A DNA stretch of 62,835 nucleotides from Flavobacteriia bacterium (GTDB lineage Bacteria > Bacteroidota > Bacteroidia > Flavobacteriales_D > Crocinitomicaceae). The translations under genes and the position numbers were made by a program. The notes beneath the pieces are model-generated. The model saw nothing but the letters and a program-made list of their open reading frames with translations. It had not been told where the DNA came from and made no database searches. Below, piece after piece: positions 1 to 62,835 of the stretch; positions within the stretch are counted from its first letter, which is position 1; every line of letters begins with the position of its first letter. The stretch lies in the NCBI GenBank assembly GCA_947455255.1, contig CANGOA010000002.1:1-62835 (forward strand). Reading direction: 5' to 3'.

Positions 1-3000
1 ATTATTTTTTCCAGTTGCATGATAATCGTTATATTGTTTAGATAAACGAACTTTTAGTGTTACATCATTTGACAACAATTTTTGGTCATGTGATAAAATT
101 GGATTTAATACCCAAACTAAACTTGTGTATACATCTTTTAAATTTTTAGAATCACCAATTTTTAATCTGTCATAAATCCAATTATTATTACCATCATAAT
201 TTGGACAATTATGAGATTGATCTGTAAATGAATGAATATTGTTTCCAAAGATATAAATAGCATGTTGACCACCTAAATGCGGTTGACCATTATCATCATA
301 TAATATACTTGTAGGATTCCAAATCATATCCCGACCATTATCGTTTAATAAAAATGAATTTTCTCCAAATGCCATGTGTAAACGCACACCAGTTTCTACA
401 TCAATTGCATACCCAGGAAACCATCCCATTCCAGTTGAATTTGGAATTAATTTACCATTTTTGTCTACACTATTACCTTTACGTATAGCGCCTGCTTCTG
501 CTCCTCCTTCCGTCAAGGACTTATTTCTTCCTAATTCAATAACGGCACAACGAGTCCACTTAGATGTATCATTTGTAATTACAATGTCACAACTTGGTGT
601 TCTAATCAAAGAAGCTAATTCTCTTATATCAGAAATTGCTAATGCATTTACAGCACTTGGGTAAGATAAAGGCATATATTCTGATTGGTAACCAACTAAA
701 CAATGAGGCGCAATACCACCTGAAAGTAAACTTGAATATTTTTGATTTTGGTCCAACCAAACTTGATTTCCTGATTTATCTTTCCCATACGTTGCATCAG
801 GATATAAATATGGATTATTAAATCCTAAAGATGGTGCATTTTCAATAATTTTAACATCTTTTATCCCAGATCTAATCCAATTGTTTGGATTAAATTGATC
901 ATTATCTTTTACAAAAGACAACCATTTTTTGGATGAATCAGCAAATGAGATTGAAGAAGAAATTGGAGTAGCAAACTTACGATATTCTAATATTGCATCC
1001 ATTTTTGCATCAAGTTGAATAGATTCACTTTGAACAATTTGAACAGATATACCCCATTTAGGTATTACTTGTTCATTATTTACTGCAATTGTACTTTCAG
1101 AGAAAACAGAATCCAACAGGATTCCACCATCCTTATTATTATAACGATAAATTACCCATTTAGCAGTATCTACACCATCATTATTAATCGCATCATTCTG
1201 TTGACTTGGATCAATTACATAATTTCTGAATTTACATTCAAAATAACCTTTAGCTAAATTTAATGGGTCAACTACTTTGATGTTTAAAGGTCCTTTTCCA
1301 TAATCATATGTAGGATTATCTAATTTTCCTTTATTTACAATCTCATCATAAGAGCTTTTAACTAATTCAAGTTCACGATTTCCATTTCCTCTACCATCTA
1401 AACGAGTAATTTGAGGTGTGTTTCCATAATTGGATTTTTGAATTAAACTCTCTGAAATAGCTTTATGCGGAATACCATTCACTGGAGAAATTCCTGCACC
1501 GTCATAACCTGTTCTAGACATAATAAACGGAAGTTTTTGTCCATCTGTTGACCCAGGCTCATCAGGAATATAGGTCTTAAAATTATTGTATGCATATGCA
1601 ACTGCAACGTAATAATATTTTTTATTATTAATTAATTTAGCGTTTGTAAAAATATCATTTGTTAAAGAAAAACTATGTTTAATTCCAACATCAGAACCCT
1701 TAACTTTTAAAGAAGGAACAGAAATCCCAAAATCTTCATCATATTCAAAATTTATAATTTTTGAAACACCATTTTTAATATCACATTGAGCAACTAATCT
1801 AGCATTATCAGTATTATATAAATCTGTAGAAGAAGCTTTATCATTTTTTAATTGATAAATCATATATCCTTCAAAACGGTATAATTTGTCGGAAAATTTA
1901 GAATCAATAGAAAAGTCTTTCTCAAAATATTTTTCATTTACATTATTGGAAGAAGATGGATTACTAAGAGTCAAAACTAACTCTTTATCTAATTCTTGAA
2001 TTGATAACTTTGGTGCACTAGGTGGCTCTAAAATTTTAAAACAATTATCAAACAATTGTTGAGCTTTAGTATCTGCACGACGTAAAGCATTTACAGAAGC
2101 AAATAAGCCACTCTCTGAACTACGTCCATATACTATACCAACTGTAATATTGTTAACAGCGCCAGGTTTTAATGTAAATGGACCTGCAGATTGTACAAAG
2201 CGTCGATCACCTTTATTTGCATCCGACCAACTTTTCGCACCAGGATCAACTCCGCCTGTACTCCAATTCAACGTATCAGAATCTGCAGGAAACATATAAT
2301 CAGCAGGGGTAGATGTAACACCAGGTTGGCCTGGGAAACCAGTTCCTCCATACATTGTTTTATCACCAAATCTCCACTTACCAGTCATATAATTATAATA
2401 CTGCGCAGATGATGTTGGATCTGAAAGACTAGCACTTGCATTGGCAGTATAATAAATGAAACGTTTCATTCCATAACGTTCGTTGTCAACTATTCCATCC
2501 CCATAACCTATACCTAAACCTGCATAAACAATACCTTTATTTGTAATAGCATCTTGAACTGTAGGGGATGAAACAAATTTACCTTTTGAATCATATTTCG
2601 GACCAGGATTATCCATGCCATCAGCATCTTGATAAGGACCTTCAAAAAAGTCAAATCCAACAGAAGGAGGATTTACACCATATCCAGGTTTTCCATTAAA
2701 CGATTCATCAAGGTCATCTCCATTATAAATATAACCTAATCCACGAGTTACATCACACCCAACATAATCATCAAGCGGATAACCTAAGTCAGGATCTACA
2801 TATTGTGAAAAATAGGTATTATATAACGTTTGAACACTTCTATTTATCATTTCATAATTATAGAAAGTCATTCTATTAATTTCATCTGTAGTAGTAAACG
2901 TAAATGCTTGGGCACGAATTTCCATACCAATTGGATCTCCACCTGTTTCAGTATGAACATTCCCTTTATCATTAAAAATCCACCAATTTGTCTCATCTCC

Positions 3001-3807
3001 AAATAAGGAAACTCGTCTATCACTTCCACAAACAATATCATCTTTTTTCAAAATATCATCATACCAAGGATAATCTCCATCATTCGCTGGATCATACTCA
3101 CCATCTTTTCCATCCAGACAATTTGCATTATCATAAAAAGGTGCTAGATAATGATCTTGACCCAACGTTTTATTACCGTGAGCAGGCCATGCATAAATTC
3201 GATTTAGGACTTCATTTGATGGCGATTCCATAGTCGCACAAAGAGCATTGTTCATTTTAGTACCTTTACAAGCCTCCCACCAGGTAGAAAATTTAATTAC
3301 CTCTGCTTTACGGATAGTAAAAAACTTATCATACGTTGCGCAATCTGTTGGGGAAATGTTAGCATCTCCAAAATCTTTATATGCTTTATCTCCCACAGGA
3401 TTTTTCAAGTCATATACTCCAGAACCTAAATTTGCAGATAAAGGACCTGCCCAAAAATCATTTCCAGAGGATCTATATTTTTGTGCGGCAATTTTTAACT
3501 GATTATTCACGTCAATACCACCCATCCATAATGATGCTGCATAAATAGCTGTTGGTCCAACAGTTCCTTCTGGAGCTTTTGGCACTTGATACGTTGCAAC
3601 ATTATTAGCTCTATCCAAAAATAATAACCCACCCGTTTCCAAAAGTGCGCTGACATCATTAAAAGCTATTTTTAAGTGTCCACTAGTTGGGGAACATCCT
3701 GATTTATTTACGTGCTTTTGTGCATTTCCTTTTTTATCGAAATCGTAATTATAAGAAAAAACTAAATTACTTAAAGTAAAAGTTATTGCAAATACTAAAT
3801 ATTTCAT
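1..3807 (-). CDS. giant secreted protein, partner of TonB receptor (partial, 3' end outside window)
   Basis: The frame is open from an ATG at 3807 to the left edge: 1269 codons with no stop, and the C-terminus is missing. The N-terminus (MKYLVFAITFTLSNLVFS) is a signal peptide, so the protein is exported. The body is rich in Gly, Asp, Asn and aromatic residues. Around residues 590-720 it looks fibronectin/Ig-like, with a segment containing NNKKYYYVAVAYAYN. Large proteins of this kind often lie next to TonB receptors in Bacteroidota and usually end in a T9SS sorting domain, but that end lies beyond position 1 and cannot be seen. It starts 28 bases after the receptor stop, so the two are probably one operon and may form one outer-membrane complex. 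That link is inference. Confidence 0.85.
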   Translation of the reverse strand, partial: MKYLVFAITFTLSNLVFSYNYDFDKKGNAQKHVNKSGCSPTSGHLKIAFNDVSALLETGGLLFLDRANNVATYQVPKAPEGTVGPTAIYAASLWMGGIDVNNQLKIAAQKYRSSGNDFWAGPLSANLGSGVYDLKNPVGDKAYKDFGDANISPTDCATYDKFFTIRKAEVIKFSTWWEACKGTKMNNALCATMESPSNEVLNRIYAWPAHGNKTLGQDHYLAPFYDNANCLDGKDGEYDPANDGDYPWYDDILKKDDIVCGSDRRVSLFGDETNWWIFNDKGNVHTETGGDPIGMEIRAQAFTFTTTDEINRMTFYNYEMINRSVQTLYNTYFSQYVDPDLGYPLDDYVGCDVTRGLGYIYNGDDLDESFNGKPGYGVNPPSVGFDFFEGPYQDADGMDNPGPKYDSKGKFVSSPTVQDAITNKGIVYAGLGIGYGDGIVDNERYGMKRFIYYTANASASLSDPTSSAQYYNYMTGKWRFGDKTMYGGTGFPGQPGVTSTPADYMFPADSDTLNWSTGGVDPGAKSWSDANKGDRRFVQSAGPFTLKPGAVNNITVGIVYGRSSESGLFASVNALRRADTKAQQLFDNCFKILEPPSAPKLSIQELDKELVLTLSNPSSSNNVNEKYFEKDFSIDSKFSDKLYRFEGYMIYQLKNDKASSTDLYNTDNARLVAQCDIKNGVSKIINFEYDEDFGISVPSLKVKGSDVGIKHSFSLTNDIFTNAKLINNKKYYYVAVAYAYNNFKTYIPDEPGSTDGQKLPFIMSRTGYDGAGISPVNGIPHKAISESLIQKSNYGNTPQITRLDGRGNGNRELELVKSSYDEIVNKGKLDNPTYDYGKGPLNIKVVDPLNLAKGYFECKFRNYVIDPSQQNDAINNDGVDTAKWVIYRYNNKDGGILLDSVFSESTIAVNNEQVIPKWGISVQIVQSESIQLDAKMDAILEYRKFATPISSSISFADSSKKWLSFVKDNDQFNPNNWIRSGIKDVKIIENAPSLGFNNPYLYPDATYGKDKSGNQVWLDQNQKYSSLLSGGIAPHCLVGYQSEYMPLSYPSAVNALAISDIRELASLIRTPSCDIVITNDTSKWTRCAVIELGRNKSLTEGGAEAGAIRKGNSVDKNGKLIPNSTGMGWFPGYAIDVETGVRLHMAFGENSFLLNDNGRDMIWNPTSILYDDNGQPHLGGQHAIYIFGNNIHSFTDQSHNCPNYDGNNNWIYDRLKIGDSKNLKDVYTSLVWVLNPILSHDQKLLSNDVTLKVRLSKQYNDYHATGKNN

Positions 3808-3835
3808 AGCTATATTGTTTTAAAGTAATATTTTA

Positions 3836-6800
3836 TTAAAAATCAAATCTTAATCCTAAACGAATTGTACGAGGTGAACTAATATTAAATGCATTTTGCA
3901 CTTTCATAGTGTAATAGTCTCTGAAAGATTTCTCGTCATATTGATTTTGAATAGATTGTTGAAATTGCGCTGCAGCTAAATAACCATCATCATTCCAGTT
4001 TCCAGTTGCACGATATACATTAAGAACATTGAATTGATTAAATAAATTTGTTGCACGTATATAAACATTTAAAAACACTTTTTTATCTCTATTTAAATTT
4101 ACATCCCCAGCAGTAGCAGATTTATCTTTAATTGTTAATTGAATATTTTTATCTAATTGTAAATCTAATTTATAAGACCAAGGTTTACGTGAGCCATTTA
4201 ACGTACCATCCAAACCAACTGACTGAGGACTAAAAGATACAGCGTTATTAATTGAATTCTGAGAAGAATATGGATTACCAGAGAAGATATTTGTGGTAAT
4301 ATTTAGCCCTACGTTTTCAAACAATTTAATTCCTGCAATTTCTGGACCATTGTAAGCGACTCCTTCACCGTAACGATAGTCTGTTACAAAATTAAATTGG
4401 TGTCTTGTATCATAATCATAAGGGAATATGTTACGAAGATTTGGTTGTCCAGCCTGAATAAATGAAGTGATTGATGCAGCGTCAGTTCCAGTACCTTCTG
4501 CAAATTGCAATGTATAATTTGCAGTCATACGTAAATTACCAGTTCTTCTTAAATCATAAGCAATAGTCAAGCCTTTAACTGTTCCAAAGTCACGATTACC
4601 GTATGTTTTGTAACTTGTTGGATAAGCATCTAAAACATTTATCAATTGAACTTGATTTCTTTGTTCGCGGTAATAAGCCGAAATCTTAATTGAAGATGTT
4701 TTTGATAATACTTGTTGAAAACCTAACTCATAATCAATAGTTGTTTCTGGTTTAAGGTTTGGATTATTAATCAATGGAGACGAAACAGAAGCTAAAAATT
4801 GATAATCTGTAGGATCAAAACGATTTGAAGATGAAGGTCGTTTAGTTAAGATATCATAATGTGCAAAAAACAAAGCTTGGTCAGAAATTGGAAATGAAAA
4901 AGAAAAACGAGGCATAAAATTAATCTGTGGCTTATATGTATCAAAAGCATCCGCATTGATTAATCGAGTTTTAGGATTATCCATTTTAGGATCTACTAGC
5001 CATGGCTTAATTCCTGCTGAAGATTCTAACACTTTTGGACTTTCTACAGGGATTCCTTGTGCATTATACCAGTTTGTTCCAGAACGATATCCATTAATTG
5101 AAGTTGGGTTTTTAGCATCATTAACATACACAACATAATTATCTCCCATGGATGAAGGGATAGCTAATTGTTTACTATCATTACCTAACCAAGAATAAGT
5201 AACTGGTTCTTTTCCAAATAAAGATTTTGCATCCGCAACTGTATGTGCGTTAAACAACAAGTAAGGATCTTTTAACACTGGCTGATTTGCATCAAAAGCG
5301 TCTACACGTAAACCAACATTGAATAATAAATCATTAATTGAAAATTTATCCATTATATATCCTGCTACATAGATAGGTTGAAAAGCACCAATAGAACGTT
5401 TATAATTTCCATGTTCATCAAATTTCGTAAAATAATCTTTTATGTCTGTTTTACCATAGGATTTATTACCTGCTTTATCATAACCATAATATGATATATA
5501 GGAATTACCACTATTTAATAATTCGTCTGCAGAAAACATATTCACGTTTAACAAACTTGGGTCAATACGGTCAAAATCTATCCAGCTACTATTCGATCCA
5601 CCACCAGGTAAATGAAGCGCATTTCGTAAGTTATAATCAAAGAAATATTGATTTTCTTTCATTGTTGAATCTTCTTTGATATTATAAATCATTCTTGCGT
5701 AATCCCCACCAAAATTACCATTATGTTTATAAGCGTACCCCGAATTTAATTCTTCATAAGATACCTGATCATAGTTTCCTAAATGTTGAACTGTTGCTTT
5801 TGAAACATCCACTCCGTTTAAATGTGAATTTGTTAATAATCGACCTATTTTCCATAATTCAATAGGATTTGTAACATTCCAAGATCTATCAAAACGTTGT
5901 TCAAATTCAAAACCAATTGTTAATTTATGTCCACCCATTATCACGTTTCCGTTACCAGTAACACGAAATTGTTCAGCTTGTGATTTACCTATCGAATTAT
6001 AAGGTGTACCAATATTGCTCCATAAATCATACACTGAATTAGGAACATCCCCATTTCTTAAAGCGTTTCCTTGTTGAATTTGAGCTAAATTTTCATAATG
6101 TCCAACAGGACTGTTTGCATAAATTGAATAATACTGTGAAGTTATAGCAGCTAAAGAACTATTAGATTGAGAAGGTACATAATCAACTCTTTCATCTTTC
6201 CATCCATTTTGAGTTGCAGTTAACGTACTGTAATTCATAGAATAAGTTGGGACTCTAGTTGTTGAAAACGTCCCCAAATGACCGTATTCGAATGCATTGA
6301 ATTTATAACGTGCATCATAATTACTACTTGTTGAGCTAGAGTAATCAACCATTAAAGTATAACTTGCACTTTTTATAAGAGCGCTAGGATCTTTTGAATT
6401 ATCAAATCTTTGTGTAAATCGTCCATAAACTCTAAAATCTGAAGTAGTATAATCCCCATTGTTAGAAAAATTTAATAATGAGCTAGAATACGAATATTGT
6501 TTACCAAAATTATAGTTAAATGTACCTCCAAATGTCAAATTAATCGTTGGACCAGTTTTAACATCAATTTTTGCAGTGGATGTAAATGCAGAAGTTCCAG
6601 CATTCATTCTCCATGGATTTTGTTCGAAATCAGATGATTTTAAAAAGTTTGAAGCATGTAATGGAACTTTTCCATCTGGCATTGCTCTTAAAGGGTTAGC
6701 TAATATTTCATCTCTCACATCTTTTTTGATACGGTATCCACCACCATTTGCTAAAGGACGGCTATCTAATTGACTAGTATAATTCGCAGAAATTAAAAAA

Positions 6801-7762
6801 CCTAAAATCGGTTTTTCTTTGTTACCTAAAGAATCTTTTTTAAATAATAATGGTCCTGACAACATACCTTCAACTAGATTATAGCCATATTTATCTAAAC
6901 CGTATACTTTTCCATCATATCCATTTACATCTTTTCCTTTTACATAAATACCAGAACTTACAATTTCTGCATTTCCAAAATAATTTGAAGTTGGCCCTTT
7001 TGTAGTCACCGAAATAATCCCTCCAGTTGCATCCCCATAATTTGCGGGGATACCTCCTGTCATTACACTAATTTCCTCAAAAGCACCTTTAGGAAGATTT
7101 AATCCACCTCTAACTTTTTGACCATCTATAAAAGCAATAGTTGCATCTCCTGCTCCACCTCTCAAACTCATTTCACCAGTACTATTGTTAACACCAGCCA
7201 TTGTACCTACTACACCTGCAACATCACGTACGGCCATTTCTTTAATTTCACCAGCTCCTTTTGAATCACCTGATGCACCAGCATCTTTATCAATTAAAGG
7301 CCTAACATATTTTTTTGTTTTAATAAAAGTTGTTGTTAACTCTACTTCCCCACCCTTCGTAGATTTAGGTTTTTCGCTTGGAACAGTTGTCGTAGTTGTT
7401 GTGGTTGGTTTTTCTACTTTAACCTTTTCTAGAAAAAATGGTTCAAGTGTATTAATTTTATCAGAAGAAACAGTAACACCAGTCAATCCACTTGGTTCAT
7501 ACCCATCAAAAGTTTGCGTAACATAGACATCATAAACACCTGGTTGAATACCTGGTAAACGATACTTACCATTAAAATCGGTTTTACCAATATATTTTGT
7601 TTCCGTACCCGATTTAACAATAATCTTAGCGTCAAACACACCTTCAGTTTTATTTATCGCATCATAAACAAAACCTGTAATCTCACCTGTTCCGTTTTGA
7701 GAAAAGCTATAAACAACCGATAAAAAAACAGTTGCAACCAATAAAGAGAGCTTACGTACCAT
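3836..7762 (-). CDS. TonB-dependent receptor with carboxypeptidase-regulatory N-terminus
   Basis: This 1308-residue protein begins with a signal peptide (cleavage near SFSQ, residue 22). Residues about 25-110 form a carboxypeptidase regulatory-like fold (GKYRLPGIQPGVYDVYV). A Thr-rich linker follows near 118-130, then a plug domain at about 160-260 (SLRGGAGDATIAFIDGQKV, NYGDATGGIISVTT), and the rest is a long beta-barrel ending in the aromatic RLGLRFDF typical of outer-membrane barrels. Such receptors take up ligands with energy from TonB/ExbBD. The ligand cannot be told from sequence. It is larger than classic siderophore receptors and resembles the CarboxypepD_reg receptors of Bacteroidota. 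No SusD-like gene is adjacent; the downstream partner is a giant secreted protein instead. Confidence 0.93.
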   Translation of the reverse strand: MVRKLSLLVATVFLSVVYSFSQNGTGEITGFVYDAINKTEGVFDAKIIVKSGTETKYIGKTDFNGKYRLPGIQPGVYDVYVTQTFDGYEPSGLTGVTVSSDKINTLEPFFLEKVKVEKPTTTTTTTVPSEKPKSTKGGEVELTTTFIKTKKYVRPLIDKDAGASGDSKGAGEIKEMAVRDVAGVVGTMAGVNNSTGEMSLRGGAGDATIAFIDGQKVRGGLNLPKGAFEEISVMTGGIPANYGDATGGIISVTTKGPTSNYFGNAEIVSSGIYVKGKDVNGYDGKVYGLDKYGYNLVEGMLSGPLLFKKDSLGNKEKPILGFLISANYTSQLDSRPLANGGGYRIKKDVRDEILANPLRAMPDGKVPLHASNFLKSSDFEQNPWRMNAGTSAFTSTAKIDVKTGPTINLTFGGTFNYNFGKQYSYSSSLLNFSNNGDYTTSDFRVYGRFTQRFDNSKDPSALIKSASYTLMVDYSSSTSSNYDARYKFNAFEYGHLGTFSTTRVPTYSMNYSTLTATQNGWKDERVDYVPSQSNSSLAAITSQYYSIYANSPVGHYENLAQIQQGNALRNGDVPNSVYDLWSNIGTPYNSIGKSQAEQFRVTGNGNVIMGGHKLTIGFEFEQRFDRSWNVTNPIELWKIGRLLTNSHLNGVDVSKATVQHLGNYDQVSYEELNSGYAYKHNGNFGGDYARMIYNIKEDSTMKENQYFFDYNLRNALHLPGGGSNSSWIDFDRIDPSLLNVNMFSADELLNSGNSYISYYGYDKAGNKSYGKTDIKDYFTKFDEHGNYKRSIGAFQPIYVAGYIMDKFSINDLLFNVGLRVDAFDANQPVLKDPYLLFNAHTVADAKSLFGKEPVTYSWLGNDSKQLAIPSSMGDNYVVYVNDAKNPTSINGYRSGTNWYNAQGIPVESPKVLESSAGIKPWLVDPKMDNPKTRLINADAFDTYKPQINFMPRFSFSFPISDQALFFAHYDILTKRPSSSNRFDPTDYQFLASVSSPLINNPNLKPETTIDYELGFQQVLSKTSSIKISAYYREQRNQVQLINVLDAYPTSYKTYGNRDFGTVKGLTIAYDLRRTGNLRMTANYTLQFAEGTGTDAASITSFIQAGQPNLRNIFPYDYDTRHQFNFVTDYRYGEGVAYNGPEIAGIKLFENVGLNITTNIFSGNPYSSQNSINNAVSFSPQSVGLDGTLNGSRKPWSYKLDLQLDKNIQLTIKDKSATAGDVNLNRDKKVFLNVYIRATNLFNQFNVLNVYRATGNWNDDGYLAAAQFQQSIQNQYDEKSFRDYYTMKVQNAFNISSPRTIRLGLRFDF

Positions 7763-7927
7763 ATCTAAAAAATTAAAATTCTTTATAAAACCTGATTATT
7801 TCACACAAAAGGTCAAAAAATCAAATGCAAATAAAGTGGAAAAAAACGGGTTAACAAAATTTAACCTATTTTTTCTTTTAAACATTTTTAACAATTAGTT
7901 AAAGTTGGCTGTTCGTAAATTTCACAT

Positions 7928-7957
7928 TTGAGCGTCTAATTTTTGTGCGTAAATTTG
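7928..7957 (+). promoter_or_regulatory. flavobacterial-type promoter for the phosphopantetheinyl transferase gene
   Basis: TTG at 7928-7930 and TAAATTTG at 7950-7957 are separated by 19 bases. This matches the Bacteroidota housekeeping pattern TTG-N17-19-TAnnTTTG. The -7 box ends only 4 bases before the ATG at 7962, so a transcript from it would have almost no leader. Confidence 0.6.
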
Positions 7958-7961
7958 TCAC

Positions 7962-8582
7962 ATGCAAGCTTCAAGGGAAATCTTTTCATTTTCAAAAAAG
8001 AATACACAAGTCTACATTACACCTAACAAGGTTGATTTAACTACCGACGTAGATTCAATACATTTACAAGACGAAGAGAAAGAAAAATACGTTGCTTTAA
8101 AATCAGAAAAAAGAAAAAAAGAATTTTTATTAATTCGATTCCTTAGAAATCAACTTTTTCCAAATAAAGAAATCGGATATTTAGATTCAGGTGCTCCATT
8201 TATTAAAGATAATATTCTTTCCATTTCTATAAGTCATACAACTTCTTATGTAGCCATGGCTATTTCAACAGAATCTAGAATCGGATTAGACTTAGAAGAA
8301 GTACAATCTAAAATTATTCGACTCGGTCCAAAATTTATGCACCCAAACGAACTAAAAGAAGCTGATAAAAAAAACATCGCAAAAAGTTACACCTGTTATT
8401 GGTGTGGAAAAGAAGCGCTTTATAAATGGAGTGGAATTGAAGGTTTGAGTTTTCAAAATGATTTACCAATTTATCACAAAAATCATAGTATTTGGGAAGG
8501 TAAATCTGTTAGAATATCTAATGATCCAATTTCATTAGAAATGATAACTTTTGAAAATCACATTTTATGTTTTACTTATTAA
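7962..8582 (+). CDS. 4'-phosphopantetheinyl transferase superfamily protein
   Basis: This enzyme family moves the 4'-phosphopantetheine arm of CoA onto a conserved Ser of acyl or peptidyl carrier proteins. The 206-residue protein has the Sfp-type signatures: RKKEFLLIRFLRN at about 51-63, IGLDLEE at 107-113 (metal ligands D110 and E112), and WCGKEALYK at 147-155 (K150, E151, K155). No carrier protein or synthase lies in the window, so the substrate is unknown. It could be the housekeeping fatty-acid carrier or a specialised one. The ATG at 7962 is the first usable start. The next gene follows after 12 bases, so the two are probably co-transcribed. Confidence 0.88.
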   Translation: MQASREIFSFSKKNTQVYITPNKVDLTTDVDSIHLQDEEKEKYVALKSEKRKKEFLLIRFLRNQLFPNKEIGYLDSGAPFIKDNILSISISHTTSYVAMAISTESRIGLDLEEVQSKIIRLGPKFMHPNELKEADKKNIAKSYTCYWCGKEALYKWSGIEGLSFQNDLPIYHKNHSIWEGKSVRISNDPISLEMITFENHILCFTY

Positions 8583-8594
8583 TCTATATAATCT

Positions 8595-9332
8595 GTGAAA
8601 AAACAAACTATATATGAAGAAATGTTTAACTCAGTTGGACAAATTGCAATATTAATCGATCCAGAGAAAACAAATACAGACAAACAGTTAAAAGAAATTT
8701 TATTCAAAATAGAAAAAAGTAGAGTTAAATTTTTATTTGTTGGTGGTAGTACTGCCACACATTCACAAGTGAAATTCGTTGTTCGTTTCTTAAAAAATAA
8801 TAGTCCTTTAAGTGTCATATTATTTCCTGGATCAAACAAGCAATTTTCAAATGAGGCTGACGGGATTTTATATTTGAGTTTATTATCAAGTAGGAATCCA
8901 AAATATTTAATTGAACAACATATTGAAAATTCGATTGAAATCTACAATTCACATCTTGAAGTATTACCTACTGCTTACCTATTAATAGACGGTTCAAGTG
9001 ACAGTTCTGTCGCAAAAATAAGTGACTCAAAACCACTAACAAGAACAAGTAAAAAAGAAGTACTAAAAACTTCGTTAGCAGGTTTACTTCAAGGTAAAAA
9101 AATCATCTTTTTAGATGCAGGAAGTGGTGCAAAAAAAACTGTACCTAATTCAATAATAAAGGAAATAAAAAAACATACTAATGCTCCATTAATAATAGGA
9201 GGAGGTGTAAAAACAACTAAAAAATTAATTTCACTTAAGAGTTTAGGTGTAAACATTATTGTAGTAGGTAATTTACTTGAAAAAAATTTAAAAAAATTTA
9301 GTGAAATTTCAAGTTATTTAAATCAGAAATAA
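8595..9332 (+). CDS. geranylgeranylglyceryl/heptaprenylglyceryl phosphate synthase-like protein
   Basis: This 245-residue TIM-barrel protein belongs to the GGGPS/PcrB family, which joins a polyprenyl diphosphate to sn-glycerol-1-phosphate. Visible signatures are LIDPEK (20-25), FLFVGGSTAT (47-56), ILFPGSN (75-81), YLLIDGS (128-134), FLDAGSGA (172-179), IIGGGV (200-205) and VVGN (223-226), the last groups binding phosphate. The family gives archaeal-type ether-lipid precursors, but many Bacteroidota carry a homologue whose physiological product is not settled. I chose the GTG at 8595, 12 bases after the previous stop. The ATG at 8622 would remove a helix that the family normally has before the first strand. 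Confidence 0.85.
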   Translation: MKKQTIYEEMFNSVGQIAILIDPEKTNTDKQLKEILFKIEKSRVKFLFVGGSTATHSQVKFVVRFLKNNSPLSVILFPGSNKQFSNEADGILYLSLLSSRNPKYLIEQHIENSIEIYNSHLEVLPTAYLLIDGSSDSSVAKISDSKPLTRTSKKEVLKTSLAGLLQGKKIIFLDAGSGAKKTVPNSIIKEIKKHTNAPLIIGGGVKTTKKLISLKSLGVNIIVVGNLLEKNLKKFSEISSYLNQK

Positions 9333-9445
9333 CAACATAAAAAATAAAATATTTACTAATTAAATAGTTTCAGTTTTCAGCCAAGTTGTCAGTCAAAAGA
9401 TCAGGGTATAATTATTGATTTAATTGCGTTATTTATAAAATATTT

Positions 9446-10153
9446 ATGCAAAAAAAAGCATTTAATTCAGAGATATTTATTTATCCAACATTATTAATTT
9501 TACTATTATGGGTTATATATTGGGGAGAATTCAACACCCCAATCGACCTTGTAAGTTTAGGAATAATGCCTCGAACATTAGGAGGTTTAAGTGGAGTATT
9601 TTTCTCACCATTACTTCATTCTACAAACGACATTTATCATCTAATTAATAATACATTTCCCATATTTATATTAGGAGTTGCCATACTCTTTTATTATAGA
9701 AAGATCGCATTTCAAGTATTCTTTTTAAGCTGGCTAATTTCGGGTATATTAACTTGGTTTATCGCGAAAAATGAAGGCTCATATCATATAGGAATAAGTA
9801 GTGTCATTTACGCTTTAATTTGTTTTTTATTTTTAAGTGGGGTATTAAGAAGACAAAAACAATTACAAGCAGTTTCCTTATTGATAGTATTACTTTATGG
9901 TAGCTTAGTATGGGGAATATTTCCTGTCGAAGAAAAGATTTCTTGGCAAGGTCATTTAGGAGGAAGTATAGCAGGTATATTCTTAGCAATTTATTTTTAT
10001 GAAAGTCCGATAAAACAGGGAAAGACAGAAGTAAAGGTAGATTTAAAAATCACAAAAGTTACACATAAACGTATAAACGACTTAAATAAACAATACTTAG
10101 AGAATAGTAGCTCTAAACACATTTTTGACTATACTATTTCAAAACAGGATTAA
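9446..10153 (+). CDS. rhomboid-family intramembrane serine protease
   Basis: This 235-residue membrane protein has about six hydrophobic segments and a charged C-terminal tail of about 45 residues. Rhomboids cleave transmembrane substrates with a Ser-His dyad. The candidate nucleophile is S118 in HIGISSVIYAL and the candidate base is H170 in WQGHLGGSIAG. HLINN (65-69) fits the usual H-x-x-x-N motif. The usual GxSG reads G-I-S-S here, so the residue after the serine is not glycine. Both dyad residues are kept, so activity is plausible. The last 20 bases overlap the convergent phosphatase gene. Confidence 0.82.
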   Translation: MQKKAFNSEIFIYPTLLILLLWVIYWGEFNTPIDLVSLGIMPRTLGGLSGVFFSPLLHSTNDIYHLINNTFPIFILGVAILFYYRKIAFQVFFLSWLISGILTWFIAKNEGSYHIGISSVIYALICFLFLSGVLRRQKQLQAVSLLIVLLYGSLVWGIFPVEEKISWQGHLGGSIAGIFLAIYFYESPIKQGKTEVKVDLKITKVTHKRINDLNKQYLENSSSKHIFDYTISKQD

Positions 10154-10610
10154 AAAAAGAGATAAGGTTACCTGTAGCACCAGAAATTTCAATCGAATTT
10201 TCACACTTAAAATTAATCAAAACACAACTTGCTGTATTTAAAGCGATGTATTGACCCGTTAAATAACTAGCTAGAGAAGAAATCCCATCATTATGCCCTA
10301 ATACAAAAATATCTCTAGAAGTATTTAACTGATTAATAAATTTTAGTAAATATTGATGTGTCGCTAGATATAGATTTTCATTTAAAATCCAAGATTTTTT
10401 TGTAAAGTTTGGAAGAGCAATTTTTGCTGTATGTTTAGTACGAAAACTTCTTGAAATATAAATATCTATCTCATTAAAATCGACTCCCATTAGATAATCT
10501 TTTAATAATTCAGCTTGCTTAACTCCATCTAAAGTTAGTTTTCGTTTAAAATCATTTATTGAGACTGGAGTATTTTGTGCCATCGCATGGCGAACTAAAT
10601 ATAAATTCAT
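10134..10610 (-). CDS. SixA-like histidine phosphatase family protein
   Basis: Starting at the internal ATG (10610) gives a compact 158-residue protein opening with MNLYLVRHAMAQNT. The RH of this motif is the phospho-accepting histidine site of the RHG/phosphoglycerate-mutase superfamily. A longer in-frame start exists at 10664, but its 18 extra residues precede the first beta-strand, so I reject it. Later signatures are SRSFRTKHTA (second Arg and the region around it) and VLGHNDGISSLASYLTG (second catalytic His). The length and the weak RHA variant match the SixA group, which in E. coli dephosphorylates a phosphohistidine. The substrate here is unknown. Confidence 0.8.
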   Translation of the reverse strand: MNLYLVRHAMAQNTPVSINDFKRKLTLDGVKQAELLKDYLMGVDFNEIDIYISRSFRTKHTAKIALPNFTKKSWILNENLYLATHQYLLKFINQLNTSRDIFVLGHNDGISSLASYLTGQYIALNTASCVLINFKCENSIEISGATGNLISFFNPVLK

Positions 10611-10752
10611 TATAAAAAAAGAATTATTACTACTAAAATAAACGCTAATTACATGCTGATACAAACATCATATCTAATACAAATATAGAATTGATATTAC
10701 TATACAAAACAACAAATTAAAGTATTCTTACACAGAATTAGGACTAAAAGCC

Positions 10753-10760
10753 TATATTTG
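10753..10760 (+). promoter_or_regulatory. -7 promoter element of rnpB
   Basis: TATATTTG matches the Bacteroidota -7 consensus TAnnTTTG and ends 5 bases before the predicted 5' end of the RNase P RNA. No good TTG -33 box is seen at the usual distance. Confidence 0.55.
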
Positions 10761-10765
10761 TTTCA

Positions 10766-11128
10766 AAGCAAGTCAAACTATCGCCTGTAGTAATATAGGA
10801 GGAAAGTCTGGGCAGTATAGAGCACCGTACTTCCTAACGGGAAGGACTGAGAAATCAGGACAGAAAGTGCCACAGAAAGGAAAACTACCAAAAGAAATTT
10901 TGGAAAAGGTGAAAAGGTGGGGTAAGAGCCCACCGTGTTTTTGGCGACAGAAACTGCAAGGTAAACCTTACGGACTGAAAGACCATGTAAACTGGGGTTT
11001 TACGTAAGTAAAGAATGGTTGTTCGCCAAACTCAGAGGGTAGGTCGATTGATCTTAAGAGTGATTTTAAGACTAGATAAATGATAGTTATTCGAGAAATC
11101 GAAACAGAACCCGGCTTATGACTTGCTT
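10766..11128 (+). ncRNA. rnpB: RNase P RNA (bacterial class A)
   Basis: This RNA is the catalytic subunit of RNase P, which trims the 5' leader of tRNA precursors. The 5' AAGCAAGTC pairs with the 3' GACTTGCTT to form helix P1. The conserved core GAGGAAAGTCTGGGC lies at about 10799-10813, CAGAAAGTGCCACAGAAA follows near 10860, and the 3' conserved element reads CAGAACCCGGCTTATGAC just before P1 closes. The length of about 363 nt fits. No protein-coding frame covers it. The ends are inferred from P1 pairing and may be off by a few bases. Confidence 0.95.
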
Positions 11129-11170
11129 TTTTTCAACAAATTCATGGAAAATAAAAAGAATAAAAAACAA

Positions 11171-11197
11171 AAAAGGTGTCTATAAAGACACCTTTTT
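11171..11197. terminator. bidirectional rho-independent terminator between rnpB and tRNA-Phe
   Basis: The stem AAAAGGTGTC / GACACCTTTT has a six-base TATAAA loop, a T-run on the plus side and an A-run on the other side. It can therefore end rnpB transcripts on the plus strand and tRNA-Phe transcripts on the minus strand. Confidence 0.85.
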
Positions 11198-11205
11198 TTG
11201 TTTTG

Positions 11206-11278
11206 TGGGAGCGGAGGGAATCGAACCCCCGACACAAGGATTTTCAGTCCTTTGCTCTACCGACTGAGCTACGCTCCC
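11206..11278 (-). tRNA. tRNA-Phe (anticodon GAA)
   Basis: Read on the minus strand, the acceptor stem GGGAGCG pairs with CGCTCCC. The D-arm is GCTCAGTCGGTAGAGC, the anticodon arm is AAGGACTGAAAATCCTT with anticodon GAA at 11245-11243, and the T-arm contains GGGGGTTCGATTCCCTC. The discriminator base is A at 11206. CCA is not encoded. All four arms fold without mismatch that I can see. Confidence 0.97.
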
Positions 11279-11293
11279 CCGTATTGTTGAGTG

Positions 11294-11301
11294 CAAATAT
11301 A
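11294..11301 (-). promoter_or_regulatory. -7 promoter element of tRNA-Phe
   Basis: On the minus strand this reads TATATTTG, a full match to TAnnTTTG, 15 bases upstream of the mature tRNA 5' end. A TTG lies 15 bases further up, which is a little short for a -33 box. Confidence 0.5.
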
Positions 11302-11352
11302 TAAATAATTTTAAAACAAAATAATTTTTTTATGATTTTTTGAAAATAAAGG

Positions 11353-11360
11353 TAATTTTG
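11353..11360 (+). promoter_or_regulatory. -7 promoter element of coaX
   Basis: TAATTTTG matches TAnnTTTG and lies 18 bases upstream of the coaX ATG. No TTG is found at the standard spacing. Confidence 0.4.
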
Positions 11361-11378
11361 TATAAAAAGAAATAACAA

Positions 11379-12101
11379 ATGAAAACAACTTTGGTTATTG
11401 ATGCCGGAAATACACGAATAAAAGCGGGCGTTTTTAAAGGTGATCAATTAAAAGAAATATTTTATTTTGGAAACCAAGATTGGAATTCTTTAAAGACTTT
11501 TTTATTAGAATATCATTTTGACAGATCTATATTATCTTCTGTTCGATCTGAAAAGGAAACAAATTGGTTATTACAAATGATGCCAAATTCGATTCATTTT
11601 AAAAACTCAGGAGATTTACCAATTGACCATTTATATAAAACACCAGATACATTAGGGAGTGATAGATTGGCCAACATTATAGCGGCAAAGTACTTAACAC
11701 AAAGTACAGCATTAGTTATTGATATCGGAACATGTATCAAATTTGATTTGATAGATAGTAAGAAATGTTATATAGGAGGTTCAATTTCTCCAGGAATAAA
11801 TCTACGATATAAAGCACTAGAGGCATTTACTGGAAAATTGCCTCTTGTTGAAGAGTATAGTCTACCTCCAATTATAGGAGACTCAACAAAAAGCTGTATA
11901 CATAGCGGTGTAATGCAAGGTATTCAAGGTGAAATCAATTATTTTATTTCAAAATATACATATCAGTTTGAAAACTTAACAATATATGTAACTGGTGGAG
12001 ATGCTCATTGCTTTGATATCCAATCAAAAAAAGGCATATTTGTAGAATTAAATTTAACTTTAATCGGATTATTTCATTCAATTAATGCGTATGCAACTTA
12101 A
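11379..12101 (+). CDS. coaX: type III pantothenate kinase
   Basis: This enzyme phosphorylates pantothenate, the first step of CoA synthesis, in the cytoplasm. The 240-residue protein has the ASKHA-fold signatures of CoaX: VIDAGNTRIKAG (6-17, phosphate loop with D8), DTLGSDRLANI (90-100, pantothenate site with D95), VIDIGTCIKFD (113-123, second phosphate loop with D115) and GGSISPG (133-139). Length matches the family. It overlaps the next gene by 17 bases and heads a cluster (outer-membrane protein, lptC, small membrane protein, rnhA) that I recall as commonly linked in Bacteroidota. Confidence 0.93.
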   Translation: MKTTLVIDAGNTRIKAGVFKGDQLKEIFYFGNQDWNSLKTFLLEYHFDRSILSSVRSEKETNWLLQMMPNSIHFKNSGDLPIDHLYKTPDTLGSDRLANIIAAKYLTQSTALVIDIGTCIKFDLIDSKKCYIGGSISPGINLRYKALEAFTGKLPLVEEYSLPPIIGDSTKSCIHSGVMQGIQGEINYFISKYTYQFENLTIYVTGGDAHCFDIQSKKGIFVELNLTLIGLFHSINAYAT

Positions 12102-13428
12102 AACCATCCTATTATTATTGATTTTCTCACCGATTTTCATAATTGGACAGACAAATACAAACAACCCATTTTCATCCCGAGGGATTGGGCAGGTTAATCC
12201 ATTAACACATCCTATTTTTGGGGCATTGGGCAATGTAAGTACTGCATTAATCGATTCCGCACAATTAAATTCCGAGAATCCCTCATCCTATTCATTTTTA
12301 GGCAAGGGGCAGCCTATATTTTCAATTGGGTTAGCGTCAAATTTTTCAAATTTTAAACAAGATAGTATAACTAGTGCATCACATTTTATTTCATTAAACT
12401 ATTTTACTTTAGGAATGGCAGTCAGTAAAAGATTTGGTATATGTTTTGGATTGAAACCATTTTCAAGTACTGGATATCAATTAAAAAACATTCAAATTTC
12501 TGGTAAAGACACTTTAAACTATGTATATTCTGGTCAAGGAGGTTTTTCAAACGCATATTTGGGATTATCATTAAAACTTATTCATCATCATAGACATTAT
12601 TTATCTATTGGTTCAAATGTAGGTTACATATTTGGGACAAGTTTGAATGAAATCACCACTACACTCTCCACAGCAACCCTTGGAGGTGTTAGAGATCGAT
12701 CACTGCAAATTAAGGCGCTGAATTTAGATTTTGGTTTGAGCTATTTGTATCGAATTGCAAATGATCATGACTTAGTATTGGGAGTAACATTTACACCTTC
12801 TCAATCATTTAGAACAACCTACTCAAATACATTAATTTACGCATTGAGCGCTAATAATGTTCTCGGAAATGATACTTTAAAAAATTTGATATACAAAGGA
12901 AATATTAACACACCTTCAATAGTATCATTTGGTTTTAAATATGATTTCACAAAAAAGAATAAAGAAAAAAACAACTCTAATAAATCCCCACAATTACAGT
13001 TATCTGGTGAAATAAAAATAACTAATTGGAAATCATATTCTAATCAATTAATTCCTACTATTGATAATTTTAAAAACACAGTTCAATACGGTTTAGGATT
13101 TCAATATGCACCTCATTTTGATTTTTTAGACCGATCTAAAGACATAAATTTAATTCATCGAATGAAATATCGTATTGGGGGTATTTACCAAACATTACCT
13201 TGGTCAGATCAAGATAAACAACTTATAAATAAAGCTGTAACTTTTGGAATTGGAATACCAATAATAAACCAATTTTCATCTTCTTCAATTAATATTAGTT
13301 GTTTATATGGTCAACGATGGAATGGATTACCTACTTCATTAAAAGAAAATTATATAACTTTTAATTTCGGAGTGAATATTACACCTGCAAGTTACGAACG
13401 ATGGTTTAAGAAAAACAAAATTGATTAA
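12085..13428 (+). CDS. outer-membrane beta-barrel protein of the coaX-lptC cluster
   Basis: The 447-residue product begins with a signal peptide (MRMQLKTILLLLIFSPIFIIG, cleavage before or after Q22). Alternating hydrophobic and polar residues follow, with many Gly, Tyr, Phe and Ser as in a barrel. The mature N-terminus (SSRGIGQ, FGALGNVSTAL) resembles FadL/PorV-like Bacteroidota proteins. The ATG at 12085 lies inside coaX, which suggests translational coupling; a second in-frame ATG is at 12091. The gene sits directly before lptC, so a link to envelope or lipopolysaccharide assembly is reasonable, but that is inference. No enzyme motif is visible. Confidence 0.75.
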   Translation: MRMQLKTILLLLIFSPIFIIGQTNTNNPFSSRGIGQVNPLTHPIFGALGNVSTALIDSAQLNSENPSSYSFLGKGQPIFSIGLASNFSNFKQDSITSASHFISLNYFTLGMAVSKRFGICFGLKPFSSTGYQLKNIQISGKDTLNYVYSGQGGFSNAYLGLSLKLIHHHRHYLSIGSNVGYIFGTSLNEITTTLSTATLGGVRDRSLQIKALNLDFGLSYLYRIANDHDLVLGVTFTPSQSFRTTYSNTLIYALSANNVLGNDTLKNLIYKGNINTPSIVSFGFKYDFTKKNKEKNNSNKSPQLQLSGEIKITNWKSYSNQLIPTIDNFKNTVQYGLGFQYAPHFDFLDRSKDINLIHRMKYRIGGIYQTLPWSDQDKQLINKAVTFGIGIPIINQFSSSSINISCLYGQRWNGLPTSLKENYITFNFGVNITPASYERWFKKNKID

Positions 13429-13434
13429 TTTTTT

Positions 13435-13980
13435 ATGTTAAAACCTTTTTTTATTATTCTCATCAGTATAGTAATTTCATCCATGGTTTCATGTGAAAAC
13501 GACATAAATTCAATTAAAAAAGTTAGTTACAAACCCACAGATCCAGATGAGCGAACAACAAATGTGCATATGATACAAACCGATAGTGGATTTGCCAAAA
13601 TTGAATTACGTGCAAAACTATCCGAAACATATCACAAACCTACCATGCGAATTAAATTCAAAGAGGGAATAGAAATAACACTTTACAATCAATTGGGTAA
13701 AGTTGAATCTATTTTAACCTCATTATATGGTGAAATATTTCAAGAAACAGGAGAAATGATTTTTAAAGACTCTGTATGCTTGAAAAACATTGAACAAAGT
13801 CAAGTACTTGAAACAGAAGAATTACATTGGAATCAAAATACACAAGCAGTTTTTACTAATAAAAATGTAATCGTACGGTCTAAAGAGGGAGAATTATTTT
13901 ATGGAGATGGAATTAAAACTTCTTTAGACTTTAAACGATATGAATTTATCAAACCTAAAGGAAAATTTAAAATAAACTAA
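13435..13980 (+). CDS. lptC: LptC-like LPS export lipoprotein
   Basis: LptC is the inner-membrane-anchored periplasmic part of the Lpt bridge that carries lipopolysaccharide to the outer membrane. This 181-residue protein starts with a lipoprotein signal (SSMVSC, lipid-accepting C20) instead of the transmembrane helix of E. coli LptC, as is usual in Bacteroidota. The rest has the pattern of short beta-strands of the OstA/LptC jellyroll, including LYGEIFQETGEMIFKDSV and LFYGDGIKTSLDFKRYEF. It lies 6 bases after the outer-membrane protein gene. The family call rests on length, fold pattern and cluster position. Confidence 0.8.
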   Translation: MLKPFFIILISIVISSMVSCENDINSIKKVSYKPTDPDERTTNVHMIQTDSGFAKIELRAKLSETYHKPTMRIKFKEGIEITLYNQLGKVESILTSLYGEIFQETGEMIFKDSVCLKNIEQSQVLETEELHWNQNTQAVFTNKNVIVRSKEGELFYGDGIKTSLDFKRYEFIKPKGKFKIN

Positions 13981-13982
13981 AT

Positions 13983-14198
13983 ATGAATAAGTACAATAAA
14001 TTTATGTTATACCTATGGTTAGCAGTTTCAATTGGCTCAACTTTAATAGTAACATATAAGGGAATTACTGAAGGGTTTGAACGTTGGTATTCCTATTATG
14101 TATTATCAGGCATATCTTTTTTCATGTATATAATTAGACGATGGATGATGAAAAGAATGGAAAAGCATATGGAATATTTAAAGAACAATATCAATTAA
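13983..14198 (+). CDS. small membrane protein, two transmembrane helices
   Basis: This 71-residue protein has two hydrophobic segments (about 8-25 and 38-52) and a basic C-terminal tail (RRWMMKRMEKHMEYLKN). It starts 2 bases after the lptC stop and ends just before rnhA, so it is surely in the same transcript. I do not recognise a named family, and the function is unknown. Confidence 0.7.
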   Translation: MNKYNKFMLYLWLAVSIGSTLIVTYKGITEGFERWYSYYVLSGISFFMYIIRRWMMKRMEKHMEYLKNNIN

Positions 14199-14205
14199 GA
14201 TATTA

Positions 14206-14685
14206 TTGGAAAAGTTAATTGAAATATATACAGATGGGTCAGCTAAAGGAAACCCAGGAAAAGGAGGTTTTGGAATATATTTACGCTTTGGAAATAAAGT
14301 AAAGGAAATCTCTCAAGGATATAGATTAACTACTAACAACAGGATGGAATTATTAGCTGTAGTTGTAGCATTAGAAAGTCTTAAAACAAATGAATATAGG
14401 ATAAAAATAACTTCAGATTCGAAATATGTTATTGATTCAATAACTAAAAGATGGGTTTATAATTGGGTTAAGAAAGGATTTTCAGGTAAAAAGAATGAAG
14501 ATTTATGGAGGAGATACCTTGAAGTATCCAACAAGTTCAATATTGATTTTGTATGGGTCAAAGGACATAATGGTCATTTCGAAAATGAACGATGTGATAA
14601 ATTAGCTGTAGATGCAGCTGAATCAAACAATTTACTTATTGATGAATTTTACGAAAAGACCGAAAATAATTCAGCATTATTTTAA
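14206..14685 (+). CDS. rnhA: ribonuclease HI
   Basis: RNase HI cuts the RNA strand of RNA-DNA hybrids. All four acidic active-site residues are visible in this 159-residue protein: D10 (IYTDGSAKGNPG), E48 (NNRMEL), D71 (TSDSKYV) and D131 (NERCDKLA). The basic handle region WVYNWVKKGFSGKKNEDLW is also present. The start is TTG at 14206: no ATG exists before the first catalytic Asp, and the preceding gene ends at 14198. The final 9 bases overlap the convergent downstream gene. Confidence 0.95.
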   Translation: MEKLIEIYTDGSAKGNPGKGGFGIYLRFGNKVKEISQGYRLTTNNRMELLAVVVALESLKTNEYRIKITSDSKYVIDSITKRWVYNWVKKGFSGKKNEDLWRRYLEVSNKFNIDFVWVKGHNGHFENERCDKLAVDAAESNNLLIDEFYEKTENNSALF

Positions 14686-15357
14686 TTGAAATTGCAAAGC
14701 AGCTTTAACAAAAGTATAAATAATAGGGTGAGGAATTTCTCGAGTTGATGATATTTGAGGGCAAAAACCACATGCTAAAAAGAAATCCTTGTCTGACAAA
14801 CTAAAAATTTCTACTTCCTCAACTTGGTTGAACGCTTCGATAGTAATGAATTCATCCGATAAATAATTCAACAACTTAGGATATAAACTATATCTTGCAG
14901 AAGTCAATTCAATATCATTATGATTTGTATACAAATGAATTAACGCTTTTGAATGTGGAATAATTTGAATTTGTTCAAACATTCTACCTTCAACTAAATT
15001 ATCTGAAATTAATTTTTCACCTTTTGCATTTAAATTATTTCTAGCAACTAGAACTTCTAATAAAATCTTATATCCTTCTCCAGTAATAAATACTGGTATA
15101 TTTTGTTGAAGTAAAAACTCAATTATTCCACCCAAAAAGAATTCATTTTTATAAGGTCCTGGACTTATCCAAATCCCATCATATTCTTTTAGCTGATTTG
15201 AAGTTAATTGACTAGCTTCATTTAATTTAATCCAATAATAACTTATTTCAACATCTAAAAAATAAGAAGCATGATCTAAAGCCAAATTAGTAGCATGATG
15301 GGCATTATACGTAAAATTATAATCCCCAATGATTGCTATTTTTATTGTTTGGCTCAT
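14677..15357 (-). CDS. CTP-synthase-like class I glutamine amidotransferase homologue, catalytic triad lost
   Basis: The 226-residue protein has the layout of stand-alone class I amidotransferases related to the CTP-synthase glutaminase domain: IAIIGDYN (8-14) and IWISPGPYKN (62-71) fit the family. At the nucleophile elbow the usual TCGG reads FITGEGYK, so the expected Cys is E94. In the C-terminal block, where HP..VATLFQPE is expected, the sequence is SDKDFFLACGFCPQ, so His and Glu are also replaced (K190, Q201). The family's tail (HPIIYTFVKAAL) is kept. I infer a folded but non-hydrolytic protein, perhaps a binding or regulatory one. The assignments come from hand alignment. Confidence 0.7.
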   Translation of the reverse strand: MSQTIKIAIIGDYNFTYNAHHATNLALDHASYFLDVEISYYWIKLNEASQLTSNQLKEYDGIWISPGPYKNEFFLGGIIEFLLQQNIPVFITGEGYKILLEVLVARNNLNAKGEKLISDNLVEGRMFEQIQIIPHSKALIHLYTNHNDIELTSARYSLYPKLLNYLSDEFITIEAFNQVEEVEIFSLSDKDFFLACGFCPQISSTREIPHPIIYTFVKAALQFQLK

Positions 15358-15376
15358 AGCATTAAACTAAGATTAG

Positions 15377-16012
15377 TTATTGTCGTGTAAACCAGCCTTT
15401 AAAAACAGCATTTTTGACTTCTAAAAAGTCATTGTTTTTTGTAACTGGATTTAAATGATATAAATGACAATTAAAAGTCAATGTAAACAGACAATAATCC
15501 GTATTTATATCTGAGTCATAACTAATATTTGTAATTGTTACATTTTGAGGATAAATTGAAGCTGAATCCGAAACCCATTCAGTTCCAAGATTGTCTTTAT
15601 AACGAACCTCAAAACCTTGTTTACCTCCAACTGAATATGTTGGTGGCGCTGTTTTAAAAGCGTCAAAAAAATCATTAAATAACTTTTTAGTAGCAAAAGC
15701 ATCATTCGTTTTAATCCAATATATACTTCCAAGCGATACCGAAATCTCACCACTTGAACTAACAGAGGAAATCTTAGATTTATATATTGCAGAATTTTGT
15801 TTACCATCAGAGGATGTCAACAATTTGTCTTGTGATGGTGTACAAGTATAATCATCTACATTTTGTAACCATTTAATATCTGTACCGTCTATGACACCTA
15901 CGAAGGAACTTCTCAATCCAACAGATTTAGTTGGAGCTGGAATTATCTCATGCTTAATACAACTAATTAAAAATAAAACAGGTAAAAAATAAAAAAACAC
16001 ATTTTTTCTCAT
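15377..16012 (-). CDS. hypothetical lipoprotein
   Basis: This 211-residue protein has a lipoprotein signal (FLPVLFLISC, lipid site C18). The mature part is Ser, Thr and Asp rich with predicted beta-strands and no recognisable motif. It lies 19 bases upstream of the pseudo-amidotransferase gene on the same strand, so they could share a transcript. It is probably anchored in the outer membrane. The function is unknown. Confidence 0.65.
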   Translation of the reverse strand: MRKNVFFYFLPVLFLISCIKHEIIPAPTKSVGLRSSFVGVIDGTDIKWLQNVDDYTCTPSQDKLLTSSDGKQNSAIYKSKISSVSSSGEISVSLGSIYWIKTNDAFATKKLFNDFFDAFKTAPPTYSVGGKQGFEVRYKDNLGTEWVSDSASIYPQNVTITNISYDSDINTDYCLFTLTFNCHLYHLNPVTKNNDFLEVKNAVFKGWFTRQ

Positions 16013-16209
16013 AGCAAACTAGATATTAGACTCAAAAGAGTTATAATTATTCAAATATATAAAAATAAGACGTATGAAAAATAGCTTGGTTGTTTTTATT
16101 TAGCTTGAGATAGGTTACTTATCTCAGAATAACATGTTTCAAACAGTTAAAAAGTAAATTTCGGTAACAGCGAAAAAAAATACTAGATAAAAAACAAAAA
16201 TAGCAATCA

Positions 16210-16530
16210 TTAAGCTCTTATTTGTCGTAATGGATGGAATTCTTCCAGTTCGAAAAAAGGGATTTCAATCTCCTGTGTTTCGTTTTTATTAAAATAATAT
16301 AAATCATCACCATCAGCCAATTTAGTTGATTTAAAATAGCTATACAAGTCACTAATTTTAGCTATTTTCTGAATTTTTCCAATTAATCGATTTAAATCCG
16401 AAAAATTTAAAATTAAGTCGTTTGTATATTGCAAACTGCCTTTCGTTACAACACATTTTACAGAAACCTCATTATAACTGGTTTGAAATTCAATAGTTTG
16501 TATTTCAATTTTATCGAATAGAGAAATCAT
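16210..16530 (-). CDS. small hypothetical protein
   Basis: The 106-residue soluble protein has no signal peptide or membrane segment. It is a mix of strands and one helix (NLILNFSDLNRLIGKIQKI region) with an acidic C-terminal part (FFELEEFHP). I do not recognise it. It is divergent from pepP and shares its upstream region, which holds an inverted repeat. Codon use looks normal for the window, so it is probably a real gene. Confidence 0.55.
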   Translation of the reverse strand: MISLFDKIEIQTIEFQTSYNEVSVKCVVTKGSLQYTNDLILNFSDLNRLIGKIQKIAKISDLYSYFKSTKLADGDDLYYFNKNETQEIEIPFFELEEFHPLRQIRA

Positions 16531-16571
16531 CTTATTTAGTTTTTAATTTTGACGAAGTTACCTAGTGAAGC

Positions 16572-16588
16572 ACGTAAAATAATTACGT
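16572..16588. promoter_or_regulatory. inverted repeat between divergent genes
   Basis: ACGTAA and TTACGT are separated by AATAA. It lies between the start of the small hypothetical gene (16530) and the pepP promoter (16621), so it could be an operator for either side. No matching regulator is obvious. Confidence 0.3.
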
Positions 16589-16620
16589 TCTACTTTGGAT
16601 TCAAAAAAAACAAAAAAAAA

Positions 16621-16650
16621 TTGTAAAAAGGGATTAGAGAACTATCTTTG
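16621..16650 (+). promoter_or_regulatory. flavobacterial-type promoter of pepP
   Basis: TTG at 16621-16623 and TATCTTTG at 16643-16650 are spaced by 19 bases, a full match to TTG-N17-19-TAnnTTTG. The -7 box overlaps the upstream in-frame ATG at 16648, which rules that codon out and supports the ATG at 16672. Confidence 0.75.
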
Positions 16651-16671
16651 TTGATATACAATACCAAAAAT

Positions 16672-17964
16672 ATGAAATACGATAGAATTTCTTCTCTATT
16701 ATTTATAAAAAACAGAGCTAAATTTAGCTCAAAAATGCATGGGAAAACTTTAGCGATTTTTAATTCTAATGACATTTATCCAGTAAGTGCTGACAGTACA
16801 ATTCCATTTCAACAGCATCGAGATATTTTTTATTTATCTGGTGTAGATCAGGAAGAATCAATATTAGTTATTTTCCCAAGTGCGAATAATGAAAGTCATA
16901 GAGAAATATTATTCTTAAAAGAAACCAATGATACGATTGCGATTTGGGAGGGTGAAAAATTATCTAAAGCTCAAGCATTTGAAGTTTCTGGTATTAAAAC
17001 GGTATATTGGCTTCATCAGTTTGAGAATATTTTTAACCAATTAATGGCAGAATCCGAAGGTATTTATTTTAACACAAATGAACATCTAAGAGCAGGAAAA
17101 GATACAGAAACACGTGAAGATCGTTTTATAAAAAAATGTAAAAATGAATATCCTGCACATGCAGTTTACAAGAGTGCTCCTATTTTACATGCCATTCGTT
17201 CAGTTAAAGAATCGGAGGAATTACACTTGTTGCAAAAAGCTTGTGACATTACACATAAAGGTATAAATCGATTGTTAAAATTCATTAAACCAGGAGTTTG
17301 GGAATATGAAATTGAAGCCGAACTAGCTCATGAATTTTTAATGAATCGTTCCAGAGGGTTTGCATATACACCAATTGTAGCATCTGGAAAAAACGCATGT
17401 GTTTTACACTATATTGAAAATAATAAACAATGTCAATCTGGCGAATTAATATTATTAGATGTTGGTGCTGAGTACGCAAATTACGCATCTGATTTAACTC
17501 GATGTTTACCAGTCAATGGGAAATTTACGGAACGCCAAAAAGAAGTTTACAATTCCGTTCTACATGTAAAGAATGAAGCTCAAAAAATGTTACTTCCTGG
17601 AATCATTATTCCTGAATATCAACTAGAGGTAGGGCGATTAATGGAAAGTGAATTAATAAAATTAAAATTAATAGATTCAACTGATATTAAAAATCAAGAT
17701 CCTGCCTGGCCAGCATACAAGAAATATTTTATGCATGGAACATCTCATTTTTTAGGATTAGATACACATGATGTAGGATTATTTCATGAACCAATAAAAG
17801 CAGGAATGGTATTCACCTGTGAGCCTGGAATTTACATTCCAGAAGAAGGAATTGGTATACGTATTGAGGACGATTTGGTAGTTCAAGATAATGAGTCTCC
17901 ATTTAATTTAATGGGTAATATTCCTATTGAAGTGGATGAGATAGAAACACTAATGAACGCTTAA
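16672..17964 (+). CDS. pepP: Xaa-Pro aminopeptidase (peptidase M24B)
   Basis: This enzyme removes the N-terminal residue from peptides with proline in second position. The 430-residue protein has an AMP_N-type N-terminal domain (to about 160) and a pita-bread catalytic domain. The five metal ligands are visible: D263 and D274 (LLDVGAEYANYASDLTR), H359 (HGTSHFLGLDTHDVG), E384 (TCEPGIYI) and E399 (GIRIEDD). The ATG at 16672 is chosen because an earlier in-frame ATG (16648) lies inside the -7 promoter box. The alpha/beta hydrolase gene follows with no gap, which suggests co-translation. Confidence 0.93.
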   Translation: MKYDRISSLLFIKNRAKFSSKMHGKTLAIFNSNDIYPVSADSTIPFQQHRDIFYLSGVDQEESILVIFPSANNESHREILFLKETNDTIAIWEGEKLSKAQAFEVSGIKTVYWLHQFENIFNQLMAESEGIYFNTNEHLRAGKDTETREDRFIKKCKNEYPAHAVYKSAPILHAIRSVKESEELHLLQKACDITHKGINRLLKFIKPGVWEYEIEAELAHEFLMNRSRGFAYTPIVASGKNACVLHYIENNKQCQSGELILLDVGAEYANYASDLTRCLPVNGKFTERQKEVYNSVLHVKNEAQKMLLPGIIIPEYQLEVGRLMESELIKLKLIDSTDIKNQDPAWPAYKKYFMHGTSHFLGLDTHDVGLFHEPIKAGMVFTCEPGIYIPEEGIGIRIEDDLVVQDNESPFNLMGNIPIEVDEIETLMNA

Positions 17965-18720
17965 ATGTCCGATATATATTTAAGTATTAAAGGATCTGGA
18001 AAACCGGTATTATTTCTACATGGATTTTTAGAAACATCCACCATGTGGAAGTATTTAGATTTTACGGATAACGCAATACAATGTATCTATATAGACATCC
18101 CTGGGCATGGAAAATCACACGTGCCAAAAGAAACAGAAATTAGTATTGATTCAATAGCATCAATAATCATACAAAAGTTACTAAAAGAAGGAATAAACAC
18201 ATTTGATATTGTAGGGCATTCTATGGGAGGATATATTGCATTATCCATTGCCAAGCAAGTTGATTTTAAACCAAAAGTTGTATTATTAAATTCCAATTTT
18301 TGGGATGACACTTTAGAGAAGAAGAAAAATCGTGATCGTGTCATAAATATTATTTCAAGTAATAAAGATTTATTTATACAAGAAGCTATACCTGGATTAT
18401 TTGTAAAATCTAACGAAAATAAAGAAGCAATAAATCAGTTAATTAATGAAGCAAAAAATTTAACTGTAGAAGGAATAACATTTGCAAGTATTGCGATGCG
18501 TGATAGGCCAGATTTAACAAGTTTTGCTCAAACGATTTCGCATGAATTAGTTTGTATTCAAGGTGAAAAAGATTCTATAGTTACTGAATTTGATATGAAA
18601 ACAAAATGTGATAATAAAATCCCATTTATTACAATTCCAAATGCTGGTCATATGTCGCATATAGAGGCAAGTGATATTGTACAGAAAACGATAATTGATT
18701 TGATATTAGATAGATTATAA
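17965..18720 (+). CDS. alpha/beta hydrolase
   Basis: The 251-residue protein has the canonical fold signatures: oxyanion region FLHGFLETSTMW (17-28), nucleophile elbow VGHSMGG with S86, an acid in GEKDSIV, and the catalytic His in NAGHMSHIEA near the end. It is cytoplasmic, with no signal peptide. The ATG directly follows the pepP stop. Family members include esterases, C-C hydrolases and MenH-like enzymes; the substrate cannot be told here. The last 6 bases overlap the convergent gene. Confidence 0.88.
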   Translation: MSDIYLSIKGSGKPVLFLHGFLETSTMWKYLDFTDNAIQCIYIDIPGHGKSHVPKETEISIDSIASIIIQKLLKEGINTFDIVGHSMGGYIALSIAKQVDFKPKVVLLNSNFWDDTLEKKKNRDRVINIISSNKDLFIQEAIPGLFVKSNENKEAINQLINEAKNLTVEGITFASIAMRDRPDLTSFAQTISHELVCIQGEKDSIVTEFDMKTKCDNKIPFITIPNAGHMSHIEASDIVQKTIIDLILDRL

Positions 18721-19293
18721 ATCATCTTCAATGTCAATTAGACGTTGAAAATCTTGAATCAATAACGCAATTTCGCTCATTAATACTCCTTTTTGGCTAC
18801 CTTTATCAGGATTAGATTCTGCATACTCTCCGAGTAACACTTGAGCTTCCATAACAGATTTTTCAGAAAAAGGACCTTCCAAATTTTCAATAATTGTCAA
18901 ACATTCTAGAGTTACCATAAAATCTCCTTTGATAGCTAGATCAACAAAAACATCTAAATATTCCGTGTAATCTAGAGGAGAATTCCATAAAGTAGATAAA
19001 ATTAATTGTTGTAAAGTTTGTAAATCTTTTTCTCGAATTAAATCTATCATCACAATTCTTGCTTTCTGATCTTTCAAACAAGATAAAAACTCCAGAATTA
19101 AAGTGTTTTTTTCAGAGGGTCCTTTAGGATCTAATTGAGTTACAATTTGATTTAATATACTTGGTTCTCCAACAATTTTCAATCCTTCCAATGCAGATTT
19201 AATTTTACTAGGAATATTAGATTTTACATCAATTAATAGCGCATTAATTTTTGTTTGTTTGGTAGTTGATATTTTTTTTGTTTTCTCCTCCAT
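18715..19293 (-). CDS. HEAT-repeat-like hypothetical protein
   Basis: This 192-residue, mostly helical protein begins with a Lys/Thr-rich tail and then shows helix-turn-helix units about 35-40 residues long (IKSALEGLKIVGEPSIL, ARIVMIDLIREKDLQ, MVTLECLTIIENLEG), like HEAT repeats. The C-terminus is acidic. It has no signal peptide and is probably a cytoplasmic scaffold. A TAAATTTG box on the minus strand (19310-19317) could be its -7 element. No function can be assigned. Confidence 0.65.
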   Translation of the reverse strand: MEEKTKKISTTKQTKINALLIDVKSNIPSKIKSALEGLKIVGEPSILNQIVTQLDPKGPSEKNTLILEFLSCLKDQKARIVMIDLIREKDLQTLQQLILSTLWNSPLDYTEYLDVFVDLAIKGDFMVTLECLTIIENLEGPFSEKSVMEAQVLLGEYAESNPDKGSQKGVLMSEIALLIQDFQRLIDIEDDL

Positions 19294-19407
19294 ACTATTT
19301 GATTTTGAACAAATTTACAAAATAACGAATGAAAGTTCATTTCAAAAATTAGTTTAACTGAAACTTTAATAGTAAAAAGACGTATATATTCGAAAAAGTA
19401 GATTATA

Positions 19408-19854
19408 ATGGCAGTAATACGTACACCAAAAAAAATAATTTTATCGAGTTTAAATACCGAAAAAATTATTTCATTTACTCTAATTGGAATTTTTTGTTTT
19501 TTACTTATAATAAGTGCATTCTTGTATAATTTTATAGGTATGAGTTGGGAGAATTTATTCATTCATTGTATGATGATTTGTGTCTTTATTTTATTCTTTT
19601 TTTCATTAAATAAAATAAGTCAAGTAAGCATAATAGGAGATTGTGTCATCGTGAAAAAATCAAACTCTAGTCGAATAGTAACCCCAATAAAAGCAATCAA
19701 AAAAGTACGACATATACCAATATTTAAATTTCAGTTGTATTCTTTAGAATTTAGATTAGATGGACATAATCAAAAAGTTCGATTCCTTAGTACACTAGAT
19801 AAAATATCTGACATTCAGTTACTAACTACTCACAAACGTTCACAAGCTGTCTAA
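19408..19854 (+). CDS. hypothetical two-helix membrane protein
   Basis: The 148-residue protein has two strong hydrophobic segments (about 21-42 and 51-70), followed by a beta-rich soluble part of about 75 residues (VSIIGDCVIVKKSNSSRIV, LEFRLDGHNQKVRF). That layout resembles small bacterial membrane proteins with a PH-like tail, but the match is only by eye. It is convergent with the TerC gene, one base apart. Confidence 0.6.
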   Translation: MAVIRTPKKIILSSLNTEKIISFTLIGIFCFLLIISAFLYNFIGMSWENLFIHCMMICVFILFFFSLNKISQVSIIGDCVIVKKSNSSRIVTPIKAIKKVRHIPIFKFQLYSLEFRLDGHNQKVRFLSTLDKISDIQLLTTHKRSQAV

Positions 19855-19855
19855 T

Positions 19856-20605
19856 TTATTTTCTTTTCACAAATGAAAATACTATTGGAACAATAAAAAT
19901 TCCAATAGTCAATAATGAAACAAACATGTCTGCAGTTTCACTTTTCATAAAAATAGAAAGAGATTGTGTTGGAAAAAAATGTTCGTAAATAGAGAATGAT
20001 AATTTCAGACCTAAAATTGCGATCACTAAAAAGGCAGATGATTCCAGGAAAGGGAATTTCTCCATCAAATTGACAAACCACTGAGCAACAAATCTCATTG
20101 CTAGAATACCAATAAAAACTCCGATACAAATTAAAATAGTATTTGGCGTATAAGCTACAGCGGCAAACACATTATCTATTGAAAAGGCCATATCCATTAA
20201 CTCTACTAATGCAATAGTAGCCCAAAAATTACCAAAATATCCAACTGTTTTTCTGTATAACCAATTAGCATTTTTATCTACTGATTCTTCATTATTTGGA
20301 GGAAGTTGTTTTTTCTTCCACCAGTCAAAAACCAAGTATAATAAATAAAGTCCGCCAATTGGTTTTAACCACCAAATTTTAATTAAAATAGAAGCAAATA
20401 ATAATGCTAAACCTCTAAATAAATACGCTCCTAAAATACCATATTTCAATGCTTTTTTACGTTGATTATCAGGCAAATCAAGTACCATAGTAGCTAGAAC
20501 AGCAGCATTATCAATAGATAATAGACTTTCAATCAACACTAAATTGCCAATTATAATTAATGATTGAGTGGGGTTATCAAAGATTTGTTGAACTAAAACG
20601 TGCAT
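19856..20605 (-). CDS. TerC family integral membrane protein
   Basis: The 249-residue protein has about seven transmembrane segments and the two acidic family motifs ESLLSIDNAAVLA (27-39) and MDMAFSIDNVFA. TerC/Alx proteins are linked to metal ion (manganese, calcium) handling and tellurite resistance, possibly loading metals onto exported proteins. No ter operon partners are near, so this is probably a housekeeping member. The ion is not inferable. Confidence 0.88.
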   Translation of the reverse strand: MHVLVQQIFDNPTQSLIIIGNLVLIESLLSIDNAAVLATMVLDLPDNQRKKALKYGILGAYLFRGLALLFASILIKIWWLKPIGGLYLLYLVFDWWKKKQLPPNNEESVDKNANWLYRKTVGYFGNFWATIALVELMDMAFSIDNVFAAVAYTPNTILICIGVFIGILAMRFVAQWFVNLMEKFPFLESSAFLVIAILGLKLSFSIYEHFFPTQSLSIFMKSETADMFVSLLTIGIFIVPIVFSFVKRK

Positions 20606-20633
20606 AAAAATATATTTGGGACAAAGTTAAACT

Positions 20634-20661
20634 AAAAATGCCCATCAAGGATGAGCATTTT
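20634..20661 (-). terminator. terminator of the TPR/urea-transporter operon
   Basis: On the minus strand the stem AAAATGCTCATC / GATGGGCATTTT has a 3-base loop, one G-U pair and a T-run. It lies 20 bases after the stop of the last TPR gene. Confidence 0.75.
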
Positions 20662-20680
20662 AATTCAAAAAAAGAAAAAA

Positions 20681-21301
20681 TTATTTTGTTTTAAGAATTG
20701 TATCATATTTTTTCTCATCCGGGCTTAAAAGCAAAGCCTTTTTAAAATATGTCACAGCTTCATCTTTATTCCCTAAATTAAATTTAATCCAACCAGCTAA
20801 ATTTACACCATCGAAATTAAAAGGATAACAATTAATATAAGTAGTGATGAAAGGTAATGACGCTTTATAATCAGCTCTATTATAATAGATCAAAGCTAAG
20901 TTGTAATTAGCAACAGCATGTGTCGGATCAATTGCTAAAACAGCTTTATATTGTTCTATCACTAAATCCCATTTTTCTTGTGAAGCGAGTGTATATATAT
21001 ATCCCATTCTAGCCTCTAAACTTTTCGGGGATAGTTCAACTGCTTTTTTATAACGTAAAGCAGCGTCATTAAATTTAGCGTTGCAATAATACAGCCATGC
21101 TAAACGAACATTAATTTCATAGGTGTTCAAATTTGCATATGGTGTCAAAACCTCAATTGCCTTGGCATATTTTAGGTTATATTCTTCTATGTAACTTTGT
21201 TTAAATGCATTTCTCATTTCAATTTCATTTTGTGAAAATGAGAAAATCGTCATTAAAATAAACAAACCTAGAGTTGCAATTTTTTTCATTTCATTTTTCA
21301 T
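20681..21301 (-). CDS. exported TPR-repeat protein (paralogue B)
   Basis: This 206-residue protein has a signal peptide (KKIATLGLFILMTIFSFSQ) and about four tetratricopeptide repeats, for example AVANYNLALIYYNRADYKAS and GWIKFNLGNKDEAVTYFKK. It is probably periplasmic or surface-exposed and scaffolds a protein complex. It is a clear tandem paralogue of the next gene upstream, with the same length and repeat order. It is the last gene before a terminator, so it belongs to the PqqD/ATP-grasp operon. The second ATG (21289) is an equally good start. Confidence 0.82.
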   Translation of the reverse strand: MKNEMKKIATLGLFILMTIFSFSQNEIEMRNAFKQSYIEEYNLKYAKAIEVLTPYANLNTYEINVRLAWLYYCNAKFNDAALRYKKAVELSPKSLEARMGYIYTLASQEKWDLVIEQYKAVLAIDPTHAVANYNLALIYYNRADYKASLPFITTYINCYPFNFDGVNLAGWIKFNLGNKDEAVTYFKKALLLSPDEKKYDTILKTK

Positions 21302-21329
21302 AATTTTGATTTTTATTAATTTACATTAT

Positions 21330-21950
21330 TTATTTTATTCCCAACACTTTATTAAAACTTGTATCGTAAGGGTTTACCATTAAAGCCTTTTTGAAAAAAA
21401 CGTATGCTTCTTCTTTTTTCCCAACACTATATTTAACCCAGCCAGCTAAACTATTTCCATCATAATCAAATGGATAAAGATTTACATATTTTTGCAAATA
21501 TTTCCATGAATTTCCATAATCACCACGATTGTAATAAATTAATGACAGACGATAGTTGGCAGTTGCGTTATACACATCAATCTTTATGATTGCCAAATAA
21601 TTATCTACGACTTGGTCCCATTTTTCTAATGCACCTAATGGATAAACAATACCAAGTTTTGCCTCAATACTAAGTGGCATTTTAGCAATTGCTTTTTTAT
21701 AATAAATAATGGATTCAGTATACTTTCCTGCTTTATAGCTTAACCAACCTAAACGTAAATTTAATTCATAGGAGGTAGGTTCATATACACCCATCAAATC
21801 CTCCATTGCTTTTTGATATTTCAACTGATATTCAGAATCATAACTTTTTTTCAAAGCATCACGCACAGCATTGTCGGATTGAGAAAAAGTGAAACTTGAG
21901 CAAACTATTAGGAACAATAGTACCCAAGATTTTTTACTTAAAATTTCCAT
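21330..21950 (-). CDS. exported TPR-repeat protein (paralogue A)
   Basis: The 206-residue product has a signal peptide ending near FTFSQ and about four TPR units (NLRLGWLSYKAGKYTESIIY, ANYRLSLIYYNRGDYGNS, GWVKYSVGKKEEAYVFFKK). Its residues line up along the whole length with the following gene, so the pair arose by duplication. The start overlaps the end of the TPR/barrel gene by 13 bases, which suggests coupled translation. Its partners are unknown. Being in the operon suggests it works with the barrel protein. Confidence 0.82.
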   Translation of the reverse strand: MEILSKKSWVLLFLIVCSSFTFSQSDNAVRDALKKSYDSEYQLKYQKAMEDLMGVYEPTSYELNLRLGWLSYKAGKYTESIIYYKKAIAKMPLSIEAKLGIVYPLGALEKWDQVVDNYLAIIKIDVYNATANYRLSLIYYNRGDYGNSWKYLQKYVNLYPFDYDGNSLAGWVKYSVGKKEEAYVFFKKALMVNPYDTSFNKVLGIK

Positions 21951-23341
21951 ACTAGATTTAAGATTAATGAATGATTTAAATAATTATCTGTATAAGTCAT
22001 GAAAGTAGATTTCTTTGTACTATAATAACGATCATAGCTTGATTCTCTTTTCAATACGTCATAACGAAGACCAAAATTAAGTTTTTGCGATAAATAATAA
22101 GTAAGATTCAAACCTGATTTCATCGTGATTATGTCCGAAATATTATATACTACATAAGCATTTCCTTCAGTAAAGTATTTAAGATTTCCTCCATAAAAAT
22201 AGGTCTCATACCACAGTTTTTCTGTCAACTTCCCTCCTATTTTCGCGAAATAAACAGTTCTAGTATTTGATCGATCTTTCGACAAACCTAACCCTGCACT
22301 TATATTAAGATTAAAATTACCGAAAGGCAAATAATTAAGTTGTGAGGAATATTGGGTGATTGAAATTGCATCAATATAATTATATCCTAAGCTAATGGTA
22401 GGAATAATTTTACCAAAATTTTTAGACAGACTTATGTTTGTTACAAAATTCCCTTTAAAAACCTTATAGTCCGCATAACTATAATTAAAAGTAGTTGAAT
22501 CATAACTCGCTTTCATTTTAGTTTGAGAATAATACATGTATTGTCCACCAACTTGAAGGTTGAAATTTTTAGGAAGTGTAATTGATAAACCTGTATATGC
22601 TTGGTATTGTGATAAAGTATATGATTTAGCAACATCATTAATCGATGGTGTTAGAGCTAAATTAATTGCATCCCAAACATAGGTTTTAGTATAAATATGT
22701 TGTTCACGATTATTCTGAACTAATGATAGACCTGAATACGCCTTGATACGTTTAGAGATTGGATAACTAAACCCAAATTGATAATACAGAATCGATTTCA
22801 TGCGATCAGATTCAGCATAAATACCATTTCCATGAAGGGAGGTGTCTTTTGTGTCTTTCGCTAGAAAAACCGAACTGTCTTGTTTATTCGAATAATTTGT
22901 AAACTGATAGCCCGATTCAAAAATAAATGATTTTTGAAACTTAATTTGTTTCATATAGAATTCTTGATAGCTAAATGGCATTTTAGCAATTATTAGCTTA
23001 GCATCTTCTATATTCTCCATATACAAATATGAATAAAATAAAAACTCCTTTGTATACATATCAGAGGGATAATACTCAAGTGCTTTACGAAGATGAATCG
23101 AAGCCATATAAAACTCATTTTTATTAAAATAAGAAACACCTGTTCTAACACGTAGGAAGTAAGAATCTATTCCTTCTGACAATGCTTTATGGGTTAATTC
23201 TACTAACTCTTTGTGCTTAACTTTAGTAAAATAAACATAGGATGCACTATCTACAAAAGACTCTTTAAGTTTAATATTTTTTTGGGACCAAGTAACAATG
23301 GATACCAAGCTAAGAAATATTAATAAATGTAATTTTCGCAT
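21938..23341 (-). CDS. TPR plus outer-membrane beta-barrel protein (YaiO-like layout)
   Basis: The 467-residue protein has a signal peptide (LLIFLSLVSIVTWSQ), an N-terminal helical TPR-like part at about 25-150 (SYFNKNEFYMASIHLRKAL), then a barrel of alternating strands rich in Tyr and Ser that ends in LILNLVWKF with a C-terminal aromatic. This TPR-then-barrel layout is like the YaiO group. It overlaps the urea-transporter/M23 gene by 22 bases. It could be the outer-membrane component of the operon's export or surface machinery; that role is inferred from context only. Confidence 0.8.
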   Translation of the reverse strand: MRKLHLLIFLSLVSIVTWSQKNIKLKESFVDSASYVYFTKVKHKELVELTHKALSEGIDSYFLRVRTGVSYFNKNEFYMASIHLRKALEYYPSDMYTKEFLFYSYLYMENIEDAKLIIAKMPFSYQEFYMKQIKFQKSFIFESGYQFTNYSNKQDSSVFLAKDTKDTSLHGNGIYAESDRMKSILYYQFGFSYPISKRIKAYSGLSLVQNNREQHIYTKTYVWDAINLALTPSINDVAKSYTLSQYQAYTGLSITLPKNFNLQVGGQYMYYSQTKMKASYDSTTFNYSYADYKVFKGNFVTNISLSKNFGKIIPTISLGYNYIDAISITQYSSQLNYLPFGNFNLNISAGLGLSKDRSNTRTVYFAKIGGKLTEKLWYETYFYGGNLKYFTEGNAYVVYNISDIITMKSGLNLTYYLSQKLNFGLRYDVLKRESSYDRYYSTKKSTFMTYTDNYLNHSLILNLVWKF

Positions 23342-25551
23342 ATAGCAACAATTTTAGTTTTTGAAGTTGTAATTATAAATTCATTGATTTTATTCACTCT
23401 TAAATTTGTACTATACTGAAACGCTTTCGATTTAAAACCTAATACTCTAATTTCTGCAGAAGATTCTAAAATAATTTCAGAAGTAATATTTATATCGTCA
23501 ATAAATACATATTTCATTGTAAAATTTGCACTTACAAAACGATAAAATGGCGCGAAAAAATCTTGTATAAAGTTTAAAAACTTTATAGAAATAGTAGCAA
23601 TTGGGTAATTTTCGATTATGATTAAATCTTGATAATATCCCAGTGCTAATTTATAATTCGCTAAATAAAAATGATATAACAAAGACTTTTTAGATCCGTA
23701 GAAGCTTGTGAATACAATCATATTTCCATCATTATAAAAATATGCTACTGCTTTCGTGTCGTGGCAAAAAATATAGGAAGCATTGATACTATCTGTGAAA
23801 ACTTCCCAATTTTGTGTTTTCAACTCTTTACCTTCCTCTTTAATTTTCCAATTTAATTTAGCTCCAGGAATTAGTTCATAAGCTGACTTTAACAAAGGAT
23901 TTACTTCAATACCTTGAATTAATTCACCTTCTATTGGTTTAGAAAATGTATGAAGGCTAAATTTTTTATTTTCACGTTTTATGTAATATGCAAGAGGAAA
24001 ATCTAAAGTTTTAGCACCAATAAAAGGGGATTCCTGTAACTGGAAATGAATGTGAGGCTCAGGAGACCGTCCAGAATTTCCACAATAAGCTATAATCTCC
24101 CCTTTTTTAACAAAATCCCCAACTCCATATTTCAATGAACCCATTTTAAGATGACTTACTTGACTATATAATCCATCTGCATGATAAATCACCATCGAAT
24201 TACCCCAGTTTTGAAGTGTATTTACTCCTTTAACATCATTATCTTCGACATTATCCACTATTGCTGAAACATAACCATCTGCACAAGCTACAACAGGTTT
24301 ATTAAAGCAATAAAAATCATCTACAGTTTGACCTGGATTTTGGTAGGATTTCATTTCATTATCCAAAATAATAAAATCAAATGCCTTGCTCCATTCTCCT
24401 AAATGTGTAATTTTTCCATCATGAGCTTGTGAGACCATCCATTCACCCCAAAAAGGTAAATGAATTGGAAAAAAGTTAAACAAACGCAATCTATGATTAG
24501 AGTTAAGAAAATTATATAAGTTTTTTTCTGGACTAAATTCCTGGTGGTAAACTCTATGAATATACTTAAATGAAACTCGATAATTTAGCACATACAAAAA
24601 TAAAATAGTTAGTAACGTAAATGGTAAAGAATAAGGCGCCAACCCAACCATGTATAATATTTTGTTTAAACCAAATAAAATAATAATTAATAAAGGAGTA
24701 AGTACAACAGTGATTAAGTAACTAGCAAAACATGGAACCAAATAAATCCCACCTATTGCAATTGCTAAAAAAATGAAATTTAGACCAATAAACTTCTCAT
24801 AAAAATCTGCTACATCACCTCCTAAAATTGGGTAGAAAAAATAGGCCGTTACAAATCCTAAGATCGATAAACTAAAAGCAATACGTGAATAAATCAATAA
24901 ACCCAAGGCAATTAGTAGTCCTGAAAGAACATTAGATTGAAAAAATAAAGATGATAACGACTTTAAATAGACATTTACCATTTTAGGGAATTGAAGAAAA
25001 TTCTGTTCCAATTGATCTATGATTTCCATCCAGTGTGCCAAGTTAAAACCAGAAGCTTTTTGTTTTTCATTCAAGGAATAGATAAGTTCAGGATGAACCT
25101 GCATTGTGTGCATTGACGGAAACGCACTAAAAACAAGCCAAATAGATATTAAAAATGGAAAACTTAAAGTTGGTAAATTATATTTATGTAATATACCATG
25201 TACCAAAAACGAAATCAAAGTAGAGAAAATTCCTACACAAATAATGACTAATAATACCGTTTGGTTAAACGAATAAAAATGAGCAATTCCACTAGCTACC
25301 AACATTGCATCATATCCGTGATATCCTTTTCGAATAAAATCTTTATTCAATCCTATAATACGGGAAAAAACATTTGCAGAAATAACACCTATTAATCCAC
25401 AAATACCAGCTAAAGGATCTATAAAAGATGCCAATAAAAGTAACAGACCAAAAAGTACATTATTTGAAAAGAAAACTACTGCATAACTATTGACAATAGT
25501 GTCGAAGCTATACAGTAATCCTTTTTTAGCTATAGAAAGCCATTTATTCAT
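23320..25551 (-). CDS. urea-transporter-like channel fused to an M23 peptidase domain
   Basis: Residues 1 to about 330 are a multi-span membrane domain with two related halves, like the SLC14 urea transporters. Visible urea-transporter-like features are NLPTLSFPFLIS, GLNFIFLAIAIGG and YSLPFTLL. Residues about 370-500 are an M23/LytM fold: HLGEWSKAFDF, PVVACADGYVSAIVD, NWGNSMVIYHADGLYSQVSHL, VKKGEIIAYCGNSGRSPEPHIHFQL. HIHF is the usual second metal motif. The first motif (HxxxD) is less clear, so catalytic status is uncertain. A beta-rich tail of about 240 residues follows. The gene lies 9 bases after the decarboxylase. I infer a small-amide channel tied to cell-wall or peptide trimming. Confidence 0.82.
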   Translation of the reverse strand: MNKWLSIAKKGLLYSFDTIVNSYAVVFFSNNVLFGLLLLLASFIDPLAGICGLIGVISANVFSRIIGLNKDFIRKGYHGYDAMLVASGIAHFYSFNQTVLLVIICVGIFSTLISFLVHGILHKYNLPTLSFPFLISIWLVFSAFPSMHTMQVHPELIYSLNEKQKASGFNLAHWMEIIDQLEQNFLQFPKMVNVYLKSLSSLFFQSNVLSGLLIALGLLIYSRIAFSLSILGFVTAYFFYPILGGDVADFYEKFIGLNFIFLAIAIGGIYLVPCFASYLITVVLTPLLIIILFGLNKILYMVGLAPYSLPFTLLTILFLYVLNYRVSFKYIHRVYHQEFSPEKNLYNFLNSNHRLRLFNFFPIHLPFWGEWMVSQAHDGKITHLGEWSKAFDFIILDNEMKSYQNPGQTVDDFYCFNKPVVACADGYVSAIVDNVEDNDVKGVNTLQNWGNSMVIYHADGLYSQVSHLKMGSLKYGVGDFVKKGEIIAYCGNSGRSPEPHIHFQLQESPFIGAKTLDFPLAYYIKRENKKFSLHTFSKPIEGELIQGIEVNPLLKSAYELIPGAKLNWKIKEEGKELKTQNWEVFTDSINASYIFCHDTKAVAYFYNDGNMIVFTSFYGSKKSLLYHFYLANYKLALGYYQDLIIIENYPIATISIKFLNFIQDFFAPFYRFVSANFTMKYVFIDDINITSEIILESSAEIRVLGFKSKAFQYSTNLRVNKINEFIITTSKTKIVAICENYIY

Positions 25552-25560
25552 CCTTCAAAA

Positions 25561-26925
25561 TTACAAATTAAACGTTTTCAAATGATCTGGCATTCTTTCT
25601 GGCTCAGTAATTGTTTTAACTGTTTCGTTTTCTCGAATAATATGAGAATTTCCATTTGTATCAATCAAAGTTACTTTTGGTCTCATAGCAATAAATTGCA
25701 TCCATTGTGTCATGTTGTATGCACCTACTTTATGAACTACCACATGGTCTCCTCTATTTAATGCAGGTAGAGTTACACTAGACCTTACAACATCAATATT
25801 CATACATAACGGACCATAGATTACCATATCTTCTGTATGTGAAGAAAACTCTTGTGCAGGTGTAATTTTGTGTTCGTACCAGAATGCCGTGAATAATATG
25901 TTAACTCCAAAATCCATAATTGTTGCTCTTCTACCGTCAGATAATCGCTTGTTTGCAATTACACTTCCTAATAGGTAACCAGCATCATCAATCATTGCAC
26001 GACCTGTCTCTAAAATTAATAATGGTAAATCTTCTTTTTTGTATCCGTAATTTAAGATAGTATTTGTGATTACCTCAGCGAACTCATCAATGGATGGAAT
26101 CATATCTGGTCCAGGTAAATAAGCACCTCTAAGAGTATTTGCTGATGGAAAACCTCCTCCTAAATCTAAATATTGAATCGTTTTGTTAAATACATACTTG
26201 ATATTAACAGCTAAATCAGAAAGTTTAGAAGCAGCTACTGCATAAGCATTTGGATCTAACATAAAAGTTCCAATATGACAGTGAAGACCAACCATTTCTA
26301 GGTATTCAGAAGCCATTATTTTATTAATTGCATTCCAAGCTTGACCAGACTCATAATTGAATCCAAAACGATCCCACATTGGGTATACACCAGTATCCAT
26401 GTTTACACGAATTGCAACTTTTGCTGTTTTTTTCAATTCTTGCGTCAATTCAATTAAATCGTATAATTCATCAAAATGATCAACGTGGATATATGAATTA
26501 TTTTCAAGTGCAACTTTTAAATCTGCTTTTGTTTTTTCAGGACCATTAAAAATGATTTTATTTCCAGGAACGCCGTTTTCAATCGCTTTTGTATATTCAA
26601 AAATAGATACAACTTCAGCCCAAGAACCTTCTTGGTGAAATACGTTACACACTGCATCGATGTAATTTGTTTTGTAACTCCAAGCGAATTGTACTTTTGG
26701 ATAACGCGTTTTAAAAGCACGTACCGCGTTTTGGTAAGTTTTACGAATAGTTCTTTCAGAGATAACGAAACATGGAGATCCATACTTGTTAATTAATTCT
26801 TTTACAGAAACACCATCGATGTGTGTAAAAGGAGCATATTCCGTTCTTGTGCCGAATTTATTCATTAATCCTGTATTCATTTTACGGATAGCAGGACGTT
26901 CGTATTTTAATTTTTCAGTTTTCAT
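25561..26925 (-). CDS. fold-type III PLP-dependent decarboxylase
   Basis: This 454-residue enzyme is of the alanine-racemase/DAP-ornithine decarboxylase fold. The PLP lysine is K85 in AWSYKTNY. Other family signatures are HCHIGT (215-220), YLDLGGGFP (252-260, phosphate-binding Gly-rich loop), LETGRAM (305-311) and YGPLCMNIDVV with C374, the active-site Cys from the second subunit. It differs from LysA by a longer N-terminus and by its context, and no lysine pathway genes are near. Likely substrates are amino acids or diamino acids, giving an amine. It lies 23 bases downstream of the ATP-grasp gene in the same operon. Confidence 0.88.
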   Translation of the reverse strand: MKTEKLKYERPAIRKMNTGLMNKFGTRTEYAPFTHIDGVSVKELINKYGSPCFVISERTIRKTYQNAVRAFKTRYPKVQFAWSYKTNYIDAVCNVFHQEGSWAEVVSIFEYTKAIENGVPGNKIIFNGPEKTKADLKVALENNSYIHVDHFDELYDLIELTQELKKTAKVAIRVNMDTGVYPMWDRFGFNYESGQAWNAINKIMASEYLEMVGLHCHIGTFMLDPNAYAVAASKLSDLAVNIKYVFNKTIQYLDLGGGFPSANTLRGAYLPGPDMIPSIDEFAEVITNTILNYGYKKEDLPLLILETGRAMIDDAGYLLGSVIANKRLSDGRRATIMDFGVNILFTAFWYEHKITPAQEFSSHTEDMVIYGPLCMNIDVVRSSVTLPALNRGDHVVVHKVGAYNMTQWMQFIAMRPKVTLIDTNGNSHIIRENETVKTITEPERMPDHLKTFNL

Positions 26926-26948
26926 TTTGTTTCGTATTAAATAGTTAT

Positions 26949-28004
26949 TTATAATTCTCCGAAAGCGGATATTTTTTGAAATTCAGATACATCTGTAATT
27001 AAGTCCCATGCATAACGGATAAATAATTTGCCAACAGCATAAGACGTATAAGGTTCTACTTTTTCACCTAGCGCTAATTTAACGAGTGATGCTGGTTGAT
27101 TTTGTCCAGCTCCAACTGTTAAGTATATCCAAGCTGGAAAACGAGGATTCACTTCCATGATGTAAGGCTTTCCATCATTTGTACGCATGATTTCGATTTC
27201 GAAACCACCTCTCCATTTTGTAGCACTTATAAATTTTGATGCCAAATCGATCAGAGACTGTTCTTCAAGCGTGATTCCAGCCCATGCTTTACCTTTATCT
27301 GTGATAAACAATTTACGCATAGGAACAGCAGAAATAGTATTTCCTTCTCCGTCACCTAAAGCTGCAATGTTTACTTCTGTTCCTGAAATAAACTCTTGTA
27401 CAATAATAGGAAGTCCCCATTTAGCATTCAATTTATGATATGCCTTTTGTGCTTGTTCTAAGGTATAAGCAACTGTAGCTTCGTAATATTTACCTTTAAC
27501 AACGATAGGATATTCAAATTCTTTAGCTACTCCAGCTAATTCACTAACATCATAAATAGTTTTGTCTCTAGGAATTAAAAATCCATGCTTTTCTCCAAAC
27601 TTGAATAGATTTACTTTATCTCTTGCTTCAAATTGTTCATTAGAAGGTAAAAATGTCGCTATACCGATTTCTTTAAGTTGTTTCGAAATTTTGATGAAAT
27701 TGTGTAATTCCGCATCAAAATTTGGAATGATAACATCAATTTTTTCAACTGAATGAATGTATTCCAATCTACTCATCAAAGTATCAGTTCCTGCAGCTGG
27801 ATATGGTATTTGATACACTTTATCTGCAATACCTTCCATATAAATTCCAGGTTCAAGAGACTCATAGGATAATCCGATGATTCTAACGTCGAAATCCTCA
27901 CAATCGCGGATCCCACGTATTACAGCAACTCCTGGTCCAGGACTATCAACAGCATTTAAGCCAGTGACTGCAACTGTAAGTTTACGTTTTATTGAACTAG
28001 ACAT
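26949..28004 (-). CDS. ATP-grasp ligase
   Basis: This 351-residue protein has an N-terminal Rossmann-like preATP-grasp domain (LTVAVTGLNAVDSPGPGVAV) and an ATP-grasp core: PIVVKGKYYEAT with K170, VQEFISGTEVN (202-212), GGFEIEIM (266-273) and the metal-binding MEVNPRFPAW with E284 and N286. ATP-grasp enzymes join a carboxylate to an amine or thiol through an acyl phosphate. It is not a known CarB, PurK or Ddl by context. Next to a PqqD-like protein it may be a peptide- or amino-acid-ligating enzyme. It overlaps the PqqD-like gene by 8 bases. Confidence 0.87.
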   Translation of the reverse strand: MSSSIKRKLTVAVTGLNAVDSPGPGVAVIRGIRDCEDFDVRIIGLSYESLEPGIYMEGIADKVYQIPYPAAGTDTLMSRLEYIHSVEKIDVIIPNFDAELHNFIKISKQLKEIGIATFLPSNEQFEARDKVNLFKFGEKHGFLIPRDKTIYDVSELAGVAKEFEYPIVVKGKYYEATVAYTLEQAQKAYHKLNAKWGLPIIVQEFISGTEVNIAALGDGEGNTISAVPMRKLFITDKGKAWAGITLEEQSLIDLASKFISATKWRGGFEIEIMRTNDGKPYIMEVNPRFPAWIYLTVGAGQNQPASLVKLALGEKVEPYTSYAVGKLFIRYAWDLITDVSEFQKISAFGEL

Positions 28005-28242
28005 GACTAACTAAAAAATGGTCTTGTAATTGAGAAATAAAATCTTCATAATCTTTCTCGAACGCACCTGGTTCAACATCATATTTTGCACTCATTTCTT
28101 TCTTAATCTCAGTTAGTTTTTTTCCTTCTTTCATTAATCGAATGATATCAGCACCAACTGCATTTGTTGAGAAAGAATCTCCGTTAGATGGGTTAAAGAT
28201 AAAACCGCTATCACTAACCGCTAAATTTGAATTTATTTTCAT
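27997..28242 (-). CDS. PqqD-like small protein (RiPP recognition element fold)
   Basis: The 81-residue protein matches the PqqD pattern: a short beta-hairpin (SDSGFIFNPSNGDSFST), then helices with NAVGADIIRLMKEGKKLTEI, then a final acidic helix (YEDFISQLQDHFLV). PqqD-like domains bind leader peptides and present them to modifying enzymes. No radical SAM gene is near. Its partner here is the overlapping ATP-grasp gene. I saw no small precursor peptide gene beside it. It is the first gene after a 128-base gap that holds the putative LytTR site, so it probably starts the operon. Confidence 0.82.
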   Translation of the reverse strand: MKINSNLAVSDSGFIFNPSNGDSFSTNAVGADIIRLMKEGKKLTEIKKEMSAKYDVEPGAFEKDYEDFISQLQDHFLVSHV

Positions 28243-28278
28243 GTTTTCTATTTTTAATATTTGTTGTTATCTACACTT

Positions 28279-28286
28279 CAAATATG
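28279..28286 (-). promoter_or_regulatory. weak -7 promoter element upstream of the PqqD-like gene
   Basis: On the minus strand it reads CATATTTG, one mismatch from TAnnTTTG. It lies 36 bases upstream of the PqqD-like ATG and 25 bases downstream of the direct repeats. There is no TTG box, as expected if an activator is needed. Confidence 0.4.
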
Positions 28287-28311
28287 GAAAATAAAAGAAT
28301 TGAAGAAAATT

Positions 28312-28344
28312 AAAAGATACGAAGGGGGATAAAAAAGATACGAA
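28312..28344 (-). promoter_or_regulatory. paired direct repeat, candidate LytTR operator
   Basis: AAAAGATACGAA occurs at 28312-28323 and again at 28333-28344 (TTCGTATCTTTT on the minus strand). The start-to-start distance is 21 bp, two helical turns, which is the geometry used by LytTR-domain regulators. The site lies directly between the LytTR response-regulator gene and the PqqD-like gene and just upstream of a weak -7 box. Confidence 0.6.
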
Positions 28345-28370
28345 AAGGTGATTTTCATCGAAAAACAAAT

Positions 28371-29099
28371 CTAATCTTCTTCAGAAATTTCTAATCCTAA
28401 AGATTTATATAAAGGTACTTTATAGCTATCTCCAATGAATAGTTCTGTTTCTTCAATGGTAAGCCGTGTTTTCTTAATCGATGAAATTTTACTCAAATTA
28501 ACGATATACGATTTATGTACTCGTTTAAAACCTAATAATTCTAATCTTTCCTCTATAGACTTCATACTCATACGCGTAACAATTGGTTTGGAAGAATTAG
28601 TCAGAAATATTTTGATATAATCTTTCAATCCTTCGATGTATGAAATATCAGGAATATTCACTTTCACCAAACTGTAATCAGAATTTACAAATAGATAATC
28701 TGGTGGCAATTGCTTTAAAACAGATGGTGTAGAATTATTGATTAAACTATGTGATTCTTTTACTTTAAGTACGCTTTTATAAAAACGATCAAAAGAAAAT
28801 GGTTTTACCAAATAATCAATCACATCTAATTCGAAACCTTCTAAGGCATATTTTTTATAGGCTGTAGAAAAAATGATGTACGGTTTTTGTTTCAACGACT
28901 GAACAAATTGAATCCCATTGATTTCAGGCATTTCAATATCTACAAAAATTAAGTCTATTTGTTCAACTTCTAGTACCTCATACGCTTGGATAGCATTTCT
29001 ACAAGTTGTAACCAATTGTAAAAATGGCACCTTTTGCACAAAATCAGCCATCATTTCCAATGCCAATGGCTCATCATCAATACAAATACATTTAATCAT
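28371..29099 (-). CDS. LytTR-family response regulator
   Basis: The 242-residue protein has a receiver domain (about 1-120: CIDDEP acidic pocket, phosphorylated D54 in LIFVDIEMPEING) and a C-terminal LytTR DNA-binding domain (DISYIEGLKDYIKIFL, RMSMKSIEERL, FKRVHKSYIVNLSKI). It works with the sensor kinase whose stop is one base upstream. Just downstream, in the gap before the PqqD-like gene, is a 21-bp-period direct repeat of the type such domains bind, so the PqqD/ATP-grasp operon is the likely target. Confidence 0.93.
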   Translation of the reverse strand: MIKCICIDDEPLALEMMADFVQKVPFLQLVTTCRNAIQAYEVLEVEQIDLIFVDIEMPEINGIQFVQSLKQKPYIIFSTAYKKYALEGFELDVIDYLVKPFSFDRFYKSVLKVKESHSLINNSTPSVLKQLPPDYLFVNSDYSLVKVNIPDISYIEGLKDYIKIFLTNSSKPIVTRMSMKSIEERLELLGFKRVHKSYIVNLSKISSIKKTRLTIEETELFIGDSYKVPLYKSLGLEISEED

Positions 29100-29100
29100 C

Positions 29101-30153
29101 TTATAAAATAGCTAGAGACAAAGATACATAATACCAGTTAGATTCTTTTCTAACAGTGAGTTCGTATTTAGAAGGATATAATAAATCCAAACGACGTTTT
29201 ACATTTACAAGCCCAATTCCTTGGTTTTTTGAATCAAATTTGGAAATAGATTCCTTAAATTTATTGTTTACATCTAATTGAAACTTATTGTTTTTAATAT
29301 AAATGTGAATTTCAATTTCTGGAGAATCAATAACGGATGTTCCATGTTTAAATGCATTTTCGATATAAGGAATCAATAACATAGGCTCAATATTCAATTC
29401 TAACTCAGAAGGAATATCTAGGTTTTGGAATATCTTAACAGTATCTCCGAAACGAATAGTTTGTAGATCAATATAATCAGAAATATATTCTAATTCGTCA
29501 TGGATAGAAACTTTATCTTCATCTGATACATACAACATATATCGAATAATAGATGCTAATTTTAACAAGCTATTCTCTGCTTTGTCTGATTTTTTACGCA
29601 CTAATATTATACTACTATTTAATGCATTAAAAATAAAATGTGGACTTATTTGAGAACGAAGAAACGATAATTCAGTTTTTAAATTTTCGGTCTCTTTTTC
29701 TTTCCTTAATTTTTCTTCACGAAAACGATCAGTCAATAAACGGTAGGAAATACTAATGAAAAGAATAAAAAGTAAAGGAAGCAATAGAGCGATCAATTGA
29801 TTTCCTCGAATACTATCTGGCGATGGTATTCCTCGACCTAGATTTGGAGGTGGTATATAAGTTGGTAAAAAAGGGAAAATCAAGTATGAGATCCAAAGAA
29901 TTGTAATAACCAATATGACAAGGAATACAATATAAATTAACGTGCTTTTCTTTAAGATTTTCGGTATTAGAAAAGTACTATTAAAGTAGAAAACGAAGAT
30001 AAAATAAAGGTGATTAACTAATAAATGTTCATCCAAAAGTTGAATTCCCTCATTTGGTATTGGTTGTACACCTTTAGGATCTACAAAAGGAACTAAATAA
30101 AAAGCTATCCAAAAAAGAAGATGTAAAGTGAAATTAAAGAGAGAAATTTTCAT
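29101..30153 (-). CDS. LytS-type sensor histidine kinase
   Basis: The 350-residue inner-membrane kinase has four hydrophobic segments (about 5-22, 46-62, 72-94, 119-137), a short coiled-coil, then a His_kinase domain with H172 in SQISPHFIFNALNSS and an ATPase part (LLIPYIENAFKHG, QGIGLVNVKRRLDLLY). There is no large periplasmic sensor, so it probably senses the membrane or a small molecule. It pairs with the LytTR regulator (1-base gap) and starts 3 bases after the PorE-like gene, so the three are one transcript. Confidence 0.92.
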   Translation of the reverse strand: MKISLFNFTLHLLFWIAFYLVPFVDPKGVQPIPNEGIQLLDEHLLVNHLYFIFVFYFNSTFLIPKILKKSTLIYIVFLVILVITILWISYLIFPFLPTYIPPPNLGRGIPSPDSIRGNQLIALLLPLLFILFISISYRLLTDRFREEKLRKEKETENLKTELSFLRSQISPHFIFNALNSSIILVRKKSDKAENSLLKLASIIRYMLYVSDEDKVSIHDELEYISDYIDLQTIRFGDTVKIFQNLDIPSELELNIEPMLLIPYIENAFKHGTSVIDSPEIEIHIYIKNNKFQLDVNNKFKESISKFDSKNQGIGLVNVKRRLDLLYPSKYELTVRKESNWYYVSLSLAIL

Positions 30154-30156
30154 CGA

Positions 30157-32298
30157 TTATTTTTTTTTCTTTTTCCCTTTTTTAGTGTCTTTTTTAGCTG
30201 TTTTTAAATTCTCAACCGGAGAAAGTAACTTTTGTTCTGCCAAATCTGGGTCAAAGTCCATTCCTCTTACAAAACCTTCTGTTCGACGATTTAACGAATG
30301 AAGTTTTTCAAATTTAATTGGATCTTTAATTTTAAACTGCGTAATGTATTTTTCTGTTAACACAACAGTTTTTCCTTTTTCGTCAATCCATTTTACTGGT
30401 TCTTTTTCACCTTTTCCAACAGGTATCAATCGTCTAATATCAATTCCTTTTTCTTCAACTAGGTATTGTACACATTCACGAGCTCTATTGTTAGAAAGTT
30501 TTAAATTGAACTCATCATTACCTCTACAGTCAGTATGAGAACTTAACTCCAAAATCATTTTAGGATATTTCATCAATACATCATAAACAAAGTTTAATGA
30601 ATCCTTAGAACTAATAGTAGAATCTTGAAGTAACTCCCATTTACCAAATGCATAACGAACTTCAGGAATACGTATTTTCTCTTCTGGTATCAATAATGGT
30701 ACATCAATAATAAAATTTTGATCATAACGTAAACCACGTGTTGTAAATTGCGTTTCACTTTTATTTTTCTCAGCACCAACACGGTAAGTTAGTATAGTAT
30801 AGTCTGTGTTTTCTTTAATTACACGTTCTCCATTTGCTTTATTTTCAAAGAATATCACTCCTTTCTTGTCTGTAAATCCTTCCACTTTGGAGCTATCTGA
30901 ACCTATAATAACTACCTTCACACTTCCTAATTTCTTTTCAATTTGACCTAGTTTACTTACAATGATTTTGATATCATATTTGTTAGGAGGTAATTGATAT
31001 TTGTATAAATCAGTTTTAAATGTCTTACCTAATCCGGTTTTTCTTTCTGATGTAAAATAACCTTCTGTATCGTTTATTTCAATCAAACTAAATTCATTGG
31101 CTTCAGAATTACGTGGGTATCCAATATTTTCAGCTTTCTCCCATGAATTTTTTCCGTTTGCAGAATTTTTTATTGCTTTAAAAATATCCAATCCACCTAG
31201 CCCTGGTCTACCGTCTGATGAAAAATATAAATCTTCATAAGCATTGAAAGTTGGAAACATTTCGTTGCCTGCAGAATTAATTTCAGGCCCTAAATTTACA
31301 GGAGGAGACCAGATATCCGCTTTTTTGGAATAAGTTGAACTCCATAAATCTTTACCTCCAAAACCGCCTGGAAGTTCTGCAACAAAAATTAAAAAATTAC
31401 CATCTGCAGAAACACATGGATGACCAATTGAAACTGAATCCGCATTTTTCAATGGTAATTTAATTGGTTCAGCCCAATCTTTACCTCTTAGTTCTGATAC
31501 CCATATTTCACATCCTAGATTTTTATTTTTTTCATATGGACAACGTGTAAAAAACATTTTTTTGAATTTGCTGTCAAAAGCAACAGTTCCTTCATTAAAT
31601 TCTGTGTTTATTTTTTCACCTGGTAATAATACAGGTTCACCAAAATTTCCTTTTTTATCAATTTGAGTTAACCACAAATCCATATGAGTTTCACCAGTTC
31701 TCGGATCTATATCACCTCCTAAAGGACTTGTTCTGTCAGAACTAAAAACAATTGAAGTTTTCTTTTTATCTGCAAAAACAGTAGACATATCAATACTCTC
31801 TTTATTTAATACTGAGATATTTGTAATAATATGATTAGTTTTATTAGACATGAATTTAGCAACCTCTTTGCATGCTACTATACCAGCATCAGCTCGTGTA
31901 TCTGTCGGAGCTAAAGATTTGTAAGCATTATAATTCTCAATCGCTAAATTGTAATCTCCCATGTATCGAATCATCTCTGCATAGTAGAATAAGGCTTGAG
32001 GATTAATCGACTGATAATTAACCACTAATGCTTTTTGATACCAATCTAAAGCATTTTTATAATCTTCCAACATACGATAACACTCCCCTGTTTTAAAAGC
32101 CATATCCCCTTTTCGTTCAGAAGCTTTTCGACTTTTTGGATTTACTTTATCAAAAGCATGTATTGTGAGTTTAACAGCCTCAATATAATTTTCATCTTGA
32201 AATGCCTTATTTGCTTTTTTTATCTCTTTAGGCTCTTGCCCAAAAGCCTGAAAAGCAAGTGTTAACACACAAAAAAAGAATATATTACGAAATAACAT
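30157..32298 (-). CDS. PorE-like TPR/beta-propeller/OmpA-domain protein
   Basis: With the ATG at 32298 the protein has 713 residues and a signal peptide (LFRNIFFFCVLTLAFQAFGQ). Domain order is TPR repeats (about 25-140), PD40/WD40-type propeller blades (about 165-430, with repeated VFSSDRTSPLGG-like strands), a carboxypeptidase-regulatory-like fold (about 440-530), and a C-terminal OmpA peptidoglycan-binding domain (LELSSHTDCRGNDEFNLKLS). This order is that of PorE, a T9SS accessory protein. The Lys-rich end (KKGKKKKK) is unusual. It is linked to a LytS/LytTR pair and not to PorXY, so its exact role is open. Confidence 0.85.
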   Translation of the reverse strand: MLFRNIFFFCVLTLAFQAFGQEPKEIKKANKAFQDENYIEAVKLTIHAFDKVNPKSRKASERKGDMAFKTGECYRMLEDYKNALDWYQKALVVNYQSINPQALFYYAEMIRYMGDYNLAIENYNAYKSLAPTDTRADAGIVACKEVAKFMSNKTNHIITNISVLNKESIDMSTVFADKKKTSIVFSSDRTSPLGGDIDPRTGETHMDLWLTQIDKKGNFGEPVLLPGEKINTEFNEGTVAFDSKFKKMFFTRCPYEKNKNLGCEIWVSELRGKDWAEPIKLPLKNADSVSIGHPCVSADGNFLIFVAELPGGFGGKDLWSSTYSKKADIWSPPVNLGPEINSAGNEMFPTFNAYEDLYFSSDGRPGLGGLDIFKAIKNSANGKNSWEKAENIGYPRNSEANEFSLIEINDTEGYFTSERKTGLGKTFKTDLYKYQLPPNKYDIKIIVSKLGQIEKKLGSVKVVIIGSDSSKVEGFTDKKGVIFFENKANGERVIKENTDYTILTYRVGAEKNKSETQFTTRGLRYDQNFIIDVPLLIPEEKIRIPEVRYAFGKWELLQDSTISSKDSLNFVYDVLMKYPKMILELSSHTDCRGNDEFNLKLSNNRARECVQYLVEEKGIDIRRLIPVGKGEKEPVKWIDEKGKTVVLTEKYITQFKIKDPIKFEKLHSLNRRTEGFVRGMDFDPDLAEQKLLSPVENLKTAKKDTKKGKKKKK

Positions 32299-32381
32299 AA
32301 TGTTGTACCAATTTAATTCAAACAAAAAGAATTTGAAAGTAAGTATAAATCATGAAACTACAAAATCATAGGCCAAAATTC

Positions 32382-33434
32382 CTATTCCCTAGAACCCTGG
32401 GTGTAATTCTCCCACTTTTTTAAAATTTCTTGAAAACCTTTTGGTAAATCCGAATCAAAACTTAATAAATTACCCGTTATTGGATGAACAAATCCTAATG
32501 TTTTAGCGTGTAAAGCTTGACCTGGGATCAGAGAAAAACAATTTTCCACAAATTGCTTATATTTTGTGTGTGTTGTCCCTCGTAATATTGCATCTCCCCC
32601 ATATTCATTATCGTTAAATAAAGGGTGTCCAATTGATTTCATGTGAGCACGAATTTGATGAGTTCGACCAGTTTCTAACTTACACTCAATCAAAGTCACC
32701 AACCCAAAACGTTGTAACACTTTAAAATGTGTCACCGCATGTTTACCATGTTCACTTCCTTCAGGAAAAACAGCCATAACCTTTCTGTTTTTCAACGACC
32801 TGCCAATATTACCAATAACAGTTCCATCGTCTTCTTTTACATCTCCCCAAACAAGTGCATTATATCTACGTTCTGTAGAACGATCAAAAAATTGCTTTGC
32901 TAAATGTGTAAGTACAAATTCTGTTTTTGCAATCACCATTAATCCAGTAGTATTCTTATCCAAACGATGAACTAATCCTGGTCTACCAGAATAGTCTTGA
33001 GTCTTAATTGGTAAATTATCAAAATGATACACTAAGGCATTTACTAGCGTACCCGTATAATTCCCATAACCAGGATGGACTACCATTTCAGATGGTTTAT
33101 GAACTACAGCTAAATATTCATCTTCAAACTCAATTTTGATTGGAATATTTTCTGGTATTAATTCAATTTCTCGAATTGGGTAAGGAAAAACTACAGAAAT
33201 TTCATCTCCTGGTTTTACTTTGTAATTTGGTTTGATTGCAACTTTATTCGCTAATACATTGCCATTTCTGGCAGCTACTTGTATCTTATTTCTTGACGTA
33301 TTTGGTAAGCGGTCAATTAAAAACTTATCGATTCGAATAACTTCTTGACCTTTATCAACTGTAAATTTATGATGTTCAAATAACTCATCTTCTCCAGCGT
33401 TTTCTTCCCATTCGGCATCATTGAAATTATCCAT
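32382..33434 (-). CDS. RluA-family 23S rRNA pseudouridine synthase (RluD-like)
   Basis: The 350-residue enzyme isomerises uridines in 23S rRNA. It has an N-terminal S4 RNA-binding domain (IRIDKFLIDRLPNTSRNKIQ, about 33-95) and a catalytic domain with the motif GLVHRLDKNTTGLM, whose Asp is the nucleophile, and RTHQIRAHM. Length and the S4 domain point to the RluD/RluC group. It overlaps the T9SS substrate gene by one base. The PASTA, T9SS substrate and RluD-like genes form a run divergent from ddl. Confidence 0.9.
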   Translation of the reverse strand: MDNFNDAEWEENAGEDELFEHHKFTVDKGQEVIRIDKFLIDRLPNTSRNKIQVAARNGNVLANKVAIKPNYKVKPGDEISVVFPYPIREIELIPENIPIKIEFEDEYLAVVHKPSEMVVHPGYGNYTGTLVNALVYHFDNLPIKTQDYSGRPGLVHRLDKNTTGLMVIAKTEFVLTHLAKQFFDRSTERRYNALVWGDVKEDDGTVIGNIGRSLKNRKVMAVFPEGSEHGKHAVTHFKVLQRFGLVTLIECKLETGRTHQIRAHMKSIGHPLFNDNEYGGDAILRGTTHTKYKQFVENCFSLIPGQALHAKTLGFVHPITGNLLSFDSDLPKGFQEILKKWENYTQGSRE

Positions 33435-35704
33435 TATAGTTTGCTTATTTTATATGTTTGACCTGTTTTTATGTCTTGAAATAAATAGATTCCTATAGGA
33501 TAATCCATCATATAAATTTTTGATGTATTAGCATCAACTTGTTGCAATATTTTTCCTTGAATATCGAAAATAACTCCTCCTTCAAATCCTTCATAATTTG
33601 GATAGATTGTAAAATATTCCTGAGTTGGATTTGGAAATATTTTAATTGTTTGTATCTCATCTGAATCAAATTCACTTAATCCAACGTGTTTATTTAAATT
33701 TGAGGTAAAAATAGGTCGCATCATTAAAGCTCCTTTTGTAAATGACTTATTCCAGCTAGTACCAGAATTCGCATAATACAACTTTGCATTTGTGATTGTA
33801 TTCGCATCAAAACCTATATTAAGTGGGTCTTGATCAAATTGTTTTACACCTACAAAAAATTTACCTGAAATAGGTAAACGTTTAAAATCTTTGAAATAGT
33901 AATTTGTATAACTATTTCGCTTTTTTTGATAAATCGGTTGTTGAGGTGCAAAATCTTCATCTTTATAAATTACATTATTAGGCAATCCATTTTTCTCATC
34001 CCATACATAGAGTGAAAATAATTTCTTGGACTTATCATTTACAGTTGGGACAAAATGTATGGCAACACCTAGTAAAGAATCTGACATGTAAGGTTCAAAC
34101 ATATATGCTAATGTTGCAGATGGTGTTTTCAAACCATAAGCTAACTCTGCACTTCCATCATCATAGGCATAATAATCTTTAAATATTTGATAGGAATATG
34201 AAGTGTCGTTTTGTACATAAGCTGGATAATATTTTTGTTCAAAAGGTGCAGGAATGATCGTTTTCACTATAAAAGTAGCAGTATCATCAGCATTCACAGG
34301 AAAAGTAAAAGATTCTTTTGAAAAATCAAAATAATCAATATACGTAGTTAATGGTAAGTAGTTGATATTACCACCAGATAGTTTTTGACCAGGTAAGTTA
34401 AACGATTTTATTTTTACATTTTTAGCATACACATCAAGAGTCCCGTCAAGATTTTGTTCTTGAATTGCAAATCCATTATGTAGCACTATAGTTATCGAAT
34501 CATTAATCCAATTACTTGAACCATTTTTATAATGTTTCCAAGGAACTGAAGTATATTCTTTTAGCAAAGAACTCGTTGGATAAACTAATGCAAAATCTTT
34601 AAAAACATTGGTATCCGATAATTTGGAATCTTTTTTCAATTCCACGTAATCTATGTGAAAATGATCTAAACTTCCTGAAATGTCGCCGAAATTTACAAAT
34701 CTAAATTTAAAATTTTTCTTGAAAAATGCCGGATTCTTAATAGATAGATGTACCTTTTTAAACGATTTACTTTCCTCATCAAACTTAACAGGATCAGATT
34801 CAACAGTTGTCCCCCAAAAAGAGACCCACATATCCCAATCTGGTCTATACAATTGTAAACAAAGTGAATCATGCTGTTGTTTAGAACCATCCGTTATGTT
34901 TTCTGGAGCATCTCCAAATCCTTTAGGTTGATATAAAAAACTTATATAAACTGAATCGGCAGGTGTAATATCTGATAAATCAATATTTTTAGAAGTTAAA
35001 CAATCACCATATCCTCTTGACTGTGTGTTAATAGCATACGGATAACCTTTATCGTCTAAACCATCAAAACTTGCAACTCCGAGGGACCAAGGTTGGTATG
35101 CTAAAGTGTAATTATGAAAAGCGAATGTATCAATCCAAATTGCATTATTATCTTTAATTTTCTTAAAAAATACACGTGCCGAATCGAATAAAACATCCTT
35201 GATGTTAATTTTCAAAGAATCATGCGAGTTCTTTAAACCAATTGTATCGTAATAACTATACGCAGGGTACAAAACAACATCTTGAAATGTAGGAGGATAA
35301 CTTGCTAAATTATATCTAACAACCGTAGTTGCTTTATTCAATATCACAGTATCTTTTTTTGTATCCGTATGATATACAGAAGTATAAGACTTATTGTACG
35401 TGTAATTAGCGAATTGATAAAAAGGCTTTCCGGTCAATTTATTTTTCAAAGAGTAATACAGTGTATTTTTGATATCACCAGAATATGAAGAATCATATTG
35501 TTGGAAATGATTCGTTGAAAAATCATCAAAAATCGGAAGTTTGAGTGTATCTGTACTATAAATTATAAGTGAATCTATTGTTTGTTGTCTTTTAATATTT
35601 GATGTTCCACCTGCTAAATTTGTTTCTAATGGAGCTAAAAATTCATCCTGAGCAAACAAATTTACATTCAATAAAAAAAAGAAAAGCAAAACACAAAAAC
35701 GCAT
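33434..35704 (-). CDS. T9SS type A sorting-domain protein
   Basis: The 756-residue protein (ATG at 35704; an in-frame ATG at 35722 only lengthens a Leu run) has a signal peptide ending near NLFAQ and a large beta-rich body. The C-terminal 75 residues are a type A secretion signal: TIKIFPNPTQEYFTIYP, GGVIFDIQGKILQQV, YPIGIYLFQDIKTGQ and a Lys-ending tail. It should cross the outer membrane by T9SS and be anchored or released. The body shows no recognisable enzyme motif and could be an adhesin or matrix protein. The PASTA gene lies 45 bases upstream. Confidence 0.85.
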   Translation of the reverse strand: MRFCVLLFFFLLNVNLFAQDEFLAPLETNLAGGTSNIKRQQTIDSLIIYSTDTLKLPIFDDFSTNHFQQYDSSYSGDIKNTLYYSLKNKLTGKPFYQFANYTYNKSYTSVYHTDTKKDTVILNKATTVVRYNLASYPPTFQDVVLYPAYSYYDTIGLKNSHDSLKINIKDVLFDSARVFFKKIKDNNAIWIDTFAFHNYTLAYQPWSLGVASFDGLDDKGYPYAINTQSRGYGDCLTSKNIDLSDITPADSVYISFLYQPKGFGDAPENITDGSKQQHDSLCLQLYRPDWDMWVSFWGTTVESDPVKFDEESKSFKKVHLSIKNPAFFKKNFKFRFVNFGDISGSLDHFHIDYVELKKDSKLSDTNVFKDFALVYPTSSLLKEYTSVPWKHYKNGSSNWINDSITIVLHNGFAIQEQNLDGTLDVYAKNVKIKSFNLPGQKLSGGNINYLPLTTYIDYFDFSKESFTFPVNADDTATFIVKTIIPAPFEQKYYPAYVQNDTSYSYQIFKDYYAYDDGSAELAYGLKTPSATLAYMFEPYMSDSLLGVAIHFVPTVNDKSKKLFSLYVWDEKNGLPNNVIYKDEDFAPQQPIYQKKRNSYTNYYFKDFKRLPISGKFFVGVKQFDQDPLNIGFDANTITNAKLYYANSGTSWNKSFTKGALMMRPIFTSNLNKHVGLSEFDSDEIQTIKIFPNPTQEYFTIYPNYEGFEGGVIFDIQGKILQQVDANTSKIYMMDYPIGIYLFQDIKTGQTYKISKL

Positions 35705-35749
35705 AAGCAACAATAATAACAATCAAATAATAACGAAGAAAAAAGTTAA

Positions 35750-36580
35750 TTATTGTTCTTCTTCAGGTTTTTCAGAATTTTTATCCACGAAGTCTTTCTC
35801 TAGGAAAATTACGATATCTGACCCCGGAGGACGCATATTACCCTTGAAATACTCAGGTGTTTGAGAAGAAATACGTGCTCTCAGTGTATCTTTTTTAGTT
35901 TTACATCCAGAACAATCACCAATAATAAGAGAAACGGAAGGCAATTCATAAATCACCGAATCAGCTTGCGTGTAAGTCATCCCATATAAATCTGGAACTT
36001 CAAATGGATCTTCTTTTGAACCTTTACCAATAATTAATTGAATTACTGAACCATGAGGGAGTTTAGCGCCTTCTTTAATTCTTCTACCTTTATATTTTTG
36101 AGATATTACAGCATCAATATCATTCGGACTAATTTTATATGAAAATTGAAATTTAAGCCCCCTATTTTTCAGAATACTTTCTGCATATCTTTTAGATTTA
36201 TGCATTAAATCGGGAATTACAACATAATTTATTTTTTTCGATAAGCTTATTTCTAATATTCTTGAGCTTTTAACAAATACCTTTGTTCTAGAAGTTGGTT
36301 CAGGATTTTGCTTAATAATTGTTCCTTCTCTGACATCTGGACGATATATTGAATCCAAAACAATATAATCCAATTCCGATTCATCAAGAAGATCATCTAT
36401 GTTTTCAATATGTTTACCAACCACATTCGGTACTGCAATTTTTTCACCGTGATGAGTTCGTATATCTAAATAAAGCAACGTTCCTCCAATTAACAATAAG
36501 TAACATAAAATCAACAATCCAAACTGTTTGATAAAATACTTAGTTGTTATAAAAGCAAGTATATTCTTAATGATATTCAT
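35750..36580 (-). CDS. PASTA-domain membrane protein
   Basis: Using the ATG at 36580 the protein has 276 residues: one membrane helix (about 20-38) and about three PASTA repeats outside, such as KIAVPNVVGKHIENIDDLL, NYVVIPDLMHKSKRYAESIL and FEVPDLYGMTYTQADSVI. PASTA domains bind peptidoglycan fragments or beta-lactams and normally sit on Ser/Thr kinases or PBPs. This one has neither, which is the usual Bacteroidota form. It is divergent from ddl, which fits a role in cell-wall synthesis. The longer in-frame start at 36601 overlaps its own -7 box. Confidence 0.88.
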   Translation of the reverse strand: MNIIKNILAFITTKYFIKQFGLLILCYLLLIGGTLLYLDIRTHHGEKIAVPNVVGKHIENIDDLLDESELDYIVLDSIYRPDVREGTIIKQNPEPTSRTKVFVKSSRILEISLSKKINYVVIPDLMHKSKRYAESILKNRGLKFQFSYKISPNDIDAVISQKYKGRRIKEGAKLPHGSVIQLIIGKGSKEDPFEVPDLYGMTYTQADSVIYELPSVSLIIGDCSGCKTKKDTLRARISSQTPEYFKGNMRPPGSDIVIFLEKDFVDKNSEKPEEEQ

Positions 36581-36598
36581 TGAATCAATTTTAACAAA

Positions 36599-36606
36599 CA
36601 AATATA
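36599..36606 (-). promoter_or_regulatory. -7 promoter element of the PASTA gene
   Basis: TATATTTG on the minus strand is a full match to TAnnTTTG, 18 bases before the ATG at 36580. It abuts the alternative start at 36601, which supports the shorter protein. Confidence 0.5.
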
Positions 36607-36666
36607 AATATAATTATGGTTTGTGAATTATAAGTTATGAAATATGGATTTATACATAATAGTATT

Positions 36667-36674
36667 TATTTTTG
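36667..36674 (+). promoter_or_regulatory. -7 promoter element of ddl
   Basis: TATTTTTG matches TAnnTTTG and lies 19 bases before the ddl ATG. No TTG box is present at the standard distance. Confidence 0.45.
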
Positions 36675-36693
36675 AGACATCAATCTATCAATT

Positions 36694-37662
36694 ATGAAAC
36701 ATATTGCAATTCTTTGTGGCGGATTTTCTTCTGAATTCGAAATTTCAAAAAAAAGTGCTACTACAATTTTAAACAATTTTCCTGCAGGTTATTTTCCTTT
36801 TTTGGTAGAGGTAACCAAAAAATCTTGGACAGCAATAATTTCAGAAGAAAGAATTGCTTATAATCCTTGGGAACAATCTTATGAATTTGAAGGGAAAAAG
36901 CGTATTATTGATGCTGCTATCATATACATACATGGGAATCCTGGAGAGAATGGAAAAATTCAGGCAATGTTAGAAATGCAAGAAATTCCATATATAAATT
37001 CTGGATCTTTAGCTTCTGAATTATCGTTTGACAAATGGTATTGCAATCAATTTTTGAAAGGTTTTGATATCCCTGTAGCAAATTCATTATTATTATTAAA
37101 TCCAACTGATTTTTCGACAGATGAAATAATAGATACTTTAGGGCTACCTTGTTTTGTAAAACCTTCTGATTCGGGGTCAAGTTATGGTATTTCTAAAGTC
37201 AATCAGCAAGAAGAACTTCAAGCAGCACTTTCAAAAGCATTTGAAGAAGGTAAAACAGTTGTAATTGAATCATTTTTAAAAGGTACAGAAGTAACATGTG
37301 GAGCGTATAACACGAAAGAAGGAATAAAAACACTTCCAATAACGGAAATTGTAAGCGAAAATGACTTTTTTGACTTTGAAGCAAAATATTTAGGTAAGTC
37401 TGAAGAAATTATTCCTGCTCGAATTTCAGAAATCGAAGAAATTCGTATTAACGAAATCACTATTAAAATATATAAATTGCTCAAACTACGTTCCATCGCT
37501 CGAATCGATTTTATGTTAGTTAACAACATTCCACATGTTATCGAAGTAAATACTACTCCTGGATTTTCTGAGGCAAGTATTGTTCCACGAATGTTAGCTC
37601 ATCAAGGAAAAAGTATACAAGAATTTTGGGAAGAAATTTTGGATTTGGAATTAATCAAATAA
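36694..37662 (+). CDS. ddl: D-alanine--D-alanine ligase
   Basis: Ddl makes the D-Ala-D-Ala dipeptide for peptidoglycan. The 322-residue ATP-grasp protein shows ILCGGFSSEFEIS (N-terminal substrate loop), IYIHGNPGENGKIQ (73-86), PCFVKPSDSGSSYGISKV (147-165), VIESFLKGTEVTCG, ARIDFMLVNNIPHVIEVN and NTTPGFSEASIVP with the metal-binding Glu-x-Asn. Length is normal. It is divergent from the PASTA gene and convergent with a PBP4-type carboxypeptidase, so this stretch is a cell-wall locus. Confidence 0.95.
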   Translation: MKHIAILCGGFSSEFEISKKSATTILNNFPAGYFPFLVEVTKKSWTAIISEERIAYNPWEQSYEFEGKKRIIDAAIIYIHGNPGENGKIQAMLEMQEIPYINSGSLASELSFDKWYCNQFLKGFDIPVANSLLLLNPTDFSTDEIIDTLGLPCFVKPSDSGSSYGISKVNQQEELQAALSKAFEEGKTVVIESFLKGTEVTCGAYNTKEGIKTLPITEIVSENDFFDFEAKYLGKSEEIIPARISEIEEIRINEITIKIYKLLKLRSIARIDFMLVNNIPHVIEVNTTPGFSEASIVPRMLAHQGKSIQEFWEEILDLELIK

Positions 37663-37665
37663 AAT

Positions 37666-37698
37666 CTTGTAGGTATGTGTATGCTACATACCTACAAG
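37666..37698. terminator. bidirectional terminator between ddl and dacB
   Basis: A perfect 13-bp stem, CTTGTAGGTATGT / ACATACCTACAAG, with a 7-base loop, A-rich on the left and T-rich on the right. It separates the convergent ddl and dacB genes. Confidence 0.85.
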
Positions 37699-37701
37699 GT
37701 T

Positions 37702-39153
37702 TTATTGCAAATACAACGCATTCATTATTACTTCCATTTTTTTCATAATTGCATTATTGGAACATGCATAATTATTAACGATTAATGCAAATGCAATTTT
37801 TTTTCCAGAACCAGTTTCTACATATCCTGCATAAGATTTAATTCGACGCATCGTGCCACTTTTTGCATAAATTTTCCCTTCAGAACATTGACCTTTACAA
37901 AAAGTTGCTAAAGTACCAGAAACTCCTGCAACTGGTAAAGTTGATTTAAACACTTCACGATTTTTAGATAGGTACATATATTTTAACAGTTCACAATAAT
38001 TTCGAGCGCTTACACTATTTGATCGTGAAAGTCCGCTTCCATCAGTCAGGTTCAATCCTTGTGTGTTGATACGAGTTGCCCAATGTTCCTCCATCGTTTT
38101 CACACCATTTTCAGTTGTCCCTTCACCTAATTTCTCATAGCCAATCCATGCGTTTAAAGTTTCAGCATAAACATTTACACTTTTCATATTTGTCCAATAA
38201 GCAATTTCTTTTACAGACTTACCGCTATGTTCAAGTAATTGGTGAAAATTTGAATAATTTATTGGAAGGGTGATTTTATCTTGAATTGATCTACAAGAAA
38301 TTAATTGACCTTCAACAGAAATACCTCGTTGTTGTAAAACACATTTAAATGCTTGAAGAAATTGCAATTCAGGATCAGGCATACTACCTTTAACAATAAA
38401 GTTTGGTGAATTAGCAGAGATTGAACCACGAATAGTACGATCATAATTATATGGACCACCATAGATAACCGAATTATCGCCGACCCCGTTTTGAGCTAAC
38501 AATTGATTTTTCAATGTAAGATTTGGTACAACTGGAAATGTTTTTAATAATATAGGTTTCAACCGAGGAGCAGGGACTTGAAAATACAATCGAATCCAAT
38601 TATCGTAAATAGATAATCCTGCATGAAAAGCGCCATAATAATTCCCTATATCATCATATGCCCAACCATTTGGCACACCGTTATAACCATAAGCAGTTCC
38701 GTCACCAATTATATTCCCAGATATTTTTCGAATACCTTTCGCGAAAATTGTATCGGCCCATTTCCAAAGGAATTGATTTAAGCTATCTTCTTGATTAAAA
38801 TATTGGCTACCTAATGATATATCAGCCGCGCCTTTGATATATAAATCCCCATTCAGAACCGTATCATTTATAAATGGAACATTTGAATAAATTTTAGTTA
38901 TAGGGGTAAAATTAGGTCCTAATAATTCTATTGCAGTTGCGGTAGAAAACAATTTCACAGTGGAAGCAGGAGGCAAAGACAATGAATCTTTAACATTTCC
39001 AATAATAGAATCATTTTCTAAATTGATCGCTAAAAAACTAATTGAAGCATTTGCTAAATTTTTGTCTTTTTGAAAAGCTAAAAGAACACTATCCAAATTT
39101 GCTTGAGAAAAAACAAATGAACAATAAAGAGAAATAAAAAGTACTAATTTCAT
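37702..39153 (-). CDS. dacB: D-alanyl-D-alanine carboxypeptidase/endopeptidase (PBP4, peptidase S13)
   Basis: This 483-residue periplasmic penicillin-binding protein trims peptidoglycan stems or cuts cross-links. It has a signal peptide (KLVLFISLYCSFVFSQ) and the three active-site motifs: SxxK at S64-K67 (PPASTVKLFS), SxN in GSGLSRSNSVS, and KSGT in YAKSGTMRR (the KTG box with Ser in place of Thr). A large insertion between the first two motifs is typical of S13 enzymes. The locus with ddl supports the call. Confidence 0.92.
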   Translation of the reverse strand: MKLVLFISLYCSFVFSQANLDSVLLAFQKDKNLANASISFLAINLENDSIIGNVKDSLSLPPASTVKLFSTATAIELLGPNFTPITKIYSNVPFINDTVLNGDLYIKGAADISLGSQYFNQEDSLNQFLWKWADTIFAKGIRKISGNIIGDGTAYGYNGVPNGWAYDDIGNYYGAFHAGLSIYDNWIRLYFQVPAPRLKPILLKTFPVVPNLTLKNQLLAQNGVGDNSVIYGGPYNYDRTIRGSISANSPNFIVKGSMPDPELQFLQAFKCVLQQRGISVEGQLISCRSIQDKITLPINYSNFHQLLEHSGKSVKEIAYWTNMKSVNVYAETLNAWIGYEKLGEGTTENGVKTMEEHWATRINTQGLNLTDGSGLSRSNSVSARNYCELLKYMYLSKNREVFKSTLPVAGVSGTLATFCKGQCSEGKIYAKSGTMRRIKSYAGYVETGSGKKIAFALIVNNYACSNNAIMKKMEVIMNALYLQ

Positions 39154-39291
39154 ACTGCAAATTTGGGATGTAAAAGTCCATTATAACTTGTTCACTTCAA
39201 AACTTTTTAACATTTCAACTTCAATAACCTTTTATAAGTAAACAAAGAAATAAGACTCAAATTTTTAACTTAGTAACTTAAAAGTGTTTTT

Positions 39292-40461
39292 ATGCCAAGA
39301 GTTTTACGCATTATAAATAGATTTAATATTGGAGGCCCTACCTATAATGCGACATTTCTAACACGCTTTTTAGATGATGAATTTGAAACCTTATTAATTG
39401 GTGGTTTACCTGAAGAAGGAGAATCGGATTCATTACACATCCCTGAAGAATATGGTTTAAAACCAACAATTATTCAAGAATTAAAACGCATTCCTAACTT
39501 AAAATCAGATAGAGAAGCTTACAAAAAAATCAAGGAAATCATCCTTGAATATAAACCAGACATAGTACATACCCATGCTTCAAAAGCAGGTGCAATTGGT
39601 CGTCGTGCAGCTTATGCCTGTAAAGTTCCTGTTATTGTTCATACTTTTCATGGCCATGTATTTCATTCCTATTTTGGTAAATTAAAAACGCGATTATTCA
39701 AGTTTATTGAACGTAGATTAGCTCGTAAATCAACTGCAATAGTGGCTATAAGTGAAATACAGAAAAAAGAATTGTCCGACATTCATCATATATGTCCTAA
39801 AGAAAAGATACATGTAATACCATTAGGATTTGATCTGCAAAAATTTCAAGATAATATTTTTCAAAAAAGAGAAAAAACGAGAGCAGAATTCAAATTAATT
39901 GAAGAAGATGTTGCAGTAGCGATTATTGGAAGATTAACTAAAATTAAAAATCACGCTTTTTTTTTAGGAGTTGTTGAAAAACTAGTACAACAAGGTACAA
40001 ACGCTACATTTTTCATTGTAGGAGATGGGGAATTGATGCAAGAAATTACAGAAAAAGTAAATAAATTAAACCAAAAATATAAAGCAAAAATAGTACTTAC
40101 ATCTTGGATTAAAGATATTGCAACTTTTAATGCTGGTATGGATGTAATCTGCCTCACTTCAGACAATGAAGGCACTCCAGTCAGTCTAATCGAAGCCCAG
40201 GCATCTAATGTACCCGTAATAACTACAGATGTTGGAGGTGTAAAGGATATTATTGCAGAGGGCAAAACTGGATTTGTGATAAAAAAAGGAGATTTAGAAG
40301 ATTACGTCAAAAAATTGGGAAATTTGATAAATAATAAAGAACTTCGCACGGAATTATCATCAAATGGATGGAATTTTGTAAAAGAAAAATTTCACTATAC
40401 ACGATTAGCAAAAGATATGGAAAAATTATATCGAAAATTATTAGATAACAATGCGAAATAG
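39292..40461 (+). CDS. GT4 family glycosyltransferase
   Basis: The 389-residue protein has the GT-B layout of family 4: N-terminal acceptor domain (RVLRIINRFNIGGPTYNA, IVHTHASKAGAIGRRAA, FHGHVFHSYFG) and C-terminal nucleotide-sugar domain (VAIIGRLTKIKNHAF, FIVGDGELMQEI, VICLTSDNEGTPVSLIEA with the EX7E region, GVKDIIAEGKTGFVI). It has no signal peptide and probably works at the inner face of the membrane. It opens the exopolysaccharide operon and overlaps the Wza-like gene by 11 bases. The sugar is unknown. Confidence 0.92.
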   Translation: MPRVLRIINRFNIGGPTYNATFLTRFLDDEFETLLIGGLPEEGESDSLHIPEEYGLKPTIIQELKRIPNLKSDREAYKKIKEIILEYKPDIVHTHASKAGAIGRRAAYACKVPVIVHTFHGHVFHSYFGKLKTRLFKFIERRLARKSTAIVAISEIQKKELSDIHHICPKEKIHVIPLGFDLQKFQDNIFQKREKTRAEFKLIEEDVAVAIIGRLTKIKNHAFFLGVVEKLVQQGTNATFFIVGDGELMQEITEKVNKLNQKYKAKIVLTSWIKDIATFNAGMDVICLTSDNEGTPVSLIEAQASNVPVITTDVGGVKDIIAEGKTGFVIKKGDLEDYVKKLGNLINNKELRTELSSNGWNFVKEKFHYTRLAKDMEKLYRKLLDNNAK

Positions 40462-41215
40462 TCTCTTAAAATATTGTTTTTTACTTTCTATATTTATATT
40501 CATCTCTTCTTGTGCTGTTCAAAGATCGCGTATATTCAAAATTCCAAGAGGAACAGAATATATATTTGATACTCTGTCAACAGAATTAAACAAAGAATAT
40601 AAGATTGTAGTTGGTGATAGGATCGAATTCTCTGTCTTAACAAACAATGGAGAAAGTATGTTCTTAAATCATTCAAATTCATCTTCAGGAGAATTTGGAA
40701 AAGGTGAAATAATTGTACAACAAGATAGTTCAGCATATTTACCATTAATTGGTAATATTTCTTTAGTTGGACTTACTACAATACAAGCTGAAGAAATTTT
40801 CAAGAAAGAATTTTCGAAATTTATCAACGATCCATATATCAAGCTAAAAATTTCAAATGCACGTATTGTAATATTTAAAGGGATTGGTTCATCCGCAAGC
40901 ATAGTTCAATTAACTAATACAAAGACAACTTTACTTGAAGTAATAGCAATGTCTGGAGGTATCCCTGATCGAGGTGATGCTAGAAAAATCAAACTTGTTA
41001 GAAAAATTAATGGAAAAAGAAAAATATATCAAATTGATTTATCTACGATTGATAAAATTGAAAACGGGGATATGATAGTACAATCGAATGATTATATCTA
41101 TATCGAATCAAATATCAGTTATCTCCAAGAATTTACAAAGGAATTTCAGCAAATTTTAGCACCTTTGAGTATCCTGATTTCATCAGTAACCTTATATAAA
41201 ACATACGTCAAGTGA
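40451..41215 (+). CDS. Wza-like polysaccharide export lipoprotein
   Basis: The 254-residue protein has a lipoprotein signal (FIFISSC, lipid site C21), a Poly_export domain (YKIVVGDRIEFSV, LPLIGNISLVGLTTIQAEE), a SLBB-like domain (ISNARIVIFKGIG, LLEVIAMSGGIPDRGDARK, SNDYIYIE) and a hydrophobic C-terminal helix. Wza proteins form the outer-membrane channel for capsule or exopolysaccharide. It overlaps the GT4 gene and the BY-kinase gene (GTGA overlap), its normal partner. Confidence 0.9.
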   Translation: MRNSLLKYCFLLSIFIFISSCAVQRSRIFKIPRGTEYIFDTLSTELNKEYKIVVGDRIEFSVLTNNGESMFLNHSNSSSGEFGKGEIIVQQDSSAYLPLIGNISLVGLTTIQAEEIFKKEFSKFINDPYIKLKISNARIVIFKGIGSSASIVQLTNTKTTLLEVIAMSGGIPDRGDARKIKLVRKINGKRKIYQIDLSTIDKIENGDMIVQSNDYIYIESNISYLQEFTKEFQQILAPLSILISSVTLYKTYVK

Positions 41216-43659
41216 TAGAAGTACCTAAAGGCATAATCGTTAACAAAGGTTTTTATCCTCACATAATTCGAAATATAATACGAAGATATTGGTATTTTCC
41301 AATCTTAACTTTAGGAATATTTTACGTCATTGGTTATTTTTATTTACGCTATACAAAAGCTGTTTATGAATCAAACTCTGTAATTCAAATCTCTGATCAA
41401 GATCAGAGTAAAGAAGTTATTGGAATTGATAATGCAATTGCGGCAAAGGACATTTCCGCAGAAATTCAATTTTTAAGTTCTCCTTTTCTTTTTGAAAAAG
41501 CACTAACTAAATTAGACTTAAAAATAAGTGCCTATGCTGAAGGTAAAATTTTAACGGAAGATTTATATAAAAAGAGTTCTTTCAATATTAATCTCATAAA
41601 CTTAAATGATTCTACCATATTAGATTTACCAATATTTATAAAATCTATAGAGGGATCAACAATAGCTTTAGAATACACTTTTGGCAACAAAAAGAATAAA
41701 ATTTATGGAAAAATAAACAATATAATATCCTGTTCAAAATTTAAAGTATATATTTCTGTACCTAATTACAATTCATTTATTTCATCCGTAACAGGCAATA
41801 AAGTGTATTTTACAATTAATAGTAAAAACACATTGTTTTCTAAATTTTTCCCCAATTTATTAGTGACACCAATTGACCCAGGAGCAAAAACAATTGGAAT
41901 TAGTTTTACGCATGAAAATCAAAATATTTGTCATGATATAGTTAATGCAGTAACGACATCATTTTTTGATTACGATGAGGAAATTAGAACCCAAGGAGCA
42001 AACAATAGTTTATTATTTATTGAAAATCAATTAGATTCATTGGCAAAAGAATTAAAGAATGCTAACGATAGTATTCTTTATATTCAAAAAGCATCAAAGA
42101 TGATTAGTCCTGAAAGTAAAGAATTAGATATTTCGAATAGAATTACAGATTTGAGAGATGCTTTAAAATTAAATTATGAGGATTTAAGAACTATTCAAAA
42201 TCTAAAAAACCGTATTCAAAATGATCCGAATCGTGTCGAATTATATAAAATAATACCTGATTTTAATGAAGAGGGATTACTTTCAAATTTAGATAAAAAC
42301 AAATCAACTTTATTTGATTTAATTGAAAAAAGAGAAGAGGTTTTATACTCATTAACAGAAGAAACTAATGAAATTAAGCAAATCAATAAAAAAATAAAAA
42401 ATGCGATAAAAAACATATTAAAAGAAATATTGAATGCTGAAAAAGATTTATTAGAAAAAATAACTTCTCGAGAAAAAGATTTAAGTGAATTAGAAAAAGA
42501 ATCTTATGCTTTTCCAAAAAATAAAATCAGATTTACCAAATTAGACAATTTAGTACAGGTAAATGAGAAGTATTATAAAATGTTCGAAGAAAAGAAATTC
42601 ACATATGCAATTTCTAATGCAGGATATGTTCCTTCAAACAGAATTCTCACTTATCCCACTATTCCAATTGAACCGTTCAGTCCAAAAGGTAAATTAATAT
42701 ATCTAGCATTTATAGGTGGTGGATTATTAATTGGGCTTTTATTTCTAGCTTTTAAATATTTAACTTTTAACGAAATAAATAATATTGAGGAATTAAAAAA
42801 TATTTTATCAGAAAAAGTGAATATTCTTGGTGGTGTACCTTTGACCAAACAAAGTATGGAGTTCTCTCAGTTAGTAGTTCAAGAATCACCGAAATCAATG
42901 CTTGCTGAATCATTACGTAATATTCGATCAAACTTAGCCTTTATTAATAAGAATGCACAAACAATAGTAATTAGCTCTTCCATATCTGGGGAAGGAAAAA
43001 CGTTTATTGCACTAAACCTTGCTGGAATTATTGCAATGTCAGGCAAAAAAACAATCGTACTAGATTTAGATTTACGTAAACCAAAGGTACATTTAGGATT
43101 TAATGCAACGAATGACCAAGGAATGAGTAACTTAATAGTTAATCAAATAACCTTAGAAGAGGCAATACAAAAATCAAAATTTACAAACCTTGATTTTATT
43201 ACCGCAGGTCCAATACCACCAAATCCATCAGAGTTAATATTAAGTAAAGAGTTTCAAAACATTTTGTCTACTCTAAAATCTACATACGATATTGTAATCA
43301 TTGATAATCCACCTGTTGGTTTAGTATCTGATGGTATTCAATTATTAGCTAATGCAGATATACCAATCTATGTGTTTAAAGCGCATTATTCTAAAAGAAT
43401 ATCTGCATACAAGGTTGCAGAAATTCTAGAAATTGAACAAATAAAATCGCTTAATATCATTTTAAATGGTATTGATCCAAAGCGAAGTGGATATGGATAT
43501 GGATATGGATATGGATATGGATATGGGTACGGATATGGGTATGGATATGGATATGGATATGGTTACGGATACGGATCAAATTCTGGTTACTATGATGAAC
43601 CTGAACAAGTAAAACTTCCATTTTTAATTCGATTAAAAAATAAAATATTTAGAAAATGA
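41212..43659 (+). CDS. Wzc-like polysaccharide co-polymerase with BY-kinase domain
   Basis: The 815-residue inner-membrane protein has a Wzz domain with helices at about 28-50 and 500-520 around a periplasmic coiled-coil rich part (260-450), then a cytoplasmic tyrosine-kinase domain: Walker A SGEGKTFIALN (about 590-600), A' LDLDLRKP (about 617) and Walker B VIIDNPP (about 693). The C-terminus is a Tyr cluster made of 14 Gly-Tyr units (760-787) plus GYYDEPE. In the family, cyclic phosphorylation of such tails controls polymer length and export. Start is GTG at 41212, overlapping the Wza stop. Confidence 0.92.
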   Translation: MIEVPKGIIVNKGFYPHIIRNIIRRYWYFPILTLGIFYVIGYFYLRYTKAVYESNSVIQISDQDQSKEVIGIDNAIAAKDISAEIQFLSSPFLFEKALTKLDLKISAYAEGKILTEDLYKKSSFNINLINLNDSTILDLPIFIKSIEGSTIALEYTFGNKKNKIYGKINNIISCSKFKVYISVPNYNSFISSVTGNKVYFTINSKNTLFSKFFPNLLVTPIDPGAKTIGISFTHENQNICHDIVNAVTTSFFDYDEEIRTQGANNSLLFIENQLDSLAKELKNANDSILYIQKASKMISPESKELDISNRITDLRDALKLNYEDLRTIQNLKNRIQNDPNRVELYKIIPDFNEEGLLSNLDKNKSTLFDLIEKREEVLYSLTEETNEIKQINKKIKNAIKNILKEILNAEKDLLEKITSREKDLSELEKESYAFPKNKIRFTKLDNLVQVNEKYYKMFEEKKFTYAISNAGYVPSNRILTYPTIPIEPFSPKGKLIYLAFIGGGLLIGLLFLAFKYLTFNEINNIEELKNILSEKVNILGGVPLTKQSMEFSQLVVQESPKSMLAESLRNIRSNLAFINKNAQTIVISSSISGEGKTFIALNLAGIIAMSGKKTIVLDLDLRKPKVHLGFNATNDQGMSNLIVNQITLEEAIQKSKFTNLDFITAGPIPPNPSELILSKEFQNILSTLKSTYDIVIIDNPPVGLVSDGIQLLANADIPIYVFKAHYSKRISAYKVAEILEIEQIKSLNIILNGIDPKRSGYGYGYGYGYGYGYGYGYGYGYGYGYGYGSNSGYYDEPEQVKLPFLIRLKNKIFRK
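43489..43572 (+). repeat. hexanucleotide microsatellite encoding a Gly-Tyr tail
   Basis: Fourteen tandem copies of a GGNTAY unit (mostly GGATAT, some GGGTAC, GGGTAT, GGTTAC, GGATAC), 84 bases long, encode (Gly-Tyr)14. The 6-base unit keeps frame when copies are gained or lost. Silent third-base changes show that it is not freshly expanded throughout. Confidence 0.97.
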
Positions 43660-44201
43660 TTTTCTCTAAAACAGACATAGAAGGATTAATAGTCATTGAT
43701 ACTAAAAAAAATTCAGACGAACGAGGATATTTTTTCGAAAGTTTCCAGCTTCAAAAATTTTGTGATTTTGTTGGACAAGAAATAAATTTTGTTCAAGAAA
43801 ATGAATCCATGTCGTCGATTGATGTAGTAAGGGGTCTTCATTTTCAAGCACCTCCATTTGCTCAAGGAAAATTAGTGCGTGTTCCCTTTGGTAAAGTAAT
43901 TGACGTTGTTGTAGATATCAGAACGAATTCTCTAACTTACGGAAAAACCTTCTCTATTGAATTATCTCAAGAAAATGGTAAACAATTATGGATACCTGAA
44001 GGATTTGCTCATGGATTTGTATGTTTGGAGGAAAATAGTTTGCTAAGTTATAAATGTACAAACTACTACAACCAACCATCAGAGGACGCTATTTTATGGA
44101 AATCTAAAGAATTAAATATAAATTGGAGCGTTAATAAACCTATTGTATCTGAAAAAGACCAAAATGCAAAAGATTTTAGTACATTTGTGTCCCCGTTTTA
44201 A
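43656..44201 (+). CDS. rfbC: dTDP-4-dehydrorhamnose 3,5-epimerase
   Basis: The 181-residue cupin epimerises dTDP-4-keto-6-deoxy-glucose at C3 and C5 for rhamnose synthesis. Family signatures: DERGYFFESFQ, FVQENESMSSIDVVRGLHFQ with the catalytic His, GKLVRVPFGKVIDVVVDIR, IPEGFAHGFVCLEENSLLSYKC and YNQPSEDAILW. It overlaps the BY-kinase by 4 bases (ATGA). The other rfb genes are not in this operon, so they must lie elsewhere. Other 3,5-epimerisations of dTDP sugars are possible. Confidence 0.92.
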   Translation: MIFSKTDIEGLIVIDTKKNSDERGYFFESFQLQKFCDFVGQEINFVQENESMSSIDVVRGLHFQAPPFAQGKLVRVPFGKVIDVVVDIRTNSLTYGKTFSIELSQENGKQLWIPEGFAHGFVCLEENSLLSYKCTNYYNQPSEDAILWKSKELNINWSVNKPIVSEKDQNAKDFSTFVSPF

Positions 44202-44207
44202 GGACAT

Positions 44208-45290
44208 TTGGAAAAATATATTTACATAGCAGCATTTTTGACAGGAGGTATTGGCATCTCATTGTTAGTTAATAAATTATTATTAAATTTTTCCCAATCA
44301 TTAGGCATTCGAAATCGTAATGATGTTGTAATTCGTTGGAGTAATGAATCAAAACCATCTTTAGGTGGTGTTAGTTTTTACATCGTTTTTTTATTTACAA
44401 TCATTACCTATAGCATAATATCAGATAAACCAATTCTACACGACAAACAAATTATTGGTTTATTAATTGCTGGAAGCATTTCATTTGCAATGGGTTTAGC
44501 GGATGACACTTACAATACAAAACCTTGGGGTAAACTATTAGTACAAATTCTATGTGGTATCACCTTTATATACTCAGGAACAATCATAGAACTTACTCAC
44601 ATTGCAAACTACGATAAAATAATAACAATTGTTTGGGTCGTTGCACTTATGAATTCACTAAATATGTTAGATAACATGGATGGAATTACAGGTACAACTG
44701 TTGCTTGGATTTTATTAGCTTGTCTGATTAGCATCTTTATGATTGATGGAGTTGTTATCAATATTGATTCAATTATGGTAATTTCAATCCTAGGTGCATT
44801 AATTGGTTTTTTATATTACAACGTGTATCCTTCAAAACTGTTCATGGGAGACGCAGGTAGTCAGTTTATAGGATTATTTGTTGCCTATTTTAGTACACAT
44901 GACCTATGGAATTTAGGCTTATCCACAAATACACCATCGTGGGTTGGATTTGCTATTTGTTTAATCGCATTTACACCAGCAGCAGCAGATACCTTAACCG
45001 TTGTTATAAATCGATTGAAAAAAGGAAAATCTCCAATGGTAGGAGGTAAAGATCATACAACACATCATTTGGTTTATGCAGGATTAAAAGACAAACAAGT
45101 ATGGTATGTATTTACTGTTATTGGATTTTTATCAGCTCTACTAAGTTTAGTAATGATTTATTTTAGTAGAAAAAAAGAATTCAATTACCTCCTTATATTT
45201 CCATTATACTTCATTTTAGTCTTTGGCATACTGTATTTTATTACATTAAAATATAAACAGCCAATACAGATTGATGAAGATAAAGATTAG
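44208..45290 (+). CDS. WecA/MraY-family undecaprenyl-phosphate sugar-phosphate transferase
   Basis: This multi-pass enzyme puts the first sugar phosphate on the lipid carrier for polysaccharide assembly. The 360-residue protein has about ten membrane helices and the family's acidic motifs: GLADDTYNTKPWGK (Mg site), LNMLDNMDGITG, LFMGDAGSQFIG, and a His-rich cytoplasmic loop GGKDHTTHHLVYAGL. The start is TTG at 44208, 6 bases after rfbC; the first ATG comes about 100 residues later and would remove several helices. The end overlaps the transglycosylase gene. Confidence 0.9.
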   Translation: MEKYIYIAAFLTGGIGISLLVNKLLLNFSQSLGIRNRNDVVIRWSNESKPSLGGVSFYIVFLFTIITYSIISDKPILHDKQIIGLLIAGSISFAMGLADDTYNTKPWGKLLVQILCGITFIYSGTIIELTHIANYDKIITIVWVVALMNSLNMLDNMDGITGTTVAWILLACLISIFMIDGVVINIDSIMVISILGALIGFLYYNVYPSKLFMGDAGSQFIGLFVAYFSTHDLWNLGLSTNTPSWVGFAICLIAFTPAAADTLTVVINRLKKGKSPMVGGKDHTTHHLVYAGLKDKQVWYVFTVIGFLSALLSLVMIYFSRKKEFNYLLIFPLYFILVFGILYFITLKYKQPIQIDEDKD

Positions 45291-46194
45291 CATTTTATTG
45301 TTACTCGCGCTCACTTATGCTTGTAGCACACCAAAAGTTGAAAAGGAAAATAAACAATTAAAGCGAGTTGCTAAACCTTTTCAAGTTCCTGATTTACCAT
45401 CATCGATGATATTTGCTGGTGAAAAAATCAATTTAGAAGACGAAGATATCCGTGAACGTCTCGATCGTGAAGTTCTAACCAATGTATACTTACAGTCTGC
45501 AACATCACAAATTATCAAACGTGCACATCGTTGGTTTCCTTTAGTGGAAAACATATTAAAACAAGAAAAAGTACCTGAAGACTTTAAGTACTTAGCGGTA
45601 ATAGAAAGTGCATTGATTGAACAAGCAGTTAGTCCAGTTGGAGCACAAGGATTTTGGCAATTTATGCCATACACAGCCAAAGAATATCAACTTGAAATTT
45701 CACCAGAAGTAGACGAACGGTTAGATGTTGTAAAAAGCACCCGAGCAGCCTGTCAGTATTTAAAACAAGCAAATTTACAATTTCATGATTGGTTACTAGC
45801 AGCAGCGTCCTATAATCGTGGAATGGGAGGTGTACATGAAGATATGCAATGGCAAAAAGCAACAAGTTATTTCGATATGGAACAAAATCACGAGACAGGT
45901 CGCTATGTGTACCGAATTTTAGCGTTGAAATTAATCTTAGAACATCCGCTTGACTATGGTTTTTCAATCCCTGATGAACAAAAATACAAAGCAATTAAAA
46001 CACGTAGCTATCTAATTACTTCAACGATAAAAAACTTATCCGATTGGGCGTTGTCCAAAGGATACAATTTCAAAATATTAAAAAAGTTAAATCCTTGGAT
46101 ATTGAAGACTCATTTAACTATTAAAAACAAAAAATACACCTTACTTTTACCAGAGAGAAAAGAAAAAATTAGACCGTATTTGTATTACCGCTGA
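45274..46194 (+). CDS. lytic transglycosylase (MltD-like) lipoprotein
   Basis: The 306-residue protein (ATG at 45274) has a lipoprotein signal (LLLLALTYAC). The SLT domain (about 90-210) shows FKYLAVIESALIEQAVSP with the catalytic Glu, GAQGFWQFMPYTAKEY and LLAAASYNRGMGGV. It cuts glycan strands of peptidoglycan to 1,6-anhydro ends. No typical LysM repeat is clear; the C-terminal 80 residues may be one degenerate unit. It overlaps the WecA-like gene and the uvrA start by a few bases, so it is translated with the operon. Confidence 0.87.
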   Translation: MKIKISILLLLALTYACSTPKVEKENKQLKRVAKPFQVPDLPSSMIFAGEKINLEDEDIRERLDREVLTNVYLQSATSQIIKRAHRWFPLVENILKQEKVPEDFKYLAVIESALIEQAVSPVGAQGFWQFMPYTAKEYQLEISPEVDERLDVVKSTRAACQYLKQANLQFHDWLLAAASYNRGMGGVHEDMQWQKATSYFDMEQNHETGRYVYRILALKLILEHPLDYGFSIPDEQKYKAIKTRSYLITSTIKNLSDWALSKGYNFKILKKLNPWILKTHLTIKNKKYTLLLPERKEKIRPYLYYR

Positions 46195-49010
46195 TGAAAA
46201 AGGAAGAACCACAAGACGTTATTGAAATACTAGGTGCTCGTGAGCACAATTTAAAAAATATTGATTTAGTCATTCCTCGTAATAAATTAGTGGTTTTTAC
46301 AGGTTTATCAGGATCTGGAAAATCCTCATTAGCATTTGACACCATTTTTGCGGAAGGTCAACGTCGCTATATTGAAACATTTTCGGCCTATGCACGTCAG
46401 TTTTTAGGAAACCTAGAACGACCAGATGTAGATAAAATCAATGGATTAAGTCCGGTCATATCGATTGAACAAAAAACAGTATCACGTTCTCCAAGATCTA
46501 CGGTAGGAACTATTACGGAGATTTATGACTTTTTGAGATTACTTTATGCACGCATTGGAACTGCCTACTCCTACAATTCAGGAGAAAAAATGGTCAAATA
46601 TTCCGATGAGCAAATTGTAGATTTAATTCTTGCTAAATACAAAGGAAAAAAAATAAGTGTATTAGCACCCAAAATCAAAGGTCGAAAAGGACATTATCGT
46701 GAATTATTTGAGCAAATACTCAAAATGGGATTTTCCAAAGTGTACATCGATGGTGCAGTTGTTGATATTACTCTTGGAATGCAGCTCGACCGTTATAAAA
46801 TTCATGACATATCCATCGTTGTAGACCGATTACACATCGAAGGTATCGATCCAAAAAGAGTATATGATTCTGTTGTAACTGCCATGAAATATGGAGAAAA
46901 AACCATTTCCATTTTAGATTACGAGACAAAAGAACTGAAACACTTTAGTCGTTTGTTGATGTGTCCTACGTCTGGTATTAGTTACCAAGAAGCTGAACCA
47001 AATATCTTTTCATTCAACTCACCTTATGGAGCTTGCCCACAATGTAGCGGATTAGGTGAAGTCGCAGAAATTGATGTCGATAAAATCATTCCAGATTTTA
47101 AAAAGTCAATCAAAAAAGGCGGTATCATTCCATTGGGAGAATATAAAAAAACGTGGATTTTTGAGAAATTGCACACGTTGTTGAGTCATGAAAATTTAAG
47201 TTTGGATACACCCTTGGAAGAAATTCCAACAGATGTACTACAAACGATACTTAACGGTAACGAGGGGATTGAATACGACAAAAAAGCGAATAAAATCATT
47301 TTTGAAGGAATCATACAATTTATTACACGTCATTCAGAGGACAGTAGTGCAGCCATACAACGCTGGGCACAATCGTTCATGAATAAAGTGACGTGTCCTT
47401 CGTGTGTGGGATCTCGCCTCAAAAAAGAATCCTTGTATTTTAAAATCCATGAAAAAAACATTGGGGAATTAACCCAAATGGATATTGAAGAATTGGCTAC
47501 TTGGTTTTCGACCTTAGAATCTCATTTAACTAAGAGTGAACTTACCATTGGAACAGAAATTCTAAAAGAAATCAACGCACGCTTGCAATTTATTCTTCAA
47601 GTAGGACTTAATTATTTGTGTTTAAATCGTTCTGCCAATAGTCTATCCGGTGGAGAAGCACAACGTATTCGTTTAGCAACTCAGATCGGTTCAGAGTTAA
47701 TGAATGTCTTATACATTTTGGATGAACCAAGCATTGGATTACATCAGCGCGATAATTCAAAATTGATCCATTCCTTGCAAAATTTACGCGACAGAGGGAA
47801 TTCCGTTTTGGTTGTTGAACACGATCAAGAAATGATTGAAGCTGCCGATTTCTTAGTAGACATAGGACCTGGAGCAGGGATACATGGTGGGAATATTCTC
47901 AATGCTTGTAATTTCAGTGAGATTAAAGTCAGTAATTCACTGACTACCGAATATTTATTAGGACATAAAAAAATAGAAGTTCCCAAAACACGACGTAAAG
48001 GGAATGGACAACAATTGAGTTTACTTGGCGCAACTGGAAATAACCTACGCAATGTAGACTTACATATTCCGTTAGGAACGTTAACGTGTATTTCAGGAGT
48101 ATCGGGCAGTGGAAAATCGACATTGATTAACCATACTCTCTATCCTATTTTAAATGCACACATCTACAAAGGCGTCAAAAAACCGATGCCTTACAAATCT
48201 ATCCACGGATTAGAACATTTGGATAAAGTGATCGAGATTGATCAAAGTCCTATTGGACGAACACCACGTTCAAATCCAGCGACGTATACGAATTTATTTA
48301 CAGAAATCCGCAGTTTATTTGCTGCAGCACCCGAGGCACAAATCAGAGGGTATAAACCAGGGCGTTTTTCATTTAACGTTGCCGGTGGTCGCTGTGAAAC
48401 CTGTGGTGGAGCGGGAATACAAGTCATCGAGATGAACTTTTTACCAGATGTGTATGTTAATTGTGAAACGTGTAATGGGAAACGTTATAACCGTGAAACA
48501 CTCGAGGTGCGATTCAAAGGTAAATCAATCAGTGATGTCCTTGAAATGAACATTGAGGAAGCATGTACATTTTTCGATAAAATACCTAAAATCCACCGCA
48601 TCCTAGAAACATTAGTTTCCGTTGGTTTAGGGTATGTGAAATTAGGTCAAGCGTCCACAACCTTATCTGGAGGTGAGGCACAACGCATAAAGCTCGCGAC
48701 AGAATTAGCAAAAAAAGGCACTGGTAAAACCATTTATATCTTAGATGAACCATCAACTGGACTGCATTTTGAAGATATTCGTATGCTCTTAATCGTACTT
48801 CAAAAATTAGTGGATGAAGGCAATACGGTATTAGTTATCGAGCACAATTTAGACATCATCAAAGTAGCGGATTACATTGTAGATTTGGGTCCCGAAGGAG
48901 GAAAAAATGGTGGAGAAATCTTATTTGAAGGTACACCAGAAGCCTTAGCGAAACAGAAAAAAACACGATCACATACGGCTCCTTATTTGAAAAAGGAATT
49001 GGAGAGGTAG
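46194..49010 (+). CDS. uvrA: excinuclease ABC subunit A
   Basis: UvrA is the damage-sensing ATPase of nucleotide excision repair. The 938-residue protein has two ABC modules: Walker A GLSGSGKSSLAFDT (35-48) with signature LSGGEAQRIRLATQ, and GVSGSGKSTLINHT with LSGGEAQRIKLATE. The C-terminal zinc module (CETCGGAG ... CETCNGKR) is complete. The first zinc module begins CPTSG, lacking the second Cys of the E. coli pair, as I recall for other Bacteroidota UvrA. It overlaps the transglycosylase stop by one base. Confidence 0.97.
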   Translation: MKKEEPQDVIEILGAREHNLKNIDLVIPRNKLVVFTGLSGSGKSSLAFDTIFAEGQRRYIETFSAYARQFLGNLERPDVDKINGLSPVISIEQKTVSRSPRSTVGTITEIYDFLRLLYARIGTAYSYNSGEKMVKYSDEQIVDLILAKYKGKKISVLAPKIKGRKGHYRELFEQILKMGFSKVYIDGAVVDITLGMQLDRYKIHDISIVVDRLHIEGIDPKRVYDSVVTAMKYGEKTISILDYETKELKHFSRLLMCPTSGISYQEAEPNIFSFNSPYGACPQCSGLGEVAEIDVDKIIPDFKKSIKKGGIIPLGEYKKTWIFEKLHTLLSHENLSLDTPLEEIPTDVLQTILNGNEGIEYDKKANKIIFEGIIQFITRHSEDSSAAIQRWAQSFMNKVTCPSCVGSRLKKESLYFKIHEKNIGELTQMDIEELATWFSTLESHLTKSELTIGTEILKEINARLQFILQVGLNYLCLNRSANSLSGGEAQRIRLATQIGSELMNVLYILDEPSIGLHQRDNSKLIHSLQNLRDRGNSVLVVEHDQEMIEAADFLVDIGPGAGIHGGNILNACNFSEIKVSNSLTTEYLLGHKKIEVPKTRRKGNGQQLSLLGATGNNLRNVDLHIPLGTLTCISGVSGSGKSTLINHTLYPILNAHIYKGVKKPMPYKSIHGLEHLDKVIEIDQSPIGRTPRSNPATYTNLFTEIRSLFAAAPEAQIRGYKPGRFSFNVAGGRCETCGGAGIQVIEMNFLPDVYVNCETCNGKRYNRETLEVRFKGKSISDVLEMNIEEACTFFDKIPKIHRILETLVSVGLGYVKLGQASTTLSGGEAQRIKLATELAKKGTGKTIYILDEPSTGLHFEDIRMLLIVLQKLVDEGNTVLVIEHNLDIIKVADYIVDLGPEGGKNGGEILFEGTPEALAKQKKTRSHTAPYLKKELER

Positions 49011-49020
49011 GGATGGAATT

Positions 49021-49277
49021 TACCATTGAGATTAATTAAGAAATTAAGGACGATTGGAGGTGTGAAATAGTAGAGATAATTAAGAAGATTTCGCGTTGCT
49101 CAATTAAAGTATTTATTACCATTTAGATTAATTAAGAAATTAAGAACGGTTGTGTCACCTCCCTCGGTCCCTCCTCTAGGAGGGAAGATTTATGGTCACC
49201 TGGAATTTTAAAGCAAAACATTTTTAATAAAATGAACCTTAAGTTTCCCTCCTAGAGGAGGGATTAAGGGAGGTGAC
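49021..49277. repeat. long intergenic repeat, copy A, with 33-bp inverted units
   Basis: This 257-base stretch is related to 52211-52568. Both begin TACCATTGAG, share GGACGATTGGAGGTGTG, carry TCGCGTTGCTCAA at the same offset (70 bases), and continue into the same 33-bp unit. Here the unit lies at 49154-49186 and its inverted partner at 49245-49277 (30 of 33 match). Each unit itself holds the palindrome CCCTCCTCTAGGAGGG. No coding frame fits the stretch. Confidence 0.88.
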
Positions 49278-49311
49278 AAATTAATATCCACTTATTTCAA
49301 TAAATTCCTTC

Positions 49312-49319
49312 TATTTTTG
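49312..49319 (+). promoter_or_regulatory. -7 promoter element of the ECF sigma gene
   Basis: TATTTTTG matches TAnnTTTG and lies 42 bases before the ATG at 49362. The housekeeping sigma may use it. No TTG box is seen at standard spacing. Confidence 0.4.
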
Positions 49320-49361
49320 TTTACCTTTTTGTTTTTAAGACATATACAGAAAACAAGCAAA

Positions 49362-49895
49362 ATGAAACATGAGAAAGAAAACGAAATAGAGCTTAAGCGC
49401 TTGTACAAAAAACTGCCGGAGGTAAAGCGGTTTTTGAACACCTTAGGTTGTCGTGCTGCGGATGCGGAAGACCTATTTCAAGAGGCTTTGTTGCTGTATA
49501 TACGCAAAAAGGAGGATCCATCATTTACACTTACAGTAGATGCTATACATTATGTAAAAAGCACGTGTAAATTGTTGTGGTACAATCAAGCACGTAAAAT
49601 TGGCAAACAAGTCAAGGTGGAAATCACAGAAGAACTCGTTGCTGAGGAACAATCTGCCTGGTTTCAAAAAGAAATGGCACTGCGTTTGGTAGAACAAACC
49701 CTTGAAAAATTAGGGAAGCAATGCCAAGAACTTTTGCACTTATTTTACGGGCTCGGATGGAACATGGTCGATATTGCTCAAAAAATTGGGTTGCGTAACG
49801 ACAAAGTTGCGAAAGTGCAGAAATACCGCTGCATACAGAAAGCCAAGGAATTAGCAATGGAACAAGACCATTCTGAGTATTCACCTCAACATTAG
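49362..49895 (+). CDS. ECF-type RNA polymerase sigma factor
   Basis: With the ATG at 49362 the protein has 177 residues. Region 2 is seen in RFLNTLGCRAADAEDLFQEALL and region 4 in CQELLHLFYGLGWNMVDIAQ with a helix-turn-helix. An upstream in-frame codon at 49317 overlaps the -7 box and would add a hydrophobic tail unlike a sigma factor. The anti-sigma-like gene follows after 5 bases. The pair is flanked by long repeats. Confidence 0.9.
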   Translation: MKHEKENEIELKRLYKKLPEVKRFLNTLGCRAADAEDLFQEALLLYIRKKEDPSFTLTVDAIHYVKSTCKLLWYNQARKIGKQVKVEITEELVAEEQSAWFQKEMALRLVEQTLEKLGKQCQELLHLFYGLGWNMVDIAQKIGLRNDKVAKVQKYRCIQKAKELAMEQDHSEYSPQH

Positions 49896-49900
49896 ACAAC

Positions 49901-52201
49901 ATGGAACCAATTGAAATCACTAAAAAAATAGATGCATATCTTTCGAACACATTCACTCCAGAGGAGCGTCAAGCGTTTGAAAATGAGTTAAACGAAAATC
50001 CAGCATTACAAAAAGAAGTTGAACTTCAACGACACATACAAGAAGCCGCGAAACGTGCGAGTATGCGTTCACAGATACAAAACACAGCTAGTTCGTATCA
50101 CCTTACAAAAAACATTTTTACAGCTGCCATCATCGTGGCGGTACTTGGTGTAGCGAGTGTGTTGGGTTATTTTATCCTGAAAGAAAGTGGAAATACAACA
50201 ACATCGCGTATCGAAAAGATAGATCCTAGTCTATTAGACCAACTAACAAGTAAGGCGCCTATCGACAATTTAAACTCTGACTTCTTTACTTGGAATGGTA
50301 GGGACAGTGTCATCATCTCTAAAAATGGCGTATTACTTTCCATACCCAAAGACGCGTTGTTGTTAGATGGAAAACCATACAATGAACAAGCAATTATCCA
50401 ATGGCAAGAAGCCTTAGATGCGCCCACAATTATGAAAAGTGGTCTAAGCACAACTTCCAATGGTAAGTTACTCGAAACCCAAGGAATGTTTGGGTTGGAA
50501 GCATATACAAAAGAAGGGGAAAAACTAAGTGTTAACCCAAAAGTGGGTATTTATGTCCAAGTTCCTGTAGACCAATACAAAAAAGGAATGCAATTATTTA
50601 AAGGAGAAAAAGACAAAACGGGGATGATTAACTGGGTAAACCCTACTCCATTAGCGAAAATCCCTGTTCCTGTGGATATGAAAGACCTAAACTTTTACCC
50701 GAAAGGATATGAAGACACGTTGGATAAATTGAAATTACCACAAGGAAGAAAGTATCGCGATAGTTTGTATGCGAGTTTGGAGGAGAGTGAAGAAATCATT
50801 ACTGAATTTAATGAGAATTATCTAATAAAAGGTCAAAAATTATTTGACAATAATTGTAAAATGTGTCACGCAGCTCAACAAGATGGAACTGGACCAAAAC
50901 TATTTGATGTTAGACGTAAATGGTATAATAATAATGCTAATGATGCATTATATACTTGGGTGCAAAATTGGCAAGTAGCTGCATATAAAAACAAATATGC
51001 ACAAAAAGCATCAGAATGGTCACCTTGTACTTGTGGTAGTAATTTAAATAAAAAATTAGACGAAGATGAAATATCGAACATATTCGATTATATAGATAGT
51101 CGACCAAATTCAAATTACATCCCTCCCTCCAAAGTCCTTGCATTCTGGCACAAAAAATTCAATAACACCAACCTTGCTACTCGTGAATTTGAGGCACGCA
51201 TGAGAGAAATCCACCCTACGTGCAAAGCAGAAGTATTAGCGCTGTATGTTAACAACTTGAATAAATCCATTTCAGAAATCGATGCGCAAGTTGCCAAGAT
51301 GGGATATCCAGCATTTGAAGAGTTCGCACGTCAAAATGTGGTCGCAGTCAATCCAAGTAATCCACATGTGAAAGGTTTATTGAAATTCTACGAAAAAACC
51401 GCAAAAGCGATTGCTGAAAAAGCGCAAGCACTTCAAGCAAAACAATTAGAGAAAGAAAATAAACTAGATAAAGAAATTCAACAAGAAAGAAAGGATGAAA
51501 CAGTAAGGACAACGAAACGTGAAGCGCAAGCTATAAAAGAGGAATACGAATTAAATCTAGAGAATGTTGGTAAACAATTAGGGAAAACATTAGGGTTCAT
51601 GATACACGGCGGCGGAACCGTTTACAACATCGATAAATACGTCATGGATGCAACGGTTTCCAGAACTTCCACAGTAATCACCGACCCAGAAACCGGTAAA
51701 ACTGCAAAAATCACCTACAACGATTTTTCGTTCCAAGTAAAAGATGCGAACAAGTATCCTAAGTTGTTTGCGTATTTATTTCCAAGTAAATTAAATACCT
51801 ACAAACGTATTTCTGGAACGAATGGAAGTTTTAGTTATCCCCTCAACGATGACATTGTCTATCACCTAGCAATTGTAGGTATCAACGAAGATGGATTTTT
51901 CTACTACGAACAAAAAAATCTCAAAGAAGGAAAATTGGGTGAAATCGTCTTAGAAAAATTGACGGAAAAGGAAATGGATCAACGTATCGATGCCTTGAAT
52001 GAGTCGCGAGGAATTGTAAAACCAATGAAAATCAAAGATGAATTGGGTTGGTTGGTCAAAGAACAGAAATACTATATCGAAACGAAACGCAGAATGGAGC
52101 ATGATCGTTTTGTAAGGAGGATGAAAAGAGTTGTTTTTCCGTGTTATAGGGAGGAGGAAAGTGCAGAGGAAGCAATTGAAGATAATCCTATAAAGAAATA
52201 A
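49901..52201 (+). CDS. membrane anti-sigma-like protein with a cytochrome c domain
   Basis: The 766-residue protein starts with a cytoplasmic helical part (about 1-60, YLSNTFTPEERQAFENEL) like anti-sigma zinc-free domains, then one membrane helix (72-93) and a large outside part. Residues about 305-395 hold a c-type heme motif CKMCH (319-323). The place where class I cytochromes have the Met ligand reads SPCTCG (C376, C378), and the closing helix DEDEISNIFDYI follows. No Met is present after the heme motif in this domain. A coiled-coil (455-530) and a beta-rich end follow. Paired with the upstream sigma gene, it may sense redox state or a gas outside the membrane. That is inference. Confidence 0.82.
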   Translation: MEPIEITKKIDAYLSNTFTPEERQAFENELNENPALQKEVELQRHIQEAAKRASMRSQIQNTASSYHLTKNIFTAAIIVAVLGVASVLGYFILKESGNTTTSRIEKIDPSLLDQLTSKAPIDNLNSDFFTWNGRDSVIISKNGVLLSIPKDALLLDGKPYNEQAIIQWQEALDAPTIMKSGLSTTSNGKLLETQGMFGLEAYTKEGEKLSVNPKVGIYVQVPVDQYKKGMQLFKGEKDKTGMINWVNPTPLAKIPVPVDMKDLNFYPKGYEDTLDKLKLPQGRKYRDSLYASLEESEEIITEFNENYLIKGQKLFDNNCKMCHAAQQDGTGPKLFDVRRKWYNNNANDALYTWVQNWQVAAYKNKYAQKASEWSPCTCGSNLNKKLDEDEISNIFDYIDSRPNSNYIPPSKVLAFWHKKFNNTNLATREFEARMREIHPTCKAEVLALYVNNLNKSISEIDAQVAKMGYPAFEEFARQNVVAVNPSNPHVKGLLKFYEKTAKAIAEKAQALQAKQLEKENKLDKEIQQERKDETVRTTKREAQAIKEEYELNLENVGKQLGKTLGFMIHGGGTVYNIDKYVMDATVSRTSTVITDPETGKTAKITYNDFSFQVKDANKYPKLFAYLFPSKLNTYKRISGTNGSFSYPLNDDIVYHLAIVGINEDGFFYYEQKNLKEGKLGEIVLEKLTEKEMDQRIDALNESRGIVKPMKIKDELGWLVKEQKYYIETKRRMEHDRFVRRMKRVVFPCYREEESAEEAIEDNPIKK

Positions 52202-52210
52202 TTTTCTTTT

Positions 52211-52568
52211 TACCATTGAGATATATTGAGAAATTGAGGACGATTGGAGGTGTGTAATGAAAGAGGTTATTAAGGATATATCGCGTTGCTCAAATTGAGA
52301 TTTTTTTTACTATTGAGAAAGTATTAAGAAATTAAAGATGGTTGTGTCACCTCCCTCGGTCCCTCCTCTAGGAGGGAAGATTTATGGTCACTTCGAAAAT
52401 TACAGAAAAACATTTTTAATAAAACGAACCTTAGAATTCCCTCCTCTAGGAAGATTTATGGTTACTTCGAATTAGAATATTCGTATATTATTTTAAATAA
52501 AAAGCAAAACATATCAAACTAAATGACCCTTAAATTTCCCTCCTAGAAGAGGGATAAAGGGAGGTGAC
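52211..52568. repeat. long intergenic repeat, copy B, with 33-bp inverted units
   Basis: This 358-base copy matches copy A (49021-49277) in order and spacing, but has about 100 extra bases that look like a partial second unit (TTCCCTCCTCTAGGAAG near 52437). Its 33-bp units are at 52346-52378 and, inverted, 52536-52568. With copy A it brackets the sigma/cytochrome pair as a direct repeat about 3.2 kb apart. The remaining 150 bases up to the next gene are AT-rich and hold only the palindrome at 52699. Confidence 0.88.
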
Positions 52569-52698
52569 AATTCATTCCCAAAATAAAGTTTAAAAAATTT
52601 CACCTTATCCCACCATCCATTCCTCGTAAAAATACCTAGTTAAATCTCAAATAATATATTATAATTTAAAATATAATACTTATATTGTTTTTATGTTA

Positions 52699-52712
52699 AA
52701 CATTTAAATGTT
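52699..52712. promoter_or_regulatory. 14-bp perfect palindrome before the LOG gene
   Basis: AACATTTAAATGTT is self-complementary and ends 6 bases before the ATG at 52719. It could be a repressor site or a hairpin blocking translation start, but it is AT-rich and may be chance. Confidence 0.3.
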
Positions 52713-52718
52713 AAGGTC

Positions 52719-53402
52719 ATGAACAGATTTCATAAAGATTGGACAGAAATAAAAACAAACGATAGTTGGGCCATATTTAAAATAATGTCAGAATTTGTAG
52801 AGGGTTATGAGCGCATGTCAAAGATTGGTCCATGTATTTCTATCTTCGGATCAGCACGCACTAAACCAGATAATAAATACTATCAATTAGGAGTAGAAGT
52901 TGCACGAAAATTTGCTGAAAGCGGTTATGGTATCATCACGGGTGGTGGACCAGGAATCATGGAAGCAGGTAATAAAGGTGCACAAGAAGGGAAAGGAAAA
53001 TCAGTAGGTTTGAATATTGATTTACCTTTTGAGCAAAATCACAATCCATACATCGATCAAGAGCACAATTTGGAATTTGACTATTTCTTTGTGCGCAAAG
53101 TGATTTTCGTGAAATACGCGCAAGGATTCGTTATTTTACCTGGAGGACTGGGAACGATAGATGAGTTATTTGAAGCGCTTACATTGATTCAAACGAAGAA
53201 AATTTCGCGTCGACCAGTAGTTTTAATTGGTCACAAATACTGGGATGGACTTATTGATTGGATTCGCGAATCGATGTTGGAACAAGAGCATAATATTTCA
53301 CCCGAGGATTTAGACTTATTTAAAGTCGTTGATACGGCGGATGAAGCGGTGAAGTATATTGATGATTTCTTCAAAAACCACGACTTAAAACCGAATTTTT
53401 AA
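52719..53402 (+). CDS. LOG family protein (TIGR00730-type nucleotide phosphoribohydrolase)
   Basis: The 227-residue Rossmann protein has the family signatures ISIFGSART, GYGIITGGGPGIMEAGNKGA (residues about 70-90) and PGGLGTIDELFEALTL. The PGGxGTxxE motif carries the catalytic Glu. LOG proteins split nucleoside 5'-monophosphates to base and ribose 5-phosphate; many were wrongly named lysine decarboxylase. Plant-type cytokinin activation is known for some, but in a bacterium like this nucleotide turnover is more likely. Confidence 0.9.
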   Translation: MNRFHKDWTEIKTNDSWAIFKIMSEFVEGYERMSKIGPCISIFGSARTKPDNKYYQLGVEVARKFAESGYGIITGGGPGIMEAGNKGAQEGKGKSVGLNIDLPFEQNHNPYIDQEHNLEFDYFFVRKVIFVKYAQGFVILPGGLGTIDELFEALTLIQTKKISRRPVVLIGHKYWDGLIDWIRESMLEQEHNISPEDLDLFKVVDTADEAVKYIDDFFKNHDLKPNF

Positions 53403-53525
53403 TTTTTAAATTGTTTTTCTTCGTTCGATTGCAAAATTTATTTCCTCACATGCTAGTGCATTCTGCGGAATAATTTTTTATCTGCCTCGAAAAACTAATT
53501 TAAAAATCAAAAATTGATATTTATT

Positions 53526-53633
53526 TTCCCTCCATGAGGAGGGATCAAGGGAGGTGACCTAATTGTTACCTCCTTTTTTTGTTATATAAAGTAATGGATT
53601 TTCACCTCCCTCTGTCCCTCCTCAAGGAGGGAA
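53526..53633. repeat. 33-bp palindromic units, third pair (reverse order)
   Basis: Two 33-bp units of the same family as at 49154 and 52346 occur at 53526-53558 and 53601-53633. Here the unit starting TTCCCTCC comes first and the one starting TCACCTCC second, the opposite order. The pair lies between convergent genes, so its hairpins may also end transcription. No long flanking homology is seen here. Confidence 0.85.
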
Positions 53634-53658
53634 GAATATAACCTTCTAAATAGCTTTA

Positions 53659-54333
53659 CTAAAACTCTTTAAATGTTTCTGAGAAATGAACTTTATCTCG
53701 GTTTAGTTTTTCTTCCAAGACATTTCTAAATGACTCACGATTTTCAGGAGAAATAGAATCAATGGATATTGCCAATTGTAATTCTTTGATGTAATCAAAA
53801 AACAAGGTTTGTTGGTGAACTGTTACACGGCGCAAACCGGAGAAATAAATTACTTTAAAATCACGTTCTGCTACAACAATCGCTTTGTTTGTCACTCCGA
53901 CTCTCCATACTTTTTTGAAATTACCAACAAAACAGAAAACTAAGTGATCAATCCCCAAGGCAAAAAACACCGTTGCTATCACTAATACTTTCGGAGTTAA
54001 AGCGACTAAGGCACATCCAACCAACAGATGCATGATTCCTTCAATTAGCAAATACATATTAATCTGCGACTTTCTTTTCGCATCAATTTCTTCATTCCAC
54101 TGATATTTTTCCAAATTATTTACCATCTTGATTCCTACCCAACGTTGCATCGAACGACGAACGCCTAGCAGGAAAATTAAGATACCAAACGTAATAAAAA
54201 TCACATGTTGGAAAGGTAAATTTTTACCACTTGTTTTTAAGAACTCTATTGGTAGGTCGAACCCAACAAAAATACTTAATCCAAAAACAGGAATTAAGAG
54301 TAATATCAATAGAATGTTGACCGATTTATTCAT
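53659..54333 (-). CDS. hypothetical multi-pass membrane protein
   Basis: The 224-residue protein has about four membrane helices (8-25, 43-60, 94-113, 117-136), with a cytoplasmic loop after the second and a soluble C-terminal domain of about 80 residues (VGVTNKAIVVAERDFKVIYFSGLRR) that looks like a small beta-rich PH-like unit. I do not recognise a family. It overlaps the DUF349 gene end by 8 bases, so the two are probably transcribed together. Confidence 0.7.
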   Translation of the reverse strand: MNKSVNILLILLLIPVFGLSIFVGFDLPIEFLKTSGKNLPFQHVIFITFGILIFLLGVRRSMQRWVGIKMVNNLEKYQWNEEIDAKRKSQINMYLLIEGIMHLLVGCALVALTPKVLVIATVFFALGIDHLVFCFVGNFKKVWRVGVTNKAIVVAERDFKVIYFSGLRRVTVHQQTLFFDYIKELQLAISIDSISPENRESFRNVLEEKLNRDKVHFSETFKEF

Positions 54334-56038
54334 TCGTAGCGAGTAGTTTTATCTTCGTTTTGTATTCTTTGATACGATCTTTTGCGACATTAATTTTATG
54401 TTCCACATCCTTACGAAGTGCATCACCTGCTTTTGATTTTGAAACAAATCCAAGATTATTTTCCAATTGGTTGATGTCTTGTTGTTGTTTCGCAATCATT
54501 TGTTCCAAATCACGGCGTTCTTTTTCAATCAATTTCGAAGCGTTAGGATTCGATTTTAACGTGTCCAAATGTGCTTGGAACATTACTTTATCTTTTTCCT
54601 CTCCTTCCAATTTGATTTTCTTGTAATGTGTATCTAAGGCGTTTTTGAACGCTTGGTATACCGTATCTTTATCTTTAAAAGGGACTTTACCAATTTCATT
54701 GAAACGCCCTGAGAATGCTTTTAAATCAGCAATTACTTGTTGTTTATCTTCCCCAACTTCGTATGCTTCAATTTCAGAAATGAGTGCTTTTTTAGCTTCT
54801 AGATTTGCCGTATTTTCCTCATCCTCTTTTGCGAAAAACTGTTTTTTATTTTCAAAGAAAGCATCGCAAGCACTACGGAAATCTTTCCATAATTTTTGCT
54901 CATTTTTTTGTCCTGCACTTCCTAAATTTTTCCAAGATTGTTGTAGGCGAATAATTTTTTCAGATGTCACTTTCCAGTCCGTAGAATCTTTCAAAGCAAC
55001 TACTTGTTCAATCAATGTTGCTTTTTGTTTTGCAACACCTTCGAACTTATCTTTGATAACTTGGTAAAACGCTTTTTTAGCTGCAAAAAACACATCACAT
55101 TCAGCGCGTAAAGCCGACCATAATTCTTCGTTCTCTTTACGAGGACCTTGACCGATTGTTTTCCATTCGTTTTGAATGTTCAATAATTTTTCAGTCGCAG
55201 CCTCCCATGCTTTCGCATCATGAATTTCACTAACAGAACTAACAAACGTTTTAACTTGTTCTAACAACGCTTGTTTACGTTCAATATTTTGTTTTTGTTC
55301 TTCGCGTTTTCCTTCGTAGAAATCAGTAATTTTTTGGTAAACAGCCTTCACACCTGTCCAATACTCATTTTTCAATCCTTCCCATTCTTCTTTTGGAACA
55401 GGTCCAAGAGAATCAAATTCATTTTGTAACAATTTGATTTGAGTCTCAAGGTCGCGGATGATATCGTTTGCTAAAAGAGCTTCAATTTTAGTTACAATTT
55501 CCTTTTTCAATTGGAAATTACGTTTCAAATCGTGGTCTTTCAACTCACGGTAAATCTTCAAATTAAAGAAAAATGATTCCAATAATTTAGAATATTCCGA
55601 TTGAATGTCTTGTCTTTTTTCACGAGGAATATCTCCAACTGTTTTCCAAGATTCATGGATTTCTTTGTAGGTCTCAACAGCAGCGCCAATGTTTTCTTCA
55701 GATTCAATCAACGTTTTTAAACGATCGATTAAACTCTTCTTTTTACGCAAGTTGGACTCCTCCTCTAACTTTTTCTCTGAGGAAAGTTTATTTCTACGAT
55801 CTCTGTATTCTGAAAACGTTGTATAAAATTCTTCTTTTAATGGATCCGGTTCATTCGTGAAATCAACTGTTTCTCCACGTTCTTGTGCTTCTAATAAAGC
55901 AACTTGTTTCAAACGATCTTGCTCAATGCAATAATCTTCAAATTGACCACGAAGCTCATTTATTTCGCGAGATACAGCAAAAACGTCTTCGTTTACAGTT
56001 AATGTTTTTAAACGTTCGATAAATTCTTTCTTTTCCAT
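54326..56038 (-). CDS. DUF349 repeat protein
   Basis: The 570-residue, almost wholly helical protein has about five DUF349 units of about 75 residues. Each has the Trp signature of the form W-k-x-(I/V/L)-G-x-(V/I/A)-p, for example SWKTVGDIPREKRQD, EWKTIGQGPRKENEELW and SWKNLGSAGQKNEQKLW, followed by a coiled segment. The C-terminus is coiled-coil. DUF349 proteins are common in Bacteroidota and Actinobacteria; the role is unknown. It has no signal peptide and is cytoplasmic. It is translated with the overlapping membrane protein gene. Confidence 0.92.
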   Translation of the reverse strand: MEKKEFIERLKTLTVNEDVFAVSREINELRGQFEDYCIEQDRLKQVALLEAQERGETVDFTNEPDPLKEEFYTTFSEYRDRRNKLSSEKKLEEESNLRKKKSLIDRLKTLIESEENIGAAVETYKEIHESWKTVGDIPREKRQDIQSEYSKLLESFFFNLKIYRELKDHDLKRNFQLKKEIVTKIEALLANDIIRDLETQIKLLQNEFDSLGPVPKEEWEGLKNEYWTGVKAVYQKITDFYEGKREEQKQNIERKQALLEQVKTFVSSVSEIHDAKAWEAATEKLLNIQNEWKTIGQGPRKENEELWSALRAECDVFFAAKKAFYQVIKDKFEGVAKQKATLIEQVVALKDSTDWKVTSEKIIRLQQSWKNLGSAGQKNEQKLWKDFRSACDAFFENKKQFFAKEDEENTANLEAKKALISEIEAYEVGEDKQQVIADLKAFSGRFNEIGKVPFKDKDTVYQAFKNALDTHYKKIKLEGEEKDKVMFQAHLDTLKSNPNASKLIEKERRDLEQMIAKQQQDINQLENNLGFVSKSKAGDALRKDVEHKINVAKDRIKEYKTKIKLLATNE

Positions 56039-56080
56039 TTTGAATATTGTTAGGGTATAGAAGTAGTTTATAAGTTACAC

Positions 56081-56128
56081 TTCGACTCCGCTCAGTGAGA
56101 CTTATTCGACTCCGCTCAGTGGGACTTA
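56081..56128 (+). repeat. tandem 24-bp repeat, two copies
   Basis: TTCGACTCCGCTCAGTGAGA plus CTTA is followed at once by the same 24-mer with one change (GGGA for GAGA). The TCGACT-CCGCTCAGTG core resembles short dispersed repeats I recall from other Bacteroidota genomes. It lies between the PfkB stop and the DUF349 start. Confidence 0.9.
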
Positions 56129-56156
56129 TAAACTCCTTCTATTAAATTAAAATCTA

Positions 56157-57086
56157 TTAATTTACTTGATAAGTCATGTCGTAGTTAGACAAGGATACAA
56201 ACTCTTGAATACGAGCATCCAGGTTATCTTGTGTAATTTCTACTAATTTTTGAGTTCCAAATTTCTCTACACAGAAAGATGCCAAAGCAGAACCAGCAAT
56301 AATTGCACGTTTCATATTTTCAAATGAAATATCACCCGTACTTGCTAAGTATCCCATGAATCCTCCAGCAAATGTATCACCTGCTCCTGTTGGATCAAAT
56401 ACTTCTTCTAATGGTAAGGCTGGTGCGAAGAAAATTTTCTCTCCGTGGAATAACAATGCTCCGTGCTCCCCTTTTTTGATGATTAAGTATTTAGGACCCA
56501 TAGCGCGAATCACTTTGGAAGCTTTCACCAATGAACTTTCTCCTGATAATTGACGTGCTTCTTCATCATTGATAATTAACAAATCGATTAATCCCATTGT
56601 TTTTTTCAATTCATCCAATGCGATATCCATCCAGAAATTCATTGTATCCATAGCAATTAACTTTGGACGTTCTGTCAAACGCTCAATCACTGAACGTTGA
56701 ACTTGTGGACTTAAATTACCTAACATTAAGAATTCAGCACCTTGGTAATCAGCAGGAATAATTGGATCAAAATTTTCCAATACATTCAATTCTGTAATCA
56801 AGGTATCGCGCGTATTCATATCGTTGTGGTATTTACCAGACCAGAAAAACGTTTTTTCACCTTGTTTGATTTGCAAACCTGTTAAATCAACACCACGTTC
56901 AGAAAGCAAGTCCAGCATTTCTTGTGGAAAATCATCTCCAACAACAGAAACGATGTTTTGATTTTTCTTGAAAAAGGAAGATGCTAAGGCGATATAAGTA
57001 CCTGCTCCACCAATAATTTTATCTGTTTTTCCAAATGGCGTTTCGATCGCATCAAACGCAACACTTCCTACGGTAAGTAAACTCAT
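56157..57086 (-). CDS. PfkB-family sugar/nucleoside kinase
   Basis: The 309-residue ribokinase-fold enzyme shows VGSVAFDAIETPFG (N-terminal substrate region), GGAGTYIALASSFF (PfkB signature 1), and the catalytic/anion-hole motif DPTGAGDTFAGGFMG (signature 2) with the base Asp in GAGD. It lacks an obvious sugar pathway nearby, so the substrate is open; adenosine-kinase-like and fructokinase-like roles are both possible. Gene spacing on both sides suggests its own transcript. Confidence 0.9.
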   Translation of the reverse strand: MSLLTVGSVAFDAIETPFGKTDKIIGGAGTYIALASSFFKKNQNIVSVVGDDFPQEMLDLLSERGVDLTGLQIKQGEKTFFWSGKYHNDMNTRDTLITELNVLENFDPIIPADYQGAEFLMLGNLSPQVQRSVIERLTERPKLIAMDTMNFWMDIALDELKKTMGLIDLLIINDEEARQLSGESSLVKASKVIRAMGPKYLIIKKGEHGALLFHGEKIFFAPALPLEEVFDPTGAGDTFAGGFMGYLASTGDISFENMKRAIIAGSALASFCVEKFGTQKLVEITQDNLDARIQEFVSLSNYDMTYQVN

Positions 57087-57200
57087 TATTCTTTTTTAAA
57101 AAATTGTGAGTCAAATTTACGATAATACTTAGGATTATCCGCAGAAAGTTGCTAACAAATTACGTGGTTTACCAACTAATACACACAAAGAAAAAACGAA

Positions 57201-58622
57201 TTATTTCGTCAATAAGATAATCTCCACACGACGATTTTTAGCTTTTTTATCAAGGGTCGTGTTTGGCTCTGCGGGATTTGTTTGTCCGTAGGTAAAGGTT
57301 CGGATTTTACTATGACTTACTCCACGATCGACAAGATACTTCATTACTTCTTTCGCGCGCGCTTCACCGAGGTAAATATTGTACAATGACTCCCCATCTG
57401 AATCCGTATGTCCATGAATAAGGATTTTATGTTCTGGGAATTTTTTTACATCTTCAATTAATTCGTTAAGAATATATTCATATTTCGGCATCACATTCGA
57501 CTTATCAAAATCAAAATACACATAGTAATGATTGTATTTCCAGTAATTATCGATTGTTGAAATATCAATAGGACTTTCTCCATCATCTTCTTTAAACATA
57601 AAAACAGTGTCTGTATTGTCTTTATCTCTCGGAACCTCGATACGAATCGTATCCACTCGATGTATTGTAATCGGAGGTGCTACTTTCTTTTTAGGAGCAA
57701 TCGTAAAAATTGCACTTAATTCATACGCGCCAATTGAAGAGGTACCTTTGGTTAATTTAGAGGTGTTAATGTCGTAACTAAATCCAATCAGAGCATTGTG
57801 TAATTCTATACCGATATAGGTCAACAATGCGTCTTGATTTCGCATACCTAGTCCAAACTGCAATTGCTTCGTCGTATCTAAATGGTATTTAAAATTGGAA
57901 CCCAACAACAAATTTGCTGCTTGATTTTGATACGCATAAAAAGCATACGGTAGAAAGGTCAAACGATCAGACAATTTCTTTTCCACCATTAAACTAGCTG
58001 AGAATAAACGCATGGAGTTGCTTCCCGTATTTAAGAAAATTGATTTACGACTATGTACAAAATTATATAATCCTATAGACAGCTTAGGTTTCCATGCATA
58101 ACGATCATTCAACCAAGTAAATCCAACGCCACCGGTAATATCAGTCACTGAACTACCAGTAAAATTTTCACCTGATGCAGCAGTTGCATTATATCCATTT
58201 TCAAGGTCGTACTGACTTTCAAATTTATAATTACTAGTCGTCAAGCTGTATTGATTTAACCCAAATTGATAGCCAAAACGCAATTTATTGTAGGTATTCA
58301 GCTTTAATTCGTGGGATAAATTGAACAGAAAATTATTTGTTTTTAGACTTGTTGGACCAGCATCATTCGATGAAAACACCATCCCATATCCAAACTTTTT
58401 CACTTGCGCATCTAACGCAAACACGGAGGTTTGATACCCAGTAGCAATTGTAGGCCATTGTTTTCGGTAATTCGCTGAAAAACGTATATAATGATTTGCT
58501 CCTGATTCTGCAGGATTATTAAACCCACTTGAATTATAAAATTGCGTCAAATTACGTTGTTGTCCGATACTCCAATACGAAGAGAGTAAAACTACAATTA
58601 AAAGGGTATATACACTTTTCAT
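57201..58622 (-). CDS. PorP/SprF-like protein fused to an OmpA domain
   Basis: The 473-residue protein has a signal peptide (LLIVVLLSSYWSIGQ), an outer-membrane barrel of the PorP/SprF family (about 22-310: NLTQFYNSSGFNNPAESG, FSANYRKQWPTI, FGYGMVFSSNDAGP) and a C-terminal OmpA peptidoglycan-binding domain (YYVYFDFDKSNVMP, ILIHGHTDSDGESLYN, NRRVEIIL). PorP/SprF proteins help hold or export type B T9SS substrates. It starts 2 bases after the stop of such a substrate, so the two are a cognate pair by context. Confidence 0.92.
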   Translation of the reverse strand: MKSVYTLLIVVLLSSYWSIGQQRNLTQFYNSSGFNNPAESGANHYIRFSANYRKQWPTIATGYQTSVFALDAQVKKFGYGMVFSSNDAGPTSLKTNNFLFNLSHELKLNTYNKLRFGYQFGLNQYSLTTSNYKFESQYDLENGYNATAASGENFTGSSVTDITGGVGFTWLNDRYAWKPKLSIGLYNFVHSRKSIFLNTGSNSMRLFSASLMVEKKLSDRLTFLPYAFYAYQNQAANLLLGSNFKYHLDTTKQLQFGLGMRNQDALLTYIGIELHNALIGFSYDINTSKLTKGTSSIGAYELSAIFTIAPKKKVAPPITIHRVDTIRIEVPRDKDNTDTVFMFKEDDGESPIDISTIDNYWKYNHYYVYFDFDKSNVMPKYEYILNELIEDVKKFPEHKILIHGHTDSDGESLYNIYLGEARAKEVMKYLVDRGVSHSKIRTFTYGQTNPAEPNTTLDKKAKNRRVEIILLTK

Positions 58623-58624
58623 GA

Positions 58625-61135
58625 TTAACGAATTAATGTGATTATACCTTTTATTTGTTGTACCTCTCCATTTAAGGTGATATCTAACAAATAACTGTAA
58701 TTTCCAGCGTTTGCGGGCTCCCCTTTATACGTACCGTCCCATGTATCAATCGCAGAAGTAGTAGAAAAAACCAAACGCCCCCATTCATTGAAAATCATTA
58801 AATTCAATGGTGTATTAGTCGGTATTCCTAATAATTTTATTTTGTCATTTAACCCATCACCATTCGGTGTAAATGCCGTTGGAATAAATAATTCAGTCGT
58901 AAGTGCAATAGGAACATTTTTCAAGATTGAATTTTGACATTTGTACTGATCTTTGATTGTTAATTGAATCTGATTGTTAAACGTTTCATTAAACGTAAAT
59001 GCTGGATTGTAAATAGTAGCAGCTTCCTTTCCATTTATATTCCAGGTATATAGGTAATCTACTTGAGTTTTAGTAACCGTAAATTGAATCAAAGCGTAGC
59101 TATTACTTTTCTTTAATTCTACAAAGGCAAAATCTGGTTGTGGTAAAGCTTGTTTTGCGTATGAGTGAGTATCTGAGAGTAGGGTTTTATTGGCATCAAT
59201 AACACAGATAAATCGGTATTTTCCACTCTCTTTGATATAAATAATAGAATCACTAGAAGCAAAAGGAACATCATCCTTGAACCACTGAATGTTTTTTGAA
59301 TAACTTGCCTTGAGTTGAATGGAATCACCCGCACAAAAATTGACTTTTCCATTATCGCTAATGAATACCTTTGTTGGAATTGGTTTAAATTCAATATTGA
59401 TTGTATCAGAATGAGTTCCACAACCAAACTGATTTGACACCAATACCGAAAACTTACCAGAATTAGTTACCTTGATACTTTGTGTTGTTGCATTCGTTGA
59501 CCAAAGGTAAGTTGAGCCTGAAGAAGCAGTTAATGTTAGTGTGTCTCCTGTATATAAAGTTAGTAGACTTGATTTAGAAATTTGACTGATTGGGAATTGA
59601 TTAAAAACTACCGAAATTGTATCTTGCTTAGACAAACACTGACCTTTCAATGAAGTTACGTAATATTTACCATCTGATTTTACTGTAATCGCATTTGAAA
59701 CTGAATTTGTATTCCATGTAACTAATGAGTTATCTGAAGTTGAAATTTTTACACTATCTCCGATGCATAAATCGGTATTCTTATTTTTTTGGATGGTAAA
59801 CGAAGAATTTTTCAATACGGTTACCACCAATTGATTAGAAGTTTGGTCGTAATATCCTGCTTTCTGACCTTTTACTTCAATGGTATGCACACCAACTGTA
59901 AGATTGTTCGAAGTCACACTAATAGATTTCAATGCTGAAGTCTGTACTTTTTTTCCATCTACATTTACTACATACAAATCAAAATCATTATTAATTTCAA
60001 GAGCTACATCTAAATTTTGACAAACCGTAATCGAATCTTTTGGAGAAATTTGGAATTTAACCACCGGATTAGGAATAGGCTTAGGAATCGTTATTTTTCG
60101 AATTAATTCGTTGTAGGCATCTCCAACAACCAAATAATCATTTTGTCGACTAATAGATATAGAAGTTGCACCGTTAAATGTAGATGCGTTGGCATACGTA
60201 TCCGTCGCTCCTTTTTTACCGACAAGACCTGCGTAGGTGCTAACAACTAAGTTCGTATCCATTTTTCGAACCACGTAATTATATCCGTCCATGATGTATA
60301 AATTACCTATAGAATCAATTGCAATATCCCAAGGGTAATTGAATGTTGATACTGTTTTATTTCCGTCCTTGCTCCCTATTATACCTAAACCACCTAAAGT
60401 AACAACATCACCATTTGGGGAAATTTTCCGAATAGCATGATTATGTTCATCGGCTATGTATAAGTTTCCTTTACTATCAATTTCTAAACCATAGGGTTTT
60501 TTAAACCATGCATTTTTGCCATTTCCATCGATCAAACCAATATTATTATTATCTCCTGCTAATGTTGTTACTTGACCACTCAATACTATTTTTCTAATTA
60601 CATTGTTTTCATGATCAGCAATGTATAAATTTCCAGTTTTATCAATTACTATTCCAAGTGGTTGTTTGAATTGAGCTTGCAAGGGATTGATCGCGTCTTT
60701 GTATCCAGGTTTACCTGTTCCTGCAATCGTAGTAACATAACCTGATGGGCTAATTTTCCGAATGGAATGATTAAGCCTGTCAGATACATATATGTTTCCG
60801 TCGTCTCCAACTGTTATTCCCCAAGGTTCATTAAAACTTGCGAGCACTCCTTGTCCATCCGCACTCCCTTTTAATCCAGTCCCAGCAATCGTAGTAACGA
60901 TTCCATTGGTATCTAATTTACGAATCAAATGATTGTAACGATCCGCGATATAAACGTTTCCATATTTATCTATTTCTACTCCCTCGGGATTATTAAACGT
61001 GGTATTTAGAGCAACATCATCGCGCTTTCCAATACTATCCAATATCCCAGCAATGGTCGTAACCATCTGTGCATTAGAAAATTGATAATTCAATATAAAA
61101 AATAGTGCAACAATTAATCTAAAAATAACCTTCAT
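58625..61135 (-). CDS. NHL-repeat surface protein with T9SS type B C-terminal domain
   Basis: The 836-residue secreted protein has a signal peptide (ending near YQFSNAQ), about six NHL propeller blades (25-350), each with a motif like NIYVSDRLNHSIRKI, then Ig/PKD-like beta units (about 360-740), and a gliding-motility-type C-terminal domain (IPTAFTPNGDGLNDK, LMIFNEWGRLVFST, WDGTYKGEPANAGNYSYLL). That end directs T9SS type B export. It is followed by the PorP/SprF-OmpA gene after 2 bases. A surface adhesin or matrix protein is likely; partners are unknown. Confidence 0.92.
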   Translation of the reverse strand: MKVIFRLIVALFFILNYQFSNAQMVTTIAGILDSIGKRDDVALNTTFNNPEGVEIDKYGNVYIADRYNHLIRKLDTNGIVTTIAGTGLKGSADGQGVLASFNEPWGITVGDDGNIYVSDRLNHSIRKISPSGYVTTIAGTGKPGYKDAINPLQAQFKQPLGIVIDKTGNLYIADHENNVIRKIVLSGQVTTLAGDNNNIGLIDGNGKNAWFKKPYGLEIDSKGNLYIADEHNHAIRKISPNGDVVTLGGLGIIGSKDGNKTVSTFNYPWDIAIDSIGNLYIMDGYNYVVRKMDTNLVVSTYAGLVGKKGATDTYANASTFNGATSISISRQNDYLVVGDAYNELIRKITIPKPIPNPVVKFQISPKDSITVCQNLDVALEINNDFDLYVVNVDGKKVQTSALKSISVTSNNLTVGVHTIEVKGQKAGYYDQTSNQLVVTVLKNSSFTIQKNKNTDLCIGDSVKISTSDNSLVTWNTNSVSNAITVKSDGKYYVTSLKGQCLSKQDTISVVFNQFPISQISKSSLLTLYTGDTLTLTASSGSTYLWSTNATTQSIKVTNSGKFSVLVSNQFGCGTHSDTINIEFKPIPTKVFISDNGKVNFCAGDSIQLKASYSKNIQWFKDDVPFASSDSIIYIKESGKYRFICVIDANKTLLSDTHSYAKQALPQPDFAFVELKKSNSYALIQFTVTKTQVDYLYTWNINGKEAATIYNPAFTFNETFNNQIQLTIKDQYKCQNSILKNVPIALTTELFIPTAFTPNGDGLNDKIKLLGIPTNTPLNLMIFNEWGRLVFSTTSAIDTWDGTYKGEPANAGNYSYLLDITLNGEVQQIKGIITLIR

Positions 61136-61265
61136 ACAATGTCAAAAGTACATTTGTGTACGCTTACATTGTACTTCATTTCTAGAAAAAAGTTTCAAAA
61201 AAGGAAGTCGTATATGTTGGTATGTTTAGTAAATTATTGACTTTAAAAATTTTGTAGACATTTTG

Positions 61266-61273
61266 TATCTTTG
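61266..61273 (+). promoter_or_regulatory. -7 promoter element of the small membrane protein/kinase pair
   Basis: TATCTTTG is a full match to TAnnTTTG and lies 17 bases before the ATG at 61291. No TTG box is at the standard distance. Confidence 0.5.
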
Positions 61274-61290
61274 AAAAAAGAATAAAAGAT

Positions 61291-61470
61291 ATGAATCCAA
61301 TTTTGATTAAATATCTAAAAACAGGAATCTTTCAATTTGTGGTGTTTTTTCTAGTCATGTTACTTTTGGACTATAATAAAAGTATTTCACGACTTTTACT
61401 TTTTTCCTTCATTCAATCAGTAGGTCTCACGACCTTTAACTACTTTTACGAAACACGGAAAAAGAAATAA
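61291..61470 (+). CDS. 59-residue membrane protein upstream of a sensor kinase
   Basis: A short open frame starts MNPILIKYLKTGIFQFVVFF and codes for 59 residues with two hydrophobic segments (about 12-27 and 33-51) and a basic end (YETRKKK). It has a -7 box 17 bases upstream and its stop overlaps the kinase start (TAATG). Both signs support a real, translated gene. It could modulate the kinase, but this is inference; no family is recognised. Confidence 0.65.
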   Translation: MNPILIKYLKTGIFQFVVFFLVMLLLDYNKSISRLLLFSFIQSVGLTTFNYFYETRKKK

Positions 61471-62835
61471 TGAATCTCTATTCAAAAAAACAACGATGGA
61501 AAATCATCTTGTTAGGCATCGCCCTAATCTTGATTTCTGCGTCCTTGTTTTTTTCGAATTCCATCGTATCTAAGGTAAGTATTCGTGAGCGTTACCGTGT
61601 AAAACAATGGGCGGAAGCCATTAAGAAAAAAGCGGAACTCGTTCAACTTACCAACCGAACATTCTCCCAATTACGCGACAAAGAACGCAATGAAATGGAA
61701 TTGTGGAGTAGTGCTACCAAAGAGATATTGAAACCGATTGATATCAATCAAATGCCGGACTACACTCTTCCATTGAAAATCATTAACATCAATAAATCCA
61801 TTCCTGTAATTCTTTACGATAATAACAACGATGTTTCTGAACATTTACACTTAGACTTTACCTATTCAGATTTCAATAAGAAACATGATAAACTTGATGA
61901 TACAATCGTTAAACGACTTTTTAACGATACACTTCTTCAGTTAGCAAACTCTTGGAAATATAAGATAACCATTGAAATTGAAGAGGGGTTGGTTATGAAT
62001 TGTGCATACACCGATTCGAAAGAAATTACCAGATTAGAAAATGAACGCGACTCCTTGATTCGTGCTTTTAACAAAGAACTAAAAGCCAACGAAGGCGCTG
62101 TACCCGTATTATTAGTCGATGCAACTACTGATTCTATATTAGCGACTAACTTACCCTTGAGCAATCACAACAAAGCGGAGGTCCTAGAAACTATTGCGCG
62201 ACTAAAACGCAGTAACAAAGCCATTCCAATCAATTTTGGCAGCTCACAACACAGCTTTTTGTACTACGACGACAGTCCAGAATTAAAGAAATTGCAGTAT
62301 TTCCCGTATGTTCAATTCATCATTTTTACCTTGTTTATTTTTGTTGGTTACCTCATCTTCAATACTTTCCGTAAAGCCGAACAAAATCAAGTGTGGGCAG
62401 GAATGGCGAAAGAAACAGCCCATCAATTAGGGACACCTCTCTCCTCTTTGTTGGCCTGGGTACAATATTTAGAAACACAAAATATCGATCCGAGCATTGC
62501 ACTCGAAATGCAAAAAGACGTGAGTCGTTTGGAGCAAGTAGCCAATCGTTTTTCGAAAATTGGTTCCGCTACACAATTAGAAGACAAAAACATCGTTGAT
62601 ACAGTAAGTACGGTTATTGATTATTTGAAATTGCGCGTGTCCAACAAAATACATTTTTCCATACAAAGCGATTCTCCGGAAATGCTTGTGCCCCATAATC
62701 CTCCATTGATTGAGTGGGTGATCGAAAACATCACCAAAAATGCGGTGGATTCCATGGAAACAGCAGGTCAACTCAATATTACCATTTCACGAGATACAAC
62801 CCATGTAAATATTGATATTCAAGACACAGGAAAAG
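61470..62835 (+). CDS. sensor histidine kinase (partial, 3' end outside window)
   Basis: The frame runs from an ATG overlapping the previous stop to the right edge, 455 codons. It has an N-terminal membrane helix (about 10-30), a periplasmic domain of about 245 residues, a second helix (about 280-298, FIIFTLFIFVGYLIF), then a HisKA-like domain with the phospho-acceptor His in AKETAHQLGTPLSSLLAW, and an ATPase domain (IENITKNAVDSMETAGQL N box, IDIQDTGK G1 box cut by the edge). The response regulator is not in the window. The periplasmic domain has no recognised sensor fold. Confidence 0.88.
   Translation, partial: MNLYSKKQRWKIILLGIALILISASLFFSNSIVSKVSIRERYRVKQWAEAIKKKAELVQLTNRTFSQLRDKERNEMELWSSATKEILKPIDINQMPDYTLPLKIININKSIPVILYDNNNDVSEHLHLDFTYSDFNKKHDKLDDTIVKRLFNDTLLQLANSWKYKITIEIEEGLVMNCAYTDSKEITRLENERDSLIRAFNKELKANEGAVPVLLVDATTDSILATNLPLSNHNKAEVLETIARLKRSNKAIPINFGSSQHSFLYYDDSPELKKLQYFPYVQFIIFTLFIFVGYLIFNTFRKAEQNQVWAGMAKETAHQLGTPLSSLLAWVQYLETQNIDPSIALEMQKDVSRLEQVANRFSKIGSATQLEDKNIVDTVSTVIDYLKLRVSNKIHFSIQSDSPEMLVPHNPPLIEWVIENITKNAVDSMETAGQLNITISRDTTHVNIDIQDTGK

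Follow-up and report, generated by a model that had tools for sequence, protein, structure and literature searches.

A conserved seven-gene operon of Bacteroidota encoding a lasso-type PqqD-like protein, a FigC-like decarboxylase with a leader-like motif and a channel-M23 fusion: a possible small-molecule production line

Inspection of the window (the whole analyzed stretch of DNA, 62,835 nucleotides) revealed seven minus-strand ORFs, all at the coordinates and with the tight spacing given in the first-pass annotation (Table 1). The consecutive junctions, in gene order, are an 8-base overlap, gaps of 23 and 9 bases, overlaps of 22 and 13 bases, and a 28-base gap. Pfam searches assigned PqqD, ATP-grasp, Orn/DAP/Arg decarboxylase, UT plus Peptidase_M23, and (in both small proteins) TPR domains, and, as had been noted before, no radical SAM protein is encoded among the seven. 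The stretch following the operon folds into a hairpin whose predicted energy was equalled by only 1 of 200 shuffled sequences, which supports the good terminator proposed for this position; the hairpin was not among the sites listed by a simple consensus scan. An Rfam search of positions 19800-30500 returned nothing at gathering score. The two-component genes located just upstream may have a regulatory function; 16 of 112 loci encode a relative of the response regulator within 2.5 kb upstream and in the same orientation. A TerC gene, considered as an eighth member, was rejected: it lies behind the hairpin, and a relative follows the cassette in only 2 of the 112 loci.

Table 1. Features of the operon and its immediate surroundings (positions within the window)
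Feature	Position	Strand	Basis
Hairpin, probable intrinsic terminator	20627..20668	-	-16.9 kcal/mol, z -3.41
Second TPR protein, 206 aa	20681..21301	-	Pfam TPR
TPR protein, 206 aa, signal peptide by eye	21330..21950	-	Pfam TPR
TPR + 14-stranded outer-membrane barrel, 467 aa	21938..23341	-	AlphaFold2 mean pLDDT 89.4
UT (SLC14-like) channel (residues ~1-325) + M23 (~365-506) + C-terminal beta domain (~520-742)	23320..25551	-	PF03253, PF01551
M23 domain, predicted cytoplasmic	24034..24459	-	H383, D392, H467, H500, H502 invariant; topology
PLP decarboxylase, alanine-racemase fold, FigC-like, 454 aa	25561..26925	-	Best PDB match 7kh2
Decarboxylase N-terminal segment, residues 1-34, lasso-leader-like motif Y8-E-x-P11-x-I13, invariant K23	26824..26925	-	108 sequences
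ATP-grasp ligase, 351 aa	26949..28004	-	PF15632 E 9.6e-13, PF02655 1.5e-11
PqqD-like discrete RRE, 81 aa	27997..28242	-	Pfam PF05402 E 1.9e-11
LytTR response regulator + histidine kinase, possible regulator	28371..30153	-	Pfam

The ATP-grasp was detected in 34 of 395 Bacteroidota genomes, all 34 of which belong to the 45 UT-positive genomes; the remaining 11 encode unfused UTs (ten with open frames 280 to 332 aa long, and one with a weak broken match). The ATP-grasp, decarboxylase and UT/M23 genes were each present in 32/32 fetched fusion loci, and 80 further named loci repeat the order pqqD, ATP-grasp, decarboxylase, UT/M23, barrel, TPR. In these 80 loci PqqD is present in 79, the decarboxylase in 80 and UT/M23 in 73, the eight absences all falling at contig ends with at most 445 bases left. 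Because of this co-occurrence across genomes and loci, the gene set is more than a chance assembly. The operon is real and conserved, its six to seven genes forming one functional unit, as had been suggested. The cassette was found in 27 of the 171 Bacteroidota genera sampled, and isolates carrying it include Hymenobacter edaphi and H. gummosus (loci L106 and L112). Its spread on plasmids or phages was considered and rejected, the only matches being (i) one distant plasmid protein for the ATP-grasp (29%, Streptomyces, unrelated context), (ii) one plasmid protein, annotated lysA, for the decarboxylase and (iii) two phage proteins matching only the M23 part of UT/M23. A literature search, like the first-pass annotation, yielded no described system with this gene set, which is apparently undescribed. 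After a length filter, conservation and distance counts were based on 112 PqqD, 113 ATP-grasp, 108 decarboxylase, 95 UT/M23, 68 barrel and 84 TPR sequences; the row selections A3, A4 and A5 comprised 19 of 33 UT/M23, 32 barrel and 31 PqqD proteins, respectively.

The PqqD-like protein qualifies, by Pfam and profile searches, as an RRE domain of the kind found in RiPP biosynthesis. The best PDB matches of its family profile were the lasso-peptide B1 proteins TbiB1 (E 1.2e-13) and TfuB1 (2.8e-9), both ranking above the PqqD of PQQ synthesis, and the single protein used as a query also matched TbiB1 (E 6.4e-6). Among the NCBIfam models, lasso PqqD families scored best, although their 27 bits fall short of the respective cut-offs (80 and 70). 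According to one report, RREs contact YxxP leaders through an Asp that binds the Tyr and an Asn that fixes the Pro kink (PMC13381572); N27 (112/112) and D64 (108/112) of the PqqD-like protein match these residues by position and spacing. The idea that its C-terminus carries acyl or amino groups in the manner of LysW or BtrI was rejected, as the C-termini are variable and no carrier residue is conserved.

The assignment of ligase and decarboxylase chemistry is supported by the Pfam domains and by conserved residues. The ATP-grasp contains 60 positions conserved in at least 98% of 113 sequences, including E269, E271, N286 and R288. The decarboxylase family profile matched N-citrylornithine decarboxylase (302 bits) ahead of DAP decarboxylase (231 bits), and C374, M375 and I377 are present in 108/108 sequences; the Met following the catalytic Cys is shared with FigC, replacing an acidic residue that is Glu in 20/20 LysA controls. 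The protein scores 221 bits on the NCBIfam lysA model (cut-off 297.9), and a separate LysA above the cut-off is encoded in 29 of 34 cassette genomes. On the Cys-loop residue and the separate LysA genes, the idea that the decarboxylase is the organism's LysA was rejected. No LysA above the cut-off was found in the source genome, which can be ascribed to its 77% completeness, or in four other cassette genomes. The citrate contacts of FigC, given as H357, R387 and N389 in section 8 of PMC7857480, are replaced by I377 (108/108), Q407 (108/108) and M409 (104/108); a citrate-based siderophore was rejected on these pocket residues. Thus, of the earlier description of a fold-III decarboxylase making an amine, the class holds, and by sequence the nearest relatives of the enzyme are those of the FigC type, which act on acyl-amino acids, and not the polyamine enzymes.

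The N-terminus of the decarboxylase carries a motif, [Y/F]ExPx[I/L/V], that resembles lasso leaders (108 sequences). Its anchored form, K..[YF]xxPx[ILV], sought in equal windows for all families, occurs within the first 60 residues of 107/108 decarboxylases, as against 0/113 ATP-grasps, 0/95 UT/M23, 0/112 PqqD, 0/84 TPR proteins, 2/68 barrels and 0/20 LysA; a looser version was found in 4/20 LysA controls. Y8 of the decarboxylase is paired with D64 of the RRE in 103 of 107 loci and F8 with Y64 in the other four, a joint switch that is confined to one clade and probably represents one evolutionary event. As a contact test, residue coupling between the two proteins gave a mixed result, the motif not being clearly enriched: it accounts for 2 of the top 40 pairs (2.9 expected) and 21 of the top 200 (14.6 expected). 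In a tree-aware analysis, rank 44 of 24,236 went to the pair 22-17, and ranks 15 and 23 of 436 were taken, in one order or the other, by the two windows that begin at residues 7 and 8. It seems, from the motif and its partner residues, that the PqqD-like protein grips the decarboxylase N-terminus instead of a precursor peptide.

The UT/M23 protein has the UT fold according to both Pfam and its AlphaFold2 model (mean pLDDT 87.6), which a Foldseek comparison matched to dvUT (TM 0.83 by target length) and to LytM-type domains. UT channels pass very small solutes. The polar filter of dvUT is not retained in the second half of the protein: the position of dvUT Glu187 is never E or Q (0/33 and 0/95 UT/M23), and that of Thr294 is Thr in only 3/33 and 10/95. 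The SLC14 fold proposed earlier is confirmed, and the replaced filter positions set the domain apart from standard urea channels. The M23 domain retains H383, D392, H467, H500 and H502, the zinc/catalytic His/Asp motif, in 95/95 sequences. Lys and Arg number 10.1 on the predicted inside loops and 1.9 on the outside loops (loop sets that we chose on the canonical UT scheme), the inside value being higher in 95/95 UT/M23 proteins; eight stand-alone UTs show a similar charge pattern. No hydrophobic segment separates TM10 from M23 (highest 17-mer mean 0.42). From the UT topology and the charge bias, the intact M23 domain, fused to the channel, is predicted to face the cytoplasm, contrary to its earlier placement as a trimming part of the membrane or outer membrane.

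The envelope transport parts postulated earlier are supported by the UT domain, the TPR proteins and a modelled outer-membrane barrel. The barrel protein had no Pfam match at 0.01; its AlphaFold2 model comprises TPR-like helices followed by 14 strands, the arrangement of TPR-barrel exporters, and weak TPR matches appear in most members at E up to 1 (TPR_2 in 25/32). Foldseek placed FadL, whose entries are titled fatty acid transporters, first and BcsC at rank 11, the top 11 matches having 7 to 12% identity and a query TM of 0.46 or less. The TPR gene adjoining the barrel gene has a relative in 30/32 fetched loci, and paired TPR genes also occur in loci L063, L064, L066 and L067.

We tentatively propose, with a confidence falling a little short of even, that the cassette works as a production line running from the cytoplasm to the exterior and yielding a single small molecule. 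In this model (i) the lasso-type RRE would bind the YExPxI segment of the decarboxylase N-terminus, thereby joining the decarboxylase to the ATP-grasp ligase, (ii) the ligase would form an amide between a carboxylate and an amine of an amino acid, (iii) the FigC-type decarboxylase would then strip the alpha-carboxyl from the neutral conjugate to give an amine, (iv) M23, positioned where the UT-like channel opens to the cytoplasm, would cut an amide bond and (v) the product would leave the cell by way of this channel, then the TPR protein of the periplasm and finally the outer-membrane TPR-barrel. We infer the binding of RRE and motif, this order, the outward direction and the product class, a neutral amide-bearing amine, from the computed features described above. 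Counting against the model, a conjugated amine may exceed the size of the UT pore, and in other systems TPR-barrel proteins handle polymers. The known role of RREs is to read precursor peptides; if the model is true, a recognition motif on an enzyme, with no precursor found, would mean that RiPP recognition has been put to a second use, in assembly or as a carrier, and genome miners would read orphan RREs differently. A channel with a cytoplasmic M23 hydrolase would likewise be a new coupling of release to export.

The cassette might instead belong to an ordinary RiPP pathway, in which a precursor encoded elsewhere undergoes modification by the RRE and ATP-grasp, has its end turned into an amine by the decarboxylase and loses its leader to M23. 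The lasso type of the RRE is in line with this, as are published statements that ATP-grasp enzymes (PF02222) serve, with other markers, to link RREs to RiPP clusters (PMC12710340) and that ATP-grasp ligases make graspetides (PMC8939145). However, no small conserved ORF was recognized within 1.5 kb of 112 cassettes, and hence no precursor gene beside the ATP-grasp of the kind seen in graspetides; the 15 largest similarity clusters of small ORFs appear, by eye, to be larger upstream genes read out of frame or on the opposite strand. The source genome (77% complete) contains 11 YExPxI codon matches, only three of them inside ORFs of at least 25 aa: the decarboxylase, a 32-aa ORF at a locus end and a 428-aa ORF. 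The last, by eye a citrate synthase and not a small precursor, shares the motif near its start, which counts against our model. A hidden precursor was rejected, as neither search found one, a result that is not final because the genome-wide scan was restricted to the exact YExPxI pattern and the assembly reaches 77% completeness. As observed earlier, the cluster contains no precursor gene, and none was recognized in the surroundings of the 112 cassettes; it had been suggested that the PqqD-like protein may serve a precursor elsewhere, but the lasso-leader-like motif sits on the decarboxylase itself. We consider the RiPP explanation unlikely.

Slightly less likely still is that the decarboxylase acts as its own carrier: the RRE would present its N-terminal arm, the ATP-grasp would load an amino acid on Lys23, the arm would swing to the PLP site, and the cytoplasmic M23 would free the product into the pore. 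If true, components of RiPP systems would here make up a swinging-arm pathway that needs no precursor peptide. Lys23 lies 10 residues past the motif, close to the expected start of a RiPP core.

It is rather improbable that the cassette functions in uptake and breakdown, with the barrel and TPR proteins importing a small amide, the UT domain admitting it, the cytoplasmic M23 hydrolyzing it, and the ligase and decarboxylase recycling the products. In favor of this scheme, UT proteins conduct passively, the best fold matches of the barrel are FadL-type proteins, which act as importers, and a cytoplasmic M23 fits. Nevertheless, PMC7857480 ties clade-2 decarboxylases other than the DAP and D-ornithine enzymes to specialized biosynthesis. 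No catabolic enzyme was recognized among the seven proteins. We regard as more doubtful the view that UT is a mere anchor for a periplasm-facing peptidoglycan hydrolase, with TPR proteins as partners in envelope remodelling. M23 enzymes are usually peptidoglycan hydrolases, and the Foldseek matches include the LytM domains of DipM, Csd and ShyA; against this, the charge bias turns the C-terminus inward in 95/95 proteins, the linker lacks a hydrophobic segment, and the link to the ligase and decarboxylase is strict. Export of a polyamide built by the ligase, in the manner of BcsC and PgaA, is suggested by the TPR-barrel architecture and the BcsC match, but is very improbable, as a polymer would not be expected to fit through the UT pore, none of the seven was recognized as a polymer synthase and BcsC ranks eleventh, behind FadL in first place.

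The proposed production line shares features with several known systems. With the lasso B1/RRE systems (TbiB1, TfuB1, and LppB of linear polyphosphorylated peptides) it has in common a stand-alone PqqD-like RRE that retains the Asn and Asp by which those systems hold YxxPx[L/I/V], and a segment of this type encoded within the operon; the segment is, however, part of a full-length enzyme and not of a precursor, and neither an asparagine-synthetase-like lasso cyclase nor a B2 protease was found among the seven proteins (Pfam, NCBIfam at 0.01). FigC/FslC, the rhizoferrin N-citrylornithine decarboxylase, is the closest solved relative of the cassette decarboxylase, sharing the Met after the catalytic Cys and, at two of three positions of the specificity helix, the Thr and Tyr, but differs in its citrate contacts and in the NIS synthetase, absent among the seven; the N-terminal segment does not align with FigC. 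The combination of a small protein, an ATP-grasp and a clade-2-type decarboxylase recalls the logic of BtrI, BtrJ and BtrK of butirosin (carrier, ATP-grasp and AR-fold decarboxylase), BtrJ being the ATP-grasp of that pathway, although the PqqD-like protein, unlike BtrI, is not an acyl carrier. The channel largely keeps the Phe, Leu, Asn and Pro-Phe motif positions of SLC14/UT proteins and differs from dvUT in its filter and in the fused M23. Peptidase-containing ABC transporters also fuse a cytoplasmic peptidase to a membrane exporter, but the cassette has a channel and M23 rather than an ABC transporter and C39, so the likeness is an analogy. TPR plus barrel is likewise the architecture of BcsC and PgaA, and FadL has 14 strands; the low Foldseek identity and the lack of a recognized polymer synthase set the cassette protein apart. 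The record names of the cassette carriers suggest lakes, rivers and groundwater; together with the wide occurrence of the cassette in Bacteroidota, these aquatic names make a metabolite of some ecological reach likely.

The seven minus-strand genes described in the first-pass annotation were found in place; no gap between them exceeds 28 bases and no overlap exceeds 22. Pfam and NCBIfam searches matched the domain identities assigned to them, and a hairpin, the probable terminator, lies 3′ of the last gene. The source assembly (3.04 Mb, 77% complete) consists of 212 contigs, of which the window is contig 2.

Positions of the features discussed
Feature	Record	Position	Strand	Remark
Cassette	window	20681-28242	-	seven genes
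UT/M23 (urea-channel and peptidase fusion)	window	23320-25551	-	residues 390-515 (M23 part) are 41% identical to a frame in an unannotated Staphylococcus phage record
C-terminal beta domain of UT/M23	window	residues ~520-742
TerC-family membrane protein gene	window	19856-20605		directly beyond the hairpin
UT and M23 as two frames	L147 (genome G005)	9944-12198		overlapping, within the cassette
AraC-type regulator	L117	7065-7658		family member scanned
GNAT acetyltransferase	L081	2447-2947		family member scanned

Among 395 genomes of the phylum, the UT domain was matched in 45 and the cassette ATP-grasp protein (E ≤1e-40) in 34, all of which (34/34) fall within the former 45 when the lists are compared. 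Of the 11 genomes with UT but not the ATP-grasp, ten have the UT frame unfused, at 280 to 332 residues (interrupted by a stop in one case); the eleventh has a weak match with internal stops. We retrieved 32 loci with the UT/M23 fusion besides the window; in each of them ATP-grasp and decarboxylase genes accompany UT/M23 and a PqqD-like ORF is present, that of locus L038 being weaker (24% identity) and placed beyond another ORF, while a TPR gene occurs in 30. In one further genome, G005, the cassette has UT and M23 as two overlapping frames, the M23 part having by eye no evident signal peptide; these represent either split genes or a sequence error. A second set comprised the best 80 of at least 562 relatives in a named genome collection: the decarboxylase is present in 80, PqqD in 79 and UT/M23 in 73, and all eight absences are at contig ends, with 0 to 445 bases left. 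The pairwise distances of the ATP-grasp protein correlate with those of the decarboxylase (r 0.92), UT/M23 (0.85) and TPR protein (0.64), as expected of genes inherited together.

The record titles of these best 80 loci name Bacteroidota groups in 78 cases, an uncultured bacterium in one (L114) and Bifidobacterium breve in one (L137), the last being a MAG that is probably mislabelled; two loci are from Hymenobacter strains. Contig 1 of another genome (G124) carries two equal-scoring copies of the cassette, one near each end, which is probably the terminal redundancy of an unclosed chromosome. None of the papers listed in the literature searches, which drew mostly on sources outside subscription journals, describes this gene set, so that it may have been mentioned before.

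Searched against solved structures, the PqqD-like family profile placed TbiB1 (E 1.2e-13) and TfuB1 (2.8e-9), both lasso-peptide RREs, ahead of the PQQ-synthesis protein PqqD (0.001 to 0.035); the window protein as a single query matched TbiB1 at 6.4e-6. As described in PMC13381572, lasso-type RREs bind a [Y/W]xxPx[L/V/I/F/A] motif, with the leader paired to a beta strand and its Pro kink fixed by an Asn; in LppB an Asp hydrogen-bonds the motif Tyr. YxxPxL leaders and RRE recognition sequences are also treated in PMC10368454 and PMC12710340, respectively. When the cassette RREs are aligned with LppB on the spacing of the motif (our own mapping), Asn27 is present in 112/112 and Asp64 in 108/112, and the hydrophobic residues are spaced alike. 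One genome contains three further PqqD-like genes (L150, L152 and L153).

The surroundings of 112 cassettes yielded no recognisable conserved precursor ORF; by eye, the 15 largest similarity clusters of small ORFs resemble larger upstream genes read on the opposite strand or out of frame. A lasso-leader-like motif, [Y/F]ExPx[I/L/V], is located in a segment of about 35 residues ahead of the catalytic domain of the decarboxylase. Across 108 proteins this segment contains Y8 (104, otherwise F), E9 (107), P11 (108), I, L or V at position 13 (108), K23 (108) and G25 (106); a stricter expression that also requires the glycine matches 90. The anchored motif occurs in 107/108 decarboxylases and 2/68 barrel proteins, and in none of the ATP-grasp (113), UT/M23 (95), PqqD (112) and TPR (84) proteins. 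Diaminopimelate decarboxylase (LysA) exceeds its cut-off as a separate gene in 29 of the 34 cassette genomes and in none of the other five, that of the window included. Twenty LysA proteins, from 20 of these 29 genomes, lack the anchored motif (0/20); a looser one occurs in four, in two of them inside the GTP/GSP block at the start of the catalytic domain. These LysA proteins have 13 to 41 residues between their start and this block (18 proteins with the block found) and the cassette enzymes a median of 46, so that the N-terminal extension is real but modest. Within the genome of the window the YExPxI codon pattern occurs at 11 places, versus 8 for the reversed control pattern, and three of the 11 fall in frame within ORFs, namely the decarboxylase, one of 428 aa (at residue 14; citrate synthase by eye) and one of 32 aa near a locus end.

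Of 107 loci with both the decarboxylase and the PqqD-like gene, 103 combine Tyr8 of the former with Asp64 of the latter and four Phe8 with Tyr64; because these four are relatives (ATP-grasp identity 66 to 78%), the switch was probably a single event. The top mutual-information pair is PqqD 22 and decarboxylase 17 (z 8.5), which, by our own mapping, would lie opposite one another in the antiparallel pairing that has been published. The decarboxylase segment as a whole shows no clear enrichment (2 among the top 40 pairs versus 2.9 expected, and 21 among the top 200 versus 14.6); in a tree-aware analysis the 22/17 pair ranks 44 of 24,236, with segment windows ranking 15 and 23 of 436. Apart from the 8/64 switch, the coupling statistics thus give a mixed picture.

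Among solved proteins, the decarboxylase profile matched the N-citrylornithine decarboxylase FigC first (302 bits), followed by a DAP decarboxylase (231). According to PMC7857480, FigC shares a clade with SbnH, AcsE, MccE, BtrK and DAP and D-ornithine decarboxylases, and homologues other than the last two are likelier to serve specialised metabolites than polyamines. When residues were counted by hand on the profile alignment, Met355 of FigC was retained as M375 (108/108), T327 as T346 (107) and Y331 as Y350 (103, otherwise F), whereas T330 is replaced by W349 (108), H357 by I377 (108), R387 by Q407 (108) and N389 by M409 (104/108). As the acid and base contacts named for FigC (PMC7857480) are absent, we infer that the substrate may be a neutral, amide-type conjugate.

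UT has 10 TM helices, and V175, two residues ahead of the constriction residue T177, lies in an intracellular pocket, as reported in PMC10541013. The UT part of the fusion models like the urea channel dvUT (TM 0.83 by target length), and the M23 residues H383, D392, H467, H500 and H502 are invariant (n=95). In dvUT numbering and by the residue roles in dvUT, the Glu187 position holds E or Q in 0/33 and 0/95 UT/M23 proteins (motif alignment), the Thr294 position Thr in 3/33 and 10/95, the Gln24 position Gln in 25/33 and 50/95 (V in the window), and the Thr130 position mostly Ser. Both termini of UT proteins are cytoplasmic. On this scheme K+R number 10.1 in inside loops versus 1.9 outside, with the inside higher in 95/95 (without the C-terminal tail, higher in 93 and equal in 2), and there is no hydrophobic stretch between TM10 and M23; for both reasons the M23 domain is probably cytoplasmic.

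The fifth cassette protein models as TPR helices plus 14 strands. Foldseek placed FadL proteins first and BcsC eleventh, with identities of 7 to 12% over these top eleven matches. An ORF family (F6), barrel-like by eye, occurs in 17/32 retrieved loci, usually at the place of the barrel gene; the one member scanned had no Pfam or NCBIfam match.

We propose that the RRE would dock the decarboxylase onto the ATP-grasp ligase, which we consider likely, and that the ligase product would then be the substrate of the decarboxylase, a step that is more likely than not, if less secure than the docking. Export is favoured over import with a confidence between these two. The whole chain, its steps counted as linked, is tentative, falling a little short of an even chance, and a bolder form, in which Lys23 of the decarboxylase would be a covalent carrier, is improbable.

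A LytTR response regulator and a histidine kinase lie upstream of the window cassette, and an AraC-type regulator family (one member scanned) precedes pqqD in 13/80 loci, which together suggest a swapping of regulators. A TerC relative is found 3′ of the cassette in only 2/112 loci (L063 and L064). A GNAT acetyltransferase family (one member scanned) is located directly upstream of pqqD in 23/80 loci. Among more remote relatives within the phylum (L045, L052, L053, L055, L056, L057, L060 and a few others), the cassette is often preceded, just upstream of pqqD, by a protein of about 280 aa (358 aa as called in L052), which in both members scanned (L052 and L055) carries a type IX secretion C-terminal tail.
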